From Pseudoscleropodium purum (taxonomy: Eukaryota; Streptophyta; Bryopsida; Hypnales; Brachytheciaceae), in contig OZ017805.1 in NCBI GenBank assembly GCA_963969395.1, positions 7,378,001 to 7,442,000 on the forward strand: a stretch of 64,000 nucleotides of DNA, given 5' to 3'. Position numbers and translations under genes: made by a program. Positions 1 to 64,000 of this stretch are shown here, piece after piece (position 1 is the first letter of the stretch; each line of letters starts with the position of its first letter). The notes under the pieces are model-generated. The model was not told the origin of the DNA. It ran no database searches and saw nothing but the letters and a program-made list of their open reading frames with translations.

Positions 1-455
1 AACAAATAACCATGATAATATATTCATAATTGTATTCTTCATTATGATATTACAACTTTAAATAAATGCTGATAAAAGTCCAAAATTGCAATTCATTTTT
101 AATTTGATTCAAGTTGAATTTCTGGCCAATAGATGAACATTAAATATTACAGATATGTTCATTCCAAATTATTATCCATTAGGATATTACAAATTTTATT
201 AAGTATAGATGAAATTCTGAAATTAAAATTCAACTTTAACTCGATTCGAATTGAATGTCTAGCCAAATGATGAACAATAAATTTTACAAATATATTCATT
301 CTAAAGTATTATTCATTTGGATATTACAACTTTTAATACATGCTGATGAAAGACCTAAATTGAAAATCAACTTTAACTCCATTCAAGTTGAATGTCTCCA
401 TAGAAGATGAGTAGTAAATTTTTTTGATGTATTTGTTTGAAATTGTCACCCAAGT
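1..455. repeat. Tandem repeat, 137-bp unit, cut by the left window edge
   Basis: About 3.3 copies of a 137-bp unit. The anchor GATATTACAA recurs at 46, 183 and 320, and a second anchor (GATTCAAG or a variant) at 106, 243 and 380, both exactly 137 bp apart. Each unit contains a near-palindrome around TCGATTCGAATTGA. The array starts before base 1, so its true size is unknown. No coding content is seen. Confidence 0.9.
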
Positions 456-2364
456 AAAAAAAACGGGAGAAAGCATGTTAACTTGAATTGAGTTGACACT
501 AATGAATAAGATGAATATTGTTTTGATCTGCATGGGTACATTTTAACTCGATACGAGTTGAATTCCAATATCAAGCTCTCATTTATACCAAAAAAACAAA
601 AAAACTCGATGGAATCATTGGCATTAGTCATAATTGTTTTCGTGAAATTGAACCAACATTAATGACTGTAGGATTCAATATACAACAATTACAACTAAAA
701 GATTAAGATGCTTTGCATACATTACACAATTAATATGCACTACATATATCTCTACTACACTAAAAATATTGTGCTCCAAAACATTCAAAGATGTCTACAA
801 GGCATAGAAAGCAACTTCACTTTCAAAACAAACATAACAAAGTATGACTCAATGCAAATGGGAATATGTATCTGTCCAACAATTACCTTCACTAATTAAC
901 TGCAATGTATTAAGAAGAATAGATGACACTACGCTCAAGTGATATAGCTTCCTCACGCACAATTGTAAAGACCACAATAGCCAAACGCAAATAGAGAGAA
1001 CAAAAATGAACAAGAGAAAATGGAGACACAAACTTTGCCTGAGAGGAGACAATGTGCCTCAAAAATGCGGGATAAGTTTAGTAGGAAGAAATTTCAACCA
1101 ATTCAAATGGCCTCTATCACAAATTCTAAGGTACTTTGCGACAGAAATGTCTTCTTTTAATGAAAATCCACGTAATCATTAATGCTATGGAATTTAGACC
1201 TCTGAAAAGTGGCCACATCCCTTGTTCAAGAGACTATTTTCCTACATAATGGCTATGATAAACATTGATTAATAAAATTTAGGAATATCTCATTCTACTT
1301 TATTCAATTTGGAATTCCTAAACTATTTTTGGTACTTTCACAACTTTCTAGGATTTTATGAGGACAATGTTGCTTTTTCCAATTTCAGGTCCTCTAGAAT
1401 AATGACAAACATTGTTAGCAACTTTCATGAAAGCGTCCGCATAAGACTGCCCTAATTTAAAAGCATCCCAAGACTAAATTTGCTCCCATGATTCATAATA
1501 GAGGTCTAGGGTATTTGATAAACAATAAAGTTTTAGGGTACAAGTAGGGTGTAGGGTTAGGAATTAGGGCTTAGAATACAAGGTTTTTTGAGTTCTTTAC
1601 GATTTAGGAATTACTGTTCTAGTATTCTATAATTTAAATGGAATGGAATGGAATGGAATGAAAAGTAATTTATTTTAATCTAAACATTAAATTTCAAAAT
1701 AGACACCCTTTCACTCAAAATTTTTTATGTTACTTGAAAGGATGCTTTAAGGAAAACTTATTTGGTAGTAAAATACAAAGAGAAGCATGAGTTTAATTTT
1801 CCCATGACTTTTAAATTTGCTATAACTTACTTTTTCTTAAGGCACCTCATAATTTTTGTGCTTTAGGATGTGTGAAGTACCCTAAACCATAGGTCATTTT
1901 GAATGAAAGTTGGTTTTTGTATGAAAATCAAAAATAGGAGTATGAACTTCATTTGCACATGTCTTTGAAATGTTAAAATTATTTGAAACTTAAACATATA
2001 CATATATATTAATTTATGATTTTTTCAATTCAAAACCCCAAATCCAAAATTTTAAAACTACATTCATAATATTATTTTATAAATTCTGATTTTGGTCACC
2101 TATTTTTTGTAGGAATGATATAAACTTCACGAACTAGAATGATTGCAAGAAGAATAGAAGGCCCATGATGAATATTTGTTTTTCAAGTGATGTTAGAATT
2201 CAACACTTTTTTTTTTATAGAATCAAAAATTGAAATTGTTTCTAAGAAAACTTGGAGAGATATATTTTTTATTTTATTTTTTGACACACTTTTTTTCTTG
2301 CACTCAATTGGGTTTAGAAAATGAGAATGATTGGAAGAGGAGAAAATAGGATATTAATAGTACC
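456..2364. other. AT-rich stretch without a supportable gene
   Basis: The short ORFs here (for example around 708-1052) have no recognisable motifs and lie on both strands at chance lengths. A short (GGAAT)n microsatellite lies at about 1639-1661. Around 1510-1570 there are scattered TAGGGTT-like words that are too irregular to call telomeric. Confidence 0.6.
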
Positions 2365-3060
2365 GCTGATGACTTTTGAAGGTAAAAGTTGCTGTGTAGA
2401 AAAAAATGTTTAAAAGTTGCCTAAATCTAGTTTTCTCATGAATTCTAAATATTCATGTACTTTGCAACTTTTACATATTTTTTTCTCCATGTTTGAATTC
2501 ATCCCATAGCTTTTGGGCTTTTTTATCTTTAAAGTATAGCACATGACTTTTGAAGGTAAAATTTGTTGTGGAGAAAAATGTTTATAGATAATCTGAATTT
2601 AGTTTTCTCATGAATTGCAGATATTCATGTACTTAGCAATTTTTACATATTTTTTTTCTTCCATTTTTGAATTCATCCCATGGCTTTTGGTCTCTTTTAT
2701 CTTTAAAATACAGTACATGACTTTTGAAGGTAACAACTGTTGTGCGAAGAAAAATGTTTAAAAGCAATGTGAATTTAGTTTTCTCATGAATTTTAAAACT
2801 AGCACATGACTTTTGAAGGTAAAATTTGTTGTGGAGAAAAATGTTTATAGATAGTCTGAATTTAGTTTTCTCATGAATTGTAGATGTTTATGTATTTTGC
2901 AACTTTTACGTATTTTTTTCCTTCCATTTTTTGAATTTATTCTACGGTTTTTGGGCTTCAATATCTTTAAAGTATAGTACATGACTTATGAAGGTAAAAG
3001 TTGTTGTGTATAGGAAAATGCCTAAAAGTAGAGTGCATTTTAAAAAAATGTTGAAAGTGT
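2365..3060. repeat. Satellite-like tandem repeat, about 175-bp unit (array 1)
   Basis: The phrase GACTTTTGAAGG recurs at 2371, 2544, 2719 and 2808, with a variant at 2983. The phrase TAGTTTTCTCATGAATT recurs at 2428, 2600, 2776 and 2863. Spacing is 172-176 bp with one half-length unit of about 88 bp. The same family forms a second array near 42.2-42.9 kb and a single copy near 56.2 kb. Non-coding. Confidence 0.85.
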
Positions 3061-3712
3061 GAGTTCATTTACGAATCATAAACACATTAAGTTCATGCTA
3101 ATTTTTCTTAATCATTATAGAGTCCAAGTTTTGTAAACCTTGCATTGTATTATAAGTGCATGAAATGCCACAAATCATGAAGAAAGAATCAAGTGGTGTG
3201 GAAATAAAAGAAATGAAGTTTTAAGACTTTAAGCATTCAAAGAGACGACCATAATGATTGATGCCAATCATGAAAAATTATTGCATGGAGGCACATTTTG
3301 CTTACTTTGTACATTCATGAATGCCACATATGAAGAAAAATGATTGCATGGTGGTACACTTTGATTACCTTGTGTGTTCATGAATGCCACTTATGAGTGC
3401 GAATGACTACTTAGGGTGATTAATTATTTTGAATGATCGACATTCAAAGACTCTATATGTCAGCTAAGTATGGATTTGGACCAGCTATTGGCTTTGAAAA
3501 TTCACAATATTTTTCAATTCAAGGCATAATTTCACATCAAAAATTCAAATTCCCTTGATTTCTATCTTCTTATTTTGTACAAAATTTAAATACCTTATAC
3601 TAGAATAACATGTGTGCAAATTGCTTAAGTGATCAGCAAAGTGTAGTTGAATCATACATTGAATATTGATAAAAGGGTCTAGATTCAAACACCAACATTT
3701 TGAATCTCATCC
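3061..3712. repeat. Non-coding stretch with a 63-bp tandem repeat
   Basis: Within 3245-3410 there are about 2.5 copies of a 63-bp unit: ATTGCATGG at 3280 and 3343, and CATGAATGCCAC at about 3316 and 3379. The rest is AT-rich and shows no gene. Confidence 0.7.
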
Positions 3713-3841
3713 TAAACAGTGCTCCTCCTGATGCCCATACTCTTGGCAATTCTGGCACGGAAGCGTACGAGGAGCACCCTGCCCTGGTCCCCTGTTAGGA
3801 CACGAGTTGGCATAATGTCCCGGTTCTCCACAGCTGTCGCA
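3713..3841 (-). pseudogene. Gag nucleocapsid fragment with two CCHC zinc knuckles
   Basis: Read on the minus strand, this piece encodes two complete CX2CX4HX4C zinc knuckles about 17 residues apart: CDSCGEPGHYANSC, then CQNCQEYGHQEEHC. This is the nucleic-acid-binding part of a retrotransposon Gag polyprotein. The frame stops shortly after the second knuckle, and no protease, reverse transcriptase or integrase follows. The first Cys and Asp codons fall inside the terminal seven bases of LTR unit A, so the fragment abuts that unit directly and lies antisense to its gene. It is either an older element hit by unit A or the edge of a rearrangement. The family is certain from the motif; the parent element is unknown. 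Confidence 0.8.
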
Positions 3842-4107
3842 ACTTAGAATTTTGATTTTCTTAGTATACACCCAAATAGGAACGGAAACTAGTAATTAGC
3901 TAACCGGATCCGATTAGGTGGGGAAGGAAAACTCAGAATTAGCACGGAACGTGAAGTAGTGGGCTTCTTGGATCTAATCCGGTCAGGAGTAACTAACGAC
4001 GGAAACGGAATGTAACACGGATTAGGTCTAGGACCGGATGATGATGATGAACCGGATTATGATGGTAAACCGGATTCATGATGACAAACCGGAAAGGGTC
4101 CAGGGAC

Positions 4108-4114
4108 TATAAAA
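4108..4114 (+). promoter_or_regulatory. TATA box upstream of the LTR-resident ORF
   Basis: TATAAAA lies 190 bp before the ATG at 4298, in a promoter-like setting. It is retained as TATATAAGG in unit B (near 12160, minus strand), even though B has lost the ORF. A transcript starting about 30 bp downstream would have a leader of roughly 160 nt. Confidence 0.6.
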
Positions 4115-4297
4115 GGAGGAGCTTTCACTGTTGCACCCCCTTTTAGAAACTCGACCTTGAGCGTGCGCGGTTGAGTTTTTGTCGTTTGTGCGTCTGTGCG
4201 TTTGCGTTCTGTTCATTTTGATTCCGGTTGAGATCGGAGAGAGGAAGTGAGGAACGGGACGTGCGGCTAGGAGAGAGTGAGGTAGATGTGAGTGGGA

Positions 4298-5956
4298 ATG
4301 CCTCAGCTACGTAGGTCGAGACAAGCGAGTCCCTCTGGAGGCGAGGTAAAGCTCCGGAAAGTCATTCCGGTTATTCCCTCCACAGAGCCGGAAAAGGCTG
4401 AACTCATGGATGATCTCAAATCCATGGGTTGCGTAGGGTTTGTCGAGAAACCTTGGGGTTTTAGGGAGGAGAGAATGGTCAAGGAGCTCCTCGGAAAGTT
4501 GTCCAACCAGTTTGACAACACCGTGAGGGGAGCTCCCGTCAGCTGGAACGAGGGGATGTGGAGAGCGGTTTACGGTTTCCGGGCAGGAGGTTTGGGAATG
4601 GCGAGCCGGAAGGATGAGTTTGTCCGAGGGAAGTTCAAGGGAGCCGTCAACCCGAAGGACGGATACGCGGTCGAGGATTGCTTGGATGACCGACACCGTC
4701 GGCTCCTGCAATTCCTGGTTCCGGTTCTTCACCCGGAAAAGCCAACCAGGGTGACGATCACCCTCGGCAACACCATTTTCGGTGCCCTCAGTGGTACCCG
4801 GAAAGTGGATTGGGCACGGATCATTTCCGATCTCGTGGCCCAGCTTGTTAGTAGGGTTGGGAAGAAAAGGGCCACTCTAGTGTGCCCTTACCTCTTCCAC
4901 CTCTATCGGGAGAACCAAGTCCTCACCGATACGGAGGAGAGGGCGTGGAAGACGCAGGAAGTGCTCCTGAAGTATGGGGAGTCGGAGACGGATGACGAGG
5001 CGGAATCCGATTCCGGGTCAGACCGGGAGTCCAGCGAGGAAGAGGAGGAGCTGATGCCGCCGATCAAGCGACAGAAGCTGACGCCTCCACACAAGCGCGG
5101 GACGCCTCCCGGTCAAGACAAACCGGCCCCGGAGGAGAAACCGGAAGCCGAGAAGACCAATTCCGGGGGAGATCCGGATATGCAAGATCCGTTCAACGGT
5201 CTGATCAACGTCCTCTACAACATCAGGGCGGATTGGGAGGTGAAGCACAGGACGCTTGCGGCAATCGGCAAGTTGGTGGGTGCTGCACCGGACAGCAACT
5301 TGGCGGAACAAGTGGCGCAATGCATCACGAATCCGGAAGAGACCCGGAAGCAAGAAGCCGAGATCCGCCGGTTGCAGGAGGAGGTAGATAAACTGAAGGC
5401 AATACTTTTTGCCTATCAGGAAGACGTGACGGCCGCTAGGGAGATGGCGGAGGAGACTCGGAAGATAGCCGAGCAGATCAAGGCGGTCCTGGGAGAGACC
5501 GGAACGGCAGCGGCCAAGGCGAAGCTCTTCGACGAGAAGATCCACGAAGAGAAGAAACTATCCGGTTCCCGGATGGTCCGGATTCTCGCGGATTTCGCCG
5601 AGCAGGTGGAGACGGCAATGGTGGAGGGGCGGAAGGCAGCGGACCGGATCGAGGAGAGCAGCCGGAAGCTGACGGGAGCGACGTGCGACAAAGGTATTCA
5701 CCTTTCGGACATCTCACTACCGGACCTCTTTCCGGATGCAACTATGGCGAAGGACAGGAAGGATTGGACTCCTGAGTCCAAGAAGTCCGTACGGACTGCG
5801 ACTCCGGGCACGAGACCGGATATCACCATCGACCTGGAGTCTCCACCCGGACCGAATCCTGCGGAGGGGGAACGGGTCCGGAATTTGAGTGAAGTTTTCG
5901 AGGATCTAGTCCCGGAGACCGGAAGCCCGACGATAGGATCTAGAGTTGTAGGGTAG
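4298..5956 (+). CDS. LTR-resident protein, 552 aa, acidic/NLS/coiled-coil, function unknown
   Basis: The only long intact ORF in the window. The in-frame GTG at 4292 is not a credible plant start, so the ATG at 4298 is preferred. Layout by residue: a globular N-terminal domain at about 30-215, with a KPWGF segment near 50, NQ...VRGAPVSW near 75, NTIFGAL near 157 and PYLFHLYR near 200; an acidic Asp/Ser/Glu tract at about 232-252; a basic, NLS-like PPIKRQK...PPHKR segment at about 254-266; a Pro/Glu-rich linker; a predicted coiled coil at about 346-400; and a conserved GSRMVRIL block near 425. The same landmarks appear in three decayed family-2 copies, so this is a repeat-borne gene. The N-terminal pattern loosely recalls the putative plant transposon protein family, but I do not recognise a catalytic site. 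High GC and many CCGG sites contrast with the AT-rich surroundings. Nuclear location is inferred, function is not. Confidence 0.85.
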   Translation: MPQLRRSRQASPSGGEVKLRKVIPVIPSTEPEKAELMDDLKSMGCVGFVEKPWGFREERMVKELLGKLSNQFDNTVRGAPVSWNEGMWRAVYGFRAGGLGMASRKDEFVRGKFKGAVNPKDGYAVEDCLDDRHRRLLQFLVPVLHPEKPTRVTITLGNTIFGALSGTRKVDWARIISDLVAQLVSRVGKKRATLVCPYLFHLYRENQVLTDTEERAWKTQEVLLKYGESETDDEAESDSGSDRESSEEEEELMPPIKRQKLTPPHKRGTPPGQDKPAPEEKPEAEKTNSGGDPDMQDPFNGLINVLYNIRADWEVKHRTLAAIGKLVGAAPDSNLAEQVAQCITNPEETRKQEAEIRRLQEEVDKLKAILFAYQEDVTAAREMAEETRKIAEQIKAVLGETGTAAAKAKLFDEKIHEEKKLSGSRMVRILADFAEQVETAMVEGRKAADRIEESSRKLTGATCDKGIHLSDISLPDLFPDATMAKDRKDWTPESKKSVRTATPGTRPDITIDLESPPGPNPAEGERVRNLSEVFEDLVPETGSPTIGSRVVG

Positions 5957-6107
5957 ATAGGATTTTAATTTCAGTTAGGAGTAGGAGCGGATCCGGATCC
6001 GGATCCGGCTCAACAGTATTAGGTTAGACCGGAAGTTAGATTTAGGTGGCGGCGGACCCCCACGGGTTTTCCGCTCCTTTTTGTGCTTTTAGGGTTTTGA
6101 CCCTTTG

Positions 6108-6116
6108 TATATAAAT
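6108..6116 (+). promoter_or_regulatory. Second TATA box in LTR unit A
   Basis: TATATAAAT lies 152 bp past the ORF stop and is conserved exactly in unit B (about 11792-11800 on the minus strand). If this is a true LTR, it could be the promoter for the element's own genomic transcript. The ORF would then lie in U3 under its separate upstream TATA box. Inference from position and conservation. Confidence 0.45.
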
Positions 6117-7138
6117 CGGTTCCTGCGATGGGAATTGGGAGTTGTTCATTTTGCAAACTTCTTGTACCTTTCTATTCTCTTCGTTGTGTATCTCTCTCCA
6201 GCGCGACAGGATTGTATGATGTGGAGTTAGGATAGTACGAGTTAGTTTGTAAGTGATTTCTCCCCTCGGTGTTTATTTTCCGATCCTAGGTGCATGTGAG
6301 TAGGTACCGAAGAGTTGGGAGTGAACTTAGTTCCTCAGCACGTCTAGAGTTTGAGATTCCGGGTGAGAAAGCCGTTGTTAGGCTAGGCGGGTAGGGAGGG
6401 ATTCCTTAGCTGCGCTAGAACTCCCGGGTGCGAAATCCGGTTGAGTGTCCGATCTCCTGTGAGGTCTCACCACCCGTATGGGTAACGGAAGAACTTTAGT
6501 TGATGTTGGAACGGACGGGTGCACTTGTAACCACCTGTCTTCGCACGGATCGGAAGTAGCATCAAGGTCGTTGTAGTACGAGAGGGTCGAGTGTGGGGTC
6601 TTTGTGTGACCTACGACCCGGATTGCTATCTGGGTTGTTGTGAAGGACCAAACCGGATCCGGATTAGCTTAGGAGTCTAGAAGGTAGGACAGTGGCTCTT
6701 CAGCCACTATAAGTCACGGAAGGAGTGGTGGGCCTACCACTCTCAAAATTAAGCGGCGACCCCTCTGATGGTGAAACAGAGGCAAAACCAAACCGGATAG
6801 GATTACGGGTACAGGATGACCATTCCGACCGGATTGGTCAAGACGGATTTCCAGGATCGGAAGTTGTGAGATCTTGGGATTTGGGTATTTGTACGGACCG
6901 GATAGTTAGTAGGACCGGAAGAAGGAGTAATCCGGTCTATAGTTATCCGGTGTGGTCGTATTTCTGGTTCTAGATCTAGGACCGGAAAGTAAGATTGGGA
7001 TACTGACTGAGCTTAACTGCTTAATAGAGCTAGATACTTCACAGGATCTCGTGGGTTCGATCTTTAGAGTCACTTAGTTATACTCTAGAGCGATTTTTGT
7101 GAGTATAATGGGGAATTGACCTGCCCTGTGCTGCGACA

Positions 7139-7305
7139 GCTATCACTATTTGCGCTCAGCGCTTAGATCAATTCTCAAGGCACGTTGTACGCATCTCTTG
7201 TAAAAACCAAAACCATCATCTTAAATTGTTTCTTATATTGTAGCATGAGCTTGTGCCATTAGATTAAAATTGAAGTTTGGAGTGTGGTCTGGTTGTTTTG
7301 AACCC
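7139..7305. other. Spacer between LTR units
   Basis: 167 bp between unit A and the family-2 unit, with no recognisable content. Its last five bases (AACCC, 7301-7305) act as the left TSD of the next unit. Confidence 0.6.
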
Positions 7306-10300
7306 TCTCGTACGCGCAATCTAGGTGTAAATATCTTTACACACCAAAACGTAGTAAGATGACACAAACTATCGTCCCAGGGGATTCTAGGATGTTGTTA
7401 CAAACTATGGTATTAAGATTTCTTCTATTTACAACCCGTCTATTTCCTTTCTCTTCTTCCTATTCTGATTACTTTTTGAAATCTAATTCGGATCCGTCCT
7501 CACCCGGTTATTGGTTTCGTATCTTCAATTCATTGGATTTCTATTCCTCCGTTTTACCATCAGAGGGTCTGCCATTGATCCTTAAAGGGGTAGGGACTAT
7601 ACCACTCAAGTCTCTCTCTTTCTCTCTTTATCTCTCTAATCTTACTGAAACAAACAAACACCCAAGCAACTCATTAGGTTGTAGTAGAAAAAAATAGTTG
7701 ACATCCTTACAACTTTTTGAATGGCCAATCTGGCAATCAGGTCACTTAGGATTACTTCCAATTCCTTCTACTACAATGATAGATCAAAGACACTCAAAAT
7801 CAACAGAGGGTAGTTTTCCTAGCAATTACACAGATTTTAAGGTTGGCAGACCTTCCGATGAGTGTGGATTTCCAATAGCGGTCGCTAATCTCCGCACGAA
7901 ATTGTATCGAATTCCAAATCTACTCTCACATCAGTCTTTGGCTTAGTCAAATTACCATTCTAGTAGTTCAAAAGCACCACACACAAGTCCTTATTTACAA
8001 ATCCAACCCTATCACAAATACACTCTCTCAATTTGACCATGTGACAAAAGATCCGAATTCCTCCTCACCCGTCCTTTTTACACCTCAGCACTCAAATGAA
8101 CAAACTGACAACATCTTTGTACAAAGTTAGAGCCAAAATGTCCACTTGATGGCTTAAATTTCAAAAAAGAATGAAATACAATTGAATAAGCACTAGGATG
8201 GAATGAGAGGGCAACACACCTGTCCATCCTTAAAACCAAAATCAACACCAAAAAGCCAAAAGGTGCCCCCAAATCTAGGTCAATCCCACAGCTACCCACC
8301 TTCATGAAATCTGGAAAAGCAAAGGCTAGTTAACCCGAGAAATCTGGAACTCCGGCCCATGTACAGAAAACCTGTTCTAGAATCTAAAAATAAAAATCTT
8401 AACTTACTAAAGGTAACCTGCTAGCTACTTGCCCCTACGTGCCTTCTTCAAGCTGCTCTACCTTTGACTCCTTGGTGTCTTCGCAGAAGCCTTTACTAGA
8501 GTAGTCTTAGCTGCCACCCGGGTCTAAATCTTATATTGGACAGGTGGAGGCAACTCTTCTTACTTTGTTTCCGTCTCGGTTTTAGTCTTCAACTTTTCTT
8601 CATCGGTATCCTTGATTTCTTCAATCTTTGGCTTTTTCGCTTAAAACAAGTCACTTGGCTCTATCTCTGTGCGGTCCCGTTTGAGTGACGTATGTTGTAT
8701 ATGCGAGAAATCTTCCAGATGAAATTGGGTTGGATTTGCCAAGGCACTAATTTGGTCATTGAGGTTGTTGTAGACGTTCAATCTGGGTGTCTTGAACTTT
8801 CCAGTCATAACTTGCCCAGGTGGCGAAAGAGTTAGGATGGGGACTTCTTACTCTATTAGGGCAGACTTCCTACTTGGCTCCTTCTTAGGCTTGAGTGTTG
8901 CTTGCTTTGCTAATGGGGTCCATGCTTGACTTATTGAAGACCCTGTAGATGCCAAATGGAGTCAAAATAGACTTCAGTCCTTCCAGTTGTGGCTGAACTG
9001 AAACACTAAAATTCTGTCGGATCGAAGGCTATGTGACTGAAGTATTTTAGAACATGTTATCGAGGACTTTCGGAAATTCTAATAAGTCTATGGCCCTATC
9101 TAGATTCAAGTGTCCTAGCAATTTGTGCATCTCCTTCAAGATAACGCTCCTTCAAGCTTCAAAGTCAACCATGATCGTCACTACCTTTGATCCGGTTATA
9201 TGGCCTTCCTTTTTCAACCAGATGTTGTAAAGGTTAGATCTAATCACAATATGCTTCGATGACTCTATCATTGCCTTTAGGTTGTGGATGAGTTGGAAAG
9301 CATTTGTTTCTCATTGCCTTGTCGTGTTCAGCTCTCTTTCTATCCAATCTAACTGGGATTGGAAGTCATCCCGTTCCTTCTCCAAGTTCCAGATCTACTC
9401 CTCCTTCCCACATAATTCTTTTGTATGCGACTGTCATTGGATCTCATCCACAATCTTGTCCAGATCCACCTTCAGTTTGCCTCAAATGCTGAGTAGGAGT
9501 TCTCCCTCTCCAAATTCAGACTAATCCTCCTCCACTTCATCTATGAGGCCATAATCCATAATCTTGACTCTGATGTTGTATTGTATAGTCTCCTGACCGC
9601 TCAAGACCTCCTTGTGGTGGTAGAAGTGGAACACATATGGGTTGATAGGGCTTTGTTTTCTCCTCAACACATGATTAGCCAATTTTGACACAACGCTTGC
9701 AATCACTCTTCCCCAATGCACAATCTGATCTTCCAACGCTCCAAAAATGGTATTAGTTACTATGACCATAATCCGGGTAGGCTATTCTAGATACAAGATT
9801 GAAATCAAAAACTCCAGCAACTATCTATGCCTCTTATTCCTACATTCATTGATGGCCTAACCCTCCTTTGCATTAGCTAGACTTCGGAACTTTCCGTACT
9901 TATCCAATTGGAAAACTAATTTGGATCCACTCTTTTTAAACAAGTACACATCTACCCAAATATCCTTCGTCTAAGTTACGGGTCGACCTCTCACTATCAA
10001 CTTGTATTGATTCGAAATCCCATAGACAAGGTCCTAAATCATCTCCTTGTTCTTGATGTTCCACGGCTTTTGCAAAAGCTTGACACACCCAATACACATT
10101 AGATCCTCCTCCAATTGCTTTTGGAATTCTAGATTGAAAGGAATGACAGTACAAACCATTCAAGCCATAACTACTAGTTTATGAGAAGGCAGATTGCTGA
10201 CCTCCACCATGAAGCACTAACACCAAAAAACCTAATTCGGTACAAATGGCACTGACCTTCCTTTCTCTCTCTAGTATGATTGCTAACTCACCACTCTTTC

Positions 10301-10678
10301 ACTCAACTAAACAAACATGGAGTTCAACAAATGGAAAAGGAGAAGAGTAGGGTGGTGGTGGGCTTAAGTACCTAATGAGTGGCCGACAGTTCCTAGTGGA
10401 GAACAGATAGGAGATTGTTCCTATAATGGTGTTCTAGTTTCCTAGACTAAAACCTTAGGTCATAGGTTCTCTAAATCCGGACTTTTCCGAATTTTGGATC
10501 CGTCTTAAATCTAGTAACATGACATCTATAATAATTCTAGCAATCTAGAAACTGACTATTCTAAAAATAGTCCTAATGGAGCTGAAATCCCTATGGGTTG
10601 TTTAAAAATAAAAATTTTAAATCTATCTAACCCTATTCTAGCCTAATTCTATTTGATTTAAATTTCCGTACTCCCACA
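7306..10678 (-). mobile_element. Family-2 LTR-like unit, full length, with decayed ORF
   Basis: A 3373-bp unit read on the minus strand. It begins TGTGGGAG (at 10678) and ends ...GCGCGTACGAGA at 7306, which aligns base for base with the end ...ACGCATACAACA of the copy at 50514-54479. The expected terminal CA has become GA. The flanking bases AACCC (7301-7305) and AATCC (10679-10683) form a TSD with one mismatch. The interior has the same order as unit A: leader, ORF, then a 3' region with a segment shared by all family-2 copies near 7550-7600. It sits between units A and B. Confidence 0.8.
8410..10210 (-). pseudogene. Decayed copy of the LTR-resident gene (family 2, copy at 7-10 kb)
   Basis: Starts at an ATG on the minus strand (complement of 10208-10210) and is broken by several stops and frame changes. 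Matches to the intact protein at 4298-5956 include KPW near the start, NQY...VRGRPV, NTIFGAL followed by HWGRVI, and PYVFHFY. The C-terminal part down to about 8410 is recognisable mainly by position. Several stops replace likely Trp or Gln codons. Not functional as read. Confidence 0.75.
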
Positions 10679-10771
10679 AATCCTAGTGACTAATCTGATT
10701 GTCACATTTTCTTGCCCAAGTTGTATTGAAGCTTGAGTGTTCCATTGGAGAGTGCATTTGGTGAGTGCTAC

Positions 10772-12417
10772 TGTCGCAGCACAGGGCAGGTCAATTCCCC
10801 ATTATACTCACAAAAATCACTCTAGAGTATAACTAAGTGACTCTAAAGATCGAACCCACGAGATCCTGTGAAGTATCTAGCTCTATTAAGCAGTTAAGCT
10901 CAGTTAGTATCCCAATCTTACTTTCCGGTCCTAGATCTAGAACCAGAAATACCACCACACCGGATAACTATAGACCGGATTACTCCTTCCGATCCTACTA
11001 ACTATCCGGTCTGTACAAATATCCAAATCCCAGGATCTTACAACTTCCGGTCCTGGAAATCCGTCCTAACCAATCCAGTCCGGATGGTCATCATGTATCC
11101 GTAATCCTATCCGGTTTGGTTTTGCCTCTGTTTCACCATCAGAGGGGTCGCCGCTTAATTTTGAGAGTGGTAGGCCCACCACTCCTTCCGTGACTTATAG
11201 TGGCTGAAGACCCACTGTCCTACTTCCTAAACTCCTAAGCTAATCCGGATCCGGTTTGGTCCTTCACAACAACCCAGATAGCAATCCGGGTTGTAGGTCA
11301 CACAAAGACCCCACACTCGACCCTCTCATACTACAACGACCTTGATGCTACTTCCGATCCGTGCGAAGACAGGTGGTTACAAGTGTACCCGTCCGTTCCA
11401 ACATCAACTAAAGTTCTTCCGTTTACCAACTAAGGCGGTAAGACCTCACAGGAGATCGGACACTCGACCGGATTTCCCACCCGGGAGTTCTAGCGCAGCT
11501 AAGGAATCCCTCCCTATTTGCCTAGCCAACAACGGCTTTCTCACCCGGAATCTCAAACTCTAGATGTGCTGAGGAACTACGTTCACTCCCAACTCTTAGA
11601 TACCTACTCACATGCACCTAGGATCGGAAAAGAAACACCAAGGGGAGAAATCACTCGCAAACCGGCTCGTACTATCCTAACTCCACATCATACAACCATG
11701 TCGCGCTGGAAAGAGACACACAATGAGAAGAAGAGAAAGGTACAAGACATTTGCAAAATGAAGACTCCCAGTTCCCATCGCAGGAACCGATTTATATACA
11801 AAGGGTAAAAACCCTAAAAGCACAAAAAGGAGCGGAAAACCCGTGGGGGTCCGCCGCCACCCTAATCTAACTTCCGGTCTGACCTAATACTGTTGAGCCG
11901 GATCCGGATCCGGATCCGCTCCTACTCCTAACTCAAATCAAAATCCTATCTACTCTACAACCCTAGATCCTACTGTCGGGCTTCTGCTCTGCGGATCCAG
12001 TTGCTCGAAGACTTCACTCAAGTTCCGGTTCCGTTCCCCACATTCTCTCTTCGATCTCAACCGGAATCAAAGCTTGAAGCACACAAACGCAAAAACTCAA
12101 CCGCGCGCGCTCAAGGTCGAGTTTCTAAAAGGGGGTGCAACAGTGAAGGCTCCTCCTTATATAGTCTCTGGACCCTTTCCGGTTTGGTCGTCTTGAATCC
12201 GGTTCACCTATAATCCGGTCCTAGACCTAATCCGTGTGGCATTCCGTTTCCGTCGATAGTTACTCCTGACCGGATTAGATCCAAGAGGCCCACTACTTCA
12301 TGTTCTGAGCTAATTTTGAGTTTTCCTTCTCCACTTGATCGGATCCGGTTCCCTAATGGCTAGTTTCCGTTCCTATTTTGGTGCATGCTAAGAAAATCAA
12401 AATTTTAAGCTGCGACA
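10772..12417 (-). mobile_element. Family-1 LTR-like unit B, ORF deleted, with perfect TSD
   Basis: A 1646-bp unit with the same TGTCGCA...TGCGACA ends as unit A, in opposite orientation. It is flanked by GCTAC on both sides (10767-10771 and 12418-12422), a perfect 5-bp TSD. It aligns with unit A along its whole length except for one large gap: unit A bases about 4259-5876, essentially the whole ORF, are missing, leaving only the last 25 or so codons. In unit A the gap is bordered by GGAACGGG at 4251-4258 and 5869-5876. Both TATA boxes are retained. This resembles a solo LTR or a non-autonomous derivative. Confidence 0.85.
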
Positions 12418-12422
12418 GCTAC

Positions 12423-13105
12423 ATTGGAAAGAGAGCCAACCTAGGACACCAATTGTTGGGCAGACTTAAAGAAAATACAGCATTCCCTCAAGTATGCCCA
12501 AAAATTTCTATCCCTATAAATGTACCTGCATACCCAAGCACTGACCATTTGAGCTAAATTCAGTTCGATGCCAGTTTAACTCGACTAGACACATAATTTC
12601 ATAACATTACATACAAAAAATACAACACTAAATTCTTATTTAACTTGATTCAAAGGCAATTTCAGAAAGGTGATCCACCAATTCAATTCAAACCGAGTTA
12701 AATCCCCTTGAAAACAAATAAGATTCACTAAAAACTAGCTGCCAGTTACAATAGAGCCAAATTCAATGTAAAGTGACTAGTTCACTCGAATTGAGTTAAT
12801 CTTCCTCGCCACTAAATAGACAAACAACAAAAAAATAAAGATCAAGATTAACTTGATCCAAATTAAGAGTTAGTAATGTCCAGCATAAATTCAATTCGAT
12901 TTGAATTAATCTTATAACACATATCCTTCTAATTATTTGCTTCAATTTATATTTAATTCAAAACGAGTTAAAACTAATAAGCTCAAAAATGTCCAATCCT
13001 ACAAGTGCGAATGTCAAAAACAAAACCTTCATATCAATAGGTTAACAACTACAAATGTTAACTCAAATCAAATTAAGCTAACAATATCTATTGTCTGCCT
13101 TATAG
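12423..13105. repeat. Non-coding stretch rich in a short palindromic word
   Basis: No gene. At least seven irregularly spaced variants of the palindrome TTAACTCGAATCGAGTTAA occur between 12570 and 13065. The same word recurs at about 14570, 16065 and 17105 inside intron-like gaps of the following gene, and near 243 and 550. Confidence 0.6.
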
Positions 13106-13106
13106 A

Positions 13107-16100
13107 CATGGAAGACCAAGTATCCAAATTACAACTATACTTTCAATGCTTTGAAATACCAAAAGAAAGTGTTGAAGAATATGGAAACAAATTTGTCACT
13201 GGAGAATGTTGGGGGTGGAAGGAATCACATATGGTGGACTTTTGGACAATCATGTTGACATTGATGACCTCCAAATTGTCCTTCATGACAAAATGTTCAA
13301 GGTCGAAGGCAAAATTGTTGGTCTCTCTCTACAAATCTGTTTGGGAAGTCCTAACTGGGCCAAATGGATTGATAATAGTGTGTTGCAAGGCCGTTGGACA
13401 AGACAGAGCTGAAGACTACCTCTTCTCTTATGTCTTCAATACCAGAGTCACAATTTTTTCCGTATTGACATATTACAACAACATCAAGGACACCAACTTC
13501 TAGGAGCTCCTACCTAATTTAGAAAAGAACATGAATGAGAAGAAGTGGGTAGCTAAGGACGAAAATACCCTCATCTAGAAATCTCTTGCATCAAGAGTGA
13601 ATGCAACCATTGACTCTCATGTGACAGTATAGCAGTCAAGGGGATAGTCAAGCCTCTTTGGTGTTGATGACACCTTAGACTGGGCGCACTTACAAGTAGA
13701 GCAAGACCACGGATCGGTATAGTTGTGGCTCTTTGGTAGAGACATGGCCTACAAGCATAAAAACTTGGGAGAAGAAAGCGATCAATGATATAAAGAAGTC
13801 GGTTAGACCTAAAACAAGTATGGCATTGGTGATCATCAACATTCCCAAAGACATTAGCGGACACATCAAGGACATCAATTGTGAAGAGTTGTGAAAATCC
13901 TTTGATGATTACTAGGCAGTGTGCACAGATTCTTATGTTCCTAAGATTGGGGAGAAATTTGAAATATCTATAGATCTTCTGGATACGTTGTCGCAAACTT
14001 TGAATATTTGTGGACTTGAAGAAGCCGGAGTTAAAAAAGCACTGAACTTCCTCATAAACATGCCTAATCTGGATTTTAAACTAACTTTTTACGTGATGCC
14101 ACTTAACCTACTAACAAAACCAACAAAATTTGAAGACATGAAGATGGGAGAGTTTGGATGTTTAGTGGGCAACACTATGTAGATGCATCTAAAAAGATAT
14201 AGAAGCTAGACAAGATCCCTAAGAAGACGGCAAACAAGTTCAAAACGTCGGAGTGCTTTGTTGTCTGCAATAAAGACAAAATGATTATCTGAAAAATCTC
14301 AGTGTACTACAACTGGGTCAATTACTTCCAAAACTTCATGCAAACGTGGGCAAGCAATGTTATTGGGTCTACATTTGTATAAACTAAGATGGGACGTCCA
14401 TACCTGTCAAAAGAGTCGATAGAGTTGGAAAATTCAATTACTCTACAACAGCAAACTGCTAAAGATTTCGTCAACACAAGAGTTTATAGGGTAATCATGA
14501 AACTTTAACTCATATCAAGTTTAATTTGCATGTACATTCGATGTCCATTGACATTGAAATTTCAACTTGAATCGAGTTAACCATAGACCTAACAATAGAT
14601 TTTTCATTTTCAACAGGAATTCAAAGACATAATTAAACTTTGTTTCTCAATCATTATGATGGATATTAAGAGGAATCGAAGAGCATTGAGCTAGAAGAAG
14701 GAGAGGGACATTAACATCCACAACGAGTTGAAGATTATTATGGCTTCTGACAATACCTGCGAATTGTGAAGTCAAGTTATCTTAAGTCAAGCTCACGGAG
14801 AACTAATTGAACAGGGTACCCTTCTCAAGTTTAATCAGCTAAAGACTTGGAATCCAAAGGAAGACAGTGTCATCGCCAAAGAATTTTTCAAATAGCTTGG
14901 AAACTGCTCTAAGAATGATCTCAAGAGGTTGGCACTGCATATTTTGAATTGGACACCAAATAGAGCATTGCCACACCCAAAAGTGACCATAAAGTCTTTG
15001 AAGGTGGTCCTCCCTAACTACTATGTTGCAAAGGAGTGGCTTGAGAGATGCAAGTGCAAGTAGGCTGTAAAAAGGTAGATCCATCACATGAAGCCAAACC
15101 TTCGCATATTTGACAACAATGGGAACCTCCGAAGGAAAGAGTGGAAGAAGTCCAAGTTGACTACAATGTCATCAAGGCGACCAAATACACTCTTGTCACT
15201 ACTCCAGGAGACCATTTTTTTTCGCTCACCAAGTTCTTATTGAGCAAGAATAAGTCCATGGGTCAAATGTCTATTTTGGCAAGAAAGTTTTTCAAGGTCT
15301 TCCTAGAGAGCAAGGGGAAGTTTGTTAGACCTAAAGCTTAAGTGTTTTTCAGGCCATACAACATGAAGGATGATGCAATGGATGAGTGGGATTCAAATTT
15401 GTGGACGGAGTCCGTGAAGTCCTCACTAAAGTTTGCAATTATGGACTTCTCAAACATCCCTGGCATCATTAACAAATTGAAGTTGAATGAAGCCACACCC
15501 TACTTTGAAAACTTCTTGGGCACACTTAAGACAATTGCGGACCCAAAGGTTACAACCCCAGAGGTTTGGTTATGGATTTGTGGCGAGGAAGTCAAACTAG
15601 GCCTCTGTAATTATATTAGGGTCTAAGAGTATGGATGGGCGTACACATTGTAGTAGGCAAAGTATATAGTTGGCCTTTTCAAGCAAGTAGAGGACATTTA
15701 GAGAGGAGTAGTCATGCAAGAGATCTGATTCAGTTCATCTTCTTCTTGAAAACTGGTATTGCATTACCAAAAAAAAAATTCCAAAAGTATTTTCAATAGC
15801 ACCTAAATCAAGGTATGACACTTGAAGGCAAAGTCATGAAATTGATTACAACACTGAGCTCTAAATGGAGTTCTAGTTAAATGTTTTTGATTAGTTTGTT
15901 TCTTCAAGGAAGCAAGTTATGTCCATTTTTGTAGATAGAAAAGCAATTTGTGCAACGTGGATACGTGATCTTTTCTATTTTCATTTGAATCCTTTTTTAT
16001 TGCATAGTGTTTTCTAGTGTGGTATGGATTGTTCTTTGCCCACTCCAGATATCAATTCCCTTTAACTCGACTCGAGTTAATGGTTGAATTTCATACTCAT

Positions 16101-17085
16101 GAATTCTTTTCTTGTTGATGTAGATGAATTCACTCAACAACTTTGTTATAGATGAGAGCTATAACAATGAAGACTTCTTGAACCTTTGCTGCCAATCTGA
16201 GAGCATGGACAAGGATGACTTCTTTAACTCGCACTGTTTTCTAGAAGTTAATCTTTGGAGTAGAAGTATGAAAAAGGTGCTTCTTTGTCAAAAAAAGGAA
16301 AGCAGTCCATTCAAGTTGAGGAGGATGATGACGCTAAAGATGCCTCTCAAAGGGGGACGGCAATAAACTTGTCCTCGGTCGATGATGTAGAGGAAAAAGA
16401 ATGGGTGGATCCTATTCACGATATTCTACGGACAATCCCAACCACTGCCCATGGTTCAATCAAGATTGCAAAGACTAGCAATATATGAGGGTCATCTAAT
16501 TCGTTGATACAACATGGGCAAACCCTGATTTCAAATCAAAAATTGAAGAAGAAAGCAACGGTTCAAGAGAAGAGCTTGGCAGATGAATCTCTAAGGTAGA
16601 TTATTGAGTTCATGTAGAAGGAGAACGAGAAATTCAAGCAAGAACAGAGGGAAGAAAATAAGAGGGTTCATCAAGATAACAAGGACATAATCAAGGATTT
16701 GATGGCCGCTCTCTCCATTATTGTGAGCACTATGATTATGCAAGTGAAGCCTTTGCTCGCAATAGATCCATTTGCACAATCTCCACAATTGTGTATCACC
16801 AATCATGCTTATGATTCAGTTGATAGTGTGAGGCAGATGTAGACAAAGTCCGGGACCGTGATGGATGTACTGCCTCTATATCAAATGGGTGTTGCCCTAT
16901 TTTTGCTAAATCAAGGCAATTCCATGCTTAGAGAGGATGAAGTCCAAGGCGAGTAGATGGACACTGCTAAGGCAAAGGGTGGCTATGGTAATGAATAGCT
17001 TGATGACTCTCGTCAAATTGACGAAGTAGAAGCCGAGTAGTCACAAGACCCTGTGGCTCAGAATTCTCCAAATTGTTCTTTGTGA
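13107..17085 (+). pseudogene. Decayed multi-exon gene of unknown function
   Basis: Coding-like segments at about 13107-14480, 14617-15630 and 16124-17085 are separated by AT-rich gaps with splice-like borders. Acceptors ending TTTTCAACAG (14616), GTTGATGTAG (16123) and CTTATAG (13106) precede the segments. The segments contain many in-frame stops, mostly TAG, and frameshifts. For example, in the third segment stops fall where Gln would fit a charged, coiled-coil-like stretch (KENEKFKQEQREENKR). I recognise no domain. An acidic stretch (VEEDDDAKD) precedes that region. It may be one gene or several fragments of a repeat-borne ORF. Confidence 0.45.
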
Positions 17086-17340
17086 CTCTTTGCCTCTATT
17101 TCAACTCAAATCGAGTTGAAATGTCTTCAATGCTCATGCTTCAATTCATCTTGCATTTAGGTAGGGATAGATGACCTAGAACTCTAGATTGATAGATTTT
17201 GTAATATTTATTCTTTTTGAGAGATTTTGTAATATATCATGCTCAATTTGTTTACATAGTTATATCTTTCATCACTTGTAAACTATGCATGCCTTACTTT
17301 TGAATTGAATTGTATTCCAATTTTATTAATTGTTCTTATA

Positions 17341-18640
17341 GATGATACTATACCGCTTGAACCTTCATTTGCCTTCATGGAAAATTTGAATCCACATGAT
17401 GATCCAATGATAGACAATTAAGAGACATCTACGCCATTGCCTCTCTTATAGGAGACTAAGGAAGATGTTCTAGAGTCCACAATCAACGAAGTTGGGGATC
17501 ATTTATCAAATGACTTATTTCTAGTGATTTATATTCTTCCCTTGGCATCATTGGTCGACGCCATCATTGCTTCACCGACTCGGGTGCTCATTGATTTAGT
17601 GAGTACTCCTTATCACCATGTGATGTTCATAAATTTCAGTTTAATTCTTACCTATTTTTTGGGTCCATAATAGTATATGTGGAATAGTTGGATCAATTTT
17701 TTTAAAGTACTCAAAATGTGTTAGACAATGCAAAGGTTTAACTGTTTGCACATTTTGCTATACCTCAAGAATAAGGTAGCAGTGAAGCATGTGTTCCAAA
17801 AAGTGAGGCGGTGGACAAAGTTCTCGCCCCATTCATGTCCGAGGGACTACAAAATGGCTAAATGTCGTCTTTGAATTGAATGGGATACTTTGCATTCATG
17901 AGGAAAAAAATACCTGACTAGACATAATAGGTATATGGAACTTGGTGAAAAATTGCATGACTATAAAACATTTATCGTAGATTTTAAGCTAGTGACATTA
18001 AGACCCCACTGTTAAAACATTCTCCATGAGTTATCCAAATTTGTGAATCTCTCAGTTTAGAGCTCGCTAAAGAGGTCCACGGTACTTAAAATATGCAAGT
18101 ACCTATTCAAAGGCTTAGAGTCCCCATTGCATGTTTTAGGGCAAGAGCAATGCGACATATTAAAGTGCAGAAACAGACAAGGGAGGGTAGGCAACTATAG
18201 GGTCAAAGGAACAAAAAAGGATTTGTTCATGAAGCCATTAGAGAAGTAGTTTGAGATGAGTGATTCTATATTTTTGACTGAAAATACAATATTTTTGGAT
18301 TATAGCCCTATGAGGTACGTAATAAATCAACAAAAAAATGTGATTTTCTTTGACACATGTTCCTATGAGGGCTATAGAGTGATAGATGGGATACTTATCA
18401 ATACTCTACTCCTTACATTGAATGGTTTCACAATGCCAAGCCAATGGAATTGTATTCCTTTCGGAGGGACAATTGTATTGGGCACTTGCACCTATTTTAC
18501 AAAGAAGATGATATTGAGTATAGGGAGTTTAAAGAGGCAGTGTAGGAATTCAATACAATTTTTCTAGAATAGAAAGTTAGGAGTGGAACTAATCAACTTG
18601 TGTTTGAGGAATGTGAAAGATCCCTACAGAAGAAGGTCAA
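17341..18640 (+). pseudogene. Further decayed coding segments, unknown family
   Basis: A segment after an acceptor-like TTGTTCTTATAG at 17340 reads about 100 residues with stops, and may be the next exon of the preceding relic. A second stretch at about 17800-18570 includes an open run (18256-18567) containing FLDYSPMRYVINQQKN and WNCIPFGGTIVLGTCTYF, which read like real protein but match no family I can name. Stops and frameshifts on both sides indicate a pseudogene. Confidence 0.4.
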
Positions 18641-18983
18641 TGTAGAGCACTTAGGCTATATTTTTTTCCGTCTCATGCCAAAATAACAAGGGATATTAGG
18701 TCTCTCTTCTAATGTAGATTTAGTGAGTTTGGCTTCTATTCTATGTAGATAGTTGATTGCATGTTTCATACTGATTTGGAAAAAAAAATGTAGTTGTATG
18801 TTGGCTTGACATTTTGTAAGTGTACAATTTGCCAACGAGTGGTACATATAAACTTGGGGTACTATTGGGCTTGTTTTTAAAATGAGCATACCAAATTCTG
18901 CTCTTTTCATTGATTTTTTTCCTTCCTTCTATGGATAGTATATCAAATCTTGAAGTGGATATAAGCAGATCATATATTCAGCA

Positions 18984-19586
18984 ATCATTGCCCAATCTAC
19001 AATGGATTTTTTAATTTTTCTTCTTGATGATGAGGTGGTCAATAGTCCTCCAAATGGAGGAAAGCAGCCTCACCCTTTGAGGTCTCTTTCACCATTGAAA
19101 TGTTATCTTTAGTTGACTAATGCTCAAGATCAATTGCATGCAAATGGTTTGATACAACAGAAGCTCTATGACAATGAAATGGATGTGTTGCCCACCTTTG
19201 AGGTAAAGAGTTCAATTACCAAAGTTTATGTATCAATAGTTTTTGTTTTTACATATTTTTTATGAATGTTTGTAGGCTGATTTAAGTTCTTTGTGCAGGG
19301 TGATGACAAGGTGGATAAGCCTATTGAGATACACAAAAATGGTTTGCAAGCCTCAGTACATTTTAAATCTACTCATGAAAAGCAACTTACACCATCTAAT
19401 GTCATTGGCTATCCTCCATCAAAGTACATTTCAATGAAGGCAACGAGACATTCATGCAAGTCACATATTGTAAACCCGAATCAATCAAGTTTCCATTGGG
19501 AGGACGCTTGGAAACAAAGGTCTTTGAAGAAGAAATGGTTGGTCATTGTAAGTGATAGATCCTCAAAATATATTAGATATAGTTGA
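18984..19586 (+). pseudogene. Two exon-like coding segments, unknown function
   Basis: The first segment (about 18984-19202) reads LLDDEVVNSPPNGGKQPHP... and ends at a donor-like GAG|GTAAAG. The second (about 19299-19586) follows a good acceptor (TTCTTTGTGCAG) and stays open for about 95 residues, including THEKQLTPSNVIGYPPSKY. One TAG interrupts the first. No domain recognised. Confidence 0.4.
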
Positions 19587-19784
19587 AGGCTGGAGATATT
19601 TGCAACAATCGAGAAGTTGAAGAGTAGGACAAACTTATAGAACTAGATTGGATAGAGTAGCATAAATACTTAGTTGTTTGAAACTCATACCAATTCTTAA
19701 TGTTCATGTTATCCATGAATTTGTCTGAGTTGGTGACTATAGCAATTCCAAGACTTTGTTGTCACAAAGCATTAGTCATGAAGG

Positions 19785-20047
19785 ATGAAATTTATAGAAA
19801 TTGTAGGTAACAACTAATTCCACAATGAATAGGCATAAAAAAACTACAATATAGTAAATTATAGATATAAGATATTCCAAACTCCTTGGTAATTACTCTT
19901 ATAGACCGTAGTTGATACACTATGGTGTGTAAGAGTACTTTTCAAGGAGAGTGGAATACCTTATTTCTATAATTTTCTATGTTGTGGTTTTTCGATACTT
20001 ATTTGTTGTGGAATTAGTTGTTACCTACATATTTCTATGGATTTCAT
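19785..20047. repeat. Foldback (MITE-like) element with about 120-bp arms
   Basis: The left arm (from 19785) and the reverse complement of the right arm (ending at 20047) share GTAGGTAACAACTAATTCCA and continue to match, with scattered differences, through AAATTATAGA-ATAAG and TATTCCA-ACTCCTTG, leaving only a short loop near 19910-19925. No convincing TSD was found. Confidence 0.8.
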
Positions 20048-20124
20048 TTTTCAAACACTAAGTGGGGATGATGTAGATATTTAGTTTTAACTTCCTAGTG
20101 AGCAATTAAATTACATAAACAAAT

Positions 20125-20240
20125 TATTCCCAGGTCCACTATAAACATTTGCATGGACAACACTTGAATGTCATGGATGGTGCTCAAATAGCAATTGCAA
20201 TTTGTGTAAGTGTTTACAATGGACCTAGGAATGGTATTAA
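20125..20240. repeat. Small foldback
   Basis: ATTCCCAGGTCCACTATAAACA at the left pairs with the reverse complement of the GTGTTTACAATGGACCTAGG region at the right. The arms are about 24 bp and imperfect, with a 60-bp loop. It lies just after the larger foldback. Confidence 0.6.
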
Positions 20241-21152
20241 TTGTAATTTCTTTATTTTAGTCTAGGTCAAAGTCCAAGCATCTATTGCATTTTTAAGTCA
20301 TTCTAGCCTCCACATCCTATATATAGTATTTGTAGTATTAATCATAGTTGAAAAAGATCAAATATTTTGTTTTGAGATGATCTAATATATGTATATTTCA
20401 TGATTATTTTCCATTAATTGCATTGTACATGGAAATAACTATATGTTGTTTGGGAATTTTATTTTTGCATGTATGTTTTATAAGTCTACGCATTCCTATT
20501 TTCTTATTTTTGTATTAGAGTTTCATTGAGGTTCCTAGGTTTGGTGCTTCTAGAGACTTCCATTTCTTCGGAAACCTCCCAAAATAATGAATATGATGTT
20601 CCAAGTAGAAGCATTGTTGAAGAAGGTCATGTTCTCAATGCAATCATGGCGAGTCCTTTGGCTCCAACTTGAGTAAGTGTAGAAAGGTGGATGAAAACGA
20701 GGATGATGCATACTCTCGTAACCAAATGTAGTGTAGGACACTTAGATGTAACCTATGGCTTGGCATGGTTTGCAAGCTACATTGTACTTTGCGATGTACT
20801 TGAGCTAATGCTCAAGTCCCAATAATGGTGGTACAAAGCAAGATGAAATGCCCTTGCAACTGTCCAAAGTCATACAACAATCATTCAAATGCTAAGCTCA
20901 AAAGTTTGTGCTCTAAATGTAAGGGTTACTATAGACTCTCTCAATCTTTGTATTTGGCCCTTCAAACCTAAAAAGGTTCCCAATTTATTGTATGAAGGAT
21001 GTCAGCCAACGAATCTCAAAATGAGGGAGGTATATGAGAGGTTGATTATTGGTATATGATGAGTATTCAACCTCAAAGCAAGCACTAGTAAAGGTTGCTT
21101 CAAACCTCCACGTAGTAAGTACCACCATCTAATAAAAAAGTAGGCAACAAGA
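20241..21152. other. No supportable gene
   Basis: AT-rich at first. From about 20830 there are coding-like scraps on the plus strand, including several Cys codons (CPCNCP...CSKC), broken by stops. Too little remains to name a family. Confidence 0.5.
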
Positions 21153-21605
21153 GATCTCCTTGTCTATCCCAAATAGTCCTAACTCCATGGCCTAGGCAAT
21201 TGAAGGTATATGCTTGTTCGGATTTGCCAAGTACAGTCAAGCTAGGTGATACCAAAACTCAAAAGAGAGCTTCAACTAGTTTGGTCTACACAATAGAGCT
21301 TCCAAGGAAAGAACATTGTTGTTATTGTTGATGATTTCTACCTTGACAATTTGGTATCTCTTGGGAGGTCGATCCCTCCTCATCTACCCCAAATAGTCAT
21401 GACTCCATGGCCTGGGCAATTGAAGGTGTATACTTGTTCAAATTTGCCAAATACAGTCAAGCTAGGTGATACCAAAATTCGAAAGAGAGATTCAACTCAT
21501 TTGGTCTAGACAATAGAGCTTCCAAGGGAAGAACATTGTTGTTATTGTTGATGATGTCCACCTCAACAATTTGGTATCTCTTGGAAGGTCGATCCCTCCT
21601 CATCT
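21153..21605. repeat. 220-bp direct tandem duplication
   Basis: Two adjacent copies of a 220-bp segment: AAATAGTC at 21171 and 21391, and CCATGGCCT(A/G)GGCAATTGAA in both. The copies are highly similar, suggesting a fairly recent duplication. A broken plus-strand frame runs through both, so it may lie in a former gene. Confidence 0.85.
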
Positions 21606-23559
21606 TCAACCACTATTGATAAGAGGTAACCAAAAGTGGATTGTAGCGAGGAAGAACAAGCTATGGGACAGAATCCTTAAAAAAAATCAAGAATCAAGTT
21701 AGGAACCCAAAAGGGTTTTTTTTGGCCAAATATCGAAGCAAGACTACATTCACGATGGATCTCTAGACTTCTAGCAAACACCACCCAAATTGCATTTGGC
21801 GGGTTAAATAATTTCCCCCTTAGGTTGAACTAGCTAATAATTAGTAGTTCAAGGCAACTACACTAAAAATGTGTTTGTCGGTCTATTATGTATGATAATT
21901 CAAATGAATGCCTTGAGATGTTTAGTATCCTCAAAAGAGAATTTTCTAAATTCCTAGCAGACACACCAAAAATGTAAGTGTTTTTGACTCCACCCCTAGA
22001 ATAAAAACATGCACCCAAGTTCTAGCAATAATGTTAGTGATTTTCAATGGGGTTTTCCAAACGTAGTGTTCTTTGGCCTTCCAAGCAATGGATGCTTTGT
22101 TTTTACGTGTTTTTAACCTAAACTGAATGTTTTAAAACTATCTAACTTATTCAAATGTTCAATTCTAAATAAGCAACTGAATACTAACCTACTTGTAATA
22201 ATTATCTAAGCTAAGTTGTAGGAAATGATTTACTTTTTAGAAAATGGTAAAGTACTTCAAATTTTACAACTCCTAGTGAAAACTATCGAAGGATGAAAGT
22301 TACTCTTAATTCTATCCTAAAAACTTCATTCGCTATCTAAAAATAGTAAATCAACTCTAAATAATTCTAAATTTTTGATTAATCTTAATGATTAATTAAA
22401 CCAGTGGGTTTCTAAGAGAAATCCTAATTTTGACTATTTTGGAAAAGTTCATCCAAAATGGGGCAAAACTTCATCCACACTTTATTACTTAAAAAATTAG
22501 GCAATTTCTAAAGCAAAGGTGGATTTGGAATTTTTAAGGATTTTTTATTTGATTCTCTCTTTCAAAAGATTCTTTAATGATTTTTAAAGAATATTCTTAA
22601 TTCTTCTTCTTTACGTCTATTCTTTGAGTTATTGTGGTGAATTTTAAATCTAATTTCTTTTTAGATTCTAATTTTCCTCTAAATTCTTTAGATTCCTTTT
22701 GATAATTCTAGGCTACTTCTAATTTAATTTTGACTACCAAAATTCTAACTACTTAATGTTCTATGTTAGCTTCAGTTTAAAATTCAATTACGTTTAAAAA
22801 TAAAAGAAAGTAGACAAACCTTGGTACTCAAGATGTCGATAGTTCTGTCAATGCAAATGACAAACATAATTTTTTTGTGCATCGCATCCGCATCCATCAT
22901 TCCTTTGCCATTTTTGGAAACATTTTAATCCTTTGTTGTGGGAACCTAAAAAGCTAGATTTTAGTTACTTCAAATGGAATTTGAAGTAAGGAGGCCATAC
23001 CTAGTATATTTTTTTGCTTTTAAGGAGTTAGAAACAAGAAAATCACTAGAATTATGGATTAGAAAACCATAGGATCTCTTAGTTGAAATAAAATGGTTAA
23101 GGAGGAAATTGATGTTTTTCGTCCTAACTAGAACCGAAACCCGGATATTTAGCTAAAATATTTCTAAGACTTTTTGACAATATCAAAACCAAAATTGGGA
23201 TCCATTTAGAAGCTAACAAACATAGTCAGAAATACAAGTGGAACAATCAACGGACAGAAAATTTGTTAAGACAGTGCAATGGTCATCTCCAACGACTACG
23301 AGAACCAGAAATTGGGAAAGAGAAAGGAAAGTCACTCTCCTTCTCCACCTCACTTGTTTCCATATCCACTTGAGGTTTGAGGTTTGTGTCTATGTTTTTT
23401 TGCTAGGATGAAGGAGTTTTGAGAGCTTTGAGATTCCAGTTTCCTAAATGAAGATAGAAAAAAGAATTTCCTTTTGAGCAAATTGTCTTTAAGAGTCTAG
23501 ATGTTTCTAAATCTAAGGAGTTGGAAAGGTGGTGAGGTATCCCCAAGTGCATCAAGAGA
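21606..23559. other. AT-rich, no gene seen
   Basis: Runs of TTCTAA and TAATT dominate. The composition is reminiscent of a decayed LTR, but no ends, TSD or coding motif could be identified. A purine-rich stretch lies near 23310-23340. Confidence 0.5.
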
Positions 23560-23564
23560 GATGG

Positions 23565-24335
23565 TGAAGGCAGAGATTGATGAGAAATCGCATCCGGTTA
23601 CTTTCTAGTAAGAAGTTCCCAACATCCCAAAGGACAAGACCAAGAAGGAGCACCTTAAGGTGGACTTGTATGGCATTGGTTGCCAAGGATTTCTACAATT
23701 GGCTGATGATGTCCAATGATGATTGTATAGGGGAGTTCAAAAGGCAATATGAACATTTAGTAAAATATTGGGGAGTAGTAAATGCAATATTTCATGAGCT
23801 TATAAAACAACCAATATCTTTGAAGGACAGCTTCTAGCCGTCAACTTAGGTTGCACCAACGATTGATGATCAATTTGGAGATGATGGTCAGGTTCAAGAG
23901 GGATTTGCAAAAGATGATCACTATATTGGGCAATTGTGCGATCGTCTACACCAATCTTTCGGAGTCATGCATGATGTTTTTGTAGGCTACTTTCTTGCCA
24001 TTTGTCCTACGGATGGCGATGGAAGACCTATTTGAATTGCAAGAGCACTATCTCATCCAAACAATAACGTAGATCACCCAAACTATGTGCTCATTTAATA
24101 ATTCAAGCCCTCATCAAAAAAAAAAACATTCAAGAATTCTACATTGGTTGGGATTCCACAAGAGGATTGTAGTAGATGAAACTTAGGCTGAAACTCAAGT
24201 AGATGAAACTCAAGTTGATGAAACTCAACCTCTAGTATAGGAGTACATAGATTCCTTGATGACTACTTGGAAGTCTCAAATAAAAAAAGAAACCACGAAG
24301 TGTATATTAAAAATCCCGATAGTTTAGATTGAAGT
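23565..24335 (+). pseudogene. C-terminal fragment of a DUF7869-like transposon-associated protein
   Basis: From about 23710 the sequence matches the C-terminal third of the longer relic at 44222-47792: RQYEHLVKYWG against RCYKHLVKYWH, then GYFLAICPTDGDGR, IARALSHPNN, YVLI and FYIGWDS. Both copies carry TAG after Asp-Phe or Ser-Phe (23835-23837 here; 47244-47246 there), where the next residues are Pro-Ser/Thr-Thr, so Trp was probably lost. The upstream 23565-23705 stretch (KDKTKKEHLKVDLYG) does not match the other copy and suggests fusion or rearrangement. Not functional as read. Confidence 0.65.
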
Positions 24336-24839
24336 GATTAATGAGAGTCTAATTGCCTTTAATTCTATTTGAGTGTAATCATTGTTTTTTTCAATTCATT
24401 CTAGAATAATACTTTGCTTCTAGAATGTGTAGTGAGTCTTGCTTCAATTTGTTTTGTAGATTTTTTTATTATGCGTCCTATATGAGATGTAGACTATTAG
24501 TGTGCTAAGTATTTTTATATTATACTATTGCTTTACACAAAGCAATCATAGTTTTATAACATGTTTGGATTTGATTTGTAATTGTCTATTATAAATATGT
24601 TTTCAAGTGTATTAGTGCTCAAATAGAGCAACTATAATACTATTTGATATGCATATACTCCTAATATTACATTCTATTTCTCGTTCTTTGTAGCTTTATT
24701 TCAACTTCCCCTTTTATTGGCTTTATAAAATTTCATTTTTAATTATATAACAATTCATAAAAAATGGTGTAAGTGAGTATGACCACTATTTATTTGCTTA
24801 ATATATGAACTCCTTCTCATATTTTGAATAGGAGGCACT

Positions 24840-25005
24840 TGTTTGTTGAATTTTTCTTGCCTGTGAAGCTCACTTAGCAGCACCAAGTTATGTTACTTCT
24901 ACATGGTACTTATACAAATTCAACAGGAATTAAACTCAAATCACTTATGTGAAGTAAACAACCCTTTCCAACCAACTAGTAGCTTCATGACTTTGTATTC
25001 AATAG
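24840..25005 (-). mobile_element. Probable tRNA-derived SINE-like unit, copy 1
   Basis: On the minus strand, an A-box-like GAAGCTACTAGTTGGTTGG is followed about 40 bp later by a B-box-like GAGTTTAATTCC, the layout of an RNA polymerase III internal promoter. It aligns with a second unit at 48142-48315 over about 170 bp. Both lie a similar distance past the two DUF7869-like relics, so shared duplication of a larger element is an alternative. Confidence 0.5.
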
Positions 25006-26129
25006 AGAAAATAAACTTCATTTGTATCCTAAACACTTCATTTCACTATGTAAATCAATGCTAAAAATTTCGACTAACTCACCACTTACTAACCTACTAA
25101 ATTCATAGTCTATGAACTGAAATTCAATTCAACTCTACTTCAATTTTTGAGCATACAAAGGATGAGACTAATTTGAGAGTCTCCCACTCTTTCATTTTAA
25201 TAAATATAGTGTTAGTATAAAATGGGATACTAGTCGCTAGTTTCATACATACGACCATAGATCTATAAAATGATTTATTTCTGGTCCATACATGTATTTG
25301 ACTAATGTACATGACAATATATAACATTCTCATAATCCTTCAACTCCATCTATTTCATACAGTATGTCAATTGTATCCATAGGGGGACTATCCCTCCAAA
25401 GTGAGAAAATTCCATCTGTCAACCCTTGATGTCAAGGAAACATAAACCTAGTGTGTGTAATCTACAATACAAAAGCATGCGATTCTCAATAATTTGATTG
25501 TCAATTAAAAGTGAAGTCTATGGTTCCTATTTCCTATGATTGTTTACATGCATAAAATGATTCAATTAATGGCTAATGTAAATGATCTAATTTATCAACA
25601 ACTGTATGCACATCCATAGTTTTTCATATAACACACTAGAAACTATTGCTCTTGAAAATTGCGCTTTACTATCATTCTAGGTGTGCTATCTATGTGACTA
25701 TATTCAACTACTTCAAAAAAAATTGCACAATCCTAAAAATGAATAAGCACGATGTAATATATGTGAAGTTAAGATATCATACCTTTCTACAAATGATTGA
25801 CACAAATCTTCGTGTACATCAATCCAAAATCACTAGCAATAATAGAATGCACAGACTCAAAACTACTCAGCCTCCAAAGTTTCTTCACATGTATAAAGAT
25901 CAAGCTCTAGCTAGCTTGGGGTTATAATAGAAATGGATTGGTGTTGACAAGCTATAGTTTCTTACTAGAAGTCTGAGTTCTGTGCATTTTTTGGTTTTTA
26001 AATGTTGATTTAATTCTAGAAGTTCATGTCCAATTGGTTTAGGAAGAATCCAAAGACATAATCCTCTATTTTGAATGGTCATAACACTCCCTTGAAGTTC
26101 ATGCAGCAATGACTATAGAGAAGATCTCC
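25006..26129. other. No supportable gene
   Basis: AT-rich; only short ORFs without motifs. Confidence 0.5.
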
Positions 26130-26430
26130 AAATTTGTTCCTCCATTCCAAATGTTGACTAGATTATTCAAATTCACAAAGCTTAAGGCTAACAAAGAATG
26201 TATCTATGGTCTTTCATCGAGAATGTTGACTTCATTTTATATACTTGTGTAGCACTAACTAGTTGGATTTGGTATATATGGCCTTCCATTTTGAATGTTG
26301 ACTATATTCTTGAAATATGCAAAGCATTGACAAGTTGGAATGGGTGCAAGTGACCTTTCATTTTGAATCTTTGTTGGATTTTTCATATATGGAGTATTGA
26401 ATGTAGATATCTTTAGCCATTTGTTGTTAT
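26130..26430. repeat. Tandem repeat, 72-bp unit
   Basis: About four degenerate copies: ATGTTGACT or a close variant at 26151, 26223 and 26295, each followed by a similar context (CATTTTGAATG, CAAAGCATTGACAAGTTGG and variants). The next unit begins near 26355. Confidence 0.8.
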
Positions 26431-26539
26431 TAGAAAATGGTGCATAGATAGTGGATAAAAAATTAAACACCCTCATATTTCCTTTAAAGATCTTTAATTC
26501 ATAGACATAATTCTAAATTATCTTACGGTCCATGTTCTA

Positions 26540-26566
26540 TTTTTTTTTTTTTTTTTTTTTTTTTTT
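26540..26566. repeat. 27-base T homopolymer
   Basis: An uninterrupted T run. It could be the tail of a minus-strand retroposon extending rightward, but no element body was recognised. Confidence 0.9.
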
Positions 26567-26844
26567 GATACAAATTGTTTGTTTGTTTTTTGAAACTTAT
26601 GAAACAAATTCCATTGGAAAGGATAAAGTAGAAAATTTGCCAGATTTAGGTGGCCTGTTAGGGAGGAAAATTACAATTAGTAAAGTCCATATTAGGTAAA
26701 AAATAGTAATACAAAAAGGCATACACTTGAATGCAATATTTTCTATAGTTTTTGACATTGTTGATATAATTAAAAATATTTTGATGAATAATTATAAATT
26801 TGGAGATGATCATATTGTTTAGTTGCACTATTACAATGAATGTA

Positions 26845-27240
26845 GTTTTAAGGTTTAAAGTTCAGAGTATTAAGGTTTAGATTTTATGTGATATTAAAGT
26901 TCACAATATTAGGCTCTTACTATGCATTAATATTGTCATATGCAAAACACAAGGCATATTTTGGATATTCTGAATTAGTATAATAAGGTTTTAGAATGGA
27001 CATGTTTAGATATTTTTCTTTCACTTTCACTTTACGATTTTGGATTTTAGGATGTATAATTCAATAGTCAAGATTGAGGCTTTTGGATTTATACTCTTAG
27101 AGCAGAGAATTCACAGTATTAGGGTCTAAAGTCCTTAGGGTTCAAGATATTCGGATGTAAAATTCCCACTTCGAGGGTTTGAAGTACTAGAGTGTTGAAT
27201 TTTTGTATCCACGGTTTAATAGTTTAGATAACCTAGGTGG
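26845..27240. repeat. Degenerate array of TTTAGGG-like short words
   Basis: Words such as AAGGTTTA, TTAGGGTTCA, GTATTAGGGTC and TTAGGATG recur every 15-30 bp, mixed with TTCACAATATT-like phrases. A weaker patch occurs near 28725-28800. It resembles decayed telomere-like simple sequence but is too irregular for a firm call. Confidence 0.4.
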
Positions 27241-30200
27241 GTAGAAGGGACATTCCTATACAGGTTTTTTCCTATAAAATTTAAGAGAATTATAGACTTT
27301 ACATGACTCAATACTTTAATTGATAAGATCAACACCTCATAGGTCAAGCCATCAAATCAAATCATTTCCAATACTTCTTTGTATTTTTTAATAATGAAGA
27401 ACTTTTAATAGACCAAATAAAGATCACATCAAGTTCATTACATGGTAATATTCCTAATAGAATGAAATATCAAGTAACTTGAAACTAATCCATTAATGAT
27501 GCCAAATACTAAATTACATCAACTACATAATTTAGAATCTCCTAAAACTAAAAAAAAAATTGTCATAAACTTAGAGACAATTGTCCTGGTGAATTAATTA
27601 AAGAGGCTATCAATCTCACTGACACCTATACAATCCAACGAACATGCAATTAGTTAGAATGTGCATGTCATGTGTCTTCACCTTATAAAAATGAATTATA
27701 GTATTTATAAAAGAAAAAACACCCAACAAAATTCAAAATTTCATATAAAAACATAGCAAATACATCATAGTTTGTCATATGCAAAACACAAGGCACTTAT
27801 GAAGATGTCATCTACAAATTCTTCACTTCAAACATCACTAAACACAACTAAATCACTCCTAAATCATTTGTAGTGAGTAGTTTATAAACCAAAATGTAGA
27901 TGATCAACTCACAGTTCTATTTACACATTTATACTACAAGCACATAGTCATAGCAAAGTCCAATCATGGCCAAAAGTGCCTTGCTCACCAAGGGAAAAGA
28001 GGGAGAATTCTAGTAGAAGTTTTCTACTCGGAAGGTTCAAATGAATTCACTACCCACAACTAATTAAGATGCCATCATTGTTAATTAATGTATGGTACAT
28101 ATCTGACACAATTAGTTGTGTATATAACATTGACTACCACTAGACTCAAAGGAACAAATCAAGTCAATGAAACTTGTCCCATAATCTATGCAAATTCAAA
28201 TCAAGGCTCTAAGCTCTATGATTTAAACAAACACCAATAAAAAATCATTCTATGAATTTAATAAAAGTAGAAATAATTATGTAATATCACTACATCAAAA
28301 ACATGAGAAATATTATTTTAAAAATACTACCAATTAACATTTAGAGAAAGAGAATAGAAAACACAAGTGATAAACTATTGTGCTTATAATCAAGAAAAAG
28401 GCCCTATCATCAAAAAGGCCAAAAATTTTAGTAGTAATTGACTTTGCTACAACAAAGAAAAATTAGGACTAGAAGGGTGGATAGAAGGGACACATAGACT
28501 TAAGAAAAATGGTAAATTTTAGCACATTACCAACTAAACCTTTTCAAAATAAACCATTTAACTTAAATAGCTCCTAAGGGCATACTATTTAATTATATGA
28601 AGAAGAAATAAGAGTACATGCAATTCAAGATGTTTCTTATTTTACGTATAAAATTAAAATTAAAGAAGCCCACTTAGGATACAACTTCTTTAACAAAATG
28701 ATTTTTTATTAGACTGAGGACTTTTAGGGTTTAGGATTTAGGATATAAAGGAGAGAATTCATAAAATTAAGATAGAAGGTTCACAATTTCAGGGTCTTAT
28801 GGACTGTCATGTTATTAGAATCTTGGAGTCTTTCATGTACATAATGGTTATTTTAAATGGAAGCCCATTCGTTCTTTGAAATATGGACATCCAATATAAA
28901 CTTTATATTAATTATTTTGTCTTCAAACATTGCAAAATTTGTGAATGTGAATTCAATGAGTATAACTTTCACAAGCCATAGTAACTATTGGGTAACTCAT
29001 AGGCTATATATAATAAATTCTAAAACCTAAATGGAATTGAAAAAAGATTATTTTGTCAAGTTTTTTACAAATTATCCAAATAAAATACTAATAACAAAAC
29101 TTTTGAAAAATGAATTTCTATTAGCCAAATGAATAACCTCTCTAAATTGATATTATTTTTTAGGTTTACGCCTAAATGTATTGAAGATGTATAGAATAGA
29201 TTAAATTAGAAGAGAAAAAAAAACAATTGTTAAATTTGATATAAAGATGTTGCTATGATGGATATGACTTCTGTCTAAGAAAATCACAAAACTATCACCC
29301 ACTGAATGAATCTTGAAACATTATTAATGATACCAATCTAGTTCTTTCTGACGCATTCGTTTTTCTATTATCATTTTCACTTTGAGTTTCAAGGCTAGCT
29401 GGCTAGTAGTACATTATAAATGTTCTAATGTATCATATGGTAATCAACACCTAATTATGAATTTATTATTTTCTTTTCTTCTTTCTTGACCCTAAATGAT
29501 AATAGATTTGTAATCCATTTCATAAGTTTTTCAAATCTATATTTGGATTGTATATTTAATATATACATCTTCTACCAATAAATACAAGATTCATTGTACA
29601 GTATAGAATTGTCCTAAATGAGATGAATGAGTTCTATAAAATATGAAGTTGTGTAATATGGACTATATTAACTTTCCAAATATAGAAATATGTCTTCATT
29701 TTTAAGGATAATTATAGTTTTTCTCATGTGGGCAGTTACATGTAGACCTCCAAAGGATTTTTATATATCTTTTGATCTTATCTAAAGATCTCTCGTTATT
29801 TTATTTACATGGATTTCTGTTTTATACTCAATAAAAATTATGTAGTTTATGATCCTAAATCTTGATATGGCTTGGCATACATACCTATAATTTGTTATAA
29901 ATAAGCTCATTCTATTTTGTAAACCTATATTTAGATCATTTCCTTAGCAACATTCAATTCATCTTCTAAGTTACTCATTCAATTCCTTCTAGTATATCAA
30001 ACTACCTTTTTTTTGTATAGATAGGTTATATTTTTTTTATTTAATTCCTTGCCAAGGACTTTAAATTCATGCATTGTTTTTTTCTGCTTCTATATTTTTC
30101 CAAATACAATTTTATTTTTAGATACTACACTTGAATTTGGAAAAAAATTACTATAGATTTTGTATTAATATACCTAAATATTAAAGAAATTTGAGCTACT

Positions 30201-31827
30201 TTTGCTGAGAATGTTACTTTGCTCTAATCCATTATCCTAAATTTCCTTCTATTTCACACCCATTCCTTCCTTTCCCTCATCTCTTTCCCTTTGAGCTTAG
30301 ACTAATGGTAGCAACAAGAACTATTAGATTTAGCATTTGCACCATCTATATTGTCTGCCCTAGGTTTTTTATTTTATTTTATGAAATGCCAAATTGGCAA
30401 TATTTAAGGTTTTAGTGGTGCTTGAAATTTCAACATTCATCCATATAGTGGATAGAAAATATCACATTAGCACATATCATGTGCCCATAATTTTGTTTTC
30501 ATTCATTCTTTGGCAATTTCATCCAATATCTCTTCATAATTTGAAGAATTTTAGAAATTTTATCTAAAATTTTACAATTTATGTTCCCAAGCCTTGGTGC
30601 AGAGTCAATTTTTTGGTGCAAATCTCTAGGAAGAAAAACACTGGTCCATGGTCCATCCATCCTTTAAGAATTTAAGTCTTACATTTTTCTATATGAGGTT
30701 AAAAATAATAGTTAGATTTATAAGAAGCTTTTATATTTTATATTTTTAGTTGTCCTTTTATTTTCCTACCTTCTCATATTTTATATTGACATATCATTGT
30801 TCCTTTGTTTGTCAAGATTAACCTCTAATTATTTTCATTTGTTAAAAATAATAAATAAATAAAAATAATCTCTAAATGCCCAAATTGTTTTTTGGAAGAA
30901 CATAGCAAATTTATGCAACTCACTACAAATGGATTTTTTTTGTTTGGAATTTGAACATGACATGTGTCCAAGGAGTACTTCTAAGGTCCAATAATTTTCG
31001 TAACTTTTGACTACATGGTAAAAAAATTATTGTATGATGTGTATAGATTGTATAATTTGTTATTTTTGTCAATATAGAGAAGTAAATTTTTTATTTTATT
31101 TCAACACTCTAACTTTAGAGGAATGCTATTTTGGTTGTTATTAAATTTCTTTTTTCCCATAAACTTATTTTTTGGATAAGATATAGTGGTTGAAATAAAA
31201 TTTTATCTTTGACTATGTCACCCTATTTTTATTTGTTAAAACAATTTTGTTCATATAAAATTCCTCTTAAATTTCACACCCTACTCATCTAGATAAGACA
31301 CTTTGGTCAAACCAAAACTTCTTATTTTATTTTTACATCCACTTTCTTTTGGTAAGGTATTAGGGTTCAGGTAAAATTGATCTTTCATTTTTAGACCTTT
31401 TTGTCTTTTGTCAAACATTTATGTGCATGCTGAAATTTTCTTATTTATTTTGCATGATACTTTCATTGGTGTGAAATTTTTTTGTTATCTCTGCACTCAA
31501 TATTTGGAGGGAACCTTTGGCGTAGGTCCAAATTCCATATCCTTCTTGACACTTTTTTTCTTTAAATACAAAGTACAAAAACAAAGTATCAAGTACACAA
31601 TGAACTAAACAAAAAATATATATATTATAGAAGAAACTTTGAATCATTACAAGTTTAAAAACAACCAACAATTCAAAATGTATTTCTAATTTCAAATGTA
31701 CTGGCATACAATGTTGGTGCACATACACTATATAATATGCACAGATCCCTCCTCAACTCTATATTCCACTATTCCTCAACTAATTCTAGAGTTCCATATA
31801 GCATATTGAACTACTACTCTATTAATA
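27241..31827. other. Long AT-rich non-coding stretch
   Basis: About 4.6 kb with no ORF of protein-like composition. Around 31160-31420 there are loosely repeated phrases on TTTGG(A/T)AAG(A/G)TAT...AAATT(T/G)ATCTTT. Nothing else supportable. Confidence 0.5.
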
Positions 31828-33070
31828 TGAATGTTGGAAGTGTTCATCCAACATAGGCCAATTGAATCCATTACATAATCGATTCATTACATGGGCCAAA
31901 ACACTACAATAACCCAAGCCCTTCAAACAAAGGTAGTTCAAATATTGGTGAAACACATTTTCCAATACGTTGTGGGTGAACATGCCCATTCCTTTAGTTT
32001 TTTTGTTGCAACTTGAAGTAGAGCTCCAACATGCATTGCCCGTTGATTCTTGAAGTAATTTTATCAACCACATATTTTTTCAATGTATATGAATAATTTA
32101 GAATGATTTCCACATCTACATCTTTTGTATGCAAATTTGTAATATCTGGATCCATCCACTGTCTTTTCCATAAAGTTTCTGTCCTTTTATTTGTTGATGT
32201 GAATGTGTATAAAGACTTCATTGGTTCAAAGCTATAGTAGTCATACCCCAATTGCAAACTCAAATATAGACACGTGACTCATTTTCGGGAAAATGAAAAA
32301 TGATGTAGTTTGGATAAATATCATTGTGTAAATGTTCAACAACATGCATTGCATTCATGATGTACAAGAATATCCATGCAAGTTCAATGCGTTTCATCCT
32401 AAATTGGCAAAGATGGTAAGCTTGAATTACCTCTACCTTAGAGGGGTGCAAATGGATCAACCAAATGTATATGTTGTCTAGATAATTGTTATTCATGTTC
32501 AATATATCATAGAGTATTGCCGTTCTACCAATACAAATACCCATTGTTTGTTATTGTATGCACCACTACTAATCATATCACTCATGGATGTAGAATCCTC
32601 ACTGCCATTAATTTGTTTTGTTGTTTCAACTTTATGAGTTGAGGTTGAGTGTAGTGGTGGTTGGATTTCTTCGTTGCAAACTCTCAATATGGGAGTATTT
32701 CAAGACATCCTTCAAATTAGACCTTCCAAATTGTTGCGTACTTGCCTCTCATTGTTTTGTCATCTATGGGAATCACCTATGTTGTATTCCAAAGTACTAT
32801 GAGATGCCACCTACCCCTACCCAACTCAACAACTCCATCATTGTTATTCCACTAAGGTAGTGACCTAACCTAATTGTGCTTCTTAATAAATGAAGCACAC
32901 TGACCTTTGAACAAATCCACTTTGAGAATGACTTGCTAAAATGATTCAGCATTTGCTCGGTATTCTTTGCCACACCACTTTAAAATGTCTTTCTTGTTCC
33001 ACAATGCATTGTAGGCCTCATTTTCCAAGCATTTTTTGAAGAATCTCTTCTCCATATCCTGCCTCTATTT
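31828..33070 (-). pseudogene. Protein-kinase-like relic
   Basis: Several minus-strand segments, in different frames, line up in the order of a kinase domain. LGRGRWHLIVLWNT comes near the start. Then MNAMHVVEHLHNDIYPNYIIF resembles the alpha-E helix and catalytic loop (H-x-D-x-x-P-x-N), VCNWGM sits where DFG would be, and LAHVMNRLCNGFNWPM resembles the C-lobe end (RPS-x-x-x-V-x-x-L). The DFG Asp is replaced by Asn. Stops and frameshifts separate the parts, so no active product is expected. Family assignment rests on motif order and is moderate. Confidence 0.5.
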
Positions 33071-33126
33071 AAAACGTTGAAAGCATCCAACATCTATTGC
33101 ATTATTACTGTAAGAAACCAAAGTTT

Positions 33127-33302
33127 ATTGATGTCAAAAGGAATAGGTTTTAGGTAACATAAAAAAAAAAAATCCATGTTTTTATGTCAACAATGATGTC
33201 TAATATAACATCAATGGACATTATTGTTGACATAAAAACATGGGTTGTTGTTTTTTATGTCACCTTGGATGTCACCTGAAATCCGTTCCTTTTGATGCCA
33301 AT
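33127..33302. mobile_element. Foldback MITE, about 175 bp
   Basis: The arms pair almost end to end: ATTGATGTCAAAAGGAA at the left matches the reverse complement of TTCCTTTTGATGCCAAT at the right, and the inner arms share CCATGTTTTTATGTCAACAA perfectly. The right arm holds a short extra segment. The loop is around 33200-33215. The superfamily is unclear because no TSD is obvious. Confidence 0.8.
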
Positions 33303-33882
33303 CTATCATTTAAAACAAGGTTTTCTAATAGTGTATGTTTGCTTTGAATTTCTACATACACTCTTCTTGATATTTGATATATTTGTTGTCCAGGAACAGA
33401 GTGGTTTCCAACTCATAGAATTGAATGATACACTTAATCATGAACTTCTTGCATGCTTTGGAGGAACTTTTTTGAGCTAGCTTAATGCTCGATAACCTTT
33501 CATGCATCACCTTCTTCTACTTTGCAACCTTTTTTTATCCTAATATCATTGTAATGTACTTGTGATAATCATCCAAATTCCAAAAATGAAATTATTCATT
33601 GCAAAGAATGCCAAATATGAATGGCATACACTACCTTACAAGCAAAAATGGCAATAAGGGGCCTTCAATATGTCACTCACTCACTCTAACTTTCTTTAGG
33701 AAAAGAGCCAATGGAAGATAAACCACCAAGCTCTTCGCTCCATGCTTACATAAGTAATAAGGGGCAAGGCTAAAGTGAGAAGCAAATGGCTTGTCCACCC
33801 CTTTTATACAAAGCAAACAATTCATCTGCCTCATCCAACAACTTGATCACGTCTACCCAATCAAATAAAAGTGCCGCAGCGG
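33303..33882. other. No supportable gene
   Basis: A 62-codon ORF at 33292-33480 starts inside the MITE and has no motif; treated as chance. Confidence 0.5.
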
Positions 33883-34110
33883 ACAATCAGTCATTCCCTC
33901 GATTGGACGGCTATAAGTATGTGGACAGGCAAAGGTGGATGATCTGTTGTCTACATAATTAGATGGTCGTGTTGGGATAGATAGACCGAGGCAAACAATA
34001 TGCCATCTACTTGATTAGATGGACAAAAAAAGGCAAATAGGTTGAGGCGGATAATCTGTCATCCACCTGATTAGATAGATGGAAAAAAATGGAGTATTCG
34101 CCATCTACCA
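33883..34110. repeat. Degenerate tandem repeat, about 55-70-bp unit
   Basis: Three to four copies built on AGGC(A/G)GATAATCTGTCATC followed by A(C/T)(A/C)TGATTAGATGG. Spacing is irregular. Confidence 0.65.
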
Positions 34111-34446
34111 CATATGCCGGGCTTAGGCGAGCAAGTGTCTGCCCAACTACTTCATTGGACGGCATAGGCTTTGTAGAGTGTCTTCTAAAAATAAAGTCTA
34201 TACTCCATGAAGACTTTAGATTGTAGGAAGCACTTTTATACCCCTATACAATATTTATATTAATAATCACTATCACTTATACATCAATGGTATTAAAAAA
34301 TTATACAATGCCATATCTAGCAATCTATTTGCATATTTTGTATATACATTATTTTTATTAAAATTGAAATACATGCAACTACAATTCACGAAGAACTTTG
34401 TATTATTTTTGTCACACTTGACCTTCTGTGGAGAGTAGAATTAGTG

Positions 34447-34850
34447 CACTAGTCTACAAAATGAACTCTACAAAGATGCATTCTACTTTGCTCAGAATGT
34501 GAATTAGACTCAACTCTTTGACTTGGGCCTCTTGATTGTATTCCAACATATAGACTACCTTCGTAGTAGTCTTCATATTCACTTTGCCCACCTCTTGGTC
34601 TATAATTCCCATACTTAGAACCTCAAAAAGTTGGAGGAAGAATTGAAGTACTACGTTGAGATCTTTCATTTGAACCATTGTAATAAGAACTTCTATGATA
34701 CCCATATGAATCACTTCTAGTAGATCCAAGATAGTATTGGAAGCCTCCTTGGCTAAAACTATCATAGTGTTTGGTTTCATAGCTTCTTCTTACACTTTGA
34801 AATCCAACCAACCCTTTTTTCTTGGCACCACATGGCTACAAAGCACCATT
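34447..34850 (-). pseudogene. Tyr/Ser/Gly-rich coding relic
   Basis: One minus-strand frame reads GLVGFQSVRRSYETKHYDSF, then GYHRSSYYNGSNERSQRS and YRPRGGQSEYEDYYEG, a low-complexity Tyr/Ser/Gly-rich protein with only a few stops (TAG at the upstream edge and one internal). The composition differs clearly from chance ORFs here. No family recognised. Confidence 0.4.
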
Positions 34851-35618
34851 TGAAAAAGGTTGGCAAAAAAGCCTTAAGTAAGAAAAGTGAAAAAAATAAA
34901 AAATCACTAGAGAGTCGCCTAGGGCTTTACCTTTGTTGTTGGAAAGTTTTATCAACAGGCATCATGTTCACCAAGAATTTCCATAAAGGAGCATTGGACT
35001 TTCAAATCTTTGGGTTGTTTTCCCCCCTTCACACCTCACGTGTTGCCTTGGCAACTTCCTAAGCTCTACATTTATCACCAATTTTTTCATAGAACAAAAT
35101 CTATTTATAGCTAGATAAGGCCCCAGCTTTGAATTGCAAATCGTCGTAATGTATACAAGGCTTCCCACCTTCATTACCACTCTCCTACTTTGTTTTGTGC
35201 AATCTTATACTTCCTCCTCATTCCGCCTTTGTAGGTCGTTGTAGCTGTAGTCATGTTGTGTTCTTAGATGCAATGTTGAAATCCACTCTTTGTCATTGCT
35301 ATTGAACGTCGCCTATTGGGGATGAAGTCCCAGCACATTGGTGACCACTATGCTGTGATGTTACTGCAAGGGTGCAAGCAAATGATATTTCAAGGATTTT
35401 CAAGGTGAAGCATGCCTAACTCTCTTTGTCTACTTTTCTACAATGATTTTCAAATTGTGCTATGTTTGCTTTGTTGTGTACTTATTGATTGAGTTGTGCT
35501 TTTGGTTCTAGATCTTATTGGTGACGCCATGGTTTGACAAGTTGCCAACAATGCTTGCTATATCAAATCCTTTGCAATTTGTTACCTCTTTATTTGTTAG
35601 GGTTTTGTATCCTCACTA
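34851..35618. other. No supportable gene
   Basis: Short ORFs on both strands without motifs; slightly less AT-rich than the surroundings. Confidence 0.45.
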
Positions 35619-38600
35619 CAGCTATGGTAGAGGAGCTTCATTCTGTACAAGTGAAGGCTATTGATTACTACCCCAATAACGGTGTACAAGAGGAAGAAGT
35701 GTTGTTGCAGCAAGCAAGTACTCAACTGCACAAAAAACTCACTAAAGCTACAAAGGCCCAAGTTGAGTGTGCTGCAACTTAGAAGGTAGAAAAGGAAGTT
35801 GCCGAACACCATTGCCAAATTAAAGCAAAGGTTACATGCTTGGAAGATAGCAAATCTCGTCAAAATGCATAGGACGCTTCATCAATTGCAAAATATTTCA
35901 CAAGCTCCCGGAATGCATTGAATCCAAAGCCCTTGATTTTAGACATCTCACAGTCAGGCACAACGTCACAAGCTATCGAGGCCATGGTAGATGATGTTTC
36001 CGTCAATGCTATGTCTATAGATACACTACTATTGGGATCTCAGCTTCCTCCCCAATTGCAAGGTGGTAGCAGTAGAGGTGTCTAAGGTGCGCCTAGAGAA
36101 GTAAATCTTTAAACACACTGTCAATTGTAGGTCGATCTTGTGGAAATTTTAGATGGTGAAGAAGATGTAGATTCAGATGAGGACTTCCTATAGGTGCCTC
36201 TACCAAAAAAACAAAAACCAACTATAATCAAACGTGACATTTATAGAATGAATGGTTTGCGAAGCTCATGTGGGCTAAGCCCATATGGGGTAGTGATGGG
36301 CAAGTGCATTTGCTGAAGTGTACAATGTGTGACATTCCAAAAAAATCCAAAGATCCTTGGTCCAAAATGGGACATCCTTACAAAGGACAAGGGGAGGAGG
36401 AAGGTTGTTTTTTACATGCCTAAGTATAACGTGAAGGTGGGAGATTGGTATGTTTCTAGAATAAGCCGTCATCAAATTAATTTGTGCCTATTTGCAACAT
36501 GCCAACCCACCTCAATCTTGCAATAAGTGGGTATGACTATTTCTATATCAAAGTTCAAGAAAATTGTCCAATTCAACATGATCTATCAAATCCTTTCCTC
36601 TAGCCACTCTACTATGGTAGAATATGAGGAAAGGCAAGCTCTATATTCCTTCTTTAATTCCCCAATCTACCTTGAATGCATTAGATAGATGATTCGGGGT
36701 TGGACAATGGCGGAGTTTATATACCAACAAGTAAAAGCATCCATTAAAAAAAAATTACTACTCCTAGAACTGTTGCATTAATGTGTGACGAAGTAACTTT
36801 GATGGACAATGGAAGTTGGCTCTGCATCCATGCGTATATAGTTGAAAATTATATACAAATTCCACATTTGATTTTGTTGTAACTGCTAGTAGATGGATTT
36901 GGCGCAAACACTCTTACCGAGGTGATAATGAAGGCTTTGGAGTGTGAAGGTGACCTTATATTTGAAGAAATTTTGAGGAGGTTGTTGTGCTTTGGAGCAA
37001 ATGGTATTAGTACTTTCCAAGGGACAAAAATTGGTGTCACAATGCAAATTCAAACCAAGTATGCTCTATTTTACATAGGAGTGCATTGCATGGCTCACAA
37101 ATGCAACCTCACTCCTAAATCTTTGTCCACGTTATCTATCTTCTCAGTAGTGGAGCAAGTGATCCAAAAAATGTATACTTACTTCAGCAAAAGCCCAAAG
37201 TGCCTTAGCAAGTATCAGAAGCTTGTAGAGGTGATGGAAAATAAAGGCTTCAAGCCTCTACTTTAGGTCACTACACACTGGATGTTGCTGTTGGAGCCAC
37301 TGTGAAGATTACTTGTAGATTACGAAACCCTCATAGCAAAGATAAAGGCTAACTACGCCAAGAATGAAGCTGCTAAGGTATGTCCTACTCATATTTTCTT
37401 ATTTTATTGGCTTGAGACTCCTATGAGTGACTACTTTAAGTAACAGAGATCAACAAGCAAGCATGCAAGTCTCATGAGCCATGGCGTTTGCTTGCTAGCC
37501 ATGGGTAGGACTGAATAATGGAAAAAGTTGAATACTACCTTTTTAGTTTTGTCCAGTAAGTTCGTTTTTGACGTGACACAATAAATGAATTGACCTAGGC
37601 CATCAAAATCTAGCTTCGTTTGTTGTGAAATAAACTCTGTTGAGGTAGGTGCATTTTCTCAAGCACATTTTTGCTACTTTGGTAGGTTGAGGGAGTTTGT
37701 TGACCTAATCTTTTCAAGATGAATGCATAGATTGTCTGCGTTTATAGGATAGCAACTTGTGAGTTTAGAGTTGTTTGGTGTACTAACAAACTTGACCTCT
37801 ATCATTGCATTACATTTTCAAAGAAGCTTATTTTGGGTGAGTGGTCATCCAATTTGTATGTAATGTAACTACAATGTCATTGGGTGAGTGGCTACCCAAG
37901 TTGAATGTTTTTGTTTTCAATTCTTAACTTATCAAGATTAGCCTCAACTAGTTTTTGAAGGAAGGAATGATTGCATATTGATTTTATAATAATTTGAGCC
38001 TTACTGTACTTACTGCACTACCCAAATGGAGGATGTCATGTCATTGTATCCTAACTTATCAATTCTAAAATTGTTACCCAATATGGATTTAACTTATTAA
38101 ACGCAATCACTTTTGAAATTGTGAATTAGGATAGAACATTATTAGACTAAGTCAAAAGATTGATGTTTAGAAGGCTGGTCTGAAAGAAAAAATACAGAGC
38201 CATGACGGAAGGAGTGTGGTTAAGGTAAACTACAAATTGATCATCGTTTGGGTGTCTATGGTAATGCAGTGAGAATATATACACTTATGATTATAAGATT
38301 TTAGGGAAGTGCGATGTTGGTCATGGCATTGATGAAGAAGAAGCAAACAGTTCACGTACTTTAGGAACTATACTTCTGTCTTGGCAGTGGCACTTTTGCA
38401 ATTTGGGTGGCTAACCCTAAGTGCCTAAAATACTAGTTTAGCTTGTAATTGAAATTGTTTCTCCTACTTTGCAAAAATGATTGAGTATCATGGTCGACCC
38501 TTATACACTACTAGGAATGACAACATTGATGCCGCTACTTGAAGTTGTGGATTTGCTTGTCACATTCATTCAAAAGCATGACGTCTATATTTGCAACTTC

Positions 38601-39860
38601 ATGGTTGCATTGAAATTTGCTAAAGTTAGTTGTATACCATGTATATTGACAAAGCCATTGCTTTCTACACAGACAAGTTTTGGGCATTCAAGAATATCTT
38701 GAAGTGTTTATATAGTCAAATCCATATGAAATGGCTTTCCAACTTAAACAACAAGTCAACGTAGTTGGTATTTGTAGCAAATGGTGACAAAATTTGGATG
38801 CAACATGATGGTTAACTTGTTGATCATGAAATTCTTGCCTCCCTTGTGTCTGTTGTGAAGACATAGTGCACAAGTTTGATTATACCTTTTCCAAACAGTG
38901 TATGATTGTATATTGTGACTTTCAATTCATCTTGATTATTCAGTTAGATTACTTAGTCATATTAAATCTTGCAGCAAGAAAGCCCAAATGCTTTTGTGGC
39001 ATTGTTGTGAGGCCAGTATGGTTGTAACTTTTGTTTTGGAGACCTTCAAATGCCTCAATTCATGCATACTCAATTATGTTCAATTCAAAAGTTTTCGACT
39101 TTAAATTCCCAATTTTTCTTCACTACAACGATTATTTTGCTTGAGGGGAATTCAAGGAAGGTAGAATACTAGTATGAACTTCTACTTAGGATATTATATT
39201 TTTGATTGATTTGGTGTTATTTGAGGTTTATGAAGATTACATATGCTTGTTATAGAGGACTCACGAAGTCTTGTATCATTGTGTTGTAGAGGCAGCTAGG
39301 TAACTCTTGTGAGAGCTTGAATCTTGTTTCTTGCCTATATTGTGATGGACGCACTTGGTGTAATCTACCCACATTTTTAGTTGCAAAATGAAGCAGAAGA
39401 GACTTTCCTGAAACACCTAGCTACTTTCATATTGTACTACTACAAGCCAAAGCTAATCAAAGTAGATAGGGTAAAATGTTTAGTTCCACTAGTCTTGAAT
39501 TGCTACAAACTAGAGACTAAGCAAGGCCTATTTAAACTAGCTATGATCAACAATTCAAAGAAGCATATAGAACCCCCCTTCGACCTAAACTCCTTGATCT
39601 GTTTATAGCATTAACTTCACTTATGCATTGGTCTTAGAGTAAAGGCCTTTCCTGAATTTTATAAGTTAGCTAAAATTGCTATAGTTTAAGTGTTGGGGTC
39701 TATAGAGGATAAGAGATGTTTCAACTCTCTTACCTTCTTGAAAAAAAAGTTCTAAATTCTACATTTAGAATGTGTGGTTGGAAAGTATTTGCCGAAGATA
39801 TTTACTTTTGAAATTTTTTTTGTATGATGAAGCTTATAATAGATGGATAGTAGTGACAGA
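35619..39860 (+). pseudogene. hAT-type transposase (ZNF862-like) relic
   Basis: Ordered pieces of a hAT-superfamily transposase on the plus strand. A zinc-finger-like N-terminal block near 36280-36460 reads HLLKCTMCDIPKK...KWDILTKDKGRRKVV. The catalytic-core region at about 36770-37270 includes VALMCDEVTLMDNGSW, then CFGANGISTFQGTKIGV and GVHCMAHKCNL. A helical region follows at 38481-38702 (GMTTLMPLLEVVDLLVTFIQ). The C-terminal dimerisation part lies at about 39640-39800 (FPEFYKLAKIAIV-VLGSIEDKRCFNSLTFLKKK). Numerous stops and frameshifts, mostly TAG/TAA, disable it. An upstream segment (35620-36240) supplies a charged N-terminus. The 37400-38470 gap is intron-like or inserted DNA. Family evidence is good; exact borders are not known. 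Confidence 0.7.
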
Positions 39861-39869
39861 TCATCCTAA

Positions 39870-41659
39870 GTCAATAGCCTGTTCCAGATCCAGGTATTCC
39901 AACAACTTGCGCATGTTCTTCAAAACAATCCCCATTTGGGCTTCGAAGTCGACTAGGATCTTTACCATCCTTGTTCCAGTCATGTGTCCTTCCTTCTCCA
40001 ACTAGGTAGTGTAGAAGTCAGCTCGGATCACCATATCCTCCAGAACCATGATGAGTTCTTTGAGGTTGTAGATGAGTTGAAGAGCTTCCATCTCTTTCTC
40101 TCTCGCAGCGTTCAACTCTCCCTTCGTCCACTCGAGTTGGAACTTAAGGCTATCCTTTTCTTCCTCCAACTTCTGGATTTGTTCTTTCTTCTGTCGAAAC
40201 TCTTCCGGATTTGGACATTTCTGGATCTCTTTCAAAATTTGGTCCAACTCCACCTTGAGTTCGCTCGCAATAAGGAGCATGTAATCCTCCAAGTCACTAT
40301 ACACTTGTTTGACTTGTTACATCCACTAGATTCCGGCTTCAAAGAACTCTAGCTCTTGAAGATGTTCCAGATTTGGAATCGGTTCCTCTCGTTCTCATGT
40401 TAGTGCCGTCCCTCGTGAAGTCAGATTTGTAGACTTCCTTTGTCTCTGGTCCACAACTTTTTCTTCTTCTTCCGGTTGCTCTTCTTATTTGGATTCCTTC
40501 TCTTCTTTCTCCAACTCATCTGTAAGGCCTTACTTCACAATCTCAATTCCGGTGTTGTATTTAATCGGGTCCTCTACATTCAAGACCTCCTTCTAGCGAT
40601 AGAGGTGGAAAAAATATGGGGTAATAGGGCTATGTTTCACATAGCCCACGTGCTTTGCCAATTTGTCCACTACTCCTTGAATCACTCTCCCCCAATGGAC
40701 AATCCGGTCCTTGAAAGCTCGAAATATGGTATTAGGTTCTGTGACCATAACCCGGGTAGGTTTTTCTAGATACAAGATCAGAATTAGAAAATTCAGTACC
40801 CATCTATGCCTCTTGTTCATACAATCACTAATGGCAAAACCCTCCTTTGAGTGGGCCTAACTTTGGAACTTTCCGACTACATACTTATCCACTCTTCTAG
40901 CTAATCCAAGTCCATTCTTTTTAAACAAATAAACATTTGCCCAAATGTCTTCCGTCCAAGCTACAGATTGACCTCTCACTATCAACTCGTACTGATTCGG
41001 AACTCCATAAATGAGTTTCTGAATCATCTCCTCCTCATTCTTCATGCTCCACAACCTGTCTAACAATACGATACACCTGATACACATGAGGTCCTCCTCT
41101 AACTGCGTTCAGTGAACTGGATCGGAAGGGATAACCGAACAAACCATCCAGGCTACAACCCCAGATTTTTGTGTAGTTGGATCGGCAACTACTGCCATGA
41201 ATCACCGACAATTGATAACCTGTTCTGATACTGATCTTTCTGTTCTCTTCCTATCTTAGTCACTAACTCATCACTCTTTCTCTCAACTATACATTCACAA
41301 AGTTCAACAAGTAGAGAGGGAGACAAAGACAGGTGAAGGAGGGTTCAAGTACTTGACGCGCGGCCAATAGTCCCCGGTGGAGAACAGGTAGAAGATCATT
41401 TCCCTAACAGTCTTCTAGTTTCCTAGACTAGAAGTCTAAAACGTAGGTTTTAGAAATCTGGTACTTTTTGAGATCTTGGATCCATATCGAATATGTTTCC
41501 ATAACATTACTAATAATTTTAGCAATTTGGAAACTTATTATTTCTATCATAGTTGTAGTGTAGCAAAAATCTCTAGGGATTTCAAAATAAATAAATTTGC
41601 AAGTCTATCTAACCTAATTCTAGACTAATTTATCTGGTTTGAGTTTTCGTGCTCCCACA
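39870..41659 (-). mobile_element. Family-2 LTR-like unit, 3'-truncated
   Basis: The minus-strand start TGTGGGAG lies at 41659, and the sequence follows the other family-2 copies through leader and ORF to about 39870, where homology stops against the end of the hAT relic. The 3' third of the unit, with its terminal CA, is missing, so no TSD can be read. Confidence 0.75.
39880..41198 (-). pseudogene. Decayed copy of the LTR-resident gene (family 2, copy at 40-41 kb)
   Basis: Starts at ATG (complement of 41196-41198). Recognisable blocks compared with the intact protein at 4298-5956: NQYELIVRGQSVAW, GLARRVDKYVVGKF, RHRWVLNFL, EKPTRVMV, NTIFRAFKDRIVHWGRVI, PYFFHLYR, and a coiled-coil stretch (KKEQIQKLEEEKDSLKFQLE). 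Only a few stops and frameshifts separate them, making this the best-preserved family-2 copy, but the C-terminus is truncated. Confidence 0.75.
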
Positions 41660-42169
41660 TTAATAAATCCACCTACTCGCACTAAACAATGGTTTTAGTA
41701 TTATTGGCATACCAACACAAAGCTAAGGGATTAACTCAACACCATGAAGTAGAAATTTGTGAATCAACTTGCTAAATGAAGGAAAAACAAGAGAAGGAAA
41801 ATGCCCGGGGCATTAATCTAACTTCAGCCTTTAAATAACTAACTCTCCAAGAAACCCTAAAAGCCCTAAAGGAAGAAACAAGGACTAGAGAATGACACGT
41901 CACATTCTCTATTCCGAATACGCGTTGACTTCCTACTACATGGCTAATTTTGCTAAAGGTGGATCTCAGATGCGAGAAATCTGGATCCCAGAAGTCCAAG
42001 TTTACCACTATTAAAACCAACTAGCAAGTAGCTTTCTTAGTAAAGAACTTTGGTTTTCATCCACCTACCTACTTTTGCTCCTAAAATAACTACAGTTAAG
42101 CCTTCTTTAACCATTTTAGAGTTTACATGACTTCTTGGAAAGAATGCAAGTTCTTTGCATAGGAAATTG
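41660..42169. other. No supportable gene
   Basis: AT-rich; an 82-codon antisense ORF (41772-42020) has no motif. Confidence 0.5.
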
Positions 42170-42880
42170 ACTAAAAATAGCAAAAATTTAGTTTTCTCAT
42201 GAATTCTCAAGGTCTAGGGTACTTGCAACTTCTACATATTTTTCCTATTTCATTTTATTAATTTATTTCATTTGTATTGTGCTTTAAAATTTTTAAACTA
42301 TAGCACATGGCTTTCTCATTCCCATAGATTTTTTGGTGATCGAAAATTGCCTATAAGTAGTGTAAAATTAGTTTCCTCACAGATTATAAAAGTTCTTGGA
42401 CTTTCTAAATTCTTTTTATTTTTTTCTTCCATTTTTTTTCATTTATCTTATTTTTTTGTTGTTCCAAACTTTAGACTACAGTACCTAGCTTTTTGGAAAG
42501 AATGCAAATTCTTTTTTGTAGGAAAATGCCTAAAAGTAGCAAAAATTAGTTTTTCTCATGGATTCTTAAGGTCTAGGGTATTTGCAACCTCTACATATTT
42601 TTTTCTTTGATTTTATTAATTTATGTTATGCATTTTATGCTTTATAATTTTTAAACTACAATATATTTTATATTAAAGAAGAATTTTTTATTTTAAAGAA
42701 TTGGCTACAAGTAGCATAAAGTTAGTTTGCACATGGATTATAAATGTTTATGTACTTTCTAACTTCTATATATTTTTTTTCTTCCATTTTTTTAATTTTT
42801 CAGAAATAAATGTTCTTGATACTTCAGAATATAATCAAACTACTTTTATAAGAGTTCAACTTTCATCCCTAAAGATTCAA
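42170..42880. repeat. Satellite-like tandem repeat, about 178-bp unit (array 2)
   Basis: Same family as array 1 at 2365-3060. TAGTTTTCTCATGAATTC or variants lie at 42189, 42369, 42547 and 42723, giving spacings of 180, 178 and 176 bp. Shared phrases include ACATATTTTTTTC and CCATTTTTTT. Non-coding. Confidence 0.85.
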
Positions 42881-43384
42881 TGAAGCATATCATATCGTTG
42901 CCTTATTAGAAGCAAGGTTTTCAAAATCATGGAATGGGTTTGTGCAATTTTGTTTCCGCCAAGGAATTTGGTGTGCATCGTCAACCAAGATGCACTCACT
43001 TCCTTCCACCTTTCTCTTCAATTGAGTTGATTTATGTGCGCATTGCTCTCTTTGTGTGTGTGTAGTACTTGCATTATTATTTTCTATGGAGAATTCAAGA
43101 GTTTTGATTCAAAATTGCATTATGACTGTGTAGTTTTTGTTCACTTCCTTTTTTGAGGGGGTACTTCATCGCATCCCATTGTTGGTAATATACTTGCAGC
43201 TTCTCCATTAGTATTGAAACTTGAATCACAAATTTGGAAGAAGTTTACGTTAATGTATTTTATTTGCTTCATAAGGGCAACTACATGTGTAGGTACTCAA
43301 TTGTCAAATGTGCATTTCATAATGTGTCTCTTAGAATGCACTGGATTTTCATTTCATAAGGTTGTTATATGAATTCTAAGGACC
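42881..43384. other. No supportable gene
   Basis: AT-rich spacer between two satellite arrays. Confidence 0.5.
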
Positions 43385-44060
43385 TATCGCACTAAAGTGT
43401 AGATACATTATATGGAAATCTCCCGATTGCACTGAGTGCTAGTTGCGTTGAAGCACAAATGTCCTATATGGAAAATCAAACGATTGCAGTTCAATGCTAG
43501 TCGCGCTAAAGTGCGTTTGTCTTCTACAAATAAATCACTCGATTGCACTTTGGTGCGACTCGTGCTAAAGTGTAGCGACCTTCTATGGAAAATCACCGAA
43601 TTGCACTTTAGTGTTGGTTACGCTAAAGTACAAATGTCCTATATGGAAAATTAAACGATTGTAGTTTAGTGCTAGTTGCGCTAAAGTGTGTTTGTCCTCC
43701 ACAAATAAATCACCTGATTGCACTTTAGTGCTAGTCATGCTAAAGTGCACATGTCCTCCTTGGAAAATAATCCAATTGTAGTTTAGCGTTGGTTGCACTA
43801 ACATACATATGTCCTGGATGGAAAATCACCCGATTGCAGTTTAGTGATGGTGAAGCTAAAGTGCAAATTTCCTTTACAAAAAATGATCCGATTGTACTTT
43901 AGAGCTAGTTGCTCTAAAGTGCACATGTCTTGCTTGGAAACTCACCAAAATGCAGTTGAACATTGGTCATGTTGAAGTGTAGATATCCTCCATGGAAAAT
44001 CACCTGATTGTACTTTAGCGCTAGTTGTGCTAAACTACATATGTCCTCCATATGTACTGT
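43385..44060. repeat. 58-59-bp satellite with a hairpin in each unit, about 12 copies
   Basis: Units recur every 58-59 bp: AAAGTG(C/T)-type phrases near 43395, 43450, 43508, 43565, 43624, 43682, 43741, 43800, 43857, 43915, 43973 and 44031. The consensus unit carries GCACTTTAGTGCTAGT followed by TGCGCTAAAGTGC, an inverted repeat, then a CATGTCCTCCATGGAAAATCACC-like linker. The short ORFs over this region come from the repeat, not from genes. Confidence 0.9.
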
Positions 44061-44221
44061 ATTTGGATTGCAATCTATGACTTCTAATAATTCAAAATGA
44101 GGCATGATGAACATGTTATCAACAACAGTTGAAATAATTGAGCAAAACTATTGTGACGAATATGTGTCATATTCTTCAACAGCCTCAAATCTTCATTTGT
44201 TTACTATGTTGTTCAAGTGCC

Positions 44222-47200
44222 ATGAATTCTATTACAAATCCAGACATTGACATGGACTCATCAAGCAATGAGCTTGAGGTTCTCCAACAAATGAATGTTG
44301 GTATTCCTGATTATGAAGGAATTCCTCGTCGAATGTGGAATACAAAATGTATTAAGCTATATAACAGTTAGGGAGTACTTGTTAGTGAAGGTACTTGCTA
44401 CAACGTGAGTTCCGATTTTGTTCTTGGTGCTAGTGCGCGTTTCGGTGACACTCATGTATTGTGCACATTTCAATGTCACATTCTCAAGTAGACCTTCCTA
44501 AAGAATGTGTTTACTCATTGGTACCTTGGCCTATTCAATTGGTTCACTACCATGGAGCTAGTCTACATGATCATGAAGCTAGGGACAATTCCAACCATCT
44601 ATAAGCAATACTTCTAAGTCCACCTTCTGTGACATCTGTAAAACCATATGCAAGTGCCATCAAAAACCTGCCTCGTGAGATCGTTGCAAAAATGAAGTAC
44701 CTCTTGACATATGAGTCAATTAACTTGGTATCCAGCAAAGTGTGTTGCAGTAAGAATTGTGTCCAGCCGTTTTCTAGGGACAAAATTCGAGCTTTCCAAA
44801 AACGCATGTATTGGAATTCAACCTTCAAGCGTAGAGCCTTCATAAAGACTGATGTGCACAAACATCTTCATGAAGGTGCACGTCAAAAAAACATGGTGAC
44901 AATTGAAGATGTTATATGAACAGTCTAGGCACAAATATCCTTACAACACACGAATGTGGTAAAATGACTCAAAATATCCTCTCAAAGGATTCTAGGATGT
45001 TGTTGTCAAATATGGAATCCAGATTTCCTCTTTTTCCAATCCGTCTACTCTCTTTCTCTTTTTCCGGTTCCAATTACATTTCGGAATCTAATCTAGATCT
45101 GTCCTCACCTAGATTTCGGTTATGTCTTTTCAAGTTATTGGTTTTCTATTCCTTTGTTTTACCATTAGAGGGGCCAGTATTGGTCTTTAGAGGGGTAGGG
45201 ACTTTACCACTCTTTCACTCAACTATACACATACAAAGTTTTGTAAATAGAGAAGGAGAAAAATGGAGTGGTGGTGTGCTTAAGTACCCGACGAGTGGTT
45301 GATAGTTCTTGAAGGAGAACGGATAGGAGACCATTCCCATCACAATATCCTAGTTTCCTTAGACCGGAAATCTAGGTTATAGGTTCCCTTCATTTGGAAC
45401 TTTTTCGGATTCCGGATCCATCTTGAATCCGGTGACATGACATCTATAACAGTTCTAGCAATTCAGAAACTAACTATTCTAAGAATAACCCTAATTGAAT
45501 CGGATTCTCTATGTTTTATCCAAAAATTGAAAATTTTGAGTCTATTCTAATCTTATTTTAATCTATTTCTATCTATTTTGAGTTTTTGTATTTTTACAGA
45601 AAAGATAAATGTGTATTTGTGTGCATGGATGCTAATTGTGAGGGTTGCTGAGTCCACATTCTATTACTACTTGAAATACATGAAGGATGATTGGGAAGAA
45701 AGGGATCATGATAATACATGATTGCTGAAGCCTAGAGAATATACTCAACAAGCCACTACTTCGTTGAAGTGCATCCTAGACAAGGAAGCCAATCACATGC
45801 TACATTCTACTCAGACTTTGAAGGCCGGCGAGAAGGTTGTGTCCAAGATTCTTTCGGCCTCATTTCAATGGAAGGACTAGTTAAAGAAACTCAATGACAC
45901 TAATGCGGCTTTTGGTTTGAAGGAAATTTCAACTTCAAGCTTGAGTAAGATAAGGTCCACAAAGTTTTTAGAGTTTGACGTGAAGAAGCTACGAGATAAT
46001 TTTGCTTAGTGAAGTACTTGTGACAAATATAATGAGCTCATCAAGGGTGCTATTGGTGGATCCTAAACTGCTATGAAGTGGTTGAGGAGGTTGAATAAGC
46101 ACCTAGTCATTACTTGCGCCCATAAGGAAGTGTATTATATAAACTAAAATTTGTCATTTAATTCTTTGCATGAATGTATTGCAATCACACACGACAAGAT
46201 GGATCATGCAAAAAACGTTTGTCCGGTCTTTTTTCACAAGAATAAAGAACTTGATGGCCTCATGAAGCTACCCATTTCTATAACAGGTATGATTGTGTAT
46301 AGTCATGCAAATGTACGCTATGTGCATTATGGCTTGGATGTCTTCTCCCATGACTCCAACTATACCATTGGTTCAATGGCAAAGTTGTTGCAAGATTTAG
46401 AGTTAGTACCGAAGTCTTCTTCTTGAGAGTTGTTTACAAATTCAAAGTCCTTGAATTTGTTAGTAGGTGTAGATATGTGCAATGCATTGTTACCACCACT
46501 ACCAAATACCTTAATTCCTGCCAAGCAACTACCACCCATTCTTAACGTGCAAATAGGTAATGCCATTGGAGACAATAAGAATAGATTTGTTTTCTGTTTT
46601 TGGTCTCTACTTGTTGCAAATAAGATTTTTCAGGAAGTCTATGTGAACTTCAAGATTGTAGGTCATATCCATGATGACATTGATGTAGTGTTTGGAAGAT
46701 GGAGCATGGATTTGAAGAAGGAGAACTTCATGATAGTACTAGCGCTAATGAAGTCGTTCAAGGATGTGGATTCCGTCTCCACAATCCCTCACCTTATTGA
46801 AGAAGTGCCCAATTTCAAGGGTTTTATAGTAGGGTCATTTGTAGATGGTGACGACATCTTCGTCGGGCATGCAAGACTATAACAATTTGAAGTTCTACCT
46901 AGATTCAATAGGGTGCCTTGTCGTGAAGTACAAACTTTTTTGCATTGATGCTGACTGGTTAGAGGAAGACAAAAGAGGCATTAAGTTGTAGAAAGAAGAT
47001 TGTGAAAGAAAATGTTTGTGGCCATGTAGTGAACCATTGCCTGTTTCATTAAAGCCTATGAAAGGCTTGGAAGACATTGTCAAAGGTGTGTTAGGATTTA
47101 TGAAGTATTGGGACAATTTATGCAATGTAGATGTCATTGGGGATTATCAAAGATGTTACAAGCATTTGGTGAAGTATTGGCATGGCATCAAGGTAGCATT

Positions 47201-47792
47201 GATGGAATCGTTACCTACTTTTGATGTTTTGAGGGACGATTTCTAGCCAACTACATGTATTCAAGCAAGTCGAGTGGATGAATTAGACGATGACAGTGAA
47301 GATCGTGAAGAGTTTGGGGAGGATGACCCGTACGTTGGGCCATTGAGTGGTTGTCCAAATCCATCCATCCAAGTGGCTCGAGATTTGTTTGAAGGCTATT
47401 TTATTGCAGTTCAATCTGCAAATGGTGACTCTCATTCAGTTTTGATTGCAAGGGCATTTTCTAACCCAAACTCCAATCTAGAGAATTCGAATTGTGTCCT
47501 TATTCAATACTTTCGTCCAACATCAAGGAATTAGGATGTTCAAGATTTCTATACTAGATGGGACAACAAAAGAGGTCTACGTTGGAGGGTTGATGAAACT
47601 AAATTTCTAGTTTGGCAACACATAGATGCTTTTATGACAGCGTGGAAGTCGAGGATCCAGAAAGACACTATAGAGTGTATGATCAAGATCCTTGCTATAC
47701 AAATGGAAGTCATCAACCAAAGTTTGACTTCGTATAATCGAGAAGCCATATCCACATATGAGTATATGTTGCATGTTTTTTTTTGTATATAG
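44222..47792 (+). pseudogene. DUF7869-like transposon-associated gene, decayed and split by an LTR unit
   Basis: An ordered series of plus-strand segments. N-terminal MNSITNPDIDMDSSS... starts at 44222. A cysteine-containing block (CCSKNCVQPFSRDKIRAFQK) lies near 44740-44810. Further blocks are CAWMLI...STFYYYLKYM just past 45605, FGLKEISTSSLSKIR near 45910, HDKMDHAKNVCPVFFHKNKE near 46195, and the core GDNKNRFVFCFWSLL...VGHIHDDIDVVFGRWSM at about 46565-46720. The C-terminus runs KHLVKYWHG, GYFIAVQSANGD, then IARAFSNPN. The H-x-H-x-D-I-D block preceded by DNKNRF is what I associate with DUF7869-type proteins, which may be DDE/RNase H-like; that link is from memory. The frame is broken by TAG/TAA stops. 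A family-2 LTR unit (44910-45598) interrupts it between Glu-Glu and Ile-Asn codons. Confidence 0.6.
44910..45598 (-). mobile_element. Family-2 LTR-like unit, internally deleted, with TSD
   Basis: A 689-bp minus-strand unit. Its start TGTAAAAATAC at 45598 corresponds to TGTGGGAGCAC of other copies, and its left edge TGTTATATGAACAG at 44910 matches the complement of ...CATACAACA. Flanks GAAGA (44905-44909) and GAAAA (45599-45603) form a TSD with one mismatch. Removing the unit plus one TSD copy restores an open frame in the host gene, which supports the borders. The ORF and most of the interior are gone; the join lies at AGAGTGGT, a word found on both sides of the missing part in full-length copies (51204-51211 and 54185-54192). 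Confidence 0.85.
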
Positions 47793-48141
47793 CATCCTTA
47801 TATTGTGTGTAATGGATGGATTTTATATATTACAATAAATGGCATAGGTTTGAGTTTTGTTGGTTTGGATTTATTGTTTGGTATTGCTTGTATGTTTTGA
47901 AATATACGTTTTGTTTTTACAAAATAAGACTATTCAATTTCAATTTTAATATATTTTTTTATGTACTTTTGAGTTTTGTTTTTTTGTTTTATTCCATCGT
48001 GTGTTTTTTGGAAGCACTTATGTTATAATATCTATGACCATTAAAATTGAAAGAGTGAGGCAATTAAAAAGAGTGGGTAGTGGGTATACCCACTTTGCTT
48101 CTGATAACTATATTAAGCACTTGTTACATTTCAAAGAGGGG
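47793..48141. other. No supportable gene
   Basis: T-rich DNA downstream of the DUF7869-like relic; short ORFs only. Confidence 0.5.
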
Positions 48142-48315
48142 CTGGTTGGTTGTTGCAACTTTTCTGGCTGCTTGCAAAGGTTATTAAGCAGTACCAAGTC
48201 ATGCATGTCTCTCAACTACTCATACAAATTCAATAGGAATTGAACTCGGACCACCTGAATGAGATAAACCCCTTACAACCAATTGTAGAGCTCATGACTT
48301 GGTATTCAATATGGC
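48142..48315 (-). mobile_element. Probable tRNA-derived SINE-like unit, copy 2
   Basis: On the minus strand, GAGCTCTACAATTGGTTGTA resembles a polymerase III A box and CCGAGTTCAATTCC a B box, about 40 bp apart. The unit aligns with the copy at 24840-25005, including the 3' part GCATGACTTGGTACTGCTTAA. No clear poly-A/T tail or TSD was identified. Confidence 0.5.
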
Positions 48316-50513
48316 ATGATCTTATGTATATTAATGGAAACATTGATACTATGAATTCCAATTCATATTGATGAAGGACTTTGTATGTCAGTATATTCTC
48401 ATTTTAATAGAAATTGCACTCAAAAACTAATAATTCTAGTATTTTTCAACCTAAATTTTCTATGAACAATCCATTTGTATTGGTATCAAAATTGACAATT
48501 TTATTTTGGGAGGGTCTAAAACTCCCAAAATTTTGAATATGATGTTTTGTGCAGTTGTAGAACCATGAGATGTTCTACAATTGGATTGGATCTAAGGTCC
48601 ATACGATAAATGCCTCCCATGTTTGTAATTCTACTCTGTAGTCCTCTCGACAACCAAATTTTTGAAGCTCCTCAAATGAAATAATGCTATATTGGCCATT
48701 TATAATCATGAAATAGCCATTCTTAATTTTGTCCCACTTTTTGGGCTCGTTCGGGAACAACTTGTTGTTTATGTCAATGAGTGTCATGCACACTTTCTAC
48801 CTTTGTTTTATATCCACATGTTGGACAAGTTCAATCTTGACATCCTCAACAATGTCCTTCTATAGTGTTTGTATGATGTAGTTTTCATCTGGTTGAGTAC
48901 ATTGTTTAATGTGATCATTGACCATCTCTTTGGGTATAAACATGGAAGTGTTATTTTTTGTGTCCTTTGTCATCTATCTCTCAAAGGGTCATAACAATGT
49001 AATCTTTCTGGTCATCATCAATAAGAGTCACCTTCTCCTTCATGTTCTATAAAAGATAAAGTTATTTTTCCTTTGGAGATAGTACTGGAGGTAAATATAG
49101 TCTTTCCATCTATTCATTCCGAAGCTCCAGGTTGCAATGTGCTCCTTAAATTACCATAGCGTGGGGTAAATATTTGGCATTTCTTTGATAAATGGTGTGT
49201 CGTTGGAGGGATAAATGAATGGCTTCAAATGATGGAGCATAGTGATGTAGTCGTATTTGTCTTCATTTTCTATACTGAATAATTTAAATATAGAAATAAT
49301 AAATATATAATTAGCTAAAGGTATCATGAACTTAACAATAAATAAGGGGGTTTTATGACCTAAAAAATTAACAGTGTTGAAATAAGAGATTATTTTAAAA
49401 GAAACTTTTTTCTAGTATTTGGAGATGAATTTTCAAGGCACATAAAATTTTGTATCATCGAGTCGGTGATCTATTGATTAGTAAAATTGCTTATCTTGGT
49501 CTAAATTGTAAGGGTCTTGTTTATTAACAAAGAGGACAAAGGATGTTATCATTGACACAACAATAAATACTAGAATTGTACTAGAGAAAAATAAAAGCAT
49601 AGAATGTAAAAGTAGATTTTATTTAGGAAAATATGGAAAGTCACCCAAATGTATTGTTTAAGTTTTCATGTATCAAATGTAATATGTTGGTATTGTCAAG
49701 TCAATGATACTTTGTTTTCTAATGTCAATTATTTTTGTTTACTAAAATGACTTTAAATAAATTAATTTAAAACTTGATAAGATTATGCAATTTTTTTAAT
49801 TTATTGTCAATTCGAGGATATTTATTCTTGAATTGACGATACAACTTTCTTGTACGTATTGAATTCAAGTGCATGGTCAATGAGTTGAAATGGACTTTCA
49901 CAATACATTTTCCTAGTAATTGCCTAGTAATTGGCAAGTACTTATCCTCGAGTCGACGATAAAGTGGATGGTTTGCCATATGTCTAAAATCCTAATTTGA
50001 AGTGCAAAATGTTTACCTAGGCTACGACTTCGTACTAAAACCCTAATATTGTTGACGTGAAAAGTTTGTAGCTCCTTCTTGGATGACTATAGAACTTGGA
50101 ATTTAAAAAGATCCAATGTTGAACATCAGGTTAGTGCCAAAACCAATCTCAACTAAACCTTGATTGGACTACACCTTGCGTGACAACAAATTATAATTCA
50201 ATATATAGAAAAACAACATTGTAATAATTTTTCTAAAATCCTAAACTATGCTAAAGTTCAAATTCCAAGTTTTGACATTGCACATTGTACCAAGCAAAGA
50301 GAAACAAAAAGACCTCGAAACGCAAAAATGAAAACAAAAAACTTCCACAAACAACAAGAATTCAACACCTAAAACTTTGCATATGGGCAGATAAAAGCAT
50401 AACTTTTGAAACTAAACCTACTATACTACAAAGTTTGAAAACAAAGCGCATAAGGAATTTCCAATCGGTGAAAAATGAAGTGCATTCTCCAACACAAGGT
50501 TCAAAAACTATAA
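48316..50513. other. AT-rich stretch without a supportable gene
   Basis: A minus-strand run at 48575-48793 has no motif. Around 49800-49970 the phrase TATCCTCGAGTCGACGATAA and diverged variants occur in both orientations. TATAA at 50509-50513 is the left TSD of the next element. Confidence 0.5.
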
Positions 50514-50719
50514 TGTGGGAGCATGGAAACTCAAACCGGATGGAATTAGTCTAAAATAATGTTAGGTAGACTTACAATTTTTTATTTATTTTGGTAACTC
50601 ATCTAGATTTTTGCTACACCAAGACTATGGTAGAAATAGTTAGTTTCTAGATTGCTAGAATCGTTACTAGTGTTATGGAAATAGATTTGATATAGGATCC
50701 GGGAAAGTACCAAATTCCT

Positions 50720-51020
50720 CAGGGTTGACAAGACGGTCGGACGTCCGGACGTGGGCGTTGTGTCCGCAGCGTCCGCCTGTCCCCTCATCCGCCCGTCCGC
50801 CCCGTCCGCCTCGATACCCATCCGCCCCGGTACAGCCGTCCGCCCGGTTACGGCCGTTTGATCGACACGCGGACTGATGTGGTCCGCATGATCTGGGTGT
50901 CCGCCCCGCCCGTCCGCCTTCCGACGGCAGGAGGGACACTACATCCGCTGGCGTCCATGAGGATGGACGTCCGGGTTACGGACGCTATTTTGGGGTGGAC
51001 GTACTGATTTGTCAACCCTG
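50720..51020. mobile_element. GC-rich hAT-type MITE nested in a family-2 LTR unit
   Basis: A 301-bp insertion with perfect 12-bp terminal inverted repeats, CAGGGTTGACAA (50720-50731) and TTGTCAACCCTG (51009-51020). It is flanked by 8-bp repeats AAATTCCT (50712-50719) and GAATTTCT (51021-51028), two mismatches apart. CAGGG ends plus an 8-bp duplication are typical of hAT transposons. The three other family-2 copies that cover this site lack the insert. The interior is strongly GC-rich, built from GTCCGCC/GGACG words, unlike anything around it. ORFs inside it are compositional artefacts. Confidence 0.85.
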
Positions 51021-51291
51021 GAATTTCTAAAACCTATGTTCTAAACTTTTGGTCTGGAAAACTAGGGTATTGTTAGGGGAATGGTCTTCTACTTGTTCTC
51101 CATCGGAAATTGTTGGCCACGCATTGGGTACTTAAACCCATCGTCACTTCTCATTTTCTTCCTTTCTGTTGGTTGAACCTTGTGAATCATATAGCTGAGA
51201 GAAAGAGTGGTGAATTAGCGACCGGGATAGAGAGAGGATGAAAAGGTCGGTGCCAAATGCACCGGATTAGGTTGTTGGCTATCGGTGATTC

Positions 51292-53367
51292 ATGGCAACG
51301 GCTTGCAATCCGATTGTGTGAAAGTCTAGGGTTGTAGTCTAGATAATTTGTCTGGTTATTCCTTCTGATCCAACCCACCGAGTGCAATTAGAAAAAAACC
51401 TCATGTGTATCGAGTATATTGGATTGTTAGATAGGTCATGGAGTATGAAGAACAAGGAGATGATCTAGGAACTCATTTATAAAGTTCCAAACTAGTACGA
51501 GATGACAGTGAGAAGTCGACTTGTAGCTTGGACGGAAGACATCTGGACAGATGTCTATTTGTTTAAAAAAAAAACCAGACTTGGACTAGCCGGAAGAGCA
51601 GATAAATACGTAGCCGGAAAGTTCCAAAGTCAGGCCCACTCAAAGGAGGATTTAGCTATTAGTGACTGCAAAAACGAGAGGCATAGACGGGTATTGGACT
51701 TCCTCATTCCGATCTTGTATTCGAAAAAGCCTACCCAGGTACAATCATGGTCACTAACACCATTTTCGAGGCTTTAGAAGACCGAATTGTCTATCAAGGG
51801 AGAGTGATTTAGGGAGTAGTGGGCAAACTTGTAGATCAGGTGGGCCAAGCAAAACATAGCCCTATCACCCTGTATCGGTTCCACTTCTATCACCACAAAG
51901 AGGTCTTGAGTGCCAAGGAAATGATTTAGTACAACATTGGAGTCGAGATCGTGAAGTACGGCCTGATGGATGAGTTGGAGAAAGAGGAGAAAAAATTTGA
52001 AGAAGAAAGGCAACCAGAAGAAGAAGAAGAAGAAGAAACGATGGACCAAAAACAAAAGAAGTCCACGGATCCAGCAGCACAAGAGAAGACGCCAACACCG
52101 GATAGAGAAGAGTTGATTCTAGATCTGGAACATCCTCAAGATTTGAACTTCTTTGAAGCTCAAATCTAGTGGATGCAGTAGGCCAAACAGATGTTTGGTG
52201 ACTTAGAGGATCACGTGCTCTTTATCGAGGGCGAACTCAAGGTGGAGTCGGACAAGACTTTGGAGGAAATCCGGAAACACCAAAATCTAAAAGAATTTCG
52301 ACAAAAAGAAGAACAAATCTGAAAGTTGGAGGAGGAAAGGGACAGCCTCAAGTTCCAACTAGAGTGGACAAAAGGGGAGCTGAATACAATCAAATGGAAA
52401 GAGACAAAGGTTCTTTGACTCGTCTACAACTTCAAAGAACTTATCATGGTTCCGAAACATACGGTGATCCGAGTTAACTTCTACACCACTTGGTTGGAGA
52501 AGGAAAGGCACATAATTGGATCGAGGATGGTAAAGATCCTGGTCAACTTCAAAGCGTGGATGGGGATTGTTTTGAAGGATATGTGCAAGTTGTTGGAATA
52601 CCTGGATTCGGAACGGGCCATTAACTTAGAAGGATTTCTGGAAGTCCCTAAGAACATATTTCAGAATACTCTGGTTCAATGCTACAGTTGCTCTGCAGTG
52701 AAACGTACTCGATTTACTTTCTAGGGCGAAATCCTGTAGAGCATCATAGCATGTCAGGAAACAAGCATACTAGACTCTGATCCGATAGGCTTCTAGTGGT
52801 CCAATTCAGCCACAATTGGAAGGGCTAAAGTCTATCCTCACTTGAGCAGTAGGATTATCAAGTAGTTAAGTGCGGACTCTAGTAGGACCAACGATACTTG
52901 AGCTGGAGAAAGAGGCAAGTGAGAAGTCTGTTCTAATAGAGCTAGGAATTTTTGTCCCAATTCTTCCACCACTTGGAAAAATCATGGCCAAAAAGTTTAT
53001 AGTACCCAGATTGTCTATTCGCAATAACCTCGACGCACGAATTGGAGCGATGATGAATCTAGCCCGATCTCATCTACAAGATTTCTCACATATGCAGTAG
53101 TCCACACCAAAGTAGGATCATGCTTAGATTTTACTGAGTGAGTTGCCTTAAGCCAAAGATTCGGAGATTAAGGAGATCCAGGAGTCAAAAGAGGAGGTGT
53201 TGACGTCCGGATCTGAGGAAGAAACGGAATCAGAAGACTCACCTCTAGAAGTTCTATGTAAGCCTCAAACTCGATCATCAGCGAAAAATACACTGGTGAA
53301 GGCTTTGGTAAAGACTCTAGGCAGTCAAAGTGGGAGGAGCTCGAAGAAGGCACGGCGGGATAGATAG
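51292..53367 (+). pseudogene. Decayed copy of the LTR-resident gene (family 2, copy at 51-53 kb)
   Basis: Begins MATACNPIV at 51292 and ends near 53367. Blocks shared with the intact protein at 4298-5956 and the other copies: VRSRLVAWTEDIWTDVYLFK, GLAGRADKYVAGKFQS, RHRRVLDFLIPILY, then, after a frameshift, NTIFEAL, HFYHHKEVL, an acidic Glu-rich tract (near 51975-52040), a coiled-coil region (52230-52420) and IGSRMVKILVNF near 52515. Several TAG/TAA stops. It keeps the full domain order of the family (globular, acidic, coiled coil, GSRMV block) and a longer C-terminus. Confidence 0.75.
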
Positions 53368-54484
53368 ATAGTTGGTAGGTAATTGGGTAGAATTTTCATT
53401 TTGGAACGGGATTTCCAAGTGTAGGCTTGGGTTTCGGATTTTTAGAGGTTCCAAAATTGTAGTGACAGTTGGGTCATGAACTTTTTGGATATCCCGGACT
53501 GTTCTCTAGTTGGTTGCCTTGATTTCCGAGTTGCCTTTCTAGCTTTTTAGGCATTGACTTCGGTTTTGGTTTTGGTTTTTAAAGGCGGACAAGTTTGTTA
53601 CCTTCTCATTCTATCCTAGCAATTATTCTATTGTATTTCATTCCCTTCTTTAATTTGAGCCATCTAATGGACACTCTGGCTTCGACTTTGTATCCCGATT
53701 GTTTTAGTTTGTTGCTTAGAGTGTTGAGATGTGAGAAGGACGAGTAAGGAGGAATCCGAATTTTGGATAATTGGATCGGATTGAGGGAGTATTATTGTTA
53801 TGATGTTAGAATCGTGACAAAGGAGTTGTATGTAGTGCCTTTGAACTACTGGAACGGTAATCCGATTTTTAGTAAAGAGTGGTATGAGTGCAGATTCGAA
53901 ATTGGAAACAATTTTGTGCGGAGATTAGCAACTGTCACAAGAAAGTCCCACTCATCGGAAGGTCTACTGACCTTAGAGTCCATCTTATATCTAGAAAGAT
54001 TACCCTTTTATTAACTCCTAATGCTTGAGATCTGTTGTTTTAGTAAGGAGTGAACGAAGCCCTGAGTGACTTGCATTCCGGATCTGCCATCTAGGATGTT
54101 GTGAGGATCCGAATCTTCTTTCCATGCTACAACACCTTGATTACTTGGGTGTTTGTTTGTTTTTGCCTGTGTACTAAGTAGATTAGAGTGGTGAAGTCCC
54201 TACCCCTCGAAAGGTCAATAGCGGACCCTCTGATGGTAAAACAGAAGAATTGAAAACTAGTGTATTGAAAGAGATAACTACAAATCTGGTAAAGCCAGAT
54301 CCGGATAATAGTTGGTTTTAGAAAAAGAGCAGAAGAGAGTAGTTGGAAGAAGAGGAAAAAATGATCAACCTAATACTGAAGTTTGGGAGAAAGTCTAGAA
54401 TTCTCTGGAACGATAATCCGTGTCATTTTACCATACTTTCGTATTTAAAGATACTTATGCTTAGATTACGCATACAACATATAA

Positions 54485-56189
54485 TACAAAAGAAAACAAC
54501 TTAGTAGTAACTGAGAGGAAGTGGATTGCAAAACCATGAACACTACATGACTATCGGTGCTCCCTCCTTCAAATCGTAGCACACGAAATGCTTGCGCGCG
54601 AAAGTTGTTGGCATCGATAAGCTCAAATGCCAATTGAAGGTAAAGCTCAGTAATAGAAGCTCAAAAACCGAAATTTGGCAAAGAAAAATTGAAGCTCATA
54701 AAGCCATTGTATGCAAATGGTAAGGTAAGATTTGGATAAGTTCAAATACAATGGCAGCTCATGCAAGAGCCAGAATGCTACCTCTGTGGCGATTGGCAAT
54801 TGTGGTTGCTGAGCCTTACAACTTGCCTAAAACCCTCAGGACCCTCAAAACCCTTAGGACCTTCAATAAAAATGACAAAAAGATGGGAAGCGCAGCTTAT
54901 AATTGAAATATGTAGCCGACTAGCTGTAAGAAACATATCACAATAGAATTGAAAGGAACTTCTTTTTTGGATAGCTTTAGAGTGACAAGTTTTCTCATGA
55001 CAAAGAAGAGAAGCTCGGAGAAGAAAGAGTGTAGGTCTAGAGATGGAGAACTCTCATGACAGAATGCCTACAATGCTGCCTAAAGCTCATCAATGCACAT
55101 AGGCGCCACGTAAACTATGCACTCACCACACTCATTACACTCACAATCGATCTTCACCGTAGTCACTAACCTCACCACACACGAAAGCAGAAAAAACAAA
55201 ACAAAATAAAGAGATGTTGTACGTGGGAAGAAGGCACGAGGATGCCGAGCGTACAACTGTAGAGATGGAACATTGTGTGCAAAGAAGGGAGAAGACCTCT
55301 CAATCCTATACTTAGCCACCATTTCAAATACAAGCCTAAGGTTTAGTACCATAACTAACCTATGGTAATAATTGTTTTATGAGGTAGAGGCTACCAAACT
55401 GGAGGCTCAATAACCCTCACCTACACTCGATAACTCCCACCACATAGAACAATTATTGTTTATAAAGAAGACACTATATTTTTTGCCACAGGAAAAAGTT
55501 GCGAAAAAAGCATGTACAAATTTAATGAAACAAATCATTTACTTTTAGGGCACTACAACTGGACTGAAGTTCACCATGAATTCTTAGAATAGCAGTTTAG
55601 GAATAGAGCTTGAATTATCTTACAAAACTCACCTATTACAAACCTAAAGTATTTCAATTAATTATTCATATATTTAGTGGATATTATTAAAACTAAGGAT
55701 TAATGGTCTAGACTTTAAACCTTTACAATTGTACATTTTAAATGCCTATTCATTCTCACTTAAAAGACATTTAAGTATCATTGAATCATTGATGGTGATT
55801 ACTTAAGACAACGTATGTAACATAGGTGACCATACATTTTTTCAAGTAATAATTATAGTCCTACATGAACATGGAGTACACCATCATTAACTTGGAAGGC
55901 CATTCTATTAAGAGAGTATGGTCCACAAAAGTATGAAAGTGAATGATCATTCACAGACTTCTTTTAGTATTGGAATTTTATTCAAAGAGCATATTTTTAT
56001 TATATCATCAATGAATACACATCTTCAAATTTTGTAAGGTAAATGTCATGAATAAAGTTAATCCTTAATTACATTTAATTACTCACAAAAATTATAGTCA
56101 TTCACAATATAACTCAAAAATTCCAACTTCAACCTTTTTTTGGGACCACTTTTGATCACAAATTCCATGACTTTTCATTTGAACAAAAA
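54485..56189. other. No supportable gene
   Basis: Moderately AT-rich. Short ORFs (54761-54946; 55080-55352 on the minus strand) lack motifs. A 15-bp inverted repeat (ATAATTGTTTTATG and CATAGAACAATTAT) brackets about 100 bp near 55365-55480. Confidence 0.5.
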
Positions 56190-56420
56190 AAAAGTACAGG
56201 GCTCAATATTATTCCATTTTTTTTCATTTTTGTTTGGGGTGCTCTAAATTTGTTCCACTTGTACATGTTTTCTTTATTTATTTTTCAAAAATTTCCAAGC
56301 CTTTTGGGCTCCAATATTTTCAAAGTCCAATATATGACTTCTAAAGGTAGAAGTTGTTGTGTGTACTACCAAAACGCATGTACAAGTAGTAATTTCCAAA
56401 GTAATGTAATTTGTATAAGA
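56190..56420. repeat. Single dispersed copy of the 175-bp satellite family
   Basis: Contains CCTTTTGGGCTCCAATATTTTC, ATATGACTTCTAAAGGTAGAAGTTGTTGTG and CATTTTTTTTCATTTTT in the same order as array 1. The phrase order and spacing match one unit. Confidence 0.6.
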
Positions 56421-56772
56421 ATGATTCTTTAAAAATAAAGAATTTTTAATATTTAATCGTTAAATTCAAAATCACTCTTGTGAAAATTAAGTTCTTGCAC
56501 ATTTCCTAACAAACCATTACTATTAGATTCTTCATGTACAGAACTATTAAGAAACAATCATTAAATTTTATTTTAATTTCTCAAACACTAAGGACCGCTT
56601 CACATATGGGCCAAAGGTTAAGAGTCCGTCGGCCTCCACCAATCACATTTCAAAAAATCCCAACTTTATCCTCTCGATCCTTCATAGAAGGCAGCACAAT
56701 CTAAAAGTCCATCGCCCTCTAAATTGTTTACATGACAACCCAGCTTCTATGTGGTGATAGCCTTGCGACGGG

Positions 56773-56827
56773 CTCTCGACTAGAGTTTGGATTGCCACTT
56801 TTTGGCGACCTAAACTCTAGTCAAGAG
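56773..56827. repeat. Strong 25-bp hairpin
   Basis: The left arm (56773-56797), containing GACTAGAGTTT, pairs with the right arm (56803-56827), containing AAACTCTAGTC, with few mismatches and a 5-base loop. A possible foldback remnant: AGTCCGTCGGCC-like text lies about 140 bp upstream and GAGTCC directly after the right arm. Confidence 0.7.
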
Positions 56828-57074
56828 TCCATCAAATTTTTAAAAAGAAATCTTAGATATTGGATTAGAAAGATTGTTTTTCCCAAGGCAAAAAAGAGAA
56901 CGTGTCTTCTTCTTCCTCTCTCTCTTCCGTGTGTCTTGGTAGGAGTCTGTTTTTCTATAGTTCTTTGTTGTGTATTGTCTATCAAATTTTTTTGCAAATA
57001 GAGAAGATGGACTACTTTTTTGAAAACCCTTTTTTTTTTGTAGCCAAACTCCTTTTATAGGGTCAAAATTTTTT

Positions 57075-57398
57075 TTGACTCCAAGTTCTTATGGAGCATT
57101 TCAACTTTTTTTAGCTCAAATTGGAGAAAAAAGTATAGAAGAGAATCAAGAGACAATTGTGGTAAGAGTAGAAGAAAAGGTTGTTGAAGAAGCAAATTGT
57201 AAGATTGTAGGGTCTTCTAAGAAGAGAACTCTTCCTACACAAAAGGTTACTTCGAAGAAAAAAATAGCTTCCATAAAGAAGGCAACAATGAAAATTGAAG
57301 GACAAGCCGAAGGAGAAGAAGCAAATCAAATGTGGGAGGACTTGGAGGTGCTTCAATTGATTGCATTGAAGGAAGAGATGGAGCTTGAATTTGTTTGA
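57075..57398 (+). CDS. Small charged ORF, possibly an exon, function unknown
   Basis: A 107-codon open frame with non-random composition: a Glu/Val-rich start, a Lys-rich middle (SKKRTLPTQKVTSKKK) and a C-terminal MWEDLEVLQLIALKEEMELE, which faintly recalls the first helix of a trihelix/Myb-like domain. No intact domain. It could be the N-terminal exon of a transposon protein. The overlapping antisense ORF is judged a shadow. Confidence 0.3.
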   Translation: MTPSSYGAFQLFLAQIGEKSIEENQETIVVRVEEKVVEEANCKIVGSSKKRTLPTQKVTSKKKIASIKKATMKIEGQAEGEEANQMWEDLEVLQLIALKEEMELEFV

Positions 57399-58166
57399 AA
57401 CGGCAAAATACATGGTATGTCTAAATTTTCTACCCAAATTTACAATTTCTTGCAAAAGGTTGAGGATTGGGGATTAGGGCCCTTATTGGGACCTAAAGGC
57501 CTTTACCTTTGCAGCTACATGCTTGTGCCTAGCTATCGAGGATGCTAGTATATGAGCTTGTGAACGTGAGCCTCTGAGCTTGTGAGTGTGTAAACCTGTG
57601 AGCCTCCATTTTTTTCAATTTAAGGGTTGTAATTCTATTAGAGACCTATGACCATGGAATTAGATGTAAAGATCTATAGTTTGAATGAACAACAAATGCA
57701 TATGCTGATATGCAATTTTGTATCTAAAAATTGAAAAAATAGATTCTCAAAAATTGAGATATAATTATAATAGATAGTATTTGTAAGCAAATATACGATA
57801 TTAAGTGTAGTGATTTAGGATGTCTCACTATGAAACACGTAAATAAAAAATTGCAATACATCATAATACCATCATAGGGATGACATTTATAAAGTCTAAA
57901 ATAGAAGGAGCATCAAAAGTGGGCAATAGAGGTTGAATATAAATTTGATAATAAGAAAAGTTGTAAACATTACAACTTTATAAATAGTAAATCATAAATA
58001 ATGCTTTTGAATGATTAAGTAATAAATATAGTCTTGATCACAAACCTTCATATAAATTTAAAGGATGAAAGTGGTCCACCTATTTTATTTTATTTTTAAT
58101 AATTTGGCTTTAAAATGTAGTAGCAAATTAAAATACAAAGTTTTGAATTTATAACTAAAGTTGGCG

Positions 58167-58201
58167 AAAAACAAAAACAAAAACAAAAACAAAAACAAAA
58201 A
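58167..58201. repeat. (AAAAAC)n microsatellite
   Basis: About six uninterrupted copies of a six-base unit. Confidence 0.9.
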
Positions 58202-58204
58202 TTA

Positions 58205-61200
58205 CTTACATAAGTCAAATAGTGTGATGTCTTCAATTGAAGAGTCATCATCAATCTTCCTACCATCATGTGAAGTAGTTAAATCAAAAGTCTTGGAGAT
58301 GCTTATATGTGTTTAAAGAGGCTTCAGTAGTTCTTCAAAGAGTTTGGCATCACTTTCCAATGCTAGCATATGGCGATTAGAAGAATGAGTCACTCTAATA
58401 GAAGAACTTACATGAAACATAATACAAAATTATGAAGTATAGATACAAAAATCAAACATAAAATAAAAATAAAAAAGTAATTCAAAATTGTAGTTAACAA
58501 TACCTGTAGAGGTAGTCATGTTTGCCATAATGCTGCCTATATGATTCAAGCCATGAACAAAAAACTTCATTAAAACCTCTAACTTCTTTTTAGTACTCTC
58601 TCCATGGCTTTCCATCTCCCTTTCTACATAATTGAGTTGTTGTAGTAGTGGAATTGAAGAAGACGTTGTCTATGGCTAAATCAACCTTAGTAATGGAAGG
58701 ATCAACAATAATGACAAGCTCCTGAGGTTGTCTTACAATAGAAGAGGCAAATGATCGAACCAGTAACAAAACCTTAAACTTGAAAGTCTAGAAATCAAAT
58801 GAAAATGAAAAATACATATTAAATTAAAAAGAAATGCAATAAAAGTTGAATCAAAGCTAGAAATGAAAATTTAATATTGCTATTTATATTTTTAGATGGA
58901 TTTGTAGGATTTGCCAAATGTAAGCAGTTAATGATGGTCCGTGCATCCTTAATCTTCAACTTGTAGTTCTTGAAGAATCCTGCCACTTCTCTCTTCATTA
59001 TAGAATAGTTAAGATAAAATAGAAGGAATGTTCCATCATTGTGAAGATAAATAAGTGAAAATGCCATCATTACAGTCAAAAAATTTGGAATGTTAGCATT
59101 CCGAGGTAGAATTTGAGATGGTGGATCTTAGACCTTTAGAACTGGAAGACCATCTGAATATTCTACAATGATGAGATCCACAGCAGGTCTATTTTGTAGG
59201 TTGCCATCAAAAAAGAACTCTCTACCTTTACCAACCTATAAAGAGAAATTTCAAAAAGTTCATCTTAATTAATAATTGAAGGTGTGAAAGCCACAAAACA
59301 TTAAAAATTAAAAGACATGGATTATATAAAACATGTAAGATTTCATAACAAGAAAATATAAATTAAAAAAGAAACCCTTTAATACGAATGAACTCACCTT
59401 TGATAGAAAAGTCACAATGTCATCATATGGTGCTCTAAATGTACCATTCTTCTTCTTCTCCTCGATAATTTTAACAAATTAATCATTTAAGATTAAATCT
59501 AAAAATGTATGATTTGTAAATAAATGAATTGAGGTACTCATAATACTTTTTAGTTTGAGAGGTAGCTCAAAAATAGGAGAAGAAATTGGCACGAAAACCA
59601 CGGGAATAGAAACTGTCTTTTGCCGCTTTGAAGGAAGAGGTACTACCTCAACATTTAAAGAAGATGGCTTAGTAACAACAAGGTTCTTGAGAGTATTTTG
59701 AATTGGAATTTCTTCATTAAAATCATCAACTTGAACCACTAACTTTTTTGTCTTTGCTTTTGTCTTCTTGGACTTTTTGGCTGCATCTTTGTCCATTGTT
59801 TTAGGAACATCTACAATTGTACCTTTGAGAGTAGGTTCAATAGAATCTCGAAGTATAATGTCAAAAGTAGGAGGTCTTTCAAGGGGACAATCCAAATACC
59901 ATCTACAATTTTCCAAATGTATGGAATCCCAAGACTTCATAATCCCCTTAGTGAACATGTACTTTTTACTTTCTCTATCCAAATAATTTGCAAAGAAAGT
60001 GGGAGATTTCGAAATGGCTTCGGTAGGAAAAAGGACATATTTCAAGTACCTATACAAAATCCTTTGCGTAGTTGATTTGAAGTTGAGTTGCTTGTCAATC
60101 TTATGATTCTTGTGGATTCCCTTATTTAGAACAAATTCATGAAAGGTAATATCTCACAACAACATGCACGTTGTCTTCACATAATTAAAAATAGTGGGCA
60201 AAGGATTCATACTATGTAAAAGATAGTTAATAGACCCCTAAGATTAACTATTTTAAGGGGTCACTGTAGCTATTGTAGCATCAAAAAACTTTTTTGTCTC
60301 AATAGCCAATTGTCACATACAAAATTTCAATTAGAAGAATGTAACAATTAAATGAAGAAGTTCAAAAAAACAATACTAAAAGAATAAGAGGGAAAAAGAA
60401 GTACTGACTTGAGTCTACTATGTAGCTTTATGAAGCCACTCAAGGAAGTCAATGTCGTTGAATTTTCCTTAAGGGAATTTGAAAGCCTCACAAAGAGTGG
60501 GAAACTTATTCCATCTCTTTAGCCACTTGACCTTCATAGAAGTGTCTATTGTTGAAGTTGCCAACATCCACAATTTTTCTTTAGTCATCTCCGGACTTTC
60601 ATCATGAATTTCATAGTGATACTTTACTTACTTCAAAAATGTTGTCGTGTGTTTCGAATCTGCAATGAGGAGTTGCTTCTTCAATTCTAAATGAGAAGCT
60701 ACCTTTATCTTGTTGACAATTTTGGAAATCCATTTATGAACCGCCGCTAGAGTCGAATCTGTTGAATTGGGATACTTCTCATAAAATTTTCTTTGAGCAA
60801 TAGCAGCAACATCTCCCAATTCTTGTTGTATAAAAAAAATGATGTATGAGAATAAGAAAAATTGCATATGATGACAAATGTTATGCATATTAGATTATTA
60901 GAACAACCTAATATTAACTAAAATAAAAAAAATAAAGATTGGATTCAAATACAAAATAGTAAAGAAAATATTAAAAATGAACCTAATATAAGACTATATT
61001 TAGAGCCTCAATAGTAAAAGTGAACCAAGTCCTTTGTTTTGACTTTTGTTTGGCTTCAATTGCAATAAGATCTTCTTTGGATATAAGGTTTTCAAAATAT
61101 GAAAGTGGTTGCCTAACAATATTTTGAATGCGATAAAGCTTGTGAATAAGATTGATAGAAACATGGGATTTCTGGTTTCTCTTGTCAAAACAAAATTCAT

Positions 61201-61936
61201 TATGTTAAAATTGTACGAAGTGAACATCAAACCAATAAGAAGATAGAATATTAAGAATTATAATGGTTCAAACTAAACAAGCTTGAAAGACTAAGTAGTA
61301 AAATGAAATCAAATTTGATAAAGAAATAAAAGAGATTACCAATTGACTTCATGCAATGCTGCCAATATAGTTGCAATGTTCCCTTTGACCTCCAAAACTA
61401 TACTTTCAATATTATAACGCCATATAAAGTCATTGACATGATCACAATTGATAATAGGGAACCATGCTTGTAAACGGTGGTTGCCATCCCACACCATGAA
61501 CATCTTGCTAGAAAAAACTTTGAGATCTTTATCATTTTGCAATTCTTTTTCAAATGCAATATTAACCCACATCCAATTGTCACTCCACGATTTTACAATA
61601 TCATCCGTAACATCAATTATCTTTCTTTCATTGTTCTCCAAAGCCACATAAAAATCTCCATTCCCCTCCATGTAACCACAAGTAACAAAGTATGTAACTA
61701 GATTTATAACATCATTCTTCAAAAAAGGTCTCACAACCAGCAAAGAAATCATATGACACAAAGGAATATTGATTTTTTTATTTTTCCCGTAGTTGATACC
61801 TCAACCGCTCAAGACGAGAAGTGTTGACAGTCTCCTTCTTTAATAAGCCATGCAATTCTATCTTCAACTGACCTTCAGAAAGATGTTGAAGTAAAGTACC
61901 TAATCCTCGTGCTTGTGAATCTTCTAGAGTCAACAT
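58205..61936 (-). pseudogene. ParB/Srx-like plus possible methyltransferase-like multi-exon gene, main part
   Basis: Minus-strand coding segments with splice-like borders, read from high to low coordinates. Exon 61340-61936 contains VWDGNHRLQAW. Exon 60995-61180 reads NLIHKLYRIQNIVRQPL in an open 62-codon frame. Exon 60632-60821 reads ELGDVAAIAQRKFYEKYP and ends at the donor GAA|GTAAGT. Coding scraps at 60400-60600 contain two stops. A 192-codon segment (59479-60057) is Lys-rich (KKSKKTKAKTKK). Exon-like DNA at 58850-59235 contains DLIIVEYSDG...DPPSQ...LHNDGTFLLF, followed by a C-terminal exon at about 58510-58640. DGNHR is the hallmark of ParB/sulfiredoxin-like domains; DPP followed by a Gly-x-hydrophobic strand resembles motif IV of DNA methyltransferases. 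Stops (for example before DPPSQ) argue for a pseudogene. Confidence 0.45.
61340..61936 (-). other. Exon with a DGNHR (ParB/Srx-like) motif
   Basis: Starts after the acceptor TTTCAAAG| with MLTLEDSQARGLGTLLQHLS and ends at AATTG|GTAATC. One frameshift near 61790 separates the start from the 141-codon open part. That part contains YMEGNGDFYVALENNERKI, SKMFMVWDGNHRLQAW and VLEVKGNIATILAALHEVN. In ParB and sulfiredoxin folds the D-G-x-x-R segment lies in the nucleotide-binding loop. Family assignment is from this motif only. Confidence 0.5.
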
Positions 61937-62004
61937 CTTTGAAATGACATGTAAATGAAGATTAGAAGAAGTTGTAGCTTCTTACATGCCTAGTAGAATA
62001 TATA

Positions 62005-63075
62005 ATTGAACACCCTAGCCGTTAATGGCTAAGGTGTAGAAGGGCTGAAAATTTTTAGCATTAGAGCAATTTTTGCCAAAACACAAAAACAAATCTAAGT
62101 GTCTAAAAGCATGGCCGTTAATGGTTAGGGTATAGTAGGGTTCTAAAATTTCAGAATTAGGCAAATATGTAGCATTTAGTGAAGCAAAGTTGAGTCTCTA
62201 AAAGTTTAGCCATTAATGGCTAGGGATATAGGAAGGTACCAAAAATTTCCACAGTAGACAAATTTCAATATTAGAAGAATTTCAGCCATAACATAAAAGA
62301 AATCAAAGTCTCTAAAAGTGTAGCTATTAACAGTTGGGGTGAAGGAAGGTACTAAAAATTTGAGCATTAGACAAATTTTAGCCATGTAGTAAAGCAAATT
62401 TGAGCCTCCAAAAGTGTGGCCGTTAACGGTTGGGGGTTTAGGACGGTTGAAAATTTCAATAGTGAAATAGTTTTTGAGAAAACGCAGAAACTCATTTGAG
62501 CCTTCAAAAGCGTAGCCGTTAATGGCAAGGGGTTTAGAAGGGTTGAAAATTTCAAGAGTGAACTAGTTTTTGAGAAAATATAGAAACTCATTTGAGCCTC
62601 GAAAAGCATGGCTATTAACGGCTAGAGGTCTAAGAGGGCTGAAAATTTCAATAGCGAATTAGATTTTGAGAAAACGTAAAAACTCTTTTGAGCCTCTAAA
62701 AGTGTGGTCGTTAACGACTAGGGGTCTAGGAGCATTGAAAATTTTAGCAATGAACAAATTTTTGAAAAAACGGAGGAACACATTTGAGCCTCCAAAAGTG
62801 TGGCCGTTAACAGCTGGGGCTCTAGAAGGGCCTACAAATTTTAGTAGTGAACTATTCAAACATATCATGGAAAAAAATTTGCATCCTAAAAGTGTAGCCA
62901 TTCATAGCTGGAATATTCTAATATTTGAAACCTTAAATTGAAATCTAAAGAAAGCTTGGCCATTAACAGTCGCCTATTGTAAAGTCCAAAAAAATAAGAG
63001 TATTTCAGCAAATTGTAATCTAACATGAAAGTAAACTAAAGCTTGAAAAGCATAGCCGTTAATGGCTAGGGTCTA
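62005..63075. repeat. About 96-bp satellite with palindrome GCCGTTAACGGC, about 12 copies
   Basis: Variants of GTGTGGCCGTTAACGGCTAG recur near 62022, 62113, 62207, 62323, 62418, 62513, 62610, 62706, 62802, 62900, 62959 and 63054. They are mostly 91-98 bp apart, with two irregular steps. Each is followed by GGTTGAAAATTTCAATAGTG and CATTTGAGCCTCCAAAA-like text. The array lies within the presumed intron between the exons at 63105-63279 and 61340-61936. ORFs over it are repeat artefacts. Confidence 0.9.
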
Positions 63076-63104
63076 AAAAAGCAATTCAAAATTGAGCAAC
63101 ATAC

Positions 63105-63279
63105 CTGAATTTGCTTCATTCCGTGCAGCTATTGTCCCATCGTACACTTTGTTTAGTGTTTCTCCATGCCCTCCTTGCCGCTCAAACTCCGCTATAGCCT
63201 CCCCCTCCTCCATGGTAATAGCTTCCCCTTCTTCTATTGATTCTTCTTCTTCTTCCTCATTGGAATGTTGCCTTTGCAC
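63105..63279 (-). other. Acidic exon of the antisense gene
   Basis: A 175-bp exon with an acceptor ending TTGTCTCTCAAG| and a donor TTCAG|GTATG. It encodes VQRQHSNEEEEEESIEEGEA... then FERQGGHGETLNKVYDGTI, with no stops. Its reading phase joins in frame with the upstream exon at 63752. The jump to the next exon (61936) does not keep phase as I read it. Confidence 0.55.
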
Positions 63280-63751
63280 CTTGAGAGACAACACAAGATT
63301 TAGGTTGAAACTAGTCTCCAAAAAAAACAAAAAAACAAAAACGGTAGATATACATCAACGGAATCTTCTAAATAACTTTTTCAATTTTGAAGATTTTAAG
63401 CCAAAATTTTTTATACCTATAGATTCTACAGGTTGAATTCACTCCAATTTTTTTTCAAGATTTTTGGACACTTAAGTAATTTTTACAAAAATCAGCAAAA
63501 ATTGCTAAAAATAAAAGTGCTGGATTTGACTAAAATTCTTCAAAATCAGAAGATTTCAGGAAAGATTCTAAGATTCTGTTTTAGTTTTTAAGCCATAAAG
63601 ACTCAATATATATCCGGTTCTTACATCCTATACACCATTGGAATTCGACTTCCGATGTGCAAAAAATGATGTAAAGTTGCAAAATTTGCATTAAAAAAAT
63701 AATTTCACATACATTTAAAGGTAATGTCATTTGGGATAGTTATTTCCTTAC
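63280..63751. other. Presumed intron
   Basis: AT-rich, between donor ATG|GTAAGG (63751) and acceptor CAAG (63280) on the minus strand. A 114-codon plus-strand ORF overlapping here is a shadow. Confidence 0.5.
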
Positions 63752-64000
63752 CATTTCCTTTGTACTTCTAAGATATGCCTCCAACTCCAATGCTAGTAGT
63801 GCTTGTTGTTCTTGTTGTTCTTGCTCTTCTTCTTTGTCTACTTCTTCTTCTTCTTCTTCCTCCTTTTCGTTAATGTATTGATTCCAATCACAACAACTAG
63901 AAGTAATACCTGATTGAGCTTCACATGAAATAGATTTGGCCTCTAAGATATCCTCCCTACTTGCGTCACATGAAACAATAGCTTCGTATGTTAAATTCCT
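63752..64000 (-). CDS. 5' exon of the antisense gene, cut by the right window edge
   Basis: Open for its whole visible length on the minus strand, running off the window. It encodes SCDASREDILEAKSISCEAQ, then NQYINEKEEEEEEEVDKEEE, a Glu/Gln-rich tract, and ends LELEAYLRSTKEM at a strong donor (ATG|GTAAGG). A low-complexity acidic N-terminus; the true start is outside the window. Partial; it may belong to a pseudogene, judging by downstream stops. Confidence 0.5.

Follow-up and report, generated by a model that had tools for sequence, protein, structure and literature searches.

A selected gene inside the giant LTR of a Ty3/gypsy retrotransposon may encode a VANC-like anti-silencing protein

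Why does an intact gene sit inside a unit that ends like a long terminal repeat (LTR), with no pol beside it? We analysed a window of 64 kb (C49:7378001-7442000 of a 313-Mb eukaryotic assembly) whose forward strand carries a 3.3-kb unit at 3835-7138. As the first-pass annotation had described, the unit has TGTCGCA...TGCGACA ends (inverted repeats of 7 bp), two TATA boxes (TATAAAA at 4108-4114 and TATATAAA at 6108-6115) and an intact ORF of 552 codons at 4298-5956, all on the forward strand; the runner-up among ATG ORFs in the window has 159 codons. The flanks, ACAGC and GCTAT, form no target duplication. The annotation had offered two readings, a giant LTR with an accessory gene and a compact mobile unit that only mimics an LTR, and had raised the possibility of an undescribed element class.

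We searched the genome for the unit and scored 40 copies out of 1132 candidates. All are 98–100% identical to it, so the unit is not a product of chance. Its ends recur: 38 of the 40 copies span unit positions 1–3304, and the other two start at 3 or 6. We examined 21 copies in detail (L001, L009-L028). One locus, C49:10388360-10400877, contains a pair of units in the same direction (10388360-10391661 and 10397574-10400877, with 28 differences between them) around 5.9 kb of internal DNA. A primer-binding-site-like sequence (TGGCGCCGCTGCCGGGGA), which we take to be of the tRNA-Asp type, lies 11 bases past the LTR in L023 and is followed by gag; in L013 and L016, pol ends in a purine tract (GATGAGGAAGGGGTAA) that precedes the LTR. 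The locus is therefore composed of an LTR, internal DNA and a second LTR. Internal pieces match, in the order typical of gypsy elements, Pfam Retrotrans_gag, zf-CCHC, RVT_1, RNase H, H2C2 and rve (integrase core). Pfam gave nothing for the protease piece, and a protease-like stretch was recognised by eye only. The element is rearranged and non-intact because its reading frames contain in-frame stops and its 5' LTR abuts an inverted pol. No 5-bp duplication was found around it. A pair of units 16.9 kb apart on C43 was considered as a second complete element; the two have different duplications and are separate solo LTRs.

Exact 5-bp duplications border 14 of the 20 copies whose two flanks were available (12 of 18 when the segmental duplicates L011 and L012 are left out); the copies lacking one are the window copy, L013, L016, L025, L027 and L028. 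With the same sequence on both sides of a gypsy gag-pol and solo copies between 5-bp duplications, the 3.3-kb unit is a solo-type copy of a giant Ty3/gypsy LTR, and "undescribed element class" was too strong a term. The earlier remark that neither pol nor a second LTR stands near any copy is correct within the window, where the lack of pol is simply the appearance of solo LTRs, and wrong for the genome, which holds the paired element. Because the gene sits in the LTR, every complete element carries it twice and each solo LTR keeps one.

Several copies lie in rearranged surroundings. The LTR in the window abuts at its 5' end, by a rearranged junction, a gag zinc-knuckle piece from its own family in inverted orientation (3715-3834, reverse strand; 120 bp, 97.5% identity). 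Here and in L016, L025 and L028, inverted gag, pol or LTR sequence of the family is fused exactly to an LTR end, an arrangement that recalls the products of self-integration. Partial family LTR pieces directly abut seven of the 40 scored copies (C44:9770843, C40:10027741, C46:90678, C49:7320383, C1:2453759, C42:15276343 and C44:16192657), and some look like LTRs nested in LTRs. L010/L011 and L009/L012 lie on inverted near-identical arms (C49:5124565-5153632 and 12647062-12672303; 99.97% and 99.7% over ~9.9 kb) that are 15–19 kb apart and are either palindromes or assembly duplicates.

Is the ORF a functional gene? It is open in 17 of the 21 copies and truncated at 219 or 258 codons in the other four. 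We compared its variants with the expectation from the mutation spectrum of the non-coding part of the LTR, leaving out two segmental duplicates. The remaining 19 copies carried 83 synonymous, 72 nonsynonymous and 2 stop variants versus 57.7, 114.2 and 6.4 expected (omega 0.44, p 3.7e-7). The control frames (+1 and +2 of the ORF, and the 3' non-coding part in three frames) showed no significant departure. Thus, the ORF is a gene under selection at the protein level. G>A (70) and C>T (45) changes make up 115 of the 157 ORF variants, as expected from the decay of methylated cytosines.

The protein has a predicted domain at residues 1–228, an acidic linker with an NLS-like KRQK, a coiled coil at ~300–465 and a tail. 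A database search returned 157 relatives at E <= 0.001; the 120 listed show full-length identities of up to 73% and carry no Pfam names, except PF03999 in two, and most relatives examined share the acidic, NLS-like linker. Pfam searches with the window ORF gave sub-threshold matches only (best DUF1664 at E 0.037), those with 40 relatives hit various coiled-coil families, among which MAP65_ASE1 scored best (1.7e-5, 2 members), and PDB sequence searches gave no match within the N-terminal domain. Neither the ORF family nor pol had a relative in the viral contigs searched. The N-terminal domain may share the fold of VANC21, an Arabidopsis transposon protein. From this architecture we infer that the gene product is nuclear and that it probably binds DNA.

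The window holds further members of the family. The annotation had reported three more units with ORF relatives, two of them with 5-bp duplications. The relatives are present in decayed form (9524-10156 and 39888-41144, reverse strand; 51361-52550, forward strand, in two frames), 26–37% identical per aligned piece; of the duplications, one was recovered. This one, an exact TATAA, surrounds the divergent unit at 50514-54479 (forward strand), which has TG...CA ends. By script, no exact duplication was found around the units of the other two remnants (7310-10678, reverse strand, with an approximate outer end, and 39860-41662, reverse strand, truncated) or around a short divergent relative without ORF (44921-45589, reverse strand) that keeps both unit ends and has lost its middle. 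The gene has thus long travelled inside LTRs, given its relatives of up to 73% identity and these decayed window copies, one with TG...CA ends and a duplication. The window also contains a tandem array of diverged copies with 96-bp spacing (62302-62877).

A shorter form of the LTR lacks the gene altogether. The window copy at 10772-12417 (reverse strand; target duplication GTAGC at 10767-10771 and 12418-12422) is one of 20 genomic matches to a 1.65-kb form spanning 1–1646 that share a common internal deletion. Exact duplications border 12 of the 13 ORF-less LTRs that we fetched, and these keep 21–31 of the motif sites described below. Their mobility without a cis copy of the gene is what a trans-acting product would predict, among other explanations.

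The two TATA boxes suggest how the gene is placed relative to transcription. Of the 21 copies, 18 share the same 20-mer around box 1, the presumed ORF promoter, and all 21 share the one around box 2, the presumed promoter of the genomic RNA. If box 2 is the genomic promoter, genomic transcripts start downstream of the ORF, which places the ORF in U3. The earlier alternative of a giant LTR with an accessory gene in U3 is supported for the giant LTR; for U3 it depends on how the two boxes are read. Each box is preceded by a tandem array: an 18-bp unit containing CCGGA (ACCGGATCATGATGATAA x 3.3; 4033-4093, forward strand) just upstream of box 1, and CGGATC x 3.5 (5988-6008, forward strand), with overlapping CCGGA/TCCGG sites, ~100 bp before box 2.

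CCGGA/TCCGG, with a core of about AWCCGGAW, recurs over the whole element. The non-coding LTR contains 26 sites versus 4.6 +- 2.2 expected. In coding DNA we compared the counts with 1000 shuffles that preserve protein and codon usage: the LTR ORF has 36 sites (17.6 +- 3.3 in shuffles), the gag piece 14 (6.0 +- 2.2) and pol 48 (14.8 +- 3.6), counts that none of the 1000 shuffles reached. The excess in the protease piece was not significant (10 versus 6.9; 115 of 1000 shuffles). In both the LTR ORF and pol, CCGGA was the top-scoring 5-mer. Site density is 12.6–18.8 per kb in the element versus 0.55 per kb in 128 kb of neighbouring DNA; those flanks contained no other gypsy pol as a motif control. 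These results show that the motif has accumulated over the element. Among copies, variation at CpGs is lower inside motifs than elsewhere (10 of 106 versus 74 of 332, p 0.0028), chiefly in non-coding DNA; the remaining C and G positions of the motif are not affected in this way. The decayed window relatives have a modest excess (5 versus 2.4, 6 versus 1.8, 18 versus 5.6 and 5 versus 0.8). For deaminated motif forms in these relatives, the background shows the same TTGGA and CCAAA excess. In the unit at 50514-54479, GCGGAC/CGGACG is enriched alongside ATCCGG and may mark an array of another motif.

The nuclear-protein architecture, the possible VANC21-like fold and the element-wide short motif led us to propose a role. 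On balance we think it probable that the gene encodes a nuclear, probably dimeric, VANC21-like protein that counters silencing in trans by binding WCCGGAW. TATA box 1 would drive the gene transcript and TATA box 2 the genomic RNA. The product would enter the nucleus, dimerise, recognise WCCGGAW sites near both promoters and along the element body, and remove or block silent marks there. Host silencing of all copies would thus be countered in trans, by analogy with the VANC proteins of Arabidopsis VANDAL transposons.

According to excerpts of the papers on these transposons, VANC21 acts on VANDAL21 through YAGTATTAY, removing or blocking silent marks (PMC5735166, PMC10398659). VANC21 and VANC6, as described there, resemble the present case in being transposon-encoded and in the build-up of a short motif along the element, some of it in tandem repeats, and possibly in the fold of the N-terminal domain. 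However, VANDALs are Mutator-like DNA transposons, whereas our gene lies in a gypsy LTR, and their motif is YAGTATTAY or AGTTGTCC rather than CCGGA, which has sites also in coding DNA. Demethylation would be reflected here at most indirectly, in the CpG variation. DUF1985 was not detected in the present protein: PF09331 was absent from 6 proteins at E <= 10 and was not among the 25 families listed, out of 32, for 40 relatives (E <= 0.1). A genome search for DUF1985 gave no match here or in the control genomes, and so carries no weight. The closest parallel for position is the MMTV sag gene, which, in the cited excerpt, lies inside U3 and has its own upstream LTR promoter, P2, one of two LTR promoters (PMC9412291), as TATA box 1 presumably does here; MMTV is a mouse retrovirus and Sag a superantigen, whereas the present protein looks nuclear. 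Plant-type Ty3/gypsy elements share the PBS, the gag-RT-RNase H-integrase order, the PPT and the 5-bp duplications, and differ by the 3.3-kb LTR with its selected 552-codon gene. The presumed PBS type and the resemblance to VANC21 point to a plant as the probable host. Another LTR retrotransposon has an accessory ORF suspected of acting on silencing; it is of another protein type, and the excerpt describing it does not place it in the LTR.

The gene might instead be a passenger or an accessory protein of other function, for example gag-like or a movement factor, with the CCGGA excess being compositional or RNA-level and unrelated. The Pfam and PDB sequence searches gave no functional annotation, and the motif has a forward bias (92 CCGGA versus 55 TCCGG, 27 of each shared as TCCGGA), as this explanation would have it. 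Yet the motif is found on either strand, inside and outside coding DNA, and tops the 5-mers in two genes with protein and codon usage fixed. The promoter-side arrays, the linker shared by most examined relatives and the sites kept by ORF-less LTRs also argue against a mere passenger, which we consider unlikely while taking it seriously.

We regard as less likely still that the product steers integration or transcription, as a self-targeting tether or an activator, rather than removing silent marks. Insertion into own copies does occur, given the abutting LTR pieces and the junctions with inverted gag or pol, and motif arrays precede both TATA boxes. However, repeat-rich DNA is commonly nested, the structural analogue acts on silencing, and no family sequence was found in the flanks of the 14 copies with an ordinary 5-bp duplication, except for a distant 228-bp LTR piece at L015. 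That a host gene was caught by chance in one LTR is very improbable: nothing beyond the lack of known viral homology speaks for it, and the ORF lies inside the repeat, at the same place, in all 21 aligned copies and recurs in the decayed divergent window relatives, one with LTR-like ends. The compact DNA-transposon-like unit, suggested by mostly solo copies and 7-bp inverted-repeat ends, is ruled out to near certainty by the paired element, where the unit serves as 5' and 3' LTR around gag-pol, with PBS and PPT.

We therefore return to the proposed VANC-like protein. In the parts of the open-licence literature searched, a gene within the LTR of an LTR retrotransposon appeared only for MMTV, and no VANC-like protein was found outside VANDAL or Mutator-like elements. 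The family may thus represent, as we tentatively suggest with somewhat less confidence than the role itself, the first sequence-specific anti-silencing system of an LTR retrotransposon: a VANC-like factor in the LTR, solo LTRs as lasting trans sources, and ORF-less LTRs with motif-rich promoter parts as beneficiaries. The relation that links a single protein and a single motif to hundreds of copies is directly testable, and the CCGGA sites together with the protein could become a means of lifting silencing at chosen loci. If the proposal is true, motif-guided anti-silencing, in the literature so covered a property of Mutator-like DNA transposons, would extend to LTR retrotransposons. It would also explain why the gene lies inside the LTR: a solo LTR would remain useful to the family, and solo LTRs, normally dead relics, would persist as free-standing sources of the factor.
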